A stretch of DNA of 63,067 bases from Gracilaria domingensis (Eukaryota; Rhodophyta; Florideophyceae; Gracilariales; Gracilariaceae). The notes below the pieces were generated by a model, which saw only the letters and a list, made by a program, of their open reading frames with translations, was not told the origin of the DNA and made no database searches. Shown one piece after another: positions 1 to 63,067 of this stretch. Position 1 is the stretch's first letter, and each line of letters begins with the position of its first letter. Made by a program: the position numbers and the translations under genes. The stretch covers positions 52,922 to 115,988 of the forward strand of contig VCMS01000316.1 in the NCBI GenBank assembly GCA_022539475.1, in the 5' to 3' direction.

Positions 1-2534
1 GCTCCATCAATGACTCGTACTCACTCTTCATCGCCTTCTTCCAAGCTTCGGAATCAGGACGTGACACTGCGTCACCGTACGACGAAGGAGTATCATCACT
101 GGCTGTAAGGAAAGCACTGGCACCACGCCACCACGAGGATGGCGTCTTTCTCTGACGTGTGGATCTACGAAGGGGCTGCGTCTCTGTCACTTCCGGCTCA
201 TCTTGTGGAACTGGTGTGGTGTCTTCATCCGTACTGGCATTCGTGGTACTCTCATGAGAAGCTGGTGCAGAAGGATCATCTTCAGAATGATCGGCGGATG
301 TGTCGGAGGTTGGGGCTTCAGCAGATACCGACTTGTCGACCAAGTCGATATCCGCATAGTCCTCGTGTTCAGAGTGCTCGTCACTTTCAGTTGCAGAGCA
401 CTCGTCAAACCTCACATCTCGTGACACAATCACCTTCTTCTTCTGGCTGTCCCACAACTTGTACCCGTGGGAGCCTGAAGTGTACCCAATGAAGATGGCC
501 TCCACTGCACGCTCTTCCAGCTTCTTCAACTTGTGATCAACCACCTTGTACCAGCAACGGCTACCAAACACACGCAGATTGCTCAGATCAGGCTTCTGTC
601 CATGCCACAGCTCAAACGGCGTCACGTCACTCGGAAGCGCTTTGCAGGTCACTCTGTTGCGCACATACACAGAAACATTCAGAGCCTCAGCCCAAAAGCT
701 TTTTGGCACATTCTTGTGATGCAACATTGACCTGACCAAGTCCATGAGTGTGCGGTTGAACCTCTCGGCAAGCCCGTTCTGCTGTGGATTATAAGGCACA
801 GTTCGCTGATGCTCAATACCGTACTGCTCAAGCTTTTCGGAGAACCGATTGGACAAGTACTCACCACCATTGTCAGTGCGTAATGCACGCAACACACTCT
901 TGCGAGCGGTGATGGTTAACACTTTCCTGCCCATCTGGTTCTCCACAAACCTGAGCCACTTGATGAACATCCGGAACACCTCATCCTTCGTCTTGAGCAT
1001 GTACAAGAAGCAGTAGCGGCTGTGGTCATCGATGAATGTGACAAAGTAGTGCGAGCCTCCCAAGGACTTCACGTTCACTGGACCCGATATATCAGAGTGT
1101 ACCAGGTCCAGTACGTGTTCAGCTCGTTCCCCCCCTTGCTTGGGAGTCGGAGCACGGGTTGCTTTGCCCACTACACAAGAGCCACACACATCCAGCTTCT
1201 GAGCCACATCCACATTCAGACCTGACACAACACCGTTTCGAGCCATCTGCTTGATGCCTTCCACATTCACATGAGCCATTCGAGCATGCCAAAGAGACAA
1301 GTCTGACACAAGCGCACTGTCCGTGTCCGTGAACTGATCTGCAGCAGTGCAAAGGTAGTACAGGTCTTTGACGCGGCGCCCAACGGCAACCACTTTTGAC
1401 CCCTTGTACACACATACCTTTTCTTTGTCAAACACTACCGTGCAGCCCAGATCACAAATCTGTGACACAGACAACAAATGGTACCGTAAGTTGGGCACGT
1501 GTACCACCTGCTTAGCTTGCACTTACGCTTGGACCCTTCAACTGTCAGATCGAGCTCCACACTTCCGTGACCAACAGACTGCAACTTGGAATCATTGCCG
1601 ATACTCACACCCGACGACACCTTTGTCTCGTACGTTTGGAACATTGAGTCATCATAAGTCATGTGCGCAGTAGCTCCAGAGTCAACAATCCAGTCACTGT
1701 TAGTGGCCTTGTCGGCACCATTCGCAATGAGGCATACAAAGTCAGAATCGCTGCCGCCCGTACCTTGCTCATCGTTGAGCGCGGTATGTACACTTGGGTG
1801 AGCAGCATCGATCTGATCCTTGTTAGCCCCATCACGTTGCTTTTTGAAACAGTTCTTCTGGATATGACCCTTTATGCCACAATAGTAACACACAACCGAC
1901 TTCAATGACTTCCTACGAAACTGGCGTCCCAAGAGTGCAGCATCACACCGGACTCCTCCTTGGCACGATCACTCATACGTTGCTCTTCTTGCAATAGACG
2001 GCTCTTCACAAACTCCATGGTGAGTTGGCGATCTCCGATCGTGGTGTCAATTGCAACAATGAGGTGCTCAAAACGATCCGGAAGTCCACATAGAGCAGCC
2101 ATAGCAATGTCCTCTTCTTCAACGTTGACGTCCATACTCTTGAGGTCGGAGGCCAAGTGCCGAACACGATTGATGAATTGCAACATCTTCTCGTCCTCGC
2201 GCATTTTGACAGAGTAGAAAGCACGTCTGGCGTTGATTCGGTTAAGAAGAGTCTTACGTTGAAACACATTGCAAATGGCCTTCCATGCGTCAGCAGCAGT
2301 CTCGATGTCTCGAATGTGATCCAAGTGCTCGTCGGCAAGCGTGAGTCCAATGATAGCTCTAGCCCTTTCGTCGCGGATTTGCCACTTTACCAGTTCCTCT
2401 TCATCCGTGGGTGCAGAAGTGGTGAGATGGTTCTTGAGGTCTTTCAGTGCAAGTACATACTGAATCTTCTGCTTCCAAGTATGGAAGTTATCCTCACCCA
2501 ACTTCTCGATCTTGAGCCCACTAAACGAGTCCAT
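1..2534 (-). pseudogene. gag-pol of copia element A (gag, protease, integrase), two 1-bp deletions
   Basis: This is the retrotransposon polyprotein. The start at 2534 (MDSFSGLKIE) is chosen because the frame upstream only reads a CAA-repeat leader. Visible in order: copia gag (UBN2-like) with a CCHC knuckle (VCYYCGIKGHIQKNC), an aspartic protease motif (VDSGATAHM), a GAG-pre-integrase zinc region (LWHARMAHVN), the integrase core (DNGGEY, NGLAERFNR) and the linker into RT. The frame breaks near 1944 and again near 1513. Comparison with element D shows a single missing base at each place. After 1513 the frame stays open to the window edge. It cannot encode a full polyprotein without frameshifting, yet is otherwise little decayed, so recent inactivation or sequence error are both possible. 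Confidence 0.85.
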
Positions 2535-2584
2535 GATGTAAGAGAGGAACTGCAGCGAACCAGATAATGCGGTGGCAGACAGGC

Positions 2585-2672
2585 GGCAATAGCAAACGAC
2601 AGCGGTAAACAACAACAGCAAACAACAACAAACAACAACAAACAACAATAACAACAAACAACAACAACAATA
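2585..2672. repeat. CAA-rich simple repeat in the leader of element A
   Basis: An imperfect run of CAA/CAACAAA units lies just upstream of the gag start. On the element's own strand it reads as TTG repeats, giving an artefactual Leu/Cys/Val-rich N-terminal extension. Confidence 0.85.
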
Positions 2673-3765
2673 AAGATGAATAGTCGGGTGCAAAAGGAAC
2701 TAAGATTCCTGGTACCCTAGGGAGTCGGACCCCTGACCCCCGGAGACTCTCCGGGTAAGAAACGACTTCTGCAGTCTACCTCCTCCTGCGTTCTAGGAGA
2801 AGGTGCGTCGCTCTCTACGAGACTTCCAGAGGATGGTTAATGACCGAAGATATGCCTTCACCAAGTAAAACCCTCTCTGGTCTCTTGCAAGAACTTGCGC
2901 GACCCTGAAACTGCAGGTACTATGACAAACCGAGGTACGCTTCTAGCAAGCAAACAATGAAGTTCACAAGCGGCCTGATCCTAAAAAGGAGGTCAGCCTA
3001 CGACACGTCGCCTCCCCGCACCACCGAAGCAGTACGGATCAAAAGCTCGTTTCAGTTTGCCTTCGCCACAGATCAAGAACCCAACACAAAGTCAGGTCAG
3101 CAACAATAAAGGTGGACCACCTCCTGTCCAGTGCAGTACGTCACGGCACCCCGTCCACAAATGCCCCCGCGAAGAATACCAGGTCTTTCGACCGACACCG
3201 TTATCTGCCCCTAAGGACCGGTGGGAAACTCGCAAGACGGAACAAATGCTTTGGTTCAAGCCGCCAGACTAACGTCCCCGATTGCTCGGATCAACCGCTC
3301 GTCGCACCGAAACTCAAGTGATCACCACACCTGCCGAGCACACACGCAGTGCACGGACTTCAACAGAAACGAATGCTGAGCACAACACACAAGTGCACAG
3401 ACTTCAACAACACAAGGTCCTCAACCTCTCGGATCAGAACCCACAAAGACGACGTGGGGATCCCAACAATAATAACAGAGGGAGACCAAACGAAGCGGAT
3501 AGCGATCGACAACACGGGCAACAACGAGCGCCCAAACACAATCACGATAGAAAGTCAACGTCGAACCACCACCAACAAAACGCCCTCAGGGAGGAACGAA
3601 CGACCGAAAGAAGAAAGTCAACACCGACCAACGATACGGTCAACACACCCGACGCAACGGAGAAGGGAACGAAAGGGAAAACAGCGAAGCGGATGAACGG
3701 CGGTGAGGGAGAGCGGCGAGAATCAGCGGCGAGAGGGAACGATAACGGCAGAGGTCAGCGGGGCT

Positions 3766-3777
3766 GGGCCCATAACC
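3766..3777 (-). other. Primer-binding site of element A (initiator-tRNA-half type)
   Basis: On the element strand GGTTATGGGCCC follows the LTR end (CTATCA) with no spacer. It is complementary to the anticodon-loop region of eukaryotic initiator tRNA-Met (GGGCCCATAACC). Drosophila copia and relatives prime with a cleaved tRNA-iMet half in this way rather than with the tRNA 3' end. The same 12-mer occurs next to the LTR of element C. Confidence 0.8.
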
Positions 3778-4562
3778 TGATAGAGGTTGAAGCTGAAAGG
3801 GAAGGTTGAAGAAAGGATAGGGGAATGAAGGGAAGTTCGCCAGCTCTGGCTCGGAATTTACTTGGAGGCGCTCGAGTCACCGCTTATATAGAACTACTTT
3901 GCGACACCATCGCACAACTCCAACTCCAAGCAATACCTAAACCACTAGCTAGAGACACTCAATACTACCAATCATCTTCTAACATAACATGGTAACACTG
4001 CCACACTATCATGACAGCTTACAACAACAAAGCACAACAACGCACAACAGTGCACAACCGTGCACATCAAGTTACGTGCCTACACATAACCATGACCATG
4101 CACAGATTCACATAGTGCCAACACACTGTAATCCGTACACGCCACCATAACAGTTACGTACAAGCTCACCAACTAACACGTCACCACAAACTCACTCCAA
4201 GTCCTACGTCACCAACAATACCACAGTGTAAACCTCTTGACAGCGCATCTACTCTTCACCATAGTGCCAAAGTCACATGAAGCTGTCCTACATGTCCACG
4301 TACATACGTGTGTACCCTGTGCATCATGTACAGTATGCCCAGTGTACTAGCTACACACGTGTACCCCGGAAACAACCCATTAGCGCCACAACACTTGTAC
4401 AACCACAATGCATATGACCATTTGCAGTAGCCAATCAGAAGCCCGTTTCACGTTGAGTTTGCGCAGAGGCGCATATGCGCTTTTCCAACGGCACCCTCCA
4501 AAACAGCCCATGCTCCCCAGCACTTTTGGTTTTCAGTGACAGCACAGGGTCAACATTCAACA
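3778..4562 (-). repeat. 5' LTR of copia element A
   Basis: A 785-bp repeat in inverted orientation to the 786-bp LTR at 6744-7529, nearly identical by eye. Its ends are TGTT...ATCA on the element strand. It contains a TATA motif (TATATAAG, complement at 3883-3890), a CCAAT box at 4431-4435 and the palindrome GCGCATATGCGC at 4469-4480. Confidence 0.9.
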
Positions 4563-6723
4563 TGTGTATGTGCGCAACAGATGACTGCAAAGCGCTTCCG
4601 AGTGACGTGACGCCGTTTGAGCTGTGGCATGGACAGAAGCCTGATCTGAGCAATCTGCGTGTGTTGGTAGCCTTGCTGGTACAAGGTGGTTGATCACAAG
4701 TTGAAGAAGCTGGAAGAGCGTGCAGTGGAGGCCATCTTCATTGGGTACACTTCAGGCTCCACGGGTACAAGTTGTGGACAGCCAGAAGAAGAAGGTGATT
4801 GTGTCACGAGATGTGAGGTTTGACGAGTGCTCTGAACTGAAAGTGACGAGCACTCTGAAGACGAGGACTATGCGGATATCGACTTGGTCGACAAGTCGGT
4901 ATCTGCTGAAGCCCAACCTCCGACACATCCGCCGATCATTCTGAAGATGATCCTTCTGCACCAGCTTCTCATGAGAGTACCACGAATGCCAGTACGGATG
5001 AAGACACCACACCAGTTCCACAAGATGAGCCGGAAGTGACAGAGACGCAGCCCCTTCGTAGATCCACACGTCAGAGAAAGACGCCATCCTCGTGGTGGCG
5101 TGGTGCCAGTGCTTTCCTTACAGCCAGTGATGATACTCCTTCGTCGTACGGTGACGCAGTGTCACGTCCTGATTCCGAAGCTTGGAAGAAGGCGATGAAG
5201 AGTGAGTACGAGTCATTGATGGAGCATGACACATGGGATCTAGTGCCAAGGCCAGCAGACAGCAACGTGATTTCGTCCAAGTGGGTGTATGTACAAAAGT
5301 ATGAGGCTTCGTCATCTGGTGAACCGACAGTGCGTTACAAGGCTCGTGTGGTTGCAAGAGGTTCCTGCAGATCGAGGGTGTGGACTTCTCAGAGACTTAT
5401 GCACCTGTGGTGAAGTTCACATCCATCAGAATGATCCTGTCAGTGACTGCCGTACGAGACTTCCACTTGCACCAGATGGATGTGAAGACTGCCTTTCTGA
5501 ACGGTGACCTTGACGAGACAGTGTACATGGAGCAGCCAATGGGATTCACACAGCAGGGAAAGGAGGACTTGGTGTGCCGACTGAAGAAAGCGATCTATGG
5601 GCTTAGACAAGCACCAAGACAGTGGCACGCCAAGATATACGCCTTCCTTGTTGGTGAAATGCACCTCAAGCCGAATGACGCAGACGAGTGTGTCTACACC
5701 GGGATCATACTGGGTTTCTTGGTTATCATTGCTCTGTATGTTGACGACTTGCTGATTGCGAGTCCGAGCATGAAAACCGTGGAACGTGTGAAGGCAGAGC
5801 TGTCAAGTCGTTTCCGCATGAAGGACCTCAAAGAAGCTCGCATGGTTCTTGGATTTGAAATCCATCGAGACAGAACCAAGCGAGAGCTGTACTTGACTCA
5901 GTCAGCGTACACGAACAAGGTCCTGGAGCGATTTGGCATGCAGCTGTCGAAACCCGTTGACACTCCTATGGAGTGCGGTGTGGACTTGTCTGTTGAGGAG
6001 GAAGTGCTCACGCATGTACCGTATCGTCAGGCGATTGGCTGCCTCATGTATCTCTCTGTGGGAACTCGTCCAGACATCTCATATGCTGTGGCTAAGCTGG
6101 CCAAGTATGTTGAGAAGCCGGGAAACACTCAGTGGAAGGCGGTCAAGCGTGTTCTTCGCTACCTCAATGGCACTACCACGTTCGGGTTGACGTATGGCTC
6201 CAGCACCGATTTGCAACTGCACGGCTATGTGGACTCTGACTGGGCTGGCGATGTTGCCAACCGCAAGTCCACTAGTGGATACTTGTTCATGATGTGCGGA
6301 GGTGCTGTGTCGTGGTCGTCTCGTCAACAGGAGGTAGTTGCTCTGTCGAGTGCGGAGGCTGAGTACGTGAGCTTGTGCTCTGGCACCAAGGAGGCGATCT
6401 GGCTTAGGCGACTTTGGAACGGCATTGGCAGTGTGATTGGCATGGAAGCAGACGGGTCTGTAAAGCTGCTGGTTGAACCAACTCCCATGTATGTTGACAA
6501 CCAGGGCAGCATTGACCTTGCTCGAAATGGAGTGGTGAACAGGCGAACCAAGCATATTGAAATTCGGTTCCACTTCACTCGAGAAGCTCTGCAGGCCAAG
6601 TCGATTGTGCTGTTCTACTGCCCGACGGATTCCATGGTTGCCGACATGCTGAATAAGCCGCTTGCGCGAGTGAAGCACGAGAGGTTCCGCGAAGCCGGTG
6701 GTGTGATCCACATAGAAGTTTGA
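4563..6723 (+). pseudogene. pol of copia element B (integrase C-terminus, RT, RNase H)
   Basis: Small deletions near 4665-4690 break the integrase tail. The frame recovers at about 5036 and shifts by one base near 5362, in the stretch that should read RGFLQIEG. From 5380 a 447-codon open frame holds most of the copia RT (QMDVKTAFLNGDL, KAIYGLRQAPRQW, catalytic YVDDLLIA) and RNase H (YVDSDWAGD, SSAEAEYVSL, YVDNQ), ending at 6723. The catalytic residues are intact, so the element was inactivated recently by indels and by the insertion of A. Confidence 0.88.
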
Positions 6724-6733
6724 AGTCAGTGAC

Positions 6734-6743
6734 AGAGGGGGGG
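6734..6743 (+). other. Polypurine tract of element B
   Basis: AGAGGGGGGG lies immediately before the TG of the 3' LTR. This is the expected plus-strand primer site for retrotransposon DNA synthesis. Confidence 0.85.
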
Positions 6744-7529
6744 TGTTGGATGTTGACCCTGTGCTGTCACTGAAAACCAAAAGTGCTGGGGAGCATGGGC
6801 TGTTTTGGAGGGTGCCGTTGGAAAAGCGCATATGCGCCTCTGCGCAAACTCAACGTGAAACGGGCTTCTGATTGGCTACTGCAAATGGTCATATGCATTG
6901 TGGTTTGTACAAGTGTTGTGGCGCTAATGGGTTGTTTCCGGGGTACACGTGTGTAGCTAGTACACTGGGCATACTGTACATGATGCACAGGGTACACACG
7001 TATGTACGTGGACATGTAGGACAGCTTCATGTGACTTTGGCACTATGGTGAAGAGTAGATGCGCTGTCAAGAGGTTTACACTGTGGTATTGTTGGTGACG
7101 TAGGACTTGGAGTGAGTTTGTGGTGACGTGTTAGTTGGTGAGCTTGTACGTAACTGTTATGGTGGCAGGTACGGATTACAGTGTGTTGGCACTATGTGAA
7201 TCTGTGCATGGTCATGGTTATGTGTAGGCACGTAACTTGATGTGCACGGTTGTGCACTGTTGTGCGTTGTTGTGCTTTGTTGTTGTAAGCTGTCATGATA
7301 GTGTGGCAGTGTTACCATGTTATGTTAGAAGATGATTGGTAGTATTGAGTGTCTCTAGCTGGTGGTTTAGGTAATGCTTGGAGTTGAAGTTGTGCGATGG
7401 TGTCGCAAAGTAGTTCTATATAAGCGGTGACTCGAGCGCCTCCAAGTAAATTCCGAGCCAGAGCTGGCGAACTTCCCTTCATTCCCCCATCCTTTCTTCA
7501 ACCTTCCCTTTCAGCTTCAACCTCTATCA
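6744..7529 (+). repeat. 3' LTR of copia element B
   Basis: A 786-bp LTR, TGTTGG...CTATCA, inverted relative to the LTR of A. U3 contains GCGCATATGCGC (6826-6837) and a reverse CCAAT box (ATTGG, 6871-6875). A TATA box (TATATAAG) lies at 7417-7424, so transcription would start near 7445-7455. T/G-rich runs of TTGTTG and GTGC repeats occupy 7235-7290. Confidence 0.9.
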
Positions 7530-9451
7530 AAAGATGTATCGTCGAAGGAGTTCTCCGGATTCTCCTGCAGAGCTATGTACTCCTTTGCATCATCAGAGTG
7601 TACCTTCTTCACCACAGCTCCTCCAAGCTGCTTGAGCTTCTGCGCCACTCCATCATACACATCATTGATTTCACTGCGGTGTTTCATGAACCCTACCATG
7701 ACATAACGCGAGTGATCATCTACAAATGCTGATGCGTACTTGAATCGGTCAGGGAAGGACAGGGTGAGTGGACCTATTATGTCGGAGTGCACAGTGTCAC
7801 CAACCTCGGATTCACGAGTAAATACTCCAGGAAATGGAAGTTTGTGTGCTTTCCCAAGACGACAAGGGTGACACACCTCCCTCATTTCTGTGAGCTGTGG
7901 GACACCACTGGCATGCTTGTGCACCATTTGAAGGTCTCTCGGGTTGATATGAGCCAATCGGCGGTGCCATAGTTGAGTCAACTCCGGTAATGATGCCTTC
8001 AACATGCACTGCAAATCGGCTTTACCAGCGAGTAATGCGTGCTCCGCGCCGAAATGCATGACAGGTTCGGGCAAAGTATACAGGCCAGAACGTTTATCGC
8101 GCTGACCGCTCCCGATGACCAAGCCATTTTCATGAATCAAGCGAACTTCACGTGCACGGAACCGAGACTCAATAGACTTGTCGGCAAGGCTCCCAACGGA
8201 AACTAGGTTGTACTCCATGTCAGGCACGAGTAGGGCATCAGTCAACCTTAGATTCACATTGTCAAAAGGCAGAATAACATCTCCACATTTCGTCGCAGAC
8301 ACAGTACTCTTGTCGGCCAGCCGTATGTGTCGCTCCTCCACATCGTGCAATGAGCTTGGAACGAAGGCAGCTGCAGAGTGGAAGTAATGGGAAGTTGCTC
8401 CACTGTCTGCATAGGTGTCCATTTCTCGTTGCGCAGGTGGCAGGACTGTCGCTTTCTCAAATGACATGCCTGCAATCTCTATCTTGGAGGACTTACTAGA
8501 CGACTTTGCTGACGCTTTAGATCCTCCAGACTTGTCCTTCGCCTTCAAAGCCAACTTGTCGAGTATGCTCTGAGGCAGATGGTTGTCAGGATTGTCCAGG
8601 TTTACAAAGCAACGATCTTTGGTATGTCCATCTCGACCACAAAAGTCACAGTGATACCCGCTGCCACTGGCTGCTGCAAGTGCATGTGTGCCAGAAACAT
8701 CATCCGAATCATTACCATCTCGATGATGTGTGATAGAGGAGGTACCATGAGACTTGTTGGAACCTCTTCCCTTTCCTTTCTTTCGGCTGCGACTGCGACC
8801 AGTAGTCATGTGACGTGCATTGTATTCATCAATGAGGGTGGTAGCAACATAGTCCCACGTTAACTCAGAGATCTCCTTGGTACGTAATGCTGCAGCCGTG
8901 GACTCCAGTGAGCTCTGCGGATCAATAGAAGCCAACAACATTGGAGCTTTGTGAGATTCGGGGATGGCAGCATCCTTGCCCATACGATCCAACTGCGAGA
9001 ACAGAGCCGTGAATTGGTCAACGTATTCGGACATGTTCTGCCCATTGTATGTCATACGGAATAGTTGGGTCTGAACAGCAATCCTAGACACCGTGCGATT
9101 CGAAGCATAGCGTGCATCCAGCAACTTGATCATCTTTGCCGGATCGTCATCCACGTCCATAACCACACGTAAAGGAGCATCACCAAGTGCACAGATGATG
9201 ATTCCGCAAGCCTTCTCGCGTTTGGATAACGTGCGAATGGCATCAACAGAGGATCCCTGACCATCAGTAGCGGTCGTCTCAGTTGAAATAGACTGCTCAG
9301 TATCTGTGTTAACCACATTCCAGACACTTTTGATGCGACAGGCGGCACGAAGTCGATGCCTCCAGAGTGCGTAATCCTCACCACGCTTGCCATGGAAGCG
9401 AGGAATCTTCACACCAGAGTTGGTATCCGTTTCCTTTTCGGAGTCAGACAT
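7530..9451 (-). pseudogene. gag-pol of copia element C, truncated by insertion of B
   Basis: About 640 codons stay open from the ATG at 9451 to the insertion point. The start was chosen because MSDSEKET begins the recognisable gag; the open frame upstream to 9544 is leader. Domains: copia gag, CCHC knuckle (CDFCGRDGHTKDRC), protease (YADSGATSHYF), GAG-pre-integrase zinc region (LWHRRLAHIN...CHPCRLGKAH) and the first part of the integrase core (VHSDIIGPL, FVDDHSRYV). No stop or frameshift was seen, so C was coding-competent until split in the integrase. The last seven codons of the open frame (to 7517) are read from the LTR of B. Confidence 0.9.
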
Positions 9452-10032
9452 GACAAAAGAGCCTGAGGAACACAGTCGGAATCGGCAAACCAGGTAGTAA
9501 CCAAGCCAAGAAAAGTAGAGAACCAGCTCGGAAGTGAAAAGCAAAGCTCAAAGAAACAAACAAAGAAGCGGAAAGAGGGAATCAACGCTTCAGTTACACA
9601 AGAGGGTAAAGGCTGGAGTGGAGTATTCTCAACACTCAACAGCGAGGGCGCCAGCGGAGACCGTGTAACCAGGTCTACAACGCTCGTCGGGACGCGTCCC
9701 GTACGCGATCACAGGCGGAGTTCGGGTACTCGACGCCTGGAGTATACTCATGGGTGAGACAGAACTCAACCCGGAAACAACAAGAAGAAGAAGAAGCAGC
9801 GGGTCCACTGGCAGGATCTAATATCCGGTTACCCTAGAGGTCCGAACCTCTGGTCCCTGGTTACTCTCTCCAGGTGAGGCACGAATTCTTCTTGACCTAC
9901 CCTGCTCTGCGTACTGCAGAGCGAGGGGCTTTACAATCCGTACGAGACGTCCCAGGGAGGTTAGTAGCCAAAGATATGCGTTCACCAGTTAGCCCCTGCT
10001 AGTCGCTTGCGGGAAAACAGCGCGGTCCTTCT

Positions 10033-10058
10033 GCTCGCTCGCTCGCTCGCTCGCTCGC
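10033..10058. repeat. (GCTC)n microsatellite in the leader of C
   Basis: About six and a half perfect GCTC units lie about 90 bp inside the PBS of element C. Confidence 0.85.
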
Positions 10059-10149
10059 AACGCGTACCTGTCGCAAGAAAACAAAACTTCGTAGAATCCA
10101 AACGAGAAATTAGTAGAAGAGCGTGACGTCTGCGAAGAGTCGACGCTCT

Positions 10150-10161
10150 GGGCCCATAACC
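10150..10161 (-). other. Primer-binding site of element C (initiator-tRNA-half type)
   Basis: GGGCCCATAACC on the plus strand is the same 12-mer as in element A, adjacent to the inferred LTR edge at 10162. It supports the element's orientation and the LTR boundary. Confidence 0.75.
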
Positions 10162-10831
10162 TAACGTAACGAACGCAGGTTAGACAAGTAGAAAGGAAAA
10201 AGATGTGAACAAGATAGGTAAGACAAGCAAAGGGGGTAGGCCACCTTCGACCGAGTTTAGTGAACGGGGACGATCGCAACCTACTAGTACTAACCGCGCA
10301 CCGCCGCCGTCGCTGCATGAGACATAACAGCACACGCTGTCAAAGTGTACACCTTGACAACGAAAGCGCGCGCAAATCACAATACGAATTCGAAACAACT
10401 AAATCAAACCGCGCCAAATCCAATGCCAACTCCATGATCCAAAATCGCTCTAAAAAATCAACATTTTCCATCTGGCGCAACAAACCCCCTCGCGCAGCTC
10501 AGAATCGCACATTCGCTCCAAAATCCTTCGTACTAGCCTAGAATCGCACATAAAGCAAAACCCGCCCAGAACAGCCTGTATTCGCACATTCTCAGCTACT
10601 GCATAACTGGCCAGCACTAGCACACTGCAGCCAATCACAGCGCACCACTTGTGCCATCCGCCACTCCTGCCCCATACAGCCAGGTCCACTTGTCCACACT
10701 ACGTTGCATATACGCATTTGCAGTAGCCAATCATATTGCAGTATCACGTTGGGTTTACGGAGAGGCGCATATGCGCTTTTCGCGCGAGGGTGCCCAAAAG
10801 TGCCCATGCTCCCCTGCAACTTTGTGTTCCA
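10162..10831 (-). repeat. 5' LTR of copia element C
   Basis: About 670 bp, from the PBS edge to TTCCA at 10831 (TGGAAC on the element strand), after which gag of D resumes. The other copy lies outside the window, so the edges are inferred. It shares with the LTRs of A and B a U3 block that includes the CCAAT box (10727-10731) and the palindrome GCGCATATGCGC (10765-10776). Confidence 0.72.
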
Positions 10832-12862
10832 GGTACTTGGAGACAAATTCAAGGACTGCCAGGCACTCGACACCATCCAAACATCAACAATCTGCAATGT
10901 GTTTCAACGCAAGACTCTTCTGAACCGAATCAACGCCAGACGTGCTTTCTACTCTGTCAAGATGCGCGAGGACGAGAAGATGTTGCAATTCATCAATCGT
11001 GTTCGGCACTTGGCCTCCGACCTCAAGAGTATGGACGTCAACGTTGAAGAAGAGGACATTGCTATGGCTGCTCTATGTGGACTTCCGGATCGTTTTGAGC
11101 ACCTCATTGTTGCAATTGACACCACGATCGAAGATCGCGAACTCACCATGGTGTTTGTGAAGAGCCGTCTGTTGCAAGAAGAGCAACGTATGAGTGATCG
11201 TGCCAAGGAGGAGTCCGGTGGTGATGCAGCACTCGTGGGACGCCAGTTTCGTAGGAAGTCATTGAAGTCGGTTGTGTGTTACTATTGTGGCATAAAGGGT
11301 CATATCCAGAAGAAATGTTTCAAGAAGCAACGTGATGGGGCTAACAAGGATCAGATCGATGCTGCTCACCCAAGTGTACATACCGCGCTCAATGATGAGC
11401 AACGTACGGGCGGCAGCGATTCTGACTTTTTATGCATCATTGCAAATGGTGCCGACAAGGCCACTAACAGTGACTGGATTGTTGACTCTGGAGCTACTGC
11501 GCACATGACTTATGATGAATCAATGTTCCAAACGTACGAGAAAAAGGTGTCGTCGGGTGTGAGTATCGGCAATGATTCCAAGTTGAACTCTGTTGGTCAC
11601 GGAAGTGTGGAGCTCGACCTGACAGTTTAAAGGTCCAAGCGTAAGTGCAAGCTAAAGCAGGTGGTACACGTGCCGAACTTGCGGTACCACTTGTTGTCTG
11701 TGTCGCAGATTTGTGATCTGGGCTGCACGGTAGTGTTTGACAAAGAAAAGGTATGTGTGTACAAGGGGTTAAAAGTGGTTGCCGTCGGGCGCCGCGTCAA
11801 AGACCTGTACTACCTTTGCAGTGCTGCAGAACATTTAACGAACACGGACAGTGCGCCTGTGTCAGACTTGTCTCTCTGGCATGCTCGAATGGCTCATGTG
11901 AATGTGGAAGGCATCAAGCAGATGGCTCGAAATGGCGTTGTGTCAGGTCTGAATGTGGATGTGGCTCAGAAGCTGGATGTGTGTGGCTCTTGTGTAGTGG
12001 GCAAAGCAACCCGTGCTCCGACTCTCAAGCAACGGGGGGAACGAGCTGAACACGTACTGGACCTGGTACACTCTGTTATTTCGGGTCCAGTGAACGTGAA
12101 GTCCTTGGGAGGGTCGCACTACTTTGTCACATTCATCGATGACCACAACCACTACTGCTTTCTGTACATGCTCAAGACGAAGGATGAGGTGTTCCGGATG
12201 TTCATCAAGTGGCTCAGGTTTGTCTAGAACCAGATGGGCAGGAAGGTGCTTACCGTCACCGCTCGTAAAAGTGTGCTGCGTGCTTTGCGCACAGACAACG
12301 GTGGTGAGTACCTGTCCAATCGGTTCTCCGAGAAACTGGAGCAGTACGGTATTGAGCATCAACGAACTGTGCCTTACAATCCACAGCAGAATGGGCTTGC
12401 CGAGAGGTTCAATCGCACACTCATGGACTTGGTCAGGTCAATGTTGCATCACAAGAATGTGCCAAAAAGCTTTTGGGCTGAGGCTCTGAATGTTTCTGTG
12501 TATGTGCGCAACAGATTGACCTGCAAAGCGCTTCCACGTGACGTGACTCCATTTCTCTATTTAAGCTGTGGCATGGATAGAAGCCTGATCTGAGCAATCT
12601 GCGTGTGTTTGGTAGCCGTTGCTGGTAAAAACTGGTTGATCACAAGTTGAAGAAGCTGCAAGAGCTTGCCGTGGAAGCCATCTTCATTGGGTACACTTCA
12701 GGATCCCACGAATACAAGTTGTGGGACAGCCAGAAGAAGAAGGTGATTTTGTCACGAGATGTGAGGTTTGACGAGTGCTCTGGAACTGAAAGTGACGAGC
12801 ACTCTGAACACGAGGACTATGCGGAAATAGACTTGGTCGACAAGTCGGGAGCTGCTGAGGCC
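10832..12862 (+). pseudogene. Ty1/copia element D, gag (C-terminal) to integrase, interrupted and decayed
   Basis: The oldest member of the nest and of the same family as A and B. It resumes mid-gag right of C, then carries the CCHC knuckle (YYCGIKGHIQKKC), protease (VDSGATAHM) and integrase (LWHARMAHVN, FIDDHNHY, DNGGEYL, NGLAERFNR). Two nonsense codons, TAA at 11628-11630 and TAG at 12225-12227, replace sense codons of A. About 9-10 extra bases plus a frameshift occur near 12553-12562, and smaller indels near 12625. Homology to B stops at about 12862, at the integrase/RT linker, where element E begins on the other strand without an intervening LTR. Confidence 0.85.
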
Positions 12863-12870
12863 TCAATTTC

Positions 12871-14253
12871 TTACACCTCCACCGCCACCGCGTAGCTTTT
12901 CTCCGTCGTTACATACGTAGACGGCTCTGTAGAATGGTGCGTAGTCCATTCAACTCCACTTTCATCCACTTCAGTAGTCCAATTTTCATTTTCTGTCAGA
13001 TCTTTAACTTCTGAATCCTCGGTGGTCTCTGCTTCAAGCTTTTCCGGAAAACTTCCAATACCCACTTCTTTTGTGGCTGAATCATCATCAGAATCGTAAA
13101 CTGTTCCAGTCCCAAACCAATCAAATCCCCGGAAGAACTTCTCATCTACTACCACGTCACGGGCTGCAACAACAATCTCTGATTCTTTCAGCTAGACTTT
13201 GTATTGAGTATTATCGAAGCATCCGATAATAATCCCTTTCCTGCTCCTCGCATCAATCTTCTGTCGATTCTGTTTGGGTATGTGAACCCACGCATGGCCT
13301 CCAAAGATGCGAAGATGGTTAATTCTGGGCTTAAGTTTGGTGAACAATTCGAAACCAGTCACTTTACCTACCGTGAGGCAGAAGAAACGGTTTCGAATGT
13401 CGGCGGCGTGGGTTACCCCTTCCGCCCAGAATTGCCTCGGAAGTCCAGCGTGCAACAACAAAGATCAAGCGCAATCCACAATTGTCCTGTTCGTGCGATC
13501 AGCCACACTGTTCTCGTTAGGAGAGTACAAGGAAGATGGTTTCCAATCTATTCCATTCTTACGCAGGTTGCCTTTCAAGGCTACATACTCTCCACCGCGG
13601 TCACTTCTTAGCTGCTGGATCTTACAGTGACTTCGACGCTCTGCCCAAGCTTAGAATGCCTTGAACTCAGTAGCAATGTCACTCTTACGTTTGATAGGCT
13701 TGATCAAAACGTATCCAGAGTAGTGGTGCTTAAATGATACGAAGAACTTTGATCCACCAATTGACTGCACAGACATTGGTCCACAAACAACGCAGTGTGT
13801 TACTTCACAAACATTTGAAGCACGAGCTGGATTCTGATGATGTCTACAGCGCGACTGCTTGGCCTTCGCGAAAAAGGCACACTCCTTCTTCGTGAAAGTG
13901 TCGGATCGTGGCGCCTGTACGGCGTAGGAGCGCAAGAGGTCTCGAACACTATACTGGCTAACATGACCACGTCTAGCATGCCACAGACGGTCAGTGATCA
14001 TAGATCTCGCAATTAGAGCCCTTTTACTGGTTTCATCGCGCGCCAAATCTTCATCGATAACATGCAGTCCACCATCACGTTGAGCCCAAAGGAAACCATT
14101 GCCATTCTTGCTTCCAGTACAGCCATTAGTCTTGAAGTCGAGTCTGATACCGTCATCAAAGAGTGCCGAGCAAGAGATAAGAACATCTTGAATCTCGGGT
14201 ACAAGAAGTACCCTACGCAGATACACATCATGCTCTTGAATTGTGCGATCCAC
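12871..14253 (-). pseudogene. Degenerate integrase region of copia element E
   Basis: Three successive open stretches (14253-13651, 13461-13192, 13155-12871) in shifting frames cover the GAG-pre-integrase zinc region (LWHARRGHVSQ), an integrase core with lost catalytic positions (the usual HSD is HCV, the usual FIDDHSRY is FKHHYSGY) and the C-terminal part (LPRQFWAEGV, HLRIFGGHAWVHIP, GCFDNTQYKV). The last stretch is acidic and Thr/Glu-rich, like the variable linker before copia RTs. Not functional. Confidence 0.72.
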
Positions 14254-15244
14254 TTCTGACTTTCGTCCGCAGCACTCTGTCGCATTCCATATTCGTAAGG
14301 GAAGTTGTTGAATCTTTCAATGCAACCCGTTTCTCGTTAACCTGGCGGAGATTTTTGAGAACAGTGGTATCGCTGACCATGTGTTGGGATACACCAGAAT
14401 CTAGAACCAACTTCTCATTTGGTACAGTGGCTTTCAACAAGGTTGCTCTGCTAGCGGACTCAGTGTTTGTCCCCTGAAAACCGGGACGAACATATTCTTG
14501 GCGACGATTGTTCCTCTGCGTACAGTTCCTTGCGATATGCCTCTCCTTGTGACAGTTGTAGCACGTACAAGATTCTCTGTAGGCCTTGCGTCTACGATTT
14601 CCTGATCTCGAACTTGCCTGGAGTGCGGTGCTTTCGCTTGTGGTACTGTTATCGACCATACGAGAACCAAGATGCTCTTCGTATTCCTGTAGGCAACGCG
14701 CAGTGACTACTTCCCATGAAACATTGGCATCAAACGTTCGCAGGGCTGCAGCTGTGCTGCCATACACTGATGAGTTCTTGTCCCCAAATGGCCCTAAAAA
14801 CATAACAACTTGCATCTTCTCAGCCACCGCAGTGCCCATTGCAGCCAGACGATTAAAAACTTCTTCGAAAGCATCGATATCATCCTGCACCGATTGAAAA
14901 ATGTTTTTCATATGCGTCAGTTTCGATTGTAGTTGTACTCGTGAAACTACAATAGAGAGAGCATATCGATCCTTCAATTTCTTCCACATGAGCAACGGAT
15001 TATGCTTATCAGCAACACATAATCGCAATGGCTTATCTCCAAGTGCACGCATAAGCAAAGAACGACACTTTGCAACATCTAGTCGCTCTTTCTCCGTCAA
15101 GTCCTTCTTCTCTTCAATAACGTCCGACGTGACATAGCGCAATGCTTCTTCTGCGTGCAATAAAACTTCAGTTCGCGCCAACCAGAGAAGAAAGTCTTCG
15201 CCAGTGCGACCAAAGAACTTGGTAATCTTTCGCGAGTCATCCAT
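14228..15244 (-). pseudogene. gag-protease of copia element E
   Basis: A start at 15244 (MDDSRKITKF) gives about 338 codons: copia gag, CCHC knuckle (CYNCHKERHIARNC) and the protease signature LDSGVSQHM, in which the usual DSGA/T is changed to DSGV. The frame is lost shortly after the protease. The basic RSGNRRRKAYR stretch before the knuckle is typical of nucleocapsid regions. Confidence 0.78.
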
Positions 15245-15358
15245 AATGCAGTACAAAACTGCAGCGACAATAGATCCAAATCAAAACTGGAAGCAAAAGG
15301 ACTTTCGCGGTTAGAACGAAGTGCAAAATAGTGATGAACTTACTTGCGCTGGGGTTCT

Positions 15359-15365
15359 GGGCCCA
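15359..15365 (-). other. Possible primer-binding site of element E
   Basis: GGGCCCA matches the core of the initiator-tRNA-half PBS of A and C, about 115 bp upstream of the gag start and directly before a TGATCAG that could be the LTR edge. The match is short, so this is tentative. Confidence 0.4.
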
Positions 15366-15995
15366 TGATCAGTACAAATTCTGCTATGTATGAACAGGGT
15401 TGAGAGCTGACTACCATTGATCTGTAGTCAGAACCTCTCTTTCTTTACTTATGTGGGCGCGCGTCTGCTTTGGTGGAGGATCTAGGTGCAGCACTGTCCG
15501 TCACAATATTTCGCATGCTTCAGCCTACGTTTTCACCTATGCAGTAGATTACTCTCCTAAAGAAATTATCTAATAACGCAAATGCACAGATTCAGATCCA
15601 GTTGCCTCCTGGCAGATATATCCGTGAGGTCACATCATCCTAGCACTTCATGCTTGACCATTTCCACAGCCATTATATCTCGCCTCTATCAAATATTCCA
15701 ACTATGTAAACATTAATTGCTTGCATAAAGCATTCTTACCAATTTTCGCAGATATTCTGAGCGTTTTCTTTCAAAATGCGCTTTCTAGCCCCGCTAGCTA
15801 GCATGCTGGGAACACAGATGAAGTTTTGCTAATGTAAGAGAGGAGGATATTGGGGTCAATCTGTATAAGAAATGCATTGTAGGGAACAGGAAATATTGGA
15901 TGTATAGTGCCTTCTACAAAGTATTTGAGAAGCAGCTACTGTACAGAATTGGTCTTTTTAGCGGAATTGTATTTTTGTGAGGGAGGTAAATGCAA
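15366..15995. other. No gene recognised; edge of element E and AT-richer flank
   Basis: The first 150 bases may be a short LTR of E (TGATCAG to about GTCACA at 15510), which would be TGTGAC...TGATCA on the element strand. No second copy is present to test this. The remainder shows no coding-like frame or clear repeat. Confidence 0.4.
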
Positions 15996-16007
15996 TTGTG
16001 ATATGTC

Positions 16008-16350
16008 TCTCTGATGGAGAGAAAGATACACAAAGCACCAATCATATTGGCAAGAGCTCCGGAAAAGAAGCCATCGGTGAAGAATTACATAGAGGCTGTT
16101 GAGATGGTATGAGCCAGGCTGGATGAAGAGGATCTTATTAGGTGTGTGATGAAGATGAATATGTTCGACGGAATGAGTCGACCAAACGCTATACCCCGGT
16201 ATTTATTTTTCACGGACGACGCAGTAATTTTTGTGTGCGAAGGGCTTTCCCTAGTAACAGCCGAGCTACATAGACTTTAGCGTGGCTAAGAAATTCATGT
16301 TGAACTAAACACTGTGAAGAAATGTCCCCAGAATACTGTACAGACGAGCG
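16008..16350 (+). pseudogene. LINE-like reverse transcriptase remnant
   Basis: A translated frame with stops reads VMKMNMFDGMSRP..., then LFFTDDAVIFVC, then a conserved-looking ELNTVKK about 20 codons later. LFFTDDAVIF resembles the F/L-A-D-D active-site block of non-LTR retrotransposon RTs (LFADDAVIF), with the LNxxKT region at the expected distance. No other RT block is secure and no endonuclease was seen. Short, broken and only moderately certain. Confidence 0.45.
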
Positions 16351-16649
16351 CAGACGAGTTGCTCTTGCCTAAAGGACAGCTAAAAGAGAATCAAACGTGT
16401 GAAAACTGCCTTGATAATACCATCTAGAGTTTCTATGGAGAGAGAAAGCAGTAGAGACAACATCAGAGCCGACCACGAAGAGATCATTTTGAGGGGATTT
16501 TGAGAGCGAGATGAGGCTTTGGACACATGGTTGGATATCTGAGGGAGAAGTTTTATTGTGGGCCGAGAAGGTGCATGCTGAAAGATATTTCCATGGCTTG
16601 ATTGTTTTTGAAGTACCTGGCATACTTTTCCACATTCAGTGAGGAGCGC

Positions 16650-17930
16650 AGGAGAAAAGGATTCTGGACGCCTTGAGTGGATGCTCTTCTACTTTCTAGG
16701 TTTTACCTCAGCTGCAGGCAGGTGGTAAAGGTAATGTGCCTCTTGTGCGGGAATTCATTATATTGAATAGAAGTTAAAACTGCGTTGTACAGCTACACTT
16801 GCGTCTGTTGGCGAGTATTGGAGAAAGGTATTATAGATAATTTCTAGATCTTATACAGCTTCGATGTATGGGATAGAAGAGACACTGAAAGAAATTGCAG
16901 AGATAAAGTTATATATGGGTTCTGACGGTGTTATGGGAGCGCTATGGAGTAAGGCCAGGTTTAAATTGTGACGAGCATGGGAGACTCCAACATGGCGAGC
17001 CCTTCTTTCTCCTTCCTCTTCAGCTTCCAGAGTCGGTAGAATGACTCGAACCGGCAGGTAATCATACCATCCGTGGCATGAGCGATGAGGATTCTCATTT
17101 AAATATCAAGTGGCCCTGGGATCCGAGCGACGGGAAGAGGTCTCAAAAGAAAATGAAAAAGATCTTGAAAAGAAGAGGAGAAAGAGAAGAGAGAGGAGGT
17201 GGACTGGTGAACGAAGGAGTGTTAGGATTCGCTAAGAGGATGAAAATTCGTGTGAGTGACAACATGTATCGCCTGACGAGAAGGTCAGTAAGTGCATGTT
17301 ATGGGAACTCCTAGAATTGAAGAAGACGCAGTTGAAGTTGAAGGAATGTTTGGAAAATATGGAGGTGAAAGTGAATGAGGTGGATGCTAAGGAGAACAAT
17401 TTGGAACCGAGTCACACCGGTAACTTCGGAGAAAAATATTATAAAGGTTCACGGAGTTTTGGTGTGTGCTGGTAGTTAGAAGGGGGATGAGAGGGTGAGA
17501 GGGACTTTTCCCAGCCACCGAGAGTTTTATCGAGGAGGAAGAGATCTAAGGAGGAGAAGGATTAGGGAAGGGCCGAAAGAGAAGATTCGGGGAGAAGAAA
17601 CCCATAGTGGCGATGGACTTCGAGAGTTAAGTGAATGAAGCGGGGCCGATGGAAAAGAAAGATAGGGTGAAAAGGAAAAGGAATACCAGAACTGGGTCTA
17701 GGGCCCTTCCGAGACCTGTTGTGGAGTGAAACAGCGTTTTTGGATATGAAGGGAAATGGAGCTGGAAGAACGTGAGGGAGGGGAAGGGAAAGAGGAAAGG
17801 CCTGGCAATATCTCAAATGCGTTTCGCCCGGTTTTTTTCGTGGAGGCGGAAAAAGAAAAACTTGGACATGGTGAGCTTGCACTGACTTGAGTGGTTGAAT
17901 CGAAATTTTGCAGATAGGCCAAGATGGATG
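16650..17930. other. Purine-skewed stretch, no certain gene
   Basis: From about 17110 to 17900 the plus strand is strongly A+G rich. It reads as Lys/Glu/Arg/Gly-rich peptides in several frames with many stops, none longer than about 80 codons. It could be decayed low-complexity coding DNA such as a LINE ORF1, or simple purine-rich DNA. I recognise no protein family. Confidence 0.3.
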
Positions 17931-19660
17931 GTTGCCAGAGCTCAGGAAGATTCTTGTAGCGACCCCACCAATTGCACTACATGGATATTGTACTAGTCAG
18001 TTGTAGCTTATAATGATTGTTCTATCATATTTGCAGAAAATGTGCCAAAGCAAATTAGTGGCAGAGGTGGTGGCTCTATTGGACAGATTGTAAAACAATT
18101 AGAATCTCCGTTGTTGGGCATTCAAACAGCTAATACCCTGCCTTGCTCCGTGTACAAAAAACTTAGTTTTGCACGAGTACAGGGATACGGTGTATCCCAA
18201 AATATGGAGCTACTTGCCTCCGTCCAGCCTCCTCATCAAGTTTTGAAGAGTATTTGACGCAATTCTTGCAAAAATAGCTTTCTGGACTCTCTGACGAGCA
18301 TGCCGATATTATAAATGGATCCATATATATTATCTCTAGAGTATCAAAATGTTGTATGGCCTCAAAATTGTTGGACCCGTTAGAGAGTTAACGGCTGCTT
18401 TTCGAATCATATGCGCTCCCTGCCAGGATATCTTCGTTATAACTTATTGCGTGTCCTGGAATATATCTTAATCTCTCACCAGCAACGATTCTGTGACATG
18501 GGGCCTCCATTATTTCATCCTCCGCAATGAACCAATCTTCTACAACAAGTCTTTATATCAACCAGGGTTTTCCCCATTTTACTCACAAGGCGCCATAGTC
18601 GGCGAATTCTGATGTCCTTATGAAACACTTTGAAACCGAGAATATATCCATAATTATATGTCAAATTTTCTATCCATCATCATATCTTCTGCTCTTCGGC
18701 ATGAATCCGTATACCTGATATATATCACGAGGATATCATTATGCTTTGCTGGGCTCGTTCGGATATCTGAAGTTCGTAAAAGATCTGGGTATGCACCGCT
18801 GCTTTCGATTTGAGCTGCTTTCATAGTCGAAGTTGGAACGAAGCAGACAGAAGTTTCGACCTATTTTTTAGAGCATTGGCGTCGTATTCTCGGGGCTGAA
18901 AAGCATAAGTAAACAATCCGCTAATGATGGACTGAAAGTTCTCAGTTTTTATGTTTCTGGCTATTTTTGAAGAAGGACGTTTCAAATGTTTTGACTTTTA
19001 ACTACTGTCTAGAAAGTTTTCGCCAACTACTAAATGGTTGATACATATAAAAACAATTTTTGTAATTATTTCTCGACAAAATTGTACCTTACCACGCGTT
19101 TCACTTCTGGCAATTCAATTTCGTTTTGATTTCATATTAAATAAACCTGGTCTTCAGGGAATTTGTGCTTTAGAAACCAATTTAAATGCATATATCAAGA
19201 AGAGAATGACATCAGAAATCTGTGGTTAGAAGCTTACGTCGAACTCTGAACTTATTTTAATCGCTTGAGCTTTTCCCTATTTGTACACAATAATACCCTC
19301 GTATTTGATACATGTATACATAAATGAAAATTGGAACGTACACAATACTACGTGTAGTATGGAGCACGAATTTCGTTCGACTGCCACTAATGTATAACGT
19401 GATGAGTTTTTTGGCCTTCTATGCAATTGATAGTGGTTTCAAAATAAAGTAATTTTTTCCATCACATTTACTTATCTCTGAATTAGGGCAAAATAATTTT
19501 AACTTCAATACGAAAATTTCATTCGATATTATTCTGCACCTTCCAGCACGCATTTGACGGACGTGAGATGCTGTAACTTGGATATACTGGAAGGTAACAG
19601 AAGTAGTTTATGTTTCCAGTCTCCATGTTCATGGTTTGTGTTTTGAGCAGAATGTTTTAG
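17931..19660. other. AT-rich intergenic region, no gene recognised
   Basis: Open frames are short (the longest begin near 18042 and 19038), AT-rich and unlike known proteins. Nothing was seen that resembles a tRNA, retroelement or strong repeat. Confidence 0.4.
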
Positions 19661-19666
19661 GCGTTC

Positions 19667-19674
19667 TATAAAAG
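19667..19674 (+). promoter_or_regulatory. TATA box upstream of the cysteine-rich gene
   Basis: TATAAAAG lies 98 bases before the ATG at 19772, a spacing compatible with transcription starting near 19700 and a 5' UTR of about 70 bases. Confidence 0.55.
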
Positions 19675-19771
19675 AAGCTAGGTAGGAACATTTCCTGCAC
19701 ATTCTCTCACGATACTTGCTTTTTCAGAACGAAATTCAAAGCTGCAAACCGTCATTTCAATTCCCGGAAAA

Positions 19772-20305
19772 ATGAGATTTGGTATCTGTATTCGACTAAT
19801 CGCGATTTTTTCGCTTGCGACATTGGTTCTGGGGTCTTCGTTTGTACACCCGGTGCGTAATCAGGGTTTAGAAACGGTTGAGTATATGAAGGAGAGATCC
19901 GTTTCGCCGACGGCTCCAGACCTCAAGACCAAAAGTTTCGTTCCGAACAAAGAAAATGGCTTTAATCCGTTCCAGAAGAGAGGCCCCCGTTCCGGTCTAC
20001 GTTCGCTGTCTGTCAAGATGAACAATAGGTTCTGTCCTCGAGATCTTTTCCCAGTTTGTTGTAAGACACAGAAGACGATATTTACCGCTGCAAATCCTTG
20101 TCTCTGTTCTGGAACTATCATTAAGGCCGCAAAATGTAAGGATCCTCACCTACCGAGGTGCTTGGGCGAAAAGGGAAGAAGGAAGAGGATATGCTGCAAA
20201 TCAAGTAGCTGGGGACCTGTTTTTACGGGTGACGTCTACATATGTTCCTGCCTAAAAAATGGAGTGGATGTTGGAAAGGAAAGGTGTATAAATAGAAAAT
20301 CCTAA
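19772..20305 (+). CDS. Secreted cysteine-rich protein with two related six-cysteine units (Kazal-like, tentative)
   Basis: A 177-aa protein in one uninterrupted exon, the best host gene in the window. The N-terminus is a clear signal peptide (MRFGICIRLIAIFSLATLVLG), followed by a Ser/Pro/Lys-rich spacer to about residue 88. Two cysteine units follow: unit 1 C-x7-CC-x12-C-x-C-x9-C (about residues 89-124) and unit 2 C-x10-CC-x15-C-x-C-x11-C (about 131-174). The shared CC, CxC and last Cys suggest an internal duplication. Unit 1 (FPVCC...ANPCLC...AAKC) resembles Kazal protease-inhibitor spacing, but the extra cysteines are atypical and the assignment is an inference. The even number of mature cysteines (12) fits six disulphides. 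The start is the first ATG after the TATA box. Secretion is likely; the target is unknown. Confidence 0.78.
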   Translation: MRFGICIRLIAIFSLATLVLGSSFVHPVRNQGLETVEYMKERSVSPTAPDLKTKSFVPNKENGFNPFQKRGPRSGLRSLSVKMNNRFCPRDLFPVCCKTQKTIFTAANPCLCSGTIIKAAKCKDPHLPRCLGEKGRRKRICCKSSSWGPVFTGDVYICSCLKNGVDVGKERCINRKS

Positions 20306-21715
20306 AAACTAAGTCCTTAGGACCTTACGAAATTGCTTACCTGCAAGCACGCAGGTCTCACCTTGGAGCAACAAATCAGCGTAGACGCCTTATAGAAATG
20401 AGGTCTAGAAACTTTGAGAGATAAACTACTTGTAGCCACTTGAACGAAGACGTAAACGTACCCTTGCTGATTCTAGATTCGCTATCTACAGCTGGGTTTT
20501 CCAGAAATCCGATTTGCCTGGAATGCACATCGCGAGGTGTCACAATGGTTGCATATCATACTCGGGAAGCACGTTCTTCCGGTAACGTTCTATGCTTCCA
20601 ATATTGGTTAGACATTTTCGCTTCATTAGAAAGCTTTGAAAAACGCGAACAGTGCTAAGGTACCTATAGTGATGCGCAACGTAGTGTTTAAACCACTGAA
20701 GTATGCCTTCGAAGTTAATTAGGTGAGATGAGGCTCATGTAGCTCGTGGTAATAGTGTGAGCAAAATATACAGGGTTTTAGCTAACCTTATGATTTCTTT
20801 TAGGTGAAGGCGGTCGCCCTGACATTCAGGGAGTAAAGCCACCCTGAAATGTTCGTTGTAACTGTTTCGAGATTATGGGAACCGCTAATCGCTAACGCAT
20901 ATTTCATGGTCCATCATGGGGTCACCTTTCGTTTCTGACAATGAAAATTATCCTCACCATTCTTTGTTTTTGTTTGTTTACTTCTCAATATTTCAATTAA
21001 CACCACTTTTTTTTTCGCCTTGTCTTGAAAAGAAATGTATTCCCTTTGTCGCTGTGATTCTTCCTATTTCTTTCGCTTCGTGCTTCACGCGCGAATACAT
21101 ACTACTACCGCTTTTGAAGTCATGAACTATCCCATGAGAATGAGACTGTTCACGAATAGAAAACCGTAGACGGAAAGCAAATATAGTGTTTACAATTTTT
21201 TTTGAGAACGGGTTTTCTGGACGTACGTAGAGGTCGCAACACTAAGTTCTTCTACTACGTGCGAAATTCAAAATTCGAACGTGTCCACTATAGTGCCCCG
21301 TAACATGGCTCGCCTCCTGTCCTGGTTTGTCTCTCGTACTAAAATGTTTCTCTGATGATTGACCGAATTCTTCTCTATCTAAACCTACCTTTTCTACTCA
21401 CATGTTGAGTGCGAAAACCGATTTACCCATGACTGTGAGGGAAACCTTTATGGACGTTTGGCTGTACACCGGACTGAAATCTATCGCAATTAATTGGTAT
21501 CAGTTGGATATGTTCTGTAAATTCGAAATATCTGAGACACAAGGATGCTTTTTTGAATATCTGAAAAACTGAATCTCCCTTCTCAGGCTGCTGGTTTCCA
21601 GACACTACATGGAAGATAATTTTGTAGCGCAGGACCATATTTCCATTACATAAGAAATGTGTCTTCAGAATGCTCTTAAGAGGAAGCACAAATCGATGTT
21701 GGAAGTACACTAGCG
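20306..21715. other. Intergenic, no gene recognised
   Basis: Short open frames only (for example near 20440-20658 and 20916-21125), without recognisable domains. No retroelement signature. Confidence 0.4.
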
Positions 21716-21719
21716 TAAG

Positions 21720-22120
21720 TTTTTGTGAGGAGCACTTTAAAGTACAACGATGTTCATCAGATGTTCTAGATGCACATCTAGCGTTCATCCACTGGAGATC
21801 TGATGAATATCTTGGATGTACATATGATACCCATCTGACGCCCTCTATATGTCATACAGATGAACTTAAGAGATGCTCATTGAATGCTCGATGCGATATA
21901 CCTCAGATACGCAATAATATGTCCTTTAGATGTTCCACGTTTCGGTGCATCCAAGGAGCGCCTTATAGATATCTACTGAATATCTGAAGGAAATATTATT
22001 GGAAATCAGCTGGACATCCATGGGATATCTCTTACGCACATCCAATGAATATCATTAGTCGCTCTAATGTGTATCCAAAGAATCCGATAAATATCCGAAG
22101 TATATCTTCGCATTTTGCAT
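21720..22120. repeat. Degenerate short-period array of ATCC/GATG/ATATC motifs
   Basis: Dense variants of short words such as ACATCCA, GAATATC, GATGTTC and AATATCCGA recur every 15-30 bases, and the array ends with GCATTTTGCATGGG. The period is imperfect, so this is a decayed tandem or nested repeat rather than a clean satellite. Confidence 0.5.
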
Positions 22121-23019
22121 GGGAACATTGTCACAGAAAATCTTAAATATTTCACTCATCAGGTTTAATTATCCATTAAAAAATCCATTCTATGCGATAC
22201 CAATGAATGGGCGCTTTCTAGTCAGTTTCAGGACAAGCAGCAGAGGTTTTATTGCTCTTCCACTTCCCGGGATCTACCCACCACGTTTGCTGCTATATAT
22301 CTTGATTTATCTTCAGCAATTCATTTGCTGTATTCATTAAAAGTTACGACTGCCTCTTATACGATTCAGAGGGCTGATACTTCAAATATCTTTTGAAATC
22401 CCACTTCTTCCATATAACTGAAACTCAACCTAATGATAAAACCAAAGCAACTCATGTTTATCAATCTTTTTCTTCTTCTCGCCCACGAAACGAATTAAAG
22501 CAGAAAATTTCGATTTGTCAACAGCCTACTGCTTCTTCTCGTAGAACGGTTACACATTTTTCAAAATCAAGCTTCTTGGGTTTCATCAAAGTTGTTTTTC
22601 TTCCACATAGACTTTGGAACCGCTCAGTTCGAACTGTAGTCCGCTTTTCCGAACCAGGATTCAATCCTTTTTCTTCATTACAAGCCTTCGCACCACGTGC
22701 TGCTAAGGCTCGGAATGGTGAAAAAGTATTAAATGCTGGTTCACTTTTATCGTATTCTACGCCATTCTAAGAAAAACGTCTTGATAATTTGCTAAAATTA
22801 TTTGAATTCGCGGATGCATATTTTGAATTTCACATCTTGCATTGCTTCAACCGTAATATTCCACGCATAGAAGATTAACATGAGTAAGAATATCCAAGAC
22901 ATCAAAATAACCCAATGATGTGCACCCGGTCGCAGGAAAATATCATATGTCGCCTGTATGTGCAAGTGAGGTCGAAGACCGTCGCAAAGAAAGCAAGCAG
23001 AAGATATAACTGCTGATAC
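22121..23019. other. Flank of gypsy element F, possible unidentified coding fragment
   Basis: A 125-codon frame (22393-22770, plus) with a basic, Ser/Phe-rich product has no ATG near its left edge and no recognisable domain. It may be part of a decayed exon. From 22780 to 23019 nothing recognisable was seen. Confidence 0.3.
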
Positions 23020-24115
23020 TGTAGAGCAAAATGCCCTGGATGGGGATGCGCTTAGGGGGTTTTCATATATGGTTGATACATTACCGGCTTCGACAACTCA
23101 TATTATGAGAAAGCATTAGGACGATGGTCCCATTTTGGGTTACGCCTAGGAAGGGTAGCATTCCCGTACACGTCTGCGGGACTGACCCAATGACGGATGC
23201 GCCGTGGCAAGCCAGCCCCGGCCCAACACTTGTATGGTAGTGGCCACCGTTTGTAGATATTTAGACTCTTACACTTGTATTTACAAGTGCGATACGTAAG
23301 TGAAGGCACTCGCGGCCACCTGGCGGAAAGTAAACTTCAAGGAGGACTTTGGTTCTGACCTGTCGCAGCTTGCGCCTGATTTCAGCCCAAGTCTTGGGAA
23401 CGTCGCTGTATATCCGGACTCGTCAACCACCTCCATCATCGAGAAAGGGTTACCCTCTCGGTATGGCTGGTTCCTTTAATTCGTTTTGTTATTTTCCTTC
23501 CGTCATACGGCCACACACTTCGTCCAGAGTATCAGGATTGGACTCATTGTCTCGGGACATACTCTCGCTGTCACGAGTCAGTGCGCCACAGTGCAGCTCG
23601 TTTATTGATCTCTTTTCCATGTAGATCTTTCCGTCATTGATGTTTCAATTGTTCTCAACATGTGAAGAAAAAAGTTTTAATGTTCAAGGCGTCTTCAGTG
23701 GCTTAATTTTTTCAAAAGCAATTAATTCTTTATATCTTCATTGCATTTTGAGCCAATGAGAACATATTGACTTTGGTCAGGGTGTGTTGTAGAAAAAACC
23801 GCTCACGATTAAAAATCAGTCGAATATCTGATTCAATTCAATTGCACGAGTTTTCGCTGGCTTGTTGCCCAATAACGTTGCGCTGAATACCCCTATTCGC
23901 TCTGGCTCGCCGAACAACTCGGATCCTACTCCGGTTCTTCCTCTTTACCTCCGACTGCACGCTCAGCTGGGTGCCACCTCGTACTTACACCCTGCTCGGG
24001 TTCACCGTATCAGAGGGTTCGGCCACTGCATCTGCACTCTCACTGATCTGGGCTGGAACAACCTTGTAAGTACATCTCTGCGACGCGACTGCTCTATTCC
24101 GACCGCCCGTTTACA
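23020..24115 (+). repeat. 5' LTR of gypsy element F
   Basis: It starts TGTAGAGC and ends about TTTACA nine bases before the PBS. It aligns by eye along its whole length with the 3' LTR (33500-34349), except for an extra block of about 250 bp at 23612-23861. Confidence 0.82.
23612..23861. repeat. AT-rich insertion of about 250 bp in the 5' LTR of F
   Basis: The 3' LTR reads straight from TTGATCCC to TTGTTGCCCCA, while the 5' LTR has this AT-rich block at the same point. No clear terminal inverted repeats or coding frame. It may be a short non-autonomous insertion. Confidence 0.55.
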
Positions 24116-24123
24116 CTAAAAAC

Positions 24124-24141
24124 TGGTGTCCCGACTTAGAA
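24124..24141 (+). other. Primer-binding site of element F
   Basis: TGGTGTCCCGACTTAGAA differs by one base from the 18-mer next to the LTRs of G and J (TGGTCTCCCGACTTAGAA). The inferred primer tRNA ends CGGGAGACCA, as eukaryotic tRNA-Tyr does. Confidence 0.75.
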
Positions 24142-24299
24142 TTGGCTTTACTTTCCAACACCAGTTGGAGTTGATTCGATTGTTGGAGCCCAAGTTGTTG
24201 GGAATATCGGCTTGTACCTTTCTTTCTATCGCCCATTTTTGGAAGTCGATCTGGTTACCAATTGGCCGACTTTGTCGGTGACCGATTTCGTCCCGTCGC

Positions 24300-26160
24300 A
24301 GGGATGGCGCTTCCTGCGCTTATTCCGTGCCTGGCTCATCCGGCTTACCGTCAGGGTTGCCTCCGTTGCCGAATGACAGAATCGAAGTCCCAGACAATGG
24401 CGACCCGGAACCGGATTCCCGGTATATCCGTTCTGATACCGTAACCCGAACCATTCGTGGACCACCTCAAGCTGCACCTGCGGCTACTTTTGCCACTTCG
24501 GTCCATGTTATGTCGTCGCGGTCTGATAGATACACCCTCCTTGAAATAGAGGCTCAAGTGCGAATCTTGCAGAACTCTCAACAGGGACTGATTTGGGATA
24601 TCATGAAACTGCAACAACAGTTTCATGAAGCCTGCGTCCAGGAGGTTTAGAGCGACGTCCATGTACGTCGGTCTGATTTCGAAGAGATCATGGAACACCG
24701 ACAGGCGTGGACTGTTTTGCATGAGCAGGTCTCTGCGCACCTGGGTTGCTTGGCTACCGTTCTGAGACGGTCAAGCAAATCATCGTCACAGATGATTTTG
24801 CGCCCGGAGCCCTGGTTTCCGAAGCATCTCGGCACTTGCACCGCTCCCGGGGTCGTCCGACTAAGAAGAAGAAGACTAAATTGGAATCGGATTCGTCTTA
24901 TTCGTCCTCTTCGGAAGAGAAAGCCCATGAAGTGGGATCTTCATCCGACTCGTTGGACAGCGAGATCGGTCGTCCGCGTCATCTTGTTCCCCGCTCACGG
25001 CCTATTGAAGCAACTCAAGGGCCGCGGGCGAGGCCATACGACAGGAAGGAGACACCTTGGACTAAAGGAACTGAAGCCCACGAATCTACTGTATCCGAAG
25101 TCGCCGTCGTATCGATACTATCGGCATGAAGACACGCAACTACAGAAGATCTCACGTGGGACGGCGAGTAATCATCTCCGACAAATGGAGCTCACTCTCA
25201 AGCCCCACAAGTTCTCTGGGGAAGGTACAATTTGGTATTGGATTTCCTGGCCAGTTTCGTGGCGGAAGCCGATGTACTTCGGATGAGTGAGGCTCAGGCC
25301 TACATTGCGCTGCGGTATCTTCTAACGGGCATAGCCGAAGATCAATGGAAGTCGCCTCGTTGGTCGAATCGCGCCTTCAAAAGAAGGTTTACGTGTTGGC
25401 CGGAGGCTGTGCAATACCTCTCTAGGTCGTACGCTGCGGCCAAGGTAAGACAAGGAACTGTAATTGCGCTGAGAGACACGAAGCAGGGAGCCGAAGAGTT
25501 GAAAACGGCTTATTCCACTCGCCTGAATACGGCTCTCCACCGTCATGGTAACATGTGCTCAGTTGCTGAGAGAGGTAGAATATTTGTGGACGGCCTAGAT
25601 CGTTCCATCAGGACCCTTGTTGCCCGGAACCTGTACGATACGCCCAAGCCAAAAGGGATGCAGCCCGAGCACGGGCCGGTATCAAGATTAGGACCCCTCC
25701 CCTCCTCATTTGGAAGGGCGCTACTCGTCTCTGCCTCTGTTGCGATGTTCGGTCCAAGTGGGTTAAGACAACCTGCACCTGTTGCAGGGCGATGGTTTAA
25801 TGACGAATTCGGAGATATGTCAGTGACCGAGCCGTCTACTACCGAGGTAGAACTTCTGTACGCCAGTCAGCACGTCCCGGCATTGCACGTTCCACACGGC
25901 GGTGGGTATCGTAACCAACGCCCTGGATGGAGGGACTCGTGTCCTTCTCGGCAGGCGCGCCGGCCTCCCAACGCAGATCTTCTTCGTCATCTTTTTTTCC
26001 ATACCTGTTACAGGCCTGGAAATTTTGCTCCAAATTGGTTCTTGCCCATCGAGGACATGGTGAAACTCGTGCTTCAGTATGAGTTGTGGACGTCCGCCGA
26101 ACGGGTAACGCGTTCCAGATAATTCGTACTTTCGTGCGAAGGCGGGAGCTCAGCCTGATA
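24300..26160 (+). pseudogene. gag of gypsy element F
   Basis: Broken gag in at least four frame segments. It keeps the coiled-coil-like N-terminal part (LEIEAQVRILQNSQQGL), the Ser/Asp/Glu spacer, and the conserved capsid-like block shared with G and J (LDFLASFVAEADVLRMSEAQ, FTCWPEAVQYLSRSYA, YSTRLNTALHRHGN, FVDGLDRSIRTLVAR). The CCHC knuckle of G is not recoverable here. Non-functional. Confidence 0.78.
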
Positions 26161-26376
26161 AGCAGGAAACCCAGGCACCCCAGGATGAGAACGCTGCCGC
26201 ACCTGTGGAATACCGCAGACTGGTGGCGAAGCTCAGAAGAACTCAGCACGGGGGGCTCTAGCAAGGGAGATACGTCCCCGAGGAAAATGGCCAGTTCAGA
26301 CGTGGACTCAGAACGCCTTCTCGTTCTGCGTCATCCGTGGATACGGTTTAAGAATATCCAGATTCCGGATTGAGTC

Positions 26377-27083
26377 ATGGTCATGGCGAAGCGCAATTAC
26401 AAAGTCTTCGTCGACCTGGGTGTCTCTGACCAACATAGGGTTCGACAGTTGTCCGTTCTCGACACGGGGGGTGGTCCAAATTTTTTGGTTCAGTCTTCGA
26501 ATCCGCCGCATCTGCGGTCTTGTATGCGCGCTCCGCGCCCATTGATATATCGGATGCCAACAATCGTCCACTCTTGACCGTGGTATCCATCGACTTGGTG
26601 TTCAGGATGGGTCGCTGCGTTGTGCAGTTGGTATCTCTGGTTTGCAAGCAGTTACCTGCGCCGGTTATACTCGGGTGTAACTTCCGCGACCACTTCATCG
26701 ATGCAATTCGACCGCGGAAAAGAACCGTCCAGATGGAAGACGGCATGACAGTACCGATCATTCGGAAATCCCTTTGGCGGGCGTCTCAGAAGCATGTCTC
26801 GCTGCCAGTGGCTCAACAGCGGATGGAAAACGAGCGCCCGTCGACGAGACTCCGAGTAGCTGGGTATGTAGCCATCCTACTGGAACCGCAAATGTGGGTT
26901 GCTATTTCATCCGAACAGTGTGGCCTAAAGAATGTTCAACCGCTACCCCTGCTCTGTGAGACAATGCAAATTGCCCTCGCTGATGGGATTGTACTCGTGG
27001 AACCCGAGAAGCCCTTCCAGGTATTGGTTGCGAACTTCAGCTGTTTCCAACAACGCTTGGCCATAAACGAAGTTAATGCCTAG
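26377..27083 (+). pseudogene. Retropepsin region of gypsy element F
   Basis: MAKRNYKVFVDLG leads into the active-site block LSVLDTGGGPNF (LLDTGAAPNL in G) and then, after a frameshift near 26500, APVILGCNFRDHFIDAIRP. The frame continues without a stop through EPQMWVAISSEQCG into the start of pol. That matters because the intact element G has a TAA at this place. Confidence 0.8.
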
Positions 27084-27339
27084 ATGCTTCCACACCCTAC
27101 CGCAATAATACATACGCAGGTCTCTACTGCCAAAGTTGTTGGTATCCTCGAACTTCAGAACGGGGAGGGGGAGCGGAAGGATTTTGAACTGAACACTGGA
27201 CCTATCAGTTCGGGAGGAGACGTTAACCCGACGTCTTTGGATGTGTATGACCGCAATCAGTCAACGGAAGCGACGCCGACCTGGTCGGATAACTAGAAGG
27301 GATCGAGTACGGCTGACCAGAAGATTATTGCAGTACAGG

Positions 27340-28770
27340 AGCTTGAGTCTCTGTACTTCAGTCATGTGCCAGAAGCTCACCGTGATGAATTGCGGTAGAT
27401 GCTTCATGAGGTCGCGCCCATGTGCGATGGTTCACTCGGTAAGATTGGGATCACCCAACATCGGATCGAATTGGTGCCGAAGACTCGATCGATTTCACAA
27501 CACCCTTACAGGGCAGGACCAAGAGCTCGGGAGGAGGAAAAGACCCAAGTTCAGAAAATGTTCCGTGCAGCAGTCACATAGCCGACTCAGTCAGCAGGGG
27601 CATCGGTGGTGGTGCTCGCGCCCATAGTTGATGGGTCTCGGCGTTTTGACATCGGTTACCGCAAGCTAAACGCGGTAACGGTGAACAACGTGTACTCAAT
27701 CCCACGAATGGATGAACGAATCGATTTGTTGGGCCCCGCGAAATTATTCACAATTCTACACGCTAAATGAGGCTATTAGAAAGTTCCGATGAGGGCTGAA
27801 TAGCATGAAAAGACGGTCCTCACTTTTCACCAAGGACTGTACAGACCCAACCGGATGCCATTTGGTTTGACGAATGCGCCAGCCACATTGCAGCGAGCTA
27901 TGGATATTTTGCTATATTTTGGAAGACTTACCTTGGTTACCTGGACAAGATTATAGTATATTCCAGTAATCTGGACGAGCACTTGACCTACGTACGGGAT
28001 GTGATACAAATCCAGCGCGATTAAGGCGTTACAGTGAGGTTGAAAAAGTGCGAGTTCTTTACGAGCACCGTACAATATCTCGGACATATCATCCATTCAG
28101 GACGACTATTGATATACAAAGCGTCTGTCAAGTCCCTCAAGGAGGCAAAGCACCTTCGCATTCAAACCGAACTGCGATCTTTCATCGTCCTCTTTAATTT
28201 TTACCGTCGCTTCATCCAGCGCTTCGCGGACATTGCAGCTCCATTGAACGAAATCCTTCGAAACGGGCAGCCAGTCGAACTGGAAACGTTCAAAGACCGT
28301 GAACTTATGACTTTCTTCGAACTGGTGGAAGCGGTTACATCTCCACCAATTCTCTCCTTCCCTAGGGTTGGATTGCCATATGTTATCGACAGGGAGACGA
28401 GCAACTATAAAGTTTAATGCGCTCTTTTTCAGACCACAGTAGATGGAGAGCGGTTGCCAATTGGTTTTTGGTTGAGAAGCATCAACGTCGAAGAGAGGAA
28501 CTATTTGGTGTCTGAGTGGGAATGCTTAGCATTGGTCTGGGCACTACAGACCTCGCGCTCTTACCTTATGGGGACTCATTTTGTAGTTCATATGATCAAT
28601 CGGCCTTGCGCTGGCTGCTCCATATTGCAGAGCCCTCTGGCCACGTGATGCGTTGGGGACTGCGCTTGGCTAAATTCGTCTTCAAAATCAGGTATAAGAA
28701 GTGAATTCTGGAGACACAGGCGGACGTGCTTTCACGCTCGCATACAGCGGCGAAAGCTGAGCCAGTTGGT
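27340..28770 (+). pseudogene. RT-RNase H region of gypsy element F
   Basis: Recognisable RT blocks in several frames include IGITQHRIELVPKTRSISQH, RYRKLNAVTVNNVYSIPRM, RLKKCEFFTSTVQYLGHII, and the start of RNase H. The catalytic YLDD is read as YLDK at about 27938-27949, and the stretch 27550-28030 has many stops, so it is catalytically dead. Confidence 0.78.
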
Positions 28771-29580
28771 GACCTGGAGATACATTGCTCCCTTACCGAA
28801 GAGGACGAGAGCGATGTCAACGAAGACTCGGATGTTTGCGATCTTTACGACCCAGCTCTATCCGTTTCGAACGGGCCACCAGCACCTGGATTATTTGTGC
28901 CAATCATGCCGGAAGAACTCCTTCGGGAACAGCACACCGATCCGTTCTATGTTGAGATCCGTGCCAGTTTGAACGGTGGAGCTCAACTGCGCTTCCTCAC
29001 GACTGACCAGGGATTTCTAATCCAAACTGTTGGAGACAAGCCACAGATTGTGGTTCCTCACCCACTACAATCTCGAGTGCTGCATCTGTCGCATTATGCT
29101 AAACTGTCAGCCTACCCTGATGGACGGAAGTTGTATTCCATCTTAATGAAGAACTTTACGGGCCAGCCGAGGCTTTTGATGCGTATGAAACTGTTCTTGG
29201 ATGTTCTGCTTGGGCAAAAAAGCGAATAGAACTGCGGAAGCATTCCAAAAAGTTGGTACTATTCCCCACTGGGGCACCTCTTGCGTTTTCGCAAGTGATA
29301 TACTCGGCGAATTCATGCGCACACGCCGGAGACATCGGTTTCTACTCGTCATTACCCAACACGTTTCCAAGCCCCAAGTAACTGCCAAGTGAAGCGATTC
29401 AACCACAGTATACTTAACGCATTACACACGCTTGTTTCCGATCACCGGACGGAATGGGGTCAATACACCGATGCGGTGACATATGCATATAATACACAGG
29501 TTCATCGCAGCACTCAGATCTCGCCTGTCGAGTTCGTGCTATCACGCTTCCCATCTTTGGTGGTCATCAGGCCATAGCCA
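28770..29580 (+). pseudogene. Integrase of gypsy element F, core deleted
   Basis: The N-terminal zinc region is degenerate (LSHYAKLSAYPDGRKLY). The core begins (LVITQHVSKP) and then jumps at about 29377 to the end of the core (NCQVKRFNHSILNALHTL). Compared with G, about 75 codons that hold the second and third catalytic acidic residues are missing. The C-terminal part (YTDAVTYAYNTQVHRSTQ) remains. Confidence 0.75.
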
Positions 29581-29712
29581 ATCTTGGATAAGTTCCCCTA
29601 GCCCCGCCTGCACAGGGACGCCTGGAAAGGCTGGATTACGAAGATCATTCAAAAGGCTAGTCAGAATATCTCTAGCGCACAGGCCTTCTACAAGCGAAAT
29701 TTTGACACTAGA

Positions 29713-30570
29713 GTGCCAAAGCATGACCATCACATCAGGCAAGGTAGGTACGCCTTCCTACGGAAAGAATACTACAACCTCGATATGGAGAAGCGTCATA
29801 AGCTCTACGCTATCGCGTACGGTCCCTACCAGGTCATTTCAATTACCGAAAGAACGTTTGTCCTTGACATCGAGGGAGAGCACGAGCGTTCTTGGCGTGA
29901 TCGCGAAACGCCTGCACCAACCCCTGCTTCTCAAGAAACAGAACCGGAAACGCCGAAGACTGCTACAGCTACTGTGCAGCCCGCCGTCGACACGGAAACA
30001 CGCACCCATCTGTCAGTATTGCCGAATTCCAGTCGAGAACTTGCCAATTTGCAGGATAACCCGGAATCGCATCAGTCATTCTCTGCCGCCATTCATGTCC
30101 ACACGGGGATACTGGCCCCTCCGGAGATACTGACCACCGCCCCCGCCGTTACAACTGAGGAGGGGGAGGAGGCAGGTCGCTCTTTGGGGTTGCCGCCGTC
30201 ATCGACGGAGTCGCCTTCGCAGCCCTCAGCTTCGCAGGAACGCAACGCAACACACGACAAGAAGCCAAAGATCCAGGGCGAAGAGACTGCCATCCAGATT
30301 TTGCGGAACCCTGAAGAAGAATGTGCCACTTCGTCGAAGCAGCAAGCCGGAAGTCAGAAGGAAAGGAGAGTTGTTGAAGGACACCGTGCTGTTAGGGCAG
30401 ACCCGACTTCGGGAGATCTTGGAAACTTGTTAAGTAATGAAACCGCTAAGAACACGGATGCAATGGCCGATATGGCGAGTCGATATGCCACAGTAAGAGG
30501 GCAGCAGCCCTTTACCGTAAACCGGTGCACACCGTGCCAAATGTCTGTCTCCGTCGGCGATCCACCCTAA
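29713..30570 (+). pseudogene. Integrase GPY/F tail and Pro/Thr/Glu-rich extension of element F
   Basis: A 285-codon open frame holds the GPY/F module (AFLRKEYYNL, YGPYQVISITERTFVLDIEG) followed by a low-complexity acidic, Pro/Ser/Thr-rich extension of about 220 residues. G has a similar long extension after the same module, so a long disordered tail is a family trait. Confidence 0.72.
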
Positions 30571-30949
30571 GTGGAGGATTATAGTACACGAGCTGGGCAT
30601 GCGCCCGCTGTAAAGCTCGAGGCCGCTGAAAACGAAAACTCCGAGTTTGAATCGGCTGCGCACAACCGTACAAATGGCGCAGGCCTCGCACCCGCAGTGC
30701 GTGGTGAGCTTCGCCTCGGCACGTTCCACAGTACCACTCGCTGGCGCACTGCAATGCAGACCGTTCGCCCTCACGACGAAAAATCTCGCTTGGACGCCGG
30801 AAGTTCTCTACTCGAGAACACCCAAGCCGGGCCACATGCGAATGACACGGGAAGGAGGGCCAGAAATCTGGAAGTCTGAATGTCAGTGAGACACTGTCGT
30901 CACCAGGACGACCAGGCGTACAGAACGTACTTACGTCAAAACGGAAGTC

Positions 30950-31265
30950 GAACGTAAATGACACCCACGACGGAGAAGCCGAGAAGGACACCCCGAAAGA
31001 GGGCACAATGACCGAACCGCACACCGAGCGGCGTGTTTTCCATAGGGATTGTGTTATTGATCGTCTGTTAAGTCACTTCTACGCCTCTGACGGAGAGATA
31101 TTTTATCGAGTTCGTTGGTATGGCTACGCCCCCTCTAGAGAGACACACGAGCTCTTGAGCACTTATCTCGCTCTAAGGTGTTGCAGTTCCACCGTCGCAC
31201 ACGGACATCGATACCCACTACGCTGGAAAAGGACCAAGTGGGTTGACCACTCACATAACAAATGA
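30950..31265 (+). pseudogene. Chromodomain of gypsy element F
   Basis: The frame at 31008-31265 reads CVIDRLLSHFYASDGEIFYR followed by VRWYGYAPSRETHELL, which matches a chromodomain beta-sheet (V.R...YRVRW.GY...E.TW) with the final TWE changed to THE. It aligns with the chromodomain of G. In chromoviruses this module directs integration to particular chromatin. Confidence 0.75.
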
Positions 31266-31949
31266 GCATCGCCGTCTCAAATTGAATCAAACCGCTCAAC
31301 GTGGACGCTATAGAATTCAAATAAAAATGTTGCACACGCGGAAGCCACTCTGCCGTTGATAAGAAGGCAAAAGAAGAGGCGGGAAACTGGAGAACAAGAG
31401 TACGAAGACTTTGCGATAGGCGCTTTCTGCGGAAAGATATCTCTCGATTGGTAGGCTGATTGAAACAGCCTCCACCAAGATAAGATCCAATGAGAAGGGG
31501 GAGAACCAGAAGAAAATCTATGAGCCAAGCCAGCAAGGCTGGAGAAGTTTACCTCTAACTATAGAGTTCGGCCCCTAATCACTGGCGTCTACAAATGGCT
31601 CCAACGTCTCTACGGGAGTCCCGCATGGAAGGTTTAGACCGCCGATGACCCAGCACCTGGGGTGCTGCTACGGCTGGGATCTCCGGAGAAGTGCTGTCCC
31701 GCTATCGCTTGTAGTTCCGATTCGTCGGTCATCTTATCCAGGACCGCAACCCCCACCCCTCGAAAGAAGTCGCGAATGACCGCCGCTCGCGCAGTAAGGT
31801 TAGAACCGCTGCACCCAGCAGAAACCAAGACCTGTGCTCAGGGCGCAGTCGGCGCCGGAGCCGCTTCAGCGGGTGGGTCGACATTGGTGGCATCGTCGCC
31901 GTCTCCCATCACTACAGGGTCATCATCGTCCTCTGCCCCCATTAGGCTT

Positions 31950-33140
31950 CCCTAATCTATGACGCTTCCTCCTTCGGTAGGGTCATCACCGTCATCAACG
32001 ATGTACTCGAACCCACGCGGGTGCACTTGCGGGATGTGTCCTTCCTCTCTGCGGCGGCCAGCCGCTTCAGCGGGTCGAACTACCTCCCATATGCAAGGGT
32101 CAAGGTAAACTAAATCGGCGGCGTTGACGATACGTCCAGGAGATCGATCGGACTGCCGACGGACGCTTTCGGACACCTGGCTAGTACGCTTTTCGTCCCA
32201 ATGGATCTGGTCAACGACCCCCACCAACTCGGTGACCTCACGTGCATTGCGCACGGAGCCGAGTAATTTGGAAAGGTCTAGAGATCGGATGGCATGCCGG
32301 ATGAGCTCCGGAATAGGCCACAGCCAGTATAAATCTACGCCTCTACGAGGAAGAAAGCCGCAACGCGAACGCTCTACTCTGTTGCCAGGATATTCTATAG
32401 GCCGCGGGGCGTATTGGTCAGGAACTAAGACCCTATGTACGTTAGGTAGGTCGGAAGCTGGACATGACACCCTCGCGGGACCTCAACCGCAGGCCAGAAT
32501 GATGGCAGCGGCAGGTAGCGCCCACCATGGGAGTGTCTCTCAATTCGGTCTACCTCCGTGCATTGGTACGGCGCCAATATACCGAAACGTGAGCGCCATT
32601 TTTTCTCGAATCGGAGGCCTTCGTGAAACTGAGATCATGTTGGACGGCGGAGATACCAGAACTAGAGGCGAAGGGTGGAGCGAGCCCACAGTATCAACTA
32701 TGATTGAGGCTGCACGGCTTCCGAATATCGGTCGGTCTCATCCAATGAAATGGCCAAATGGTCACTGTAGCCGACTTCACCGAATGTTTGATATCGCGCC
32801 ACGTCGTACTGGTACTGTGCCGGAACCGGATGCCCGATCAGACCCCGGAAATGATGCGCGTACTCCATGCGGGCCATCTCGTTGCCATCAAACTGTCTAA
32901 ATTCGTTTCGACGTACGAACAGACAACTCGGAGTGACCGCGACGAGATCTATCCAATGCCATGACCGAGTGACATCGACATGAAGCCCACCAGGGAGTTG
33001 CCCGTCAACGGCGTACGAATCGACGAGCTCGGTATCCCGAACGGCTTCGACATCAAACCAGGGATTTTGAGCGAAGATAAAACTGTGCCGGTGAGGATCC
33101 CGGATGCGCTAACGCGTCCGCGCTGAGCCATCCACCCAGA
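31950..33140 (-). pseudogene. Antisense ORF remnant of element F, homologous to the antisense ORF of G
   Basis: On the strand opposite to gag-pol, between chromodomain and 3' LTR. Frames on the minus strand carry blocks that align in order with the plus-strand protein of G: near 33115-32960, RDPHR, PWF, AV, SYA and LPGGL; near 32790, YQTFGEV; then at 32470-31952 IRSLDL, DRSPGR, DLVYLDP and HPRGFEYI. Stops and frameshifts are present. No known domain. The match to G in sequence, order, position and relative strand is the evidence that this is a real element gene. Confidence 0.75.
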
Positions 33141-33486
33141 GAAGCTGAAATCTCAGGACTGAATCAATCCCACACAAGCGCAGCCCCAGCTTCAGTCGGA
33201 GCATGGTCTTGATGCCAGCAACGTGGCTGTGAAGCAGCCGACGACTGCGGAAGCGGCACAGAACGGAACAGCAGGTGCGACACTTGGATTCGAGCTGTCT
33301 AAGACGAAGGAGCGTTGAAAGCGTTGGAATCGTTGTTGGACATCGCCGATGTGTTGTAGAGGTGGATAGTTTTCATCACAGAAGTTGTGCGTGGTCCCAA
33401 ATAGTTGTCGGTAGACCAGTCTTGCGGGACCTTCTGATACCCTCATCACGAGGCGCATCAAACAGATAGCGTCAGTGCCCCAGCCT

Positions 33487-33499
33487 GAGAAGGGGGAAA
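33487..33499 (+). other. Polypurine tract of element F
   Basis: GAGAAGGGGGAAA directly precedes the TG of the 3' LTR at 33500. Confidence 0.82.
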
Positions 33500-34349
33500 T
33501 GTAGAGCAAAATTACCTGGATGGATATGCATTCAGGTGGTTTTCGTATATGGTTGATCCATTACCGGCTTCGACACCTCATATTATGAGAAGGCCTTAGG
33601 AAAATGGTCCCACTTTGGATTACGCCCAGAAAAGGTAGCATTGACGTATAAGTGTGCGGGACAGACCAAATGACCGATGCGCCGTGGCAAGCCTGCCACG
33701 GTCCAACACGTGTAGGGTAGTGGCCACTGTTGGTACAGTAGACAGTTAGACTCTTACACTAGTATTTTCAAGTGCCGTACGTAAATGACGGCACTAGCGG
33801 CCGCCGGGCGGGAAGTAAACTTCAAGGAGGCCTTTGGCTCGGACTTGTCACAGCTTTCGCCCGACTTCAGCCCAATTCTTGGGAACGTCGTGGCATATCC
33901 GGATTGGTCAACCACCTTTCTCTCCGAGAAGTGCATAACTCGTCGTTACGGCTCGTTTCTTGAATTCTTTCTGTTATTTTTCTTCCGTCATATGGCTACA
34001 CACTTCGTCCTGAGTATCATTACTGAACTAATTGCCTCGGGACATGTTCCTGCTTTCATGAGTCAGCGCGCCACAGTGCAGCTGGTTTGTTGATCCCTTG
34101 TTGCCCCATACCGCTGGGCTGGATACCCCTACTCGCTGTAGATCGCCGAACAGCTCGGATCTTACACCAATTCTTTCCCTTTTTACCTCCGACTGCACAC
34201 TCTTATCGGGGTCATCCCGGAATTACCATCGGCTCGTGTTGGCCGTATTGGATCTTCTTGCAGCATCTGCCCTCTCAGGGAGCAGGGCTCGAGCACCCTT
34301 GTAGATGTATGTCGGCGTCGCGGCTGGTCTTTTCCGCCTACAGTTTGCA
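33500..34349 (+). repeat. 3' LTR of gypsy element F
   Basis: 850 bp, TGTAGAGC...TTTGCA, clearly diverged from the 5' copy by many substitutions and lacking the 250-bp insertion. This divergence dates F as much older than G. Confidence 0.82.
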
Positions 34350-35510
34350 CCACGTATGGCACATTAAACCTGGAACCCGATATCTCCAGGGTATTGTAGG
34401 GCATCAGAAATTGAACCATCCATCAACATCACCTATCAATTATTTTTGTTCCATTCGACCTTCTTCGAACATTCCAAATTCCAACTATTCTGGTAAAATT
34501 CTTGCAAGAAACACAATTGTTGAACGAAACCGCCCGCGTATATTTCGCACCTAAAATTCTCTAACATTTTGCCTTAAGAATGCCGTACGAAATGCGAGCA
34601 GAGCCAAGGATGAAGGTGTCGTCTGTCGGTTTTGTGAAACGTTTGGACGACGAACAGCCACAAGGCGATATTCTTCTGGATGAGCCGAAACAAATGTTGA
34701 GCTATTTAAGTCACCACTTCGGACAGATAACGATGTTTCGCATCTTGGAAACTAACACTCCGAAAAGTGGTCACAGTTCGACAGTGCTACTTTGGATGCT
34801 GAGGAAATCTTTTTTGACCTGGTAATATTATTTATCATATCCCCTAAGGCTCATTTTTCTTCCTGTCGGAAAGAAGCTCTTCATGTCTCGGCTTATATGA
34901 TTATTGATATTATGCCAATACTGGTTTCTTCTGAGATGCGTAGTAGGGATGAAAAGATTCTTTAATACTTCAAGTGGACTGCGGAGACAGAAAATTAAGA
35001 GATTATTATTGCAAAGAAAAAGCATTACGATCTGGGAATGCCGCAAAAGAAATGTCATTTCGCCAAGTATGCAAAGCTCTACGCAAAGCTAAGGGGAATA
35101 CAGGCATGGGAATTTTCTACCGCTTTTGATACAACCAATTACAGAAGTGCCCATTCGTTAATGTACGTGTAAAAATTTTGCGGAACAACAAGATTCAAAA
35201 CTTGCACATATTGTCTATACCTTGCCATAAAGCGCATGAGAGAGAGGCATTATACGAAAAGATCTTTCTGGTTATGGATTCCATCGACGTGATAACGTTG
35301 TACAAGCTTTTGATTACTGTCACCAGATCAGGATCCAGTAATATGACTGGTCGTTACCGAGGAGCATGCTCCCGCCTTCAAAACATTTGCGGCCCAGGCT
35401 TCTATCGAATATGTTTAAACACGCATCATTTTGATATTGTCATACAAAAAGTCATCGTTCGAGTTCTAAAAGATCAGTTCTATGATGATCTTACATTAGC
35501 CATTTAATTT
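34350..35510 (+). pseudogene. Unidentified decayed coding sequence
   Basis: Starting at the ATG at 34580, coding-like frames follow each other with single stops and shifts: 34580-34825, then a frame about 34760-34960 (EEIFFDLVILF, ALHVSAYMIIDIMPILVSSE), then about 35000-35170 (KKCHFAKYAKLYAKLRGIQ), then 35178-35507 (EREALYEKIFLVMDSIDV). Amino-acid composition is that of a normal folded protein rather than random translation. I do not recognise the family. 34350-34575 shows nothing. Confidence 0.4.
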
Positions 35511-36055
35511 CTGAGGCGACAGTAAACACCCATCGAAATAGTATGCGTTCTACATGCATAGCGGCTTGATACACATGTTAGATTTCACTGCGATCTTCTG
35601 CAACCGGGCTGGTTAGAAACCGTCGTACGTGCCACGAATAATCTCTCAGCAGGAACTAAAGAATACCGTGTCGTCGCCCAATTTACGTGTTTGCTCTTGA
35701 GAGAAAGAGAGAAAGTTTTTCGGCAGATTTGTCAGCAATTCGCAAACCACGAAGTTAGACATAATTCGTAGTGTTATTGGGGACAATTACCGGCCATCGC
35801 AGTTCTCAACAGCATGGAACCCATTTAAAGCTCATTCCTTCTTGATTCATCCTCTTGCTGTTTGGATGGTATCTGTATTTCCTGGAACGTCCTATGTAGA
35901 ATTTGAGTTCTCAATCATGAACTGAGGGAAGGATGGCTGCAAACAGAGCTTCAATGATACATCCCTAGAAGTCATTTTCCATGAAAAGCTCAAAGATTGC
36001 CTTCCCCAAGTTTTCTATTACAAGTGATGTGCACCACCAGGAACAATCTGAATAT
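35511..36055. other. No gene recognised
   Basis: No coding-like frame of note and no repeat was seen between the decayed gene and the gypsy protease fragment. Confidence 0.4.
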
Positions 36056-36059
36056 ATCT

Positions 36060-36480
36060 ACGTCGTGAGCCTCACTGCTTTGCTCCTCGACTGTGAAAAT
36101 CATATCAAGGATAGAGTCTAAAACTGACGTGAAAGCAGAACTCTTTTCGGGTCTCCGTCGTACGTAGATATGGTCCCTTAGTTTCCGAGCTCCGAAAATA
36201 ATTTTTGTAAGGGCCAAGAGGAACTACAAAGTTTATGCCAATCTTGCCTTTTCTAACCCGTTGATGGATTGACGGTTTTCTGTGTCCGATATAGGAGCTG
36301 CACCAAACCTGATTCACCTTCAGTTGCTATCACCCGCATTACGAACTGAAATTTGCCGTGGTTCCGACTTGGACATCACAGATGCAAAATTGTAACCCTT
36401 TACGCACTCTTAGAAACATACCGCTCATGGTACGATTGGGAACCTGTATGGTTAAAGCGTATTTAATGGTTAGCAAAAGC
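36060..36480 (+). mobile_element. Gypsy protease fragment (element I)
   Basis: Frames read ISRIESKTDV, then RAKRNYKVYANLAFSNPLMD and DIGAAPNLIHLQLLSPALRT. These align with the retropepsin region of G (RNYKVYADLGLFNQFMVRQL, DTGAAPNLIHLELVRPALRD). The catalytic Thr is changed (DTGA to DIGA) and stops are present. No LTR, gag or RT accompanies it. Confidence 0.7.
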
Positions 36481-37020
36481 ATTACTCCCCTATTAACAGT
36501 GATTTTAAGCCACATCGGTACTGTAAAAGGCTATAACATGTTCAAAATATACCAACAGAGGGCGAAACGTAGCCGCTGGATGGCCTTGTGGCAAGGAGCG
36601 ATTTTTTTCAATTAATTAGAAAGGACAGAAGATGTCCCAGTTTCGGGCAAAATACTTACTGCGTCCCGAAAACAGCTGCTTCGACCCATAAGAGAACATT
36701 TTAGTCCGCTTTTCAGTCCTTTGCCTTCGCAACCGATTTACGTATGCCTGTTAAGTCATGCCTATGGATTTGTTCTCCTTAGAGCACCTCTATCAGGACA
36801 GATAAATAGCCAAATATCCATATTTTTGGCTTTGCCATGCCTTTTGACATCTCTACCAGATGACGTAAACCTAAAATATTTGGCTTTGAAGCTAAAACGA
36901 ATGCGAAATCGGTCGTGGTTTGGCAGAACGTTTAGCTTCCGAGCCATCCTGGAAAGCGAATCAGAAATAGCCACGTCGCAAAACTGGCAGTAGCTTTGGC
37001 ACCACGCCCGATTTCGAAGC
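36481..37020. other. No gene recognised
   Basis: Short frames only (for example 36721-36993). This AT-rich spacer runs up to the hairpin. Confidence 0.35.
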
Positions 37021-37023
37021 TGA

Positions 37024-37081
37024 AGCATCACTGCATGAGATTATCTTCTCAAGAAAGAGGATGATCTCATGCAGTGATGCT
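37024..37081 (+). repeat. Near-perfect 26-bp hairpin
   Basis: The arms 37024-37049 and 37056-37081 pair over 26 bp around a 6-base loop. As plus-strand RNA every position pairs (two as G-U), whereas a minus-strand transcript would have two A-C mismatches. The outer 18 bp are perfect DNA inverted repeats (GCATCACTGCATGAGAT and its complement). It could be a small-RNA precursor, a terminator-like structure or the tip of an inverted duplication. Confidence 0.7.
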
Positions 37082-37340
37082 CGGAAGCGGCGACGCCTAC
37101 CACCGTCAAGTGCACCGGCTACGTGCCCCACGCCAGTTGCAGGCAGAGCGCCACGTTGCGCTTGCACATGAGCACTAGCTGCGCGCCGTCGAGCCTCAGC
37201 CGCGCTATCACCGCGTATGCATGACTGCCGCGATGCGCTCTACCGCGCCCGCGCCGTTTTTGCGGCTTACTACGAGCACAGTTGCTGCGTCGCTTGGCAG
37301 CGACAGCCGCGCGCTTGCCGCCCTATTGTCGCCCGATTCG
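37082..37340. other. GC-rich island beside the hairpin
   Basis: About 260 bases of markedly higher GC than either flank. The minus strand has coding-like pieces (LRLDGAQLVLMCKRNVALCL; LSLPSDAATVLVVSRKNGAG) separated by stops and a frame change. No family recognised. Composition suggests a different origin from its surroundings. Confidence 0.35.
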
Positions 37341-37699
37341 CGTTAAAATTCCGTGTACACCGGCAGTTCGTACTGCCACACATTTTGCAAACCGTTCAGA
37401 CTGTAGTTGAGATAGAATGTACTCGCAACATTTGGCACTGACTGATAGAGGTGCTCCGATAAGAGCCAAATTAAATTTTGGCTTTTGTGAAATTTAGCTC
37501 TCAAATATAGCTTTGCTGATAGAGATGCTCTTAGTAGCGTTTCGACGGCCACTAATAGTACCACCGCTTTCCAGCTCACGATGGGCCTCTTATCTTCCTT
37601 CACTACTCCATTTCTCTAATATCTACTCACGGGCTTCTGTTTATCTTCACCAGACGCCGTGCTATCCCCCTAACATTCACAACCCCACACCTCGTCAAT

Positions 37700-39299
37700 G
37701 ACTGTCCTTCTTTGCATGGCCCATCACCAGCCGCCCACCCCCCTAAGCTCTCCAATGTCGCTCAGGCACTGTTTCCCTGGCATCCTCAGGTGACCTCTTT
37801 GCTGCCTTCTACCACTTCTGATCTCTCTACATTCCTTTATTTCGCCTCTACGCCTACACTCGGCGCTACCGCTCTCGTGGTCACCGCCAGTACCACAACC
37901 CCGGGCTTTACACGTCTCCGTCTTGGCTTGTTCTCACCTTCGCTCCTGTTCCAGCAGCTGATTTTATCACCGTGTCCACACAACCGCTTCAACAGCCCAC
38001 GTATTCGAAAAAAGGAGTCACATCAGCTCAAAAACGAAGTTCTACTCATAGCCTTTGCTGCTAAATGGTATCCAGAGCTCCATAAGAAGAATACTCTAGC
38101 ACATCAATTGGACGACACCACTGCTCAAATATCAAAAGTGGTTTCGACATCAACATGAGCATTTAACTCGCGTAGGTCAATTTAAAGCTCAGCACAATCG
38201 CAATCGTCGTTTTCCCGAGAAAATGGGCGTTCTTCAAGCCGCTTTTGACACAGATCGATACCCTACCGCGGAGCGATTACAGCAGTTGGCAAACCAGCTG
38301 CACGAAGTCACTTCCAAGCGGATCAAACCGTGGTTCAAGAATCGTAAAAAAGCAGGATCAGAAAATAAAGGGCTCCAACTCTTCTCCAATATCGTTACTA
38401 ACCAATTCGTCTCTCTCTTCACATTCACTGTAGCCCGGTTTACGATCCATGCGTCACGTCGATCTATTTGCCTCTTGGCATGAACCGACCAGATCGGAAT
38501 GGTATACCATCCTCTCTACTAATCTTGTTCCTAACCTACATCAATGTCAGCAGCTACCACATCGCACTCTTGTGCAGACGCTTTCGGCCAGCAATGTGCT
38601 TATTCATTTGATGCGCATCAGTACTATCCATACAAAGAGCATCAATTTCTTGTATCACCTTCACAATCTCTATTTTCAAAGACAGCTTTTGGCTTTGCAG
38701 GCGTACAAACGGTTCTCAATTCTATCCCATCACAGAATTGAATTGCAAAGTTCCTTCTCAACAAGTCGCATGATGCCATTCGGGACTGATTCAGATCTCA
38801 GGATAGTGTCCGTATGTCAGATCCAACAAAATCCCATGCTGTTCACGATTCGCAACAGAACGCACTCATGCAATCTCCAATCATGCAGGTGGCTGAACAT
38901 AATATTCGCCAGTTAACAGCTCCCAAACCATCTATGATTGACAGTCATCCCCCACCTACGTTCCATGATAATGACATTACCATGTCGGAAAAAAGTTCAA
39001 AGATGGTCACTGAGGATGTAAAAGCACAAAGTACGAGCGAAGTGCACACCCACAAAGAATTTGGTAGTCTGGGTGATGAGCAGAGCATGGACACTTCCAT
39101 GAGGGCAAATGCTCGGAAAGAAGCTGCTTCGGCTCAGAATATCGTTGTGAAAGTCGTTGGAACGGGAATGTATCCGACATGTGTTTATACGAACGGCTTA
39201 GTAGACCGCGGGCTCATTGTAAAACATCATCCTGCATCCCCTCAACAGGCAAAGCGTCTTCGACCCCAACGCTTGCTCCATTGCGGTTTATGCTTTTGA
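37700..39299 (+). pseudogene. Protein with two tandem homeodomains, broken frames
   Basis: Two homeodomain-like segments lie about 30 codons apart. The second (about 38190-38375) is good: LQAAFDTDRYPTAERLQQLA then IKPWFKNRKKA, with W48, F49 and N51 of helix 3 kept. The first (about 38010-38165) reads VLLIAFAAKWYPELHKKNTL then KWFRHQHEHL, with His in place of N51. Homeodomain 1 is in a different frame from both the upstream Pro/Gln/Tyr-rich segment and homeodomain 2. The frame changes sit at A-runs (38008-38013 and 38134-38137). Downstream, after stops, the same frame as homeodomain 2 is open at 38544-38741 and 38814-39299, with Ser/His/Gln-rich sequence like a transcription-factor tail. No start ATG was found. 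Pseudogene, introns or homopolymer errors are all possible. Confidence 0.6.
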
Positions 39300-41075
39300 C
39301 TTCAAGTGCCGCTTTGTACATTGCACAGAACGTAGTTTGGTATCACACTGCACTCAATCTGCAACCAAAGCAAAGACAATGAAACCATGCCAAGATTCTG
39401 CTTCCATGCGGATCTGGCAGACAAGAGGCATATGGGGAGGTTCTAGTGCTCCCTACTTGTAAGCTATCGCGATGAGATACTAAAGGTTCGTTATGAAAGC
39501 CTTTCACCTGTTGGCATAGGTTATGAAGTGGTGGCCACTGGATTCTTCATCTTTAGTGAGGTACATAGTGAAAGTCCGTTTTCACGCACGGCTTCTACCG
39601 GGATGAGCTAACCAATGCGATAGACGTCATTTTCAGAACGGCTCGGTTGAGATCGGCTTGCTCCAACGTGTTCAAATCATCCTAAATAGTCACAAAAGTC
39701 AGACCAGAGTCATGGCGGTCTAAATCCCATGGCGTAAGCGAATCGATGAAGAACAGAAGCGTGTTTCGCAATTGCTGAGTAACTGCAATGTCACTTTCAG
39801 CAGCCTCTGGAGACGCGACCTCCGGAGCGGTCTCAACCAAGTCAAATTAATTCGAGACGCTTTCTGAAGGAAACCGTCATTGTTCCCGTCTGAGAAGTTC
39901 ACCAGAATCTAGAAGCTGCTGTCCTGTGATTCCTTTGCTGGAATGCAGATACTTGACCTCGACTCGACCAGTGGCAGTTTCCACGAACGTTGAAAAGCGT
40001 CCATAATTGCATCCAATTGCTGTCCAATGGTTTTTGTCTTGGGTCCTGGTGTAGCAGCATATGCCACAAGGGTGGCTCGATGATGCGGGTGAGGCTAAAA
40101 TGGACGACGGGGACTGAGGTTAGAACGATTCATCACTTTTTCAGACATTTCAAAGACGTTCCCCGAGACAACGTAACTGGATTAATGGCCCGTACGAACT
40201 CCTGGAGGCCAATAGCGTCAGAAATGCAACATGTAATGGTTTCCTCACTCAGACTAGGAAGTCTACAGCAGAGATACAGATTTGAGGAAGGACTGGTACG
40301 GCGTGATATAATCTCCTAAGATAAGGTAGTTTCTGAAAATCTGGATCGAGAACCCCTACCGCTCGCAAACCAAGTGCACGCGCTTTTGCTTTTCTGTGTT
40401 TCATGATAGGGCCCCGTCTCTTTCTCCCCAGGTTCTCGACGGGTATCCAAGCCTATTTACGGCATAGAATAAAACGTTCTATATAGAGCGTTCCAAAGGA
40501 ATGATCTCTCATGAGGAAAACCAGTAACCTTGCAGGCCATTTTATAATAATCTCAAGAACAGCAGGATTGGCCTTTTAGATTTACGCTTGTTGAGAACTG
40601 TTCTGAGCGTAGTTCAGGATGAGGAGATGAAGGAGACAAGCAAGAGTATAAAGTCGCGGTTCTCGCTGAGCATCTCTGGATGATATGCTCGCGTTTCAAG
40701 CTGTTTCCCTATCCTCCCTGGCGCCTCATAAACCTGTGGAAATAGCTCTCTAGCTACGTGCAGACAATTAGGTATATCACTCGAACAAAATACGTAGTCG
40801 TCGTCACGTAGCTCTGCACTTTGTGCCAGATTTTTAATCACCACAAAGCGTCTTCGCTTAGCAAAAAAGCATTTTTATTGGAACGCCTTCAGTCGAGCGA
40901 GAAGGACATGCATTCGTGCGTTATGTTTCTATAGAAGCCTTTTTGCGTATATCACGTAACTTTCTACTTCTATCAAGGGTAATTCGAGCTCCTCAACAAG
41001 CAAATTCTTATTGTGCAGTTGAGACCCAATTTCGTCGTACTTAGCTTCAGAGCTGGTTGAAGGCCCTTCTCCGTC
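39300..41075. other. No certain gene; scattered coding-like fragments
   Basis: Short frames with protein-like composition occur near 39450-39600 and 39990-40319 (plus, 109 codons). They may be 3' parts of the homeodomain locus or another decayed gene, but nothing is recognisable. 40320-41075 holds only short frames. Confidence 0.3.
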
Positions 41076-41076
41076 A

Positions 41077-42293
41077 TCATCTGATCAGAAAGATTCTTAG
41101 CAGAAGGAACAGTATTAAACGGATCTTCAAACCTTTTGTCTTGGATGGAAGCGTTAAGTGCTCTTTCTCTAAGTTGTTGTAACCAGCTACTTTCTCTGCC
41201 GCACTCATTTCTCTCACTGTATCTCCAACGCCTCCAATACGTGGTCTGAAATTGTCCGCAAGCTGACTTACTTTAGACTCAAGTTCTTTCCCTATTAGCA
41301 CTTTGGTTGGAGGTACCGCATATTCAGCATCCTCCGAGGCACTGTCCTCTGCTGCCTCCTGTCACAGTTTATCTAAATACTTCTTTACGAAGTCGATTTG
41401 CTTGTCTAGTGTTTGTGTTTTTGGCGATTACGGTACAGGTTTTGGCGTTGGTTCTGGCATATGTATCGGCACTTCTTCTGATGGAGGTACCAATCCGATA
41501 TCTTTATTTATTGCCGCTTGTACAGCAATCGCGTCTTCTATTGCGGCGTTGGGGTTAAAATCATCCTTCATTCTCTATCTTGTAGTCTTTTAATCCTCTC
41601 TTTCACACTATGCACCTTGTCAAAGTTCTCCTTGTCGCCTTTAGTCACCAGACCCGGTGGTGCTGTCGAGCTAGTATGATTCTCTAGAACAAGAGGTCCT
41701 CAATTGTACCCTCAGAACGTGATCTGCGAGTACGATCTTCCCGTTATGCCTCACCGGCCTGTCCGCGACGGCTCAGTATCGCATCATCATCCTCTCTGAG
41801 AGCTTCATCAGAACGATTTGCCAACGCTGATGACAGCGTGTTCAGATTTAGAGGGCATGGTGCATGTAATCGACGTTTTCCATGCGATAATCGTGCGTTA
41901 AGCGGATACTTTGCACGGAGAAGAGTACATGAGATGGAGTCCTCAGAGCTGTCACGCCTACATCCACAGAATCGTTGGATTGTTCATCTCGTGTATGACA
42001 TGAGAAGAAATTACTTGATTTCAGGCAGCAGTTTGGGCATCGCTTTTTTGTCGGTGTTCTTCTGCGGTTCATCGGGGGTTAAATCGATACATTCTGCAGA
42101 TTTTCGCAAGGAGTGGTGTGACGGCTGGTAACGTGTTCGAGTTAATTTGACAAGGGCAAATCCTGCCACGGCTGAGTACTGTTTGAGCTGTTCACCAGAG
42201 TGATGATTTGCAGAGATGGAATTACGGTCTGTTAGCTGGTCGGAATGATCGGAAGAGGGTTTGGAATAGTCAGAATCTAGGATCCGTTACTGT
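41077..42293 (-). pseudogene. Unidentified decayed coding sequence, minus strand
   Basis: Reading leftward, long coding-like stretches are broken by single stops: about 42293-42026 (ends KKAMPKLLPEIK), 42010-41700 (NTLSSALANRSDEALREDDD), then from an ATG near 41571 (MKDDFNPNAAIEDAIAVQAA) through TAA and TGA codons in the same frame to KELESKVSQLADNFRPRIGG and KVAGYNNLEKEHLTLPS. Acidic, Ala/Glu-rich, with a Pro-rich patch (MPEPTPKPVP). The regular composition argues for a once-functional protein. No family recognised; a host gene or an old viral insertion are both possible. Confidence 0.4.
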
Positions 42294-42854
42294 CTATGCA
42301 GAGATGCATTGCGTTTTAACTATTCCATGACGTTTGTAGTCTATACCTCCATCTCTAACATGACGACCGTTGTCTCTGTCCAGTTCGGCGTGTGCACGAA
42401 GCTTATCGATACTACGAGAATCAAATGGATTGTATTTTGAAAATCGGAATCTAGAGACAAGAAACAGAGGCGAGTATAAATCGCAGTGCACGTGGAATGT
42501 GCCACGTGTTTCTTTGCTCGGTGTTATCAGCCTTGCGTTCTGCCATTCCTTGCACTGTGTCTTTCGTTCCGCCAAAGGTCTTTGACTCGTTCGAATCATC
42601 ACTACTTCTGATTCAGGACGGGCAGTCGATTTTGCAATCTTCTCACGCCTGAACAATATCCGCAAAGATGTCCTCGCCACCATTCCTTGCCGCAGGTCAT
42701 TCGCTGCGCCTACGCAGTTGTTGTTTCCCTCATACGCAATCCACCCGTCCATTGCGCCTTTGTTGGCAGTTGCCTCCCGCATCACCGACGCTCCCGGACC
42801 CAAGCCTAAAAGTCGCAAAAGCACCACAGCCACACATGGGGACCACAACTCCAA
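42294..42854 (-). CDS. Hypothetical ORF, 186 codons
   Basis: An uninterrupted minus-strand frame ending at 42294. The N-terminal third is hydrophobic (VAVVLLRLLGLGPGASV) and the C-terminal half is basic (RTSQRPLAERKTQCKEWQNA, HAELDRDNGRHVRDGG). It lies just upstream of the decayed minus-strand sequence at 41077-42293 and could be an exon of the same locus. No domain recognised; chance opening is possible, and the plus strand is also open across part of it. Confidence 0.25.
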   Translation of the reverse strand: MELWSPCVAVVLLRLLGLGPGASVMREATANKGAMDGWIAYEGNNNCVGAANDLRQGMVARTSLRILFRREKIAKSTARPESEVVMIRTSQRPLAERKTQCKEWQNARLITPSKETRGTFHVHCDLYSPLFLVSRFRFSKYNPFDSRSIDKLRAHAELDRDNGRHVRDGGIDYKRHGIVKTQCISA

Positions 42855-43375
42855 GTCAATGAATCAAAAAGTACGTATCGACGACAGTTCCTTGCACCCT
42901 CGAGTTGATTCCCTCAGTGACGTACGCGCCAGAAATGCCGCTGAACGAACTGCTTTAAGAGCTCTCGATACTCAGGCTTCCTTTGGAGATCGATCGCTCT
43001 GGACGGGAGCGCTCGCCCCATAGCGAGCGCGATTACCTCCAATGACCCTGCCGGGCAATTGTAAACCACCCCGGTGCTGCTTGTTTCTCTCTTTGATCTT
43101 AACAAAGCCCCTTCCATCCCTTCTGAGATCCCGTTCAATATCTCTAGTACAATCATAAGGGAAAATACGGAGTCTGCACTGGTTTATTTAGAAAATTGGG
43201 TGGTCAAAATTTCAATCTACCCCGTGCGCGTGCCTTGCACACCCAGTAAATGAACATCAATTTTCCAAATAAACCCGTGTACACACCGTATTCACCCTCG
43301 GACAAAACATGATTCTCCTAGTGTACTGCCTCCTACATTCTCCAGGTTGACGCTGCTGCAGACAAGCTTGTAATC
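42855..43375. other. No gene recognised
   Basis: A 101-codon plus frame (42718-43023) overlaps the left part and nothing recognisable follows. The region is upstream of the locus split by element G. Confidence 0.3.
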
Positions 43376-44145
43376 ATCGCCATAGAGATGCCTTCCACTA
43401 TGGTTCTTACGCCGAACATTTTCTGTCCAATTTGCCAGGGGTTCTTTCCATTTAACTGCTGAGTGGTGCCAAACTTTCTAAATCAATTTCACCCCCGAGC
43501 TTACACAACAAATGATCTACTGACAGAGACTGTGCCGCCACCGCTATTGGTCTGCCGCGACTACGACAACACGTCGGCGACGAGAGGCGCCACATACACA
43601 ACCTTGAACAGTAAGCAGACTTGCTGCATCAATCTTCGCATTTCAGCTAGTAATCTGTCGGCTGCGCCTGCCTCAGAGAGTTCGTACAGCAATACTCTCA
43701 ATTTTAAGACGAAAAACCTGGAACGGCTTGAACGGGGGGCTGCCAACGATTCTCACGGCGCTAAGACAATCACCATGTACAAACAGTTCGTCGACTGGCA
43801 CAATGTTATTAAATAGGAGAACGTTGAGCTCCAATGTAAGTACGACAACTGTCAGATTCAGTCCGAGACCCTGCCAACAGAGACCTCAGACGAACTACGC
43901 AGGCTGTTGAAGCGCTTTTCTGACGACAGTAATTTCTCTTTCATCCGGCAAGAACGCGATCAACTGAAGCAATCCTTCGAGCGAGAGCGCGAGGAAAAGT
44001 ACCAAACCAATTTGTGGAATTTGAGCTGTACAAAAGAAACCACACGGTCTTTGGAGATACGCAGCTCTTCGATGGGGCTAAAATAATCCGAAGAGAGAGT
44101 GAATGAAGGAAGAATAGCGGGTGCTGGGATCGGAACGGGATGAAG
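43376..44145 (+). pseudogene. Host-like coding sequence interrupted by gypsy element G (left part)
   Basis: The plus frame at 43463-43816, and the same frame past a TAG at 43814-43816 to about 44080, reads as a plausible protein: Ser/Thr-rich, then a charged helical segment with coiled-coil character (LRRLLKRFSDD, RQERDQLKQSFERERE). An upstream ATG at about 43390 gives a CPIC-containing start. Element G sits at 44146 with its TGAAG duplication, and the sequence resumes at 56117. No family recognised. Confidence 0.35.
44141..44145. other. Target-site duplication of element G, left copy (TGAAG)
   Basis: TGAAG directly precedes the left LTR (TGTGGGG...), and the same 5-mer at 56117-56121 directly follows the right LTR. 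Five bases is usual for Ty3/gypsy. Confidence 0.92.
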
Positions 44146-45119
44146 TGTGGGGCAAACTCGGGAGAGTGAAACCCACCAGACTGTCCGAAGGTCCGCTCTC
44201 GTGAGAGATGGCAGACCAGTGACAGAGCCCTCTGTACCACCGTAACTCGGTTGTAAGGCCTAAGTGGCAACTGGCTATACCTACAGAGGTGCTAGGCCAC
44301 GTCGTGAGGAAACGATGAGAAACTCCAGAGATGAGGTGGTATCGGCAACGATGAAACACGACCAACGACAGGTGTAGTCCCGAGAGGGAAAGCAACAGAA
44401 AACAACAACCAAACAACACCCACACGCGACGGGTAGGGCCTCCTCGGCACTGGGACCGGAGCGGGGCGAGATCCTCCAACGGTAATGCACGGGTTTCCGT
44501 AAACACGGCAAAACTCTATACAGAGTCGGATCACTTCGTAATCTAGTCCTATACCTCCTCGGTACGACCCTCAGGTCCCGACATCAACGACAGATGTTCC
44601 TCAAAGGTACCGAGAGGGTAGGACCACCGTAACCAGACGTGGCTATACTCGCGAGAGTGATAACCCACGTAGGCGGTTGGCGCCAGAGCCTCACTCGTGT
44701 AGAGTCCACTCAGGAGAGCGCTACTCGACAAAGAGTTCAGTTAGAAGTGCTCGGGTTGACTTTACAAAGGTGCTCGCGACGACGAGGTCGAGCTCACCTA
44801 ACTAGGTCTAAACTAACTATGTACACGTGGTGCACACCCGCAGGGGTCCGTACACGTGGCTAGCCCAGTGTCAGGCACCTCAGGTGCACTACCTATTGTC
44901 CCGTAATATGCACACACACGGTGGTGTAGTACACGCGTCCACCTAGCGGTATTGGCCAGCAATGGCAACCCTGATTACAGGTAACTGTGGGAAAGCCATT
45001 CCAAAAGTAACCGCCAAAATTGGGTCCAACTCATAACTCTTCGAGTGCATCCTCGTATCACTCCCCTGAGTATATGAGGCGCATCATCCTGATAACCACG
45101 CAAAATGCGTTGCTCTACA
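44146..45119 (-). repeat. 3' LTR of element G
   Basis: 974 bp, TG...CA ends, near-identical to 55143-56116. Differences noticed: C/T at 45066 and A/T near 45104. Identical short ORFs inside both copies are a by-product of the duplication. Confidence 0.95.
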
Positions 45120-45130
45120 TCTCCCCCTCC
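45120..45130 (-). other. Polypurine tract of element G
   Basis: On the element strand GGAGGGGGAGA directly precedes the 3' LTR. Confidence 0.9.
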
Positions 45131-45198
45131 TTAGAGCCGAGAACGACTTCGAGGCTGAAGTTTTGTGCGAAACGCATGTACGTAAGTACGTCACAGTC

Positions 45199-47053
45199 AT
45201 GAGCGGTACCAACTCTTCGGTTTCTATACCTCGCAAGCGCGATACACACTCAAGCGAACAGAGTATTCAAGTATCCGAACTCGATCACAGTACATCATCT
45301 GTAATTCCGATGAACCCGAATCAGTTTCCTCATCACCCGACGGGTCAGGCGAGCGCGTCGAACTACCCTCAGCCGGGTTCTGCGACGGCTCCACTGCCTC
45401 AGTCTCAACCGATGGTCCCGGTGAACGTTCCGTTATGGAATTCAGCGCAAGCGATGCCGCTGATGGCGAACCAAGCTGGTTGGATATCGAGGGAATCTCT
45501 CGCAGTACGCGATCCACTCCGTGATGGGTTTGCGTTCAGCCGTGCACCGTGGTTTCATCCGGTAGCTGTTAACGATGACACTCTCTTGGAGTCGTATGCC
45601 GAAAACGGCTTCCTACCGGGCGGTCTGCCGTTAGCGGTAGTGCAATCCCCAGAATGGAAAGTTCGTATAGCGATCGACCCGATGCTCCTCCGGTACGATA
45701 CCCGCGAGGGTGAGAACCTGAACACCGCGCGCGCGGAACACGCGAAGTTGGCGTACAAGAGACTCAGTCGAGTGCACCTCGAGCACCTCGTTCCACCGTC
45801 ATATGGGTTCGATACTCCGTTCTACCGTACTTTCGGTGAAGTCCGATATGGATACAACTTGGCGACGTTGGACCATGCGCGGTACGCTGGCGATGACCCG
45901 ACCACATCGAGGTTGATGTTGTGCTGGAATCGGCCGATACTCCGAGCGGAGTTCCGTTATCTTCGCAAGAACGCTTCCCAGGGTGGGTTCGTCAACCGCA
46001 TTCGGTTTGAGCGGAAAGCTCGTTCCCGTCATGGGTATCTGATTCCGTACCCGAATATCGAGACCGAGAGGTACAGACCGCAGGCCTTCGTTGGACGGTT
46101 CCCTCCTCTACCAGATTGGTGGCGTGATGTGGAGGTACCCAAAGGGTGTTTTGCAGAACTGCCTCCGTGCTTGAGTTACATCGGCTCCCGATTGATCAAC
46201 GATCCGCGTTCAGGATGGTGGGGTCTGGTAGCCGGCGAGTGGGCGGCACGCGTAGCAGCGTTTCTCCTCTGGGCAGGCTTACGACAACTACCGTGTTTGG
46301 TATATTCCGCCGATGCTTCGCAGCATTATCCGCTCGCTGGATTTGCACACTCCCTTGGGGTCCGAAGAGAACGTGGATGAGATCCATTACATCTTGGATG
46401 TTATCGATGGAATCGATTGGGAAACGGTGCCCCGTTCGCAGCGTGGGAAAGGTCCTCGTCGTCACTACGACCGCTCACCCGGTAGGAGACATCCCACCGC
46501 AGGAGATTTCGTGTATTACGACCCATGGGAGGGTACGATGACGACTAGCGCGTATGCCGAGTGGGCAGCGAACCAGCCACGGTCGATTCCAGACAGTCAC
46601 CCCGTTGGGTTCATGTTCAGTGACAACTGGGTCGCCCCAGTAGATCTGGATGATCCGAACATGGATACCGGTGGAGAGGCGGCGGGAGCACTCGTCGAGA
46701 TGGGCCAGGAGTTGGTGAACGACCTACCGGCGGCGAATCAGGTGTTGCACGCCAGCGGCGGGGTACCCCAGGCTCCTGTGGGTTGGAATGTTCCGACTCA
46801 AGCGAGTGTTCCGGTGGTGAGTCCGGCCCCTGTAGCGGCTACCGTTCCTTCGGTCCTTCCGGCCCCGACAGCTCCGGTCGCTCCGGGAGATTCTCCGGCG
46901 AACATCGCGATGTTGCGCGCCAGTCTCCAGAACGCTGGAATTATCGTGCCCGATCATCTCACCACTATGGCAGGGATACTGGCTTACGCCGTTCCGCACC
47001 CTTCGCAGGGTCCCTCCGGTAGCGGCGGTGCCGGTCCCTCATCGGGGGTGTAA
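45199..47053 (+). CDS. Antisense ORF of gypsy element G (two overlapping frames), function unknown
   Basis: It lies opposite to gag-pol, between chromodomain and 3' LTR. From the ATG at 45199 (MSGTNSSVSIPRKR), 80 bp inside the LTR, 393 codons run to 46380. A second frame, open from 46256, continues to the stop at 47053 (265 codons). Homology to element F moves from the first frame to the second within the overlap, so the protein (about 615 aa) needs a +1 shift, an unseen splice, or correction of an indel. N-terminus: Ser/Pro/Gln-rich. Middle: aromatic/Arg-rich and probably globular (PWFHPVAV, YAENGFLPGGLPLAV, YRTFGEVRYGYNLAT, RIRFERKARSRHGYL). C-terminus: Pro/Ala/Val-rich low complexity. No signal peptide, membrane segment or known domain seen. 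Antisense LTR transcription would place it under separate control from gag-pol. Confidence 0.75.
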
Positions 47054-47439
47054 GATGACCAGCAGGGCTGGAGGACTTGATCCTTAGTATAAGATAGAAA
47101 CAGTAAAACCATCTAGTGGTAACTTTCCCTTCACCCTTTTGCCTGTTCTCCACGAACTTGATCTATCCTCGATTACTTCTTCACTCACACTATATTCAAG
47201 TGTACTTCACTTCCCTGGTGCTTCACTTCTTTGGTGCTTCTTCTACTCTAACCGTTTTAAATCGGTACAACCGGCATTTCGTTATGCTCTTCTTTCTTTC
47301 TTCTCACTTCCTCTAGTTCAGTCTTCACCGCTTCATTGGTCTTCTTCCTTCATTCATCCCCCACACAGAAGAGGTCAACTCTCCATTCTGAGTCTTCCGC
47401 ATCGCGGTATAGTTGAAAGCTCCTCACCAGGAACGGTTC
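47054..47439. other. Convergent 3' region between antisense ORF and chromodomain ORF of G
   Basis: About 390 bases without coding sequence where the two oppositely transcribed units end. It begins with the small inverted repeat CCAGCAGGGCTGG (47058-47070), then T/C-rich sequence. It probably holds both 3' ends. Confidence 0.45.
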
Positions 47440-48225
47440 TTATCCCACCTGGGCTTGGTCCAGGTCGGACGGCAAGGCTGGCCGAGTGCGACGGTGGTAT
47501 GAAACGATCTTCGATCTAGATAGGTGCTCGACCGGCTCCATGGTGTCCTCCTCGGCGGAGTAGCCATACCATCGCACTTGGTACTGTACCGTCCCATCGG
47601 GGTCTACAACATGACGTACGATACGTTCGATCACGTATTCCTGCGGGTACACCTCGGTGTTTGACTGCTCTCCTTCACCCATTGTGGTTTCGTACCTTCG
47701 AGGGTGGCGAGGTGGTGGCCGGCTAACCTCTAGAGGGGTTCCTCTTGGACTTAACCAGTCAAGACTCACTAGGAGTTCCTCGCTGCGCGACAACTACAAC
47801 TTACGCCAGGAGCGTCCAATCTTCAACCTGAAGGTTCTTCTTGAAGTACTCTCCTTCTTGAGTCTGACGAGCTTCGGCTCGTTTTGGTTGAGCTTCGGAC
47901 CGTCCAACGGTAGCTTCGGGATTCTGAGCTCCCTCTTGCTATCCAGAAGGATCTTCCGTGCGACGGAGAGCGGGCAGGGTCTCGCTCGTGCGCCATGGAG
48001 GCGGATTGACCAATCACGGTGCATATCGCGGCCTTCTGGTTGGCCAGGCGATGGCACGTGTGAGCCACGAGTTACCCTAACAGGTGTCCGTTCGCCTACG
48101 GTTGGCGACCGTACATCGTGCACCGTGCACGTGTGGTACTCGCGCACGCGACTTACTGTCAGCAGTTCCCCGCGTCGGCGGTGCTTTCCATACGTCACCA
48201 CGTCACACAGCGTGTTACTCTGCAC
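47440..48225 (-). CDS. Basic segment and chromodomain of element G, split by an in-frame TAG
   Basis: One reading frame on the element strand, separate from that of pol. 48225-47797 encodes a highly basic stretch (about 143 codons, Arg/Lys/Ser-rich, no ATG at its left edge), then TAG at 47794-47796, then 118 more codons. From the ATG at 47682 (MGEGEQSNTEVYP) a canonical chromodomain follows: YVIERIVRHVVDPDGTVQYQ, VRWYGYSAEEDTMEPVEHL. It could be a stand-alone chromodomain protein started at 47682, or the C-terminus of pol reached by frameshift or splicing. Chromodomains normally sit at the integrase C-terminus, so the separate frame is unusual. Confidence 0.7.
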
Positions 48226-48374
48226 TTGAGTGTGTCATGAGTCTTCTGCCACGTGGCGTGGGTGCACCATCGACGGTTTCCAAACTCGTACTTCGTACTT
48301 CACCTTTCCAAGGTTGTTTTCCCAAATAATACGCGGGTAAGTACGACTTCTCGTTTCCTCATACCACGGCGTGG

Positions 48375-51300
48375 TTAACACCAGTCGGTAACATTGAGTT
48401 GATCTACCGCTTGCGGTTCTGCGTTCTCCGGAAAGCCCGGGTCTACAGATACTGTCTTCTCCGCTCTGCGGGTGATGACCTCACTCAGTTGTGGTGTTCC
48501 CGACGGGGTTACGTTATCCACAGCGGTGCGTACCCCCTGGGTGGGTCGTGTTGTTTCCAGCGCATTGCTCAACGAACTCGACGGAGTATCACCACGAGGT
48601 ACAGCGCCTCGGCGCACCACAACGCTATCGGTAGAGACCGCGAGATTGGTTGCGGTACCTTGCGACACAGTGTGACCGTGCGACGCCGGTGTAACGGGTT
48701 CCGTACTTTCTTCCCCCTCCTTAGGCGGTGGCACGGGAGCCACGATGTCCGGTGGGGGGTCAACTCTAGTTGAGTTTTTCTCTTCGTCTCCCGCAACGCG
48801 TTGTGCTACCCGCGTTGGTGATTCTAACTTCGGTAGATCCGATAAGCCGCCATCAGGGCGGAGAGTCGCAGGGCGCGAAGATACGACCTGTTCGTCCCCT
48901 GTAGCTTCACCCAGTTGGGTGTTAACGTGAACGTAGGGTGGTGGGGCCAGCGCGACACGGTCTAACGATATCCTTTCGTGGAGATTATTGATATCCAATA
49001 CTACGGCATCGTCCGTGACGGAAATAACCTTGTAGGGTCCTTCCGCGATAGGCGAGAGCTTGTGGCGGAGTTCCTTCTCCGGATTATAGTATTCTTTGCG
49101 GAGAAATGCCATATCGTCTGGTTTGACCTTTGGTAATGGGGTCTTAACCTTCGCATCGAAGTTGCGCTTATAAGCGGCCTGCGCCTTATCCATCGCTGTG
49201 CGAGCGACCGGTACCATTTTGGTTAACCAATCCTTCCAAGCCTTCCTGTATAACCCAACAGACGGGTACGTAGAAAGCGTTTCTTGAGCCTGGATTGCAA
49301 CCGGTGGCGGTACTCTTGACAATACCAACTCAAAAGGTGCTAGCTTCGTTACCCGGTGGACTTGGATGTTGTACGCATACGTAATAGCGTCCGTATACAA
49401 ATCCCAATCCTTAGGATGATCTGCCACATAAGATCTTAATGCATTTAGCATGGTAGGGTTAAATCGTTCTACCTGACCATTTGATTGGGGGTGGTAGGTG
49501 GTCGTAAATAGATTCTTGACACTCAAGATCCGACAGACGTCCTGGAAAAACTTCGACGTGAACTGTGAACCGTTATCTGATAATAGATGAACCGGTGGAC
49601 CGTACACTAAGACCCAGTGGGTAACAAAAGCTTGTGCAACCACGGTGGCCGTAATCCGTTTCAGCGGGACTGTCCGTACCAACTTAGAGAACCGATCGGT
49701 GATAACCAGAAGGTATCGATTACCTCTTGCGGTTCTGATCAATTCACCTAAGATATCGATAGCGATAAACTCCAAAGGAGACCGTGCTGGGAACAGCGTT
49801 AACTTCTTCGAGTACTTACGAAGTTTCACGTTATTCTTGGCGCACTCGATGCAAGAGCGTCGTACTGCGTAGCAGTCCAATGCCATTGACGTCAAGTAAA
49901 AATTCCTACGCAGGGTCAAGTATAGTTTTCGACCTCCTGGGTGGGCTCCTACCTTCACATAGTGTGTCATGACCAACACACGGTTTTGCAGCGAGTATGG
50001 GACCACAATTTGGGTATACGCTTCAACCAACCTAACCAGGTACCCCTGATCGTTAATCTGAAAAGGTATACGATCTCCTCCATTGAGACGAGCGCGAATT
50101 CGCGTACAAAACTCATCCGTTTGCTGTTCTCGGATCATCTCCTCGGGAGTGATGGGTACAAAAGATCCAGTCAAGGGATCCAACTTCTCAGAAGTGAGCA
50201 GGATGTCGTCACAGATGTCATCCGACAAAGATTCGACCCAACCTGCTTGTTCTTCCACCATGAAGCATGGTATGTCCAGATCGTCAACTGGTGCCGCTTC
50301 TGCATTTGTTCCCAAGCGGGAGAGTGCATCTGCCTGCAGATTCAACGTTCCTTTTTTGTACGTAACTGTGAAATCGAACTCCGATAACCTCAAGCGCCAA
50401 CGCATCAAGCGTCCTGATGGTTCCGAGATTTCCATGAGCCATCGGAGAGATGAGTGGTCCGTATGTACCGTAAAATGGTTGCCCATAAGATATGGCCTCA
50501 GTGTAGTTAGAGCCCATACAACGGCTAAGCACTCTTTCTCCGAAACTGAGTAGTTACGTTCGTGTACGTTCAAGGATCGCGACCAGTATCCAATTGGACG
50601 TCTCACGCCGTCTTCGGTGAGCTGAAACAGGGCGCAACCAACCTGGTGTGCACTGGCGTCAGTGTCTACTTCGAATGGAAGTCCTAGCTTAGGCAAAGCC
50701 AAGATTGGCCGTGACGTTACTGCGTCAATTAATGCCGAAAAGGCAGACGCTTCCGCGTCGCCTAGGGGTTCCAGTTGAACTGGTTGACCTTTTCTCAAAA
50801 GGTGGTTAAGAGGGGTCGCAATATCTGCGAAGTTCGGCACAAAACGCCGATATACATTACAAAGACCCAGAAAACTGCGGAGTTCCGTTTGTGTCGCAGG
50901 GTGTTTCGCTTCCTTCAGCGACTTCACGCGAACTGCGTCAACTGAGAGCTGTCCAGGTCGGATGATATGTCCTAGGTATTTGACAGAATCTGTGAAGAAC
51001 TCGCACTTCTTGAGTTTCAGCGTAATGCCCGCGTCCCTGAGGACTCTCATGACGTCCCGGACGTGTGTTAAGTGGTCAACAAGGTTATCGGAGAACACGA
51101 TGATATCGTCAAGATACACCAAGCAGGTCTTCCACTTGAATCGAGCCAAGAGGATATCGATAGCACGTTGAAACGTAGCCGGTGCGTTGGATAATCCGAA
51201 CGGCATTCGTTTAAACCGGTACAAACCTTGGTGGCACACAAAAGCAGTTTTGTCCTTATCCTTTTCACAGATCGGAACTTGCCAGTATCCCCAATTGGCA

Positions 51301-52118
51301 TCCAAGGCGGTGAACACTGTAGCACTCCCAAGCGAGTCAATGTATTCGTCCATCCTGGGTATGGGATAAACGTCTTTGACGGTGACCGAATTTAGACGAC
51401 GGTAATCAATACAGAATCGCCATGATCCGTCCGCTTTTGGAACTAGCACCACGGGTGAGGCCCAAGCGGATTGAGCCGCCTCTATGACGCCAGCGCGTAA
51501 CATCTTCTCAACCTGAGATTGCTCTTCTTCCCTAGCTTTGGGACCAGCCCGGTATGGGTGTTGGGAAATGGGGTTAGTACCTGGAAGTAGGTCAATACGG
51601 TGTTTCGTGATTCTAATTGTCCCGAGGGATCCATCCCACATGGGTGTGAACTCCCTCAACATTTCTCTTAGCTTATCTCTATGAGATTCAGGTACATGAT
51701 CAAAATTCAACTGTTCCAGTTCCTTGACAGGGTCTGTATCTTCCGTTCCTGGTGGCAACGCTTTACCCTCGGTGGGTGCCAGCGATTCGGTGACTTCGCT
51801 CGCCGGTGTAACCAATGCGGTAAAAGCGGTTTCCGCTGATCCCTCCCCCGCCTTAGCATCGGTTATACCGAGAACATCCGCAACGGGTATCTTCGTTGGT
51901 ACGATAGCAGCAGGGTGTGGGAGAGTGGTACCAAGGATTTGGTTTTTAGCTAACCACTGTCGGGTTGTTCCAAAGTTGGCGACCAAAACTCTGAATAGTT
52001 TGTAGAGTTCCACGGAGATTACTCCGTTTGCCAAAGCGAGTTGCTTCTGATCATACAATGATGGCAATGGTTGTACCACACGTAGACCAGACTGCTTAGT
52101 AGTTATGGTGACCCAAAC
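48375..52118 (-). CDS. pol of element G: reverse transcriptase, RNase H, integrase
   Basis: 1,247 codons open between the TAA at 52119-52121 and the stop at 48375. There is no ATG near the 5' edge, so expression probably depends on read-through from protease. RT: SPVVLVPKADGSWRFCIDYR, VFTALDANWGYWQVPI, FKRMPFGLSNAPATFQ, catalytic LVYLDDIIVFS. RNase H: VDTDASAHQVGCALF, then HTDHSSLRWL and QADALSR. Integrase: HY...HPGGRKLY...CIEC zinc module, core IAIDILGEL, LLSDNGSQF and HPQSNGQVERFN with the D, D, E residues kept, then GPYKVISVTDDAVVLDI (GPY/F module). A disordered Pro/Thr/Glu-rich tail of about 200 residues follows. All catalytic motifs are intact. Confidence 0.93.
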   Translation of the reverse strand, partial: VWVTITTKQSGLRVVQPLPSLYDQKQLALANGVISVELYKLFRVLVANFGTTRQWLAKNQILGTTLPHPAAIVPTKIPVADVLGITDAKAGEGSAETAFTALVTPASEVTESLAPTEGKALPPGTEDTDPVKELEQLNFDHVPESHRDKLREMLREFTPMWDGSLGTIRITKHRIDLLPGTNPISQHPYRAGPKAREEEQSQVEKMLRAGVIEAAQSAWASPVVLVPKADGSWRFCIDYRRLNSVTVKDVYPIPRMDEYIDSLGSATVFTALDANWGYWQVPICEKDKDKTAFVCHQGLYRFKRMPFGLSNAPATFQRAIDILLARFKWKTCLVYLDDIIVFSDNLVDHLTHVRDVMRVLRDAGITLKLKKCEFFTDSVKYLGHIIRPGQLSVDAVRVKSLKEAKHPATQTELRSFLGLCNVYRRFVPNFADIATPLNHLLRKGQPVQLEPLGDAEASAFSALIDAVTSRPILALPKLGLPFEVDTDASAHQVGCALFQLTEDGVRRPIGYWSRSLNVHERNYSVSEKECLAVVWALTTLRPYLMGNHFTVHTDHSSLRWLMEISEPSGRLMRWRLRLSEFDFTVTYKKGTLNLQADALSRLGTNAEAAPVDDLDIPCFMVEEQAGWVESLSDDICDDILLTSEKLDPLTGSFVPITPEEMIREQQTDEFCTRIRARLNGGDRIPFQINDQGYLVRLVEAYTQIVVPYSLQNRVLVMTHYVKVGAHPGGRKLYLTLRRNFYLTSMALDCYAVRRSCIECAKNNVKLRKYSKKLTLFPARSPLEFIAIDILGELIRTARGNRYLLVITDRFSKLVRTVPLKRITATVVAQAFVTHWVLVYGPPVHLLSDNGSQFTSKFFQDVCRILSVKNLFTTTYHPQSNGQVERFNPTMLNALRSYVADHPKDWDLYTDAITYAYNIQVHRVTKLAPFELVLSRVPPPVAIQAQETLSTYPSVGLYRKAWKDWLTKMVPVARTAMDKAQAAYKRNFDAKVKTPLPKVKPDDMAFLRKEYYNPEKELRHKLSPIAEGPYKVISVTDDAVVLDINNLHERISLDRVALAPPPYVHVNTQLGEATGDEQVVSSRPATLRPDGGLSDLPKLESPTRVAQRVAGDEEKNSTRVDPPPDIVAPVPPPKEGEESTEPVTPASHGHTVSQGTATNLAVSTDSVVVRRGAVPRGDTPSSSLSNALETTRPTQGVRTAVDNVTPSGTPQLSEVITRRAEKTVSVDPGFPENAEPQAVDQLNVTDWC

Positions 52119-52862
52119 TTAGGATTGCGCAGGGATTGCGATGGCATGAGCCACATGGAGCTTAGATGATACCGGGCTGACGGTTGGAACTTCCTGTGCA
52201 GCAGGGAGCGAGACGCGCTTGCGCGTAGCTCTCTTTAGCGGTTTCCTTACAATCGGTATTTCGGAACCATCATCCATGGTAACAACTCGAGCTCGAGGTC
52301 GAATCGCTTCAACAAAACGATCACAAAAGTCAGAACCCAGTATCACCGGTGCGGCAATGCTTTTGCAAACCATGATATCCACCTTAACCATACAGGTTCC
52401 TAATCGTACCATGAGAGGTATGTACCCAAGAGTACGCAACGGGTTATTGTTGGCATCTGCGATGTCCAAACCTGGACCATGACGAATTTCATCCCGTAGC
52501 GCGGGTCGCACCAACTCAAGGTGAATCAGGTTCGGTGCAGCTCCTGTATCCAACAGGGACAACTGTCGAACCATGAACTGGTTAAACAAGCCAAGATCGG
52601 CATAAACTTTGTAGTTTCTCTTGGCCATCACAAGAACTCTTTCCGGAATACGGAGATTACGGGACCGTATCCACGGACGACGTAGAACCGAAAGGTGTTC
52701 TGAGCTCACGTCAGTTGCAGCCGCTATCCTTGAAAGGATTCTAACAGCTGGGGAGCGAAGCTGTGACGCCTCGGGCGCCTTCAACTTCGGCTCGGAAGGC
52801 GTCCCTCTCGTAGGAGAAACTCCCGAAGTCAGTTTTTCTGAACGGGGCTCACCGAATTCGGT
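52119..52862 (-). CDS. Retropepsin (protease) region of element G
   Basis: The frame overlaps the end of gag in the -1 register (open from at least 52862) and ends at TAA 52119-52121. RNYKVYADLGLFNQFMVRQL leads to the active site LSLLDTGAAPNLI, and a second conserved block APVILGSDFCDRFVEAIRP resembles the hydrophobic-Gly-x-Asp/Asn-Phe segment of Ty3-type proteases. No initiating ATG is available near the start of the frame, so it is presumably made as a Gag-Pro fusion by frameshifting. Confidence 0.85.
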   Translation of the reverse strand, partial: TEFGEPRSEKLTSGVSPTRGTPSEPKLKAPEASQLRSPAVRILSRIAAATDVSSEHLSVLRRPWIRSRNLRIPERVLVMAKRNYKVYADLGLFNQFMVRQLSLLDTGAAPNLIHLELVRPALRDEIRHGPGLDIADANNNPLRTLGYIPLMVRLGTCMVKVDIMVCKSIAAPVILGSDFCDRFVEAIRPRARVVTMDDGSEIPIVRKPLKRATRKRVSLPAAQEVPTVSPVSSKLHVAHAIAIPAQS

Positions 52863-54898
52863 GCGTGAACTCCGTTCGGGGGGCCTAACTGAACCCCATG
52901 CGTGGGTACTTCGCCTTGAACCTGGTTCGAAGGTGCCTGTGCCGGAACGGCGGGCTGAGCATAAACCGGAACCGGTAATCCCAGTTCAGCTCTGGCCTTA
53001 TCATATTCCTTTCGTGGAACAGATTCCTTTTCCTCGGGTGGGAGGGCGTCGTAATACGCAATAATTTTCGGCCTGTGCGACGGCGGAAATACGCACTGCG
53101 TCGATACGTGACCTGGAAGGTAGCACTGGTAACACATGACCGAGGCCGGTTTGACGCGAGGGCGATTGTCCACTCGACGTTGTGGTGCTGTGTCCTTCCA
53201 CCCTGGACGGTTCAGACGCGACGAATTGTTAGCGTAAGGCAGCGGGGCTGCAGGCACCCGGACACTTTGGGTATACAATGCGGGGTCTTCTTCCGTGCTC
53301 GGAATCGAGGTTGACGGCAGGTCCGTAGATCCGTAAGAATCGGGGTTACTTCCGATGAAGAGGACGTTATCAGCATCACCGACAGCAGTTTCACGTCGCG
53401 AAACCGACATCGATGGTGACGAACTCTCCGCGAGTAGCGCTTTCGAGCGGCGCTGCCCCCGGTTGCGGGCTCGATACGTCTCTCCTTCCGCCTGGGCGTA
53501 ATTAACCAACTCTAGGTACGTCATTCGGCGTTTTTCCTCCCGTCGGCGAGCGACCAACGACCGAATGGTGGGGTCCAAACCATCAACAAACATGGTACAC
53601 CGCTCGTGTGCGGAATACACATTACCACATCGGTGAAACGCTTTGTTCAACCGCGTTGAATAAACCGTTTCAGATTCTCCACTCTTCTGTCTGGTGTCGC
53701 GAACAGCAAGAGCAGCGCTGTAAATTGCGTTGGAAGTCGCGTACGACCTGAGAAGGTAGTTCACGGCTTCCGGCCAACACGTGACTCCTCCTTCCGAGGC
53801 TCTCGAGGTTCCTCGAACTGAGTTGTACTGATCTTCCGCAGTCCCTGTTAGGAAGTACGGCAGTGCCACATATGCCTGTGCTTCACTTATACCGAGTATA
53901 TCGCCCTCCTGGACGAACCTGGCAAGGAAATCCAAGATAAGGATAGGATCTGTCCCCGAGAATTTCCTTGTTTCAAGGGTAACATTCAACCTTCGAATGT
54001 AGTCCTTCACCTTACCGGTTCCTCGCGAGGAGCGATTCGAAGTAACATCTTCCAACCGATAATAGCGGTACGACAACAGCTTTGTGTAGAGCGGGTCCGT
54101 CGGCTTTAACTCTTTGAGTCCCAAGTGGCGCCGTCCTTTCACGCGCCATCTCATCACTGCCTGAGTAGACTGCGTCGCTTTCGACCGTGTCGAACGTGAC
54201 CTATGACGGTTTTCATCACTATCAGATGAATCTGACGAACTGTCTTCAGTCATGCCGCTCGAGTCAGAGCGCGATGAATCCGAATCATAGTGAACTCGTT
54301 TTGGATGTCGACGTTTCTGCTTCACCGAACGATGGTCTTCATCTGCAGATGGATTTCCTTGAGGAACCTGTGCGTCCACAGCTTCATCCATACGGATTGT
54401 ATCCTCCAGCGTTTCCAAGCGCGAACGAATTCGACAGATATCGGTGCGCATTTCCTCGACAAATGCCCGGTACTCCGTGACGAAGACGTCTGGGGTACCC
54501 AGATTTTCCATACTGGAATTCACGTCCCTTCTCAGAAGACGTAAGTCTCCTGAGACATCCCTCACCTGGGCATTATCAACCTGCGTCGTCAACGAGGTAA
54601 TATCCTGTAGGAGTTCCACGTGAGCAGCGTGATTAATATCCAAGCGGGATTCCAACCTAGCCAACTCGGCTACGGTAGCAGCGTTAGGATTAACCATGGA
54701 TGGTGTCTCAACGACGGGTTGAGCAGAACCCACATTTCCCTTGGGTGCTTCCGTAACTGAACGCGTTCTCCGGGGGCGGGGTACGACCTCAAGAGGTTGC
54801 GCCTCATCTGGGATAGACCGGGATGTCGGTGCAACGGGTGGAACCGCAGCTGACGACCGCGCTGAACCAGCTCGAGAACCTCGAGGCGGTTGCGGCAT
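52829..54898 (-). CDS. gag of element G
   Basis: 689 codons from the ATG at 54898 (MPQPPRGSRAGS); an upstream in-frame ATG at 54967 is possible. N-terminal basic/Pro-rich region, a helical heptad-like segment (LARLESRLDINHAAHVELLQ), an Asp/Ser-rich stretch with Arg/Ser repeats, then the capsid-like block shared with F and J (SYRYYRLEDVTSN, DPILILDFLARFVQEGDILG, GVTCWPEAVNYLLRSYATSN, FVDGLDPTIRSLVARR). Near the C-terminus is a CCHC zinc knuckle, CYQCYLPGHVSTQC. Forms the virus-like particle and binds element RNA. No stop or frameshift seen. Confidence 0.9.
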   Translation of the reverse strand: MPQPPRGSRAGSARSSAAVPPVAPTSRSIPDEAQPLEVVPRPRRTRSVTEAPKGNVGSAQPVVETPSMVNPNAATVAELARLESRLDINHAAHVELLQDITSLTTQVDNAQVRDVSGDLRLLRRDVNSSMENLGTPDVFVTEYRAFVEEMRTDICRIRSRLETLEDTIRMDEAVDAQVPQGNPSADEDHRSVKQKRRHPKRVHYDSDSSRSDSSGMTEDSSSDSSDSDENRHRSRSTRSKATQSTQAVMRWRVKGRRHLGLKELKPTDPLYTKLLSYRYYRLEDVTSNRSSRGTGKVKDYIRRLNVTLETRKFSGTDPILILDFLARFVQEGDILGISEAQAYVALPYFLTGTAEDQYNSVRGTSRASEGGVTCWPEAVNYLLRSYATSNAIYSAALAVRDTRQKSGESETVYSTRLNKAFHRCGNVYSAHERCTMFVDGLDPTIRSLVARRREEKRRMTYLELVNYAQAEGETYRARNRGQRRSKALLAESSSPSMSVSRRETAVGDADNVLFIGSNPDSYGSTDLPSTSIPSTEEDPALYTQSVRVPAAPLPYANNSSRLNRPGWKDTAPQRRVDNRPRVKPASVMCYQCYLPGHVSTQCVFPPSHRPKIIAYYDALPPEEKESVPRKEYDKARAELGLPVPVYAQPAVPAQAPSNQVQGEVPTHGVQLGPPNGVHAPNSVSPVQKN
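52832..52838 (-). promoter_or_regulatory. Candidate -1 frameshift site at the gag/protease overlap
   Basis: On the element strand GAAAAAC, read in gag as CAG AAA AAC, is followed at once by the gag stop TGA (52829-52831), and the protease frame lies at -1. The heptamer differs in its first base from the classic A-AAA-AAC site. A downstream pseudoknot was not assessed. Confidence 0.5.
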
Positions 54899-55121
54899 AC
54901 TGAAAACCAGTAAGCGATCTGATCCAGATGATCCAGTTAAACTCGTACACGAGTCTCCAAAGAACAAGAAAACTCAATAAACCTTCTCGGCAAACTACCA
55001 CGTCAGCGGTTCACGTTCAAAAGTTGTCAACCTCCAAAACTCTAAAGAGTTCCCTAATCGTTGTCAGAAGACGGTGATCCGTCAACAATCAAGTCAATTC
55101 CACGACAGTGTCCTAAAACGG

Positions 55122-55139
55122 TTCTAAGTCGGGAGACCA
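55122..55139 (-). other. Primer-binding site of element G
   Basis: On the element strand TGGTCTCCCGACTTAGAA begins 3 bases inside the 5' LTR. It is complementary to a tRNA 3' end TTCTAAGTCGGGAGACCA. The CGGGAGACCA end is that of eukaryotic tRNA-Tyr; the exact host tRNA could not be checked. Confidence 0.82.
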
Positions 55140-55142
55140 CTT

Positions 55143-56116
55143 TGTGGGGCAAACTCGGGAGAGTGAAACCCACCAGACTGTCCGAAGGTCCGCTCTCGTG
55201 AGAGATGGCAGACCAGTGACAGAGCCCTCTGTACCACCGTAACTCGGTTGTAAGGCCTAAGTGGCAACTGGCTATACCTACAGAGGTGCTAGGCCACGTC
55301 GTGAGGAAACGATGAGAAACTCCAGAGATGAGGTGGTATCGGCAACGATGAAACACGACCAACGACAGGTGTAGTCCCGAGAGGGAAAGCAACAGAAAAC
55401 AACAACCAAACAACACCCACACGCGACGGGTAGGGCCTCCTCGGCACTGGGACCGGAGCGGGGCGAGATCCTCCAACGGTAATGCACGGGTTTCCGTAAA
55501 CACGGCAAAACTCTATACAGAGTCGGATCACTTCGTAATCTAGTCCTATACCTCCTCGGTACGACCCTCAGGTCCCGACATCAACGACAGATGTTCCTCA
55601 AAGGTACCGAGAGGGTAGGACCACCGTAACCAGACGTGGCTATACTCGCGAGAGTGATAACCCACGTAGGCGGTTGGCGCCAGAGCCTCACTCGTGTAGA
55701 GTCCACTCAGGAGAGCGCTACTCGACAAAGAGTTCAGTTAGAAGTGCTCGGGTTGACTTTACAAAGGTGCTCGCGACGACGAGGTCGAGCTCACCTAACT
55801 AGGTCTAAACTAACTATGTACACGTGGTGCACACCCGCAGGGGTCCGTACACGTGGCTAGCCCAGTGTCAGGCACCTCAGGTGCACTACCTATTGTCCCG
55901 TAATATGCACACACACGGTGGTGTAGTACACGCGTCCACCTAGCGGTATTGGCCAGCAATGGCAACCCTGATTACAGGTAACTGTGGGAAAGCCATTCCA
56001 AAAGTAACCGCCAAAATTGGGTCCAACTCATAACTCTTCGAGTGCATCCTCGTATCACTCCCTTGAGTATATGAGGCGCATCATCCTGATAACCACGCAA
56101 ATTGCGTTGCTCTACA
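55143..56116 (-). repeat. 5' LTR of element G
   Basis: 974 bp, TG...CA ends on the plus strand, near-identical to 44146-45119, followed by the TGAAG duplication at 56117-56121. Confidence 0.95.
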
Positions 56117-56560
56117 TGAAGGAGGAGAAAGGGTGATGACGTCAGAGCTGGATGCCATAAAGAACGACCTTGCACATAGGTGGAAGCTGAACGCACGCTA
56201 ATTTCGACGTCAGACGTGGCAGACCGGATGGAATGTCCCGATCGCGCCATGTCTGAATGTTACCAGCTGACTTGCACGACAAAGCGCTGAAGACCACCCT
56301 GTCCAAAGTGTGCGAGAAATTGGAAATCCGGAGGAACGTGCCAAGGGCGGAGGCAAAGCATATGAGTTCACCGAGACATAAGATGGAGTCGCTGGAGGTG
56401 GAAATTCTACAGGAACCATGCAGCCCCGGCGGGAAAAAGATGCTCTTCTTGAAAGCCCGCCGGAGGAGGTCAGCTACAGATGGAACCACACCAAGCACAA
56501 GGAGATGGCGGCAACACTGCTTCTATCTGTCATTATTATCCTTCCGGAGCCCATAGTACA
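56117..56560 (+). pseudogene. Locus interrupted by element G (right part)
   Basis: Begins with the second TGAAG. Plus-strand frames with protein-like composition (MTSELDAIKNDLAHRWKLNA from about 56139; then LHDKALKTTLSKVCEKLEIR from about 56269, with a Lys/Arg-rich end) may continue the coding-like sequence left of G, but frame continuity across the empty site was not established. No family recognised. Confidence 0.3.
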
Positions 56561-57555
56561 GCGTGATTGAGTCATAAATGTGATTCTTTCCTGTACTACG
56601 TCTGTAACCATTTAATACATTTCCTGCTATTTTTGTGGTCTTGCTCTGCCTGCGCTGCGGCGCATTTATTTACTGTGCTCGGCGAACGAGATATGTCTCA
56701 GTTGTGTCCTAAAAGCTGGCAATTTCGGACATATTTTGAACCATATCCGGCATGCTGAATAAGGCATTCTTTCGGCCATATTTGAAGGCCATATTTTGGC
56801 TCTGTTTAGGACGAATACTGCCCAAATATTGTCCGAACATTTTGACCATTTTTCGATCACATTAAAAACATGTATGGGCCAAATTTGGGCCTTGCAAAAT
56901 GCTCATAGGGTAGAGTGAAGAATGCTCCTAAATGAATTTGACTGGGTAGAACGATACTATCAAACCTTTTAGCGTGCATGAAGAAACTTTGTTAAGCGTA
57001 TGTGCCCGGGATGGTAACTTTCGAGACTCGAAGGTCCGGGGCGACGAGTAAGTTGCTCTTAGAATCGAGAAGTAACACGGGTCTGACTTGCTAGCGTAGG
57101 ACAACGCGGAAAAACCCGAATACGACACATGAAGGAGTGGTGAGTGACAGAAAGTGAAGTACTGCAATGTGAGTTTTATTTGAATGCAAATAGACACCAG
57201 GTCTGAGTTAAAAGTGTATTTCTTGGAGTCACTCTGAGTGCATTCGGAAGGAAACTACGAGCCTCTTGCAGTTAATGTGAGTGCATTAGGAAGTAAACAA
57301 TAGGCCTCTCGGTTCCAATTACGTGAATACACAAGGAGTGCATTTGACAGAATGGTAGTTAAGGTCCATTTGAGTACGTGGGTAGTGTCCATTTGGAAGA
57401 AGATGTGATTACAAGCTGATTGCAGTTGGAGCGCCGTAGTGTTAATGCGCAATCATATTGAAATCCATATTTTGAAATAAATTACCCATCTATTGAGATA
57501 AATTTCGCAACATTTCAGAAGCATTTTTGCATGTCCCTTGCGTTCCTAATTTTGC
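56561..57555. other. Non-coding flank with a degenerate repeat array at 56690-56920
   Basis: At 56690-56920 short words such as GGACATATTTTG, GGCCATATTTG and GGGCCAAATTTGGG recur at 15-30-base intervals, similar in style to the array at 21720-22120 and also ending near a CAAAATGC/GCATTTTG word. The rest shows no gene. Confidence 0.45.
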
Positions 57556-57559
57556 AAAT

Positions 57560-58970
57560 TTTCTTTTAGGGAGTCTCCTTAACTCCGATAGAGTCCTTGT
57601 GATAGCAGAGAGGACTTATGAGGTCTGCGCCGACTTCGCCTTATCACACCAGTTTATGGTTCTGCAATTGTCTGTGCAAGACACGGGCGCTACGCCCAAC
57701 CTTACTCAATCCTTTTTTTGCTCCCGGCATTTCGGGAATTTGTTCGCTATGGTCCAGGTTCGGATATCGCTGACGCAAAAAGACATCACGTTCCGCACTG
57801 TTGGTTACCTGAATCTCACTGTCAGACTTGGAACGTACGTGGTTAAATTCGAAGTTGATGTCTGCGATTCACTCGCTGCTCCGGTTATACTCCGTTGTAA
57901 CTTTTGTGACCGTTTTGTTGAAGCGATACGCCCGAGGGCAACAACTTTGGAAATGGAGGACGATAAAACGATTTCGATTGTTTAGAAGTCATTGAAGCGC
58001 GCAAGTAGGAAGCGCGTTGGCTTTCCTGTGGCCCAAGAGGTTCAAAAATTGAATCAGAGAGCGGTAAAGCTTCTCGTAGTGACATCCGTTCCAATCCTTT
58101 AGGAAGTCCAGGTGTCGGGGCACTTTATCTTCAAACAACATGGAATTCAATTTGTTAAACTTTTCTCGTTGTCACGCGATGGGCAAAAAATCTTTTTTGG
58201 CTGATGGTGTTTCTTATGTAGAGCATGATCAACTGCTTAATGTACGGGTTGCTAGCTTTTGAAACGCCACCCAATGCCTAGTCAACAGCAAGTCACTGGG
58301 CTCAGCTCTAGCGCATTTGAAGGCGCTCGTACAAAAGAGAATCCCAACGTCAGAGGTTCTTGGCGTACAAGAAGCTAAGAAGGAGGGAATCGTCCATGAA
58401 ATTCCGTCTCTTCGGACGGTTTGATTAATGGAAACTAAGGTGTCTGGAAGCAGTTGCTATCGAAAGTAGTTGCTACTAAAAAGAAAAATCTAGCTACGTG
58501 GAGTATCGAACGATTGTTGATCTTGATTAACTACAAATTGCTTCTTGGCAGAGAACATACCACTTTCATCGAAGAATTAGACAAGTTACTTTACACCATG
58601 TTCCAGCATGTGCTTTAAGGCTGGAGATTGTGAGGCACTCTCAGAAAGTTTACTTGTAAGTGAATAGGACTGCATGAAACAATGGGAATAACGAAGCACC
58701 GTATTGAACTAGTTTTAGATACTTTCCTTATCGTGTAACATTTTTATTGGGTAAACCTGGAAGCGTGGTGAGAAAGAAAGTCTGAGGTCAAGGAAATGCT
58801 CCATACTGACGTAATGAAGCCTGATCAGTTGTTATTGGCACCGAGCATTGTGTTTTTTTAAAGCTTGTATGGAGAGTGGCGTTGTTGATGGATTACAGAG
58901 GAATCAACGCCGTTACGGTCAGAGACGTTTATTCGATTATTCATAAGTCTAGGCGTACGGGGATATATAT
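57560..58970 (+). mobile_element. Gypsy protease-RT fragment (element H)
   Basis: The open frame to 57985 carries the retropepsin region of this family: RVLVIAERTYEVCADFALSH, LQLSVQDTGATPNLTQ, APVILRCNFCDRFVEAIRP. Beyond it the pol region is shredded, but GITKHRIELVLDTF near 58690 and DYRGINAVTVRDVYSI near 58885 mark the start of RT. No LTR, PBS or gag was found, and the element is cut off before the RT active site. Confidence 0.72.
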
Positions 58971-60521
58971 TTACGTCAGGTGATTTTCGAATCTTATCAT
59001 AAATGTGAAATCAAGCTCATGCGCCTCGTATATGAAACAACAGAAAAATCGCTTTTGTAAAAACAGGTGCTGAATGGATGTTGACAAAGTAGAACACAGT
59101 AACGACAATGCAATAGTGCTACCTGGTACCACAAAAACATAGTAGCGCTATTTAGAATCATGCAATATATCTTAAGAAAAAAAGTAAAGTCTCGAACATC
59201 TGTTATTATTAGTTAAGGCTATCGGTCTCCGTTTTAGCTAAACTTAGCAGTCAACAACAAATTTGGCAGAAAATGTTGCACCAAGCCGATTGGGGTAGCA
59301 CTATGCTGAAGAAGACGATATTCCCGTTGGCTATACAAACGGTGCTTATTATAGAACCTAAATAACTACGTTATATAACGTTCTTTACACGTTATTTATC
59401 TGGGTACGTTACTTACGTGCTACATATTTCCACTTCTGTTTCCTGGTTCATCTCTAAGCGGTCGATGATGCTGGAAATCTTGCGCAGCTGCGCAGTGCTT
59501 TGCTTCGGCAGCTCACTCAAAACGTCTGCGAGACGACTGCGGAAGCGTGCGAGATGGCGGTCTTATTGTCACGCCCGATGAGGGCTTTGCCAATGGGCAT
59601 GTCGATTTTGACAAAGTTTTTGTCCACGAGGCTGATAGCCTCGCGAGCGTGATAGCCTCGCGAGCCTAGATATCGCTGTCATGAACGTTATGGAAGACAA
59701 AGCACTCGTATCAAGTGGGATTGTCAGGGTTGAGGCAATAGTGCGAGATATGGGTGGCCTTGATGCGCATAATTCTTAAGACAGGGTAGAGGTCCGACAT
59801 ATTTCAGGCTGTAGTCACGGCAGACAGGCCTCTTTTGGCGTTAGTCTTTAAAAGTTTTTCCAGACTGCGCTTGGCTTACGACCCATATCTGGTTGCAATC
59901 GTGATTTGGGTTTGATCAGATAGATGGTGAGGAATTGCTTCGGGAGGTATGGTGAGGCAGTCATCAAGCGACGCTTTTCCATTTCTGAATCTGAAAACTA
60001 TGCACAAGTAGTACACGTTTAATTTAGTCTGGCATGTAACAATTCGAAAAATTGTTTCGAAGCATTGTTAAATTGTTTCGAAATATTTGTCAAGTTTGTG
60101 AACAACATAATGCGAAAATTGTATGAAACGTTTGGAAAATTGTTTGAAAGTAGTGTTTAGTTTATTAATTTGAGAAAGTATATTGCGCAGTGAAAAAAGA
60201 TAATTGCAAAGTGAGTGAACGTTACGGAAATTGTGGAACGTTATGAAATGTTTGAAGAAAGTCGAACAATTTGGAACGAGATTGAACCGTGACATGTGAC
60301 AGGGACAAGACCCGTGGAAGGAATTTACCAAGTACTTTTGACAAGTTGTGAGAAAAGTGGAACATGGAATGGACATCTTCTGTTGGAAAGTTATTTTAAA
60401 CGTGAATTTAAAACAAGTAGTAGATTATGGGTGGTTATTTGTAAACTCTCAACGGCAACGTGATTTGGAGGAGATTTTTGTTTATTTAGGCCGGAAGCCC
60501 TCGACGACCGCCGACCGGTCT
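58971..60521. other. No certain gene; coding-like minus-strand fragment at 59420-59800
   Basis: On the minus strand between about 59800 and 59420, frames read THISHYCLNPDNP, ISLVDKNFVKIDMPIGKALI and, after a shift, LADVLSELPKQSTAQLRKIS. Natural-looking sequence with stops, of unknown identity. A 15-18 bp tandem duplication (GATAGCCTCGCGAGC) lies at about 59633-59667, and a palindrome ACGTTATATAACGT near 59373. 59810-60521 is AT-rich without features. Confidence 0.3.
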
Positions 60522-61286
60522 TGTAGAGCCACGCTTTATGCGGTATTTGCTCGCTTTTGGTGTGAAATCACTGCCCCTGCAGTGCAGTGGAGGTTGAGGA
60601 CTCTGGTGAGGTTGGCACAGCATTGCTGGATGGCTACACACGTGTATGGACGGTTGGCGCCCAACTTTGGGATATTTTAGATATTATTATTTATTTTATT
60701 TTAGCTCGGTTGCACCACTTGACAGTGGCATAGCTGCACTGCTTATTAGGTTGAGCTGCACCCATTGCTGGGGAAGTAAACGAACCAACCGAGTGTTCGG
60801 CTCTGATGTCTCACCCTTGGTGACCGATATCCTCCTCCCGGAGAGTCGACACCTTGTGCAGGGTTCATCATCCGCCTCGCGGTATCATTAACACCACTAC
60901 CGCTTTCGCGTGTTTACTTTGTGTGTGTTTTCTTTATTTCTGTCCCTGTTATACAAGTAGCACTACTTGGTGTACCGGTGCATACCGTTCGTGGCTCGAC
61001 ACATTCGCGTGGGCCATTACCGCTCTCGCGTGTCATCGCCACACTCGTGGGTACCGCGTGCTACACACGTGACGCTACTGCCGACTTGTGTCGTGTGTTC
61101 TCTACCGCTGGACGCTTCTTCTTCGCCGCTTCGCTCCCTCCATTACTTGGGAAGGGTCGACCCCGGTCTTACACCCGGCATTGCCGTGTCGTACCTGTGG
61201 GAGAGCTCTACTGCTGTGCTCGCCTCTTGAGAGAGGGTCTGAACCGCCTTTGCGTGTCTTTCCCCATCGCTGGGTTTTGCACAACA
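60522..61286 (+). repeat. Putative 5' LTR of element J
   Basis: The right end (ACAACA, 61286) is set by the PBS three bases on. The left end is proposed at TGTAGAGCC (60522) because the LTR of F also starts TGTAGAGC. No second copy is in the window to confirm it, so the left edge is uncertain. Confidence 0.5.
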
Positions 61287-61288
61287 AT

Positions 61289-61306
61289 TGGTCTCCCGAC
61301 TTAGAA
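61289..61306 (+). other. Primer-binding site of element J
   Basis: TGGTCTCCCGACTTAGAA, exactly the 18-mer next to the 5' LTR of G. Sequence beyond position 18 differs between the elements, which marks the true PBS length. Confidence 0.82.
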
Positions 61307-61702
61307 GTCGCGTTGATCCAGCAAGTTGTTTTTCTGATCAATTTCCGGTTTGCCGGTTCGTATCTGGTCGTGGAGATACACTACACAGTTTGTACTGGAA
61401 GGCTTTGCCGACAGAGGTCGTGTTGGTACTGCCTTCCTCATTTTTGGGTTGTTGTTTGGACACGGTTTACTACCGGTGGCACTACCTATTTCCGTAGTGT
61501 GTGATTCCCGTCGGTACGGTTGTTGTCACCCCGTTTGGATTGTCTACTGTTCCCAGCAATCTGGTCGAATCAGCCCTAATTCCGTATACGGCTGTTCCCG
61601 TTGGTACGGTTGGTTCGTCCGATTTGTCGGTTATCGTCACTCGTGTGAGGACGCTACACTCTTTCCTGTTCCCAGTTTTCTGGTGGTATCTCGTCGTGGA
61701 CG

Positions 61703-63067
61703 ATGGCGTCGGGCAAGCGCTCGAGCCCTACGAAGTCTCGCTCCGTTGGCTCTGGCTTGCCCCCGCGTCTGCGGTCTGTTCCTGAACCCCTACAGGGTGA
61801 TGGAAAGAAACCCGGAAACCGGAAACAGCCTGTCAAGTCGTCAGACGCCACAGTGGCTGGACCCTCATCTGCTTCTTGGGAGGGTCTTATACCCGCTGTC
61901 GCGGCGAAGGATGCGCTCGTAAACGAGTTGGAGACTCAAGTTCGTGTGCTTGAGGCTCAGACTGCTGTCATGAGGAGTTCTCATGAAGCACTCGTTTCCG
62001 AGGTCGACACAATTCGTTTGAAGGTTGACGCAGCCCTCAGCGGAGGTGTATCAGATGATCTACGTATTTTACGGAAGGATGTTAATGCACTCTTGGAGGT
62101 TCTTCAAGGATATCCCGGTTTCACCGAGGAGGTCGACACGAAGTTCATTCGAATTCTTGGCCGTCTTGAGACATTAGAGGCCACCATCCGTGAGGATGAC
62201 GGCCCTGCTGCCGCCTCCGCGGGAGTGTCTCGTGGTACACGTGACCGGAAGTCCGGGAAGAGTCACTCTAAGAAGAGGAACGTTGACGAGTATGACTCGG
62301 ATTCGTCACAGTCTTCTGGTATTTCAAACCGCTCGGCGGGTTCCTTATCATCGAGCTCGTCAAGTGACGGTGAACGTCACGCTCGTTCTACACGTTCGCG
62401 GAGTTCTACGTCCACCTATGGTGTTGTTGGTACCCGGAAAAGGGGGCGAAAGCATTCAGGTTTGAGGGAACTGAAGCCGACGAATCCCTTGTTCAAAAGG
62501 TTTTTATCTTACCGGTATTACCGTTTGGAAGATTCAAGTCTGAATCGGATCCCCCGTGGCACGGGTAAGGTGAAGGACTGCATCAAACGCATGTCCTTAA
62601 CCTTTCGCAACCAGTTTTTCACTGGGGAGGATCCCATTCTGGTGTTTGACTTTCTTTCACGCTTTGTAGCGGAAGCTGACATCCTCGGCATGAGTGAGGG
62701 GCAAGCTTATGTTGCCTTACCGTATTTTCTACGTGGACTCGCTGAAGATCAGTATAACTCTGTAAGAGGTTCATCTTGCGCCTCTGAAGGAGGGGTCACC
62801 TGCTGGCCCGAAGTCGTGCAGTATTTGTTGCGCTCTTATGCGACAAATACCTCTATCGAGGAAGCAATCACCGCGTTGCGGGAGACGAAACAATGCCCGA
62901 AGGAGTTCGGAGACGAGTACTCGTACGCCTGGATAAGGGGCATTCCACCGTTGTGGCATGTTTTACTCGTCAAACGAGCGCCTGTACGCTGTTTATCCAA
63001 CGGATGAATCCGTATTCGTACTCTGGTTTGCCAGGACGGGACAGAACCGCAAGAAGACTACCTATTG
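61703..63067 (+). pseudogene. gag of gypsy element J, frameshifted and running off the window
   Basis: From the ATG at 61703 (MASGKRSSPTKSRS) an open frame covers the basic N-terminus, a helical heptad-rich segment (LVNELETQVRVLEAQTAVMR), a Ser-rich spacer and the capsid-like block (RFLSYRYYRLEDSSLNRIPR, VFDFLSRFVAEADILGMSEG, GVTCWPEVVQYLLRSYATN). Homology to G and F leaves the frame at about 62910, after GDEYSY. The matching sequence continues in another frame (RLDKGHSTVV...), so the downstream part to 63007 in the original frame is not native. One indel inactivates this gag. Confidence 0.8.

What the first reader, a model, noticed from the sequence alone, without database searches (positions are those of the whole stretch)
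45199..47053. Conserved antisense gene inside a gypsy/chromovirus family
Seen: element G carries about 1.85 kb of plus-strand coding sequence opposite to its minus-strand gag-pol, between chromodomain and 3' LTR. The old, plus-strand element F carries minus-strand sequence in the same place (31950-33140) that matches it block by block (PWF, SYA, LPGGL, TFGEV, IRSLDL, DRSPGR). Both elements were read independently and lie on opposite strands, so the match is not a shadow of pol. Known: antisense ORFs at the 3' end have been reported in a few plant gypsy lineages, and some retroelements carry env-like genes there, but none that I know resembles this protein. Inference: a conserved accessory gene (regulator, structural or host-interaction factor) expressed from antisense LTR transcription.
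Basis: partly seen in the sequence, partly recalled or inferred. Interest (0 to 1): 0.88.

Follow-up and report, generated by a model that had tools for sequence, protein, structure and literature searches.

The report
Antisense accessory gene in seaweed retrotransposons
In what is likely a red seaweed genome, an extra protein gene found whole or broken at 271 places lies on the opposite strand of retrovirus-like mobile elements and has been conserved by natural selection; its protein is predicted to have an unfamiliar fold and would likely help the elements control or complete their own movement.

Summary
Element G (LTRs 44146-45119 and 55143-56116) carries a plus-strand gene opposite its gag-pol, 45199-47053, broken in this copy by one frameshift near 46270. 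Of 40 other G-type copies read, 22 have it as one open 617-codon frame. Old element F carries a decayed copy of another lineage. At least 271 genome places hold the gene or part of it. Of 84 with a reverse transcriptase within 6.5 kb, 80 have it antisense and 3' of pol, none on the same strand. The most diverged copies give dN/dS 0.16-0.33 in its frame; other frames give 0.76-2.19 or are rich in stops. Relatives occur in Gracilariopsis chorda and Agarophyton chilense. Family searches gave only weak matches, and a confident predicted fold found no solved relative. The arrangement is known (antisense 'aORF-3R' genes of plant Grande, RIRE2, Retand and fungal Boty). The protein family matches none that I could search, and I found no red-algal case in the papers searched. 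Expression and function are untested.

The parts
44146..45119 (-). 3' LTR of element G (974 nt, TG...CA); its antisense strand likely carries the promoter of the accessory gene (inferred)
44141..44145 (.). target-site duplication TGAAG, left copy (right copy 56117-56121)
45120..45132 (-). polypurine tract next to the 3' LTR; the antisense ATG lies 79 nt from the LTR edge; a like edge and C-rich tract lie 53-79 nt before the ATG in the flanks of L040, L062 and L051 (edges there judged by likeness, no LTR pair aligned)
45199..46278 (+). antisense accessory gene, first 360 codons (N terminus predicted disordered, most of the conserved core)
46262..47053 (+). antisense accessory gene, rest (end of core, linker, C-terminal hairpin), in another frame after one frameshift near 46270
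47440..47793 (-). small separate chromodomain ORF, convergent with the accessory gene
   Evidence: PF00385 E 2.1e-11
48375..52079 (-). pol of G: RT, RNase H, integrase
52119..52784 (-). protease-like ORF (weak, E 0.033, under cut-off)
52829..54967 (-). gag-like ORF, 712 aa, with a CCHC motif read by eye (no gag family matched)
55120..55142 (-). primer-binding-site region next to the 5' LTR (sense strand begins AAGTGGTCTCCCGACTTAG); the tRNA was not identified
55143..56116 (-). 5' LTR of element G, two mismatches to the 3' LTR
23020..34336 (+). old element F (LTR blocks 23020-24101 and 33500-34336; 82.7% alike in the main block, 74% in the second)
31640..33442 (-). F's decayed antisense gene, P0002/L040 lineage, in at least three frame blocks
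31008..31265 (+). F's chromodomain-like ORF (by eye, no family search), convergent with its antisense gene

Best explanation
It is a conserved protein-coding accessory gene of chromodomain-bearing Ty3/gypsy retrotransposons of a genome that is likely red-algal, lying antisense between pol and the 3' LTR, and it is likely transcribed from a promoter on the antisense strand of the 3' LTR to make a predicted non-enzymatic factor that would regulate or assist the element's own retrotransposition. SHOWN: the gene, its place and orientation in G and F, its orientation against RT at 80 of 84 places, its frame-specific purifying selection, and its relatives in other lineages of the genome and in Gracilariopsis chorda and Agarophyton chilense. 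PREDICTED: a disordered N terminus, one globular core of about 380 residues, a low-complexity, usually acidic linker and a C-terminal two-helix hairpin. INFERRED: transcription starts in or near the 3' LTR edge, because the first ATG of the frame lies 53-79 nt from the LTR edge (or its look-alike) in the four lineages read. INFERRED: the protein is not an enzyme, because the 12 invariant columns among 25 aligned rows hold no His, Cys, Lys, Asp or Ser. UNTESTED: that it acts on the element's transcription or nuclear complex, as proposed for plant antisense ORFs.
For: Open 617-codon frame in 22 of 40 other G-type copies read and open 599-codon frame in 10 of 12 P0002-type loci (many of these were top-ranked by protein score). 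80 of 84 ORF places with an RT within 6.5 kb are convergent, 4 divergent, 0 on the same strand. 23 of 51 places of the L051 search have a chromodomain hit within 1.5 kb, all 23 convergent at 379-510 nt; two G-type places that I added by hand are convergent too. dN/dS of 0.26, 0.16 and 0.21 for the three most diverged G-type copies (dS 0.28-0.58) and 0.24-0.33 for the L051 lineage. In the control the gene's frame gives 0.17-0.33; four other frames give 0.76-2.19; the mirror antisense frame gives 0.23-0.41 but with 21-31 stops. 24 relatives by protein search. Tree: own L040 with G. chorda P0002 (100/100) and own L062 with G. chorda P0006 (99/98), so two lineages span two host species. Fold: core pLDDT mostly above 90, hairpin up to about 91. 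LTR edge or look-alike and polypurine tract 53-79 nt before the first ATG in four lineages.
Against: No transcript, peptide or promoter evidence was available. No nuclear localisation signal recurs (6 of 25 rows show a loose match) and the core is near neutral, net charge -8 to +12, so direct DNA binding by the core is not suggested. 57 of 82 chromodomain hits that I compared (of 150 found) had no listed ORF within 1.5 kb; the searches are capped, so I cannot say whether some elements lack the gene and move without it. Five G-type copies with few differences give dN/dS of 0.96 or more (L031, L032, L033, L038, L069), three have no synonymous difference to the reference (L017, L018, L036; the last two with 1 and 3 other changes), and L067, L068 and L070 give 0.43-0.59. 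Most loci were picked by protein score, which biases their values down. 0 of 38 L062-type places had an RT within 6.5 kb among the 150 scored; their link to an element rests on a chromodomain-like ORF (by eye, no family search) and an LTR-like edge beside L062. The pol control was uninformative.
Confidence: 0.6

Rival explanations
1. The protein is a structural or particle component (a second coat-like or Gag-partner protein) and not a regulator; antisense placement only sets its dose and timing.
For: Invariant columns without a catalytic-looking pattern; a compact predicted core and a C-terminal hairpin that could oligomerise (weak match of G's hairpin piece to the Sas-5 implico domain, E 0.0089, under cut-off).
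Against: The element has its own gag-like ORF with a CCHC motif (by eye); no structural match to solved or viral proteins.
Confidence: 0.2
2. The protein protects the element from RNA silencing that its own convergent transcription would provoke (a silencing suppressor).
For: The gene lies wholly within the element and opposite to gag-pol, so double-stranded RNA is expected if both strands are transcribed (geometry; the possible siRNA from antisense transcripts is discussed in PMC7264820, parts 1-2 read).
Against: No match to any known family; no small-RNA data; no evidence that both strands are transcribed.
Confidence: 0.12
3. A captured host gene or a nested foreign transposon that hitchhikes without serving the element.
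For: Origin unknown; most of the 271 places were not shown to lie in an element (RT seen near 84).
Against: Position next to an LTR edge and polypurine tract, or look-alikes, in four lineages, purifying selection, at least two lineages shared with G. chorda, no transposase match.
Confidence: 0.05
4. Only the antisense RNA matters; the open frame is incidental.
For: Antisense non-coding transcripts exist in other retrotransposons (PMC7264820, parts 1-2 read).
Against: Selection acts on codons of one frame; protein similarity is kept at roughly 30-50% identity across most lineages.
Confidence: 0.03

Closest known systems
Antisense additional ORFs between pol and 3' LTR (aORF-3R) of plant Ty3/gypsy elements: maize Grande gene23, rice RIRE2, Silene Retand (TRP28, PF04195), bean PvRetro13 (PMC7264820 parts 1-2 of 3 read; PMC11963269 abstract and passages read)
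   Same: Same place, same orientation, long ORF kept in many copies, function unknown.
   Different: Different protein: no TRP28 or other convincing Pfam match in any of 25 rows. Host is likely a red alga, and the elements carry chromodomains, whereas Retand is a non-chromovirus lineage. The plant proteins themselves were not fetched or compared.
Boty of Botrytis and Sclerotinia (fungal element with an antisense ORF; named in PMC7264820, original paper not read)
   Same: Antisense ORF between pol and 3' LTR outside plants.
   Different: Its protein was not compared here.
HTLV antisense genes (HBZ, APH-2), as described in passages of PMC11963269 and in PMC7264820
   Same: Antisense gene at the 3' end of a retroelement; an antisense promoter inside the 3' LTR is reported for HTLV.
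   Different: The HTLV proteins were not fetched or compared. Only the gene arrangement is alike.
Env-like genes (PMC7264820) and ORF3 genes of bdelloid LTR retrotransposons (PMC5408684, abstract and section list seen)
   Same: Extra gene 3' of pol.
   Different: Env-like genes are described as sense-oriented; this gene is antisense.

Membership tests
aORF-3R class (antisense additional ORF between pol and 3' LTR) | lies between pol and the 3' LTR | tested here: met
   anatomy of G and F; median RT gaps of 4.0-4.7 kb in three sets
aORF-3R class (antisense additional ORF between pol and 3' LTR) | antisense to gag-pol | tested here: met
   80 of 84 convergent, 4 divergent, 0 same strand
aORF-3R class (antisense additional ORF between pol and 3' LTR) | present in most copies of a family, conserved like an element protein | tested here: inconclusive
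   at least 271 places and dN/dS 0.16-0.33 in the most diverged copies, but searches were capped, 57 of 82 chromodomain hits compared had no listed ORF near, and the pol control was saturated
aORF-3R class (antisense additional ORF between pol and 3' LTR) | antisense transcript from its own promoter | not testable with these tools
   no RNA data
Retand TRP28 proteins | PF04195 domain | tested here: not met
   not among the families matched by any of 25 rows at E up to 10 (HMMER's filters drop most weak matches)
Env-like sense genes | sense orientation | tested here: not met
Chromovirus Ty3/gypsy elements | RT, RNase H, integrase and chromodomain | tested here: met
   RVT_1, RT_RNaseH, rve, Chromo in G; the chromodomain is a separate small ORF; no pol tree was built
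HBZ-like regulators | bZIP regulator acting in the nucleus (feature recalled) | not tested
   no bZIP family was reported for any of 25 rows in the Pfam scan; localisation untested

The most novel reading that the evidence does not exclude
A new protein fold, evolved inside red-algal retrotransposons, is encoded against the grain of its own genome and shields the element from the double-stranded-RNA silencing that its convergent transcription provokes: a self-protecting antisense gene shared by several element lineages across Gracilariaceae.
Probability: 0.1. Interest if true: 0.88.

Novelty: new variant of a known kind. Interest (0 to 1): 0.62.

Why it matters
Antisense genes at the 3' end of LTR retrotransposons have been known in plants and a fungus for years without an assigned function (PMC7264820). 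Here a family that matches no searched library sits in the same place in likely red-algal elements, in hundreds of copies, with codon-level selection and a confident predicted structure. That suggests a repeated solution to a shared need of such elements. It offers a system rich in natural variants for asking what these genes do, and a protein family that, where named, is called only 'hypothetical' or 'unnamed'.

Tried and rejected

Papers: PMC7264820 parts 1-2 of 3 read; PMC11963269 abstract, outline and passages; PMC5408684 abstract and section list; PMC8282616 and PMC10388701 passages. The statement that I found no red-algal case rests on the listings in an open-licence library; the Gracilaria domingensis genome paper did not appear in them and was not read.

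Full report
What the window is. The window is C316:52922-115988 of a 77.9 Mb assembly in 680 contigs. The named relatives of the protein come from the red algae Gracilariopsis chorda and Agarophyton chilense.

Anatomy of element G. Two LTRs of 974 nt (44146-45119, 55143-56116) with two mismatches, flanked by the target-site duplication TGAAG, enclose a minus-strand element: gag-like ORF, protease-like ORF, pol with RT, RNase H and integrase, and a small separate chromodomain ORF. On the plus strand, between the chromodomain ORF and the 3' LTR, lies the gene of the finding. Its first ATG is at 45199, 79 nt inside the LTR edge, and it ends at 47053. In this copy one frameshift near 46270 splits it. 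In 22 of 40 other G-type copies read it is one open frame of 617 codons (20 of the 28 loci L011-L038, which were picked by protein score, plus L052 and L058; L010, L054 and the eight copies L063-L070, picked for their divergence or low rank, are broken).

Element F. F (23020-34336) is older: its LTRs are 82.7% alike in the main block and 74% in a second block. Its antisense gene runs from about 33442 to 31640 in at least three frame blocks and belongs to another lineage: main blocks 78% and 65% identical to own-genome L040, 65% and 50% to G. chorda P0002, 39% and 31% to G's (L016). Its first matched residues lie about 58 nt from F's 3' LTR.

How widespread. Protein searches of the whole genome gave 106 rows with G's protein (77 without a stop), 153 rows with P0002 (77 main places, 57 without a stop), 75 with L062 and 73 with L051 (lower bounds, because only the best candidates are scored). 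One search took 105 of 106, 77 of 153, 51 of 73 and the first 38 of 75 rows, 271 places in all, none overlapping; second pieces and G-type places already counted were left out, and the other L062 rows. Further groups appear with open frames of 542, 608, 651 and 701-703 codons.

Orientation. Against the 150 best RT places, 84 of the 271 ORF places had an RT within 6.5 kb: 80 convergent (ORF antisense and 3' of pol), 4 divergent, 0 on the same strand. I take the 4 for neighbouring elements but did not check. None of the 38 L062-type places had one of these RTs near; beside L062 itself lie a chromodomain-like ORF on the opposite strand (by eye) and an LTR-like edge with a C-rich tract. Chromodomains were compared, with 82 of the 150 hits, chosen by hand, mainly those in small open frames. 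Of the 51 places of the L051 search, 23 had one within 1.5 kb, all convergent at 379-510 nt; two G-type places that I added because a hit lay beside them were convergent too (1111 and 1198 nt from the matched part). 57 of the 82 had no listed ORF near; given the caps, this leaves open whether some elements lack the gene.

Selection. Each copy was aligned to one real reference copy and counted by Nei-Gojobori (38 G-type rows, 11 P0002-type rows, 6 L051-type rows of which L053 and L073 are the same place). Left out: L027 and L030 near contig edges, duplicates of places already in, and the reference copies. The three most diverged G-type copies (L063-L065, dS 0.28-0.58) give dN/dS 0.26, 0.16 and 0.21; the L051 lineage gives 0.24-0.33. 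The other G-type rows mostly lie between 0.1 and 0.5, but five give 0.96 or more on few differences, three have no synonymous difference, and L067, L068 and L070 give 0.43-0.59. P0002-type rows give 0-0.15. Rows chosen by protein score are biased down; the diverged rows are the better test. Reading the alignments of eight copies in all six frames gives 0.17-0.33 in the gene's frame and 0.76-2.19 in four others. The mirror frame on the sense strand gives 0.23-0.41, as expected because third positions coincide, but it holds 21-31 stops. The gene therefore codes for protein on the antisense strand.

Relatives and tree. Three protein searches gave 24 relatives: two named G. chorda, four named A. 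chilense, the rest unnamed; none carries a precomputed Pfam domain. A tree of 21 rows (seven rows dropped) joins own L040 with G. chorda P0002 (100/100) and own L062 with G. chorda P0006 (99/98), so at least two lineages span two host species, by descent or by transfer.

Structure. With 25 sequences AlphaFold2 predicts a core (about residues 82-465 of P0001) mostly above pLDDT 90, a disordered N terminus, a low-complexity linker that is usually acidic, and a C-terminal hairpin of two helices at up to about 91. Foldseek against the PDB (both models) and viral models (first model), and VIA-align on 19 chains, gave no match. Invariant columns among the 25 rows are M, L, F, R, E, R, R, G, R, E, P, W, which does not look like an active site. 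Family searches gave only weak matches.

How it likely works. The first ATG lies 53-79 nt from the LTR edge, or from a look-alike edge, in the four lineages read, which makes antisense transcription from the 3' LTR the simplest source of mRNA (inferred; no RNA data). The protein is likely a non-enzymatic accessory factor. By analogy with plant aORF-3R proteins, for which a nuclear or regulatory role is proposed (PMC7264820, parts 1-2), the best guess is that it regulates transcription or assists the nuclear stages of retrotransposition. The rivals are a structural partner of Gag and a silencing suppressor.

Known or new. The arrangement is the known aORF-3R class (Grande, RIRE2, Retand, PvRetro13, Boty). 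No row matched the TRP28 domain of Retand. I found no report of such a gene in red algae in the library searched. Verdict: a real, conserved gene; a new variant of a known kind.

Noticed in passing
47440-47793 (minus); also L040:3453-4010 minus, L062:3551-3775 minus, L051:492-791 plus: The chromodomain sits in a small ORF of its own, separate from integrase (family match in G and L040; by eye in L062 and L051); whether it is spliced, frameshifted or free is unknown.
   Followed up: partly
contig C144 of the same genome, RT at 60656, 72246 and 83836: Three RT copies with identical scores spaced exactly 11590 bases apart, as in a tandem array of one element; their antisense genes at 65361, 76629 and 88541 carry stops.
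   Followed up: no
window 1-12884: Large inverted repeats: 292-2276 against 10890-12884 (92-98%), and 3778-4562 against 6744-7529 (99%), nested in each other.
   Followed up: no
window 36069-36483: Fragment 78% alike to G's protease-like region (52356-52769), outside F: likely remnant of a third related element.
   Followed up: no
C-terminal hairpin of the family (P0001 residues 523-560): Weak matches of single C-terminal pieces to Ish1 and Sas-5 implico hint at a small helix-loop-helix module of possible binding function; E3_binding matched 3 of 25 rows, position not seen.
   Followed up: partly
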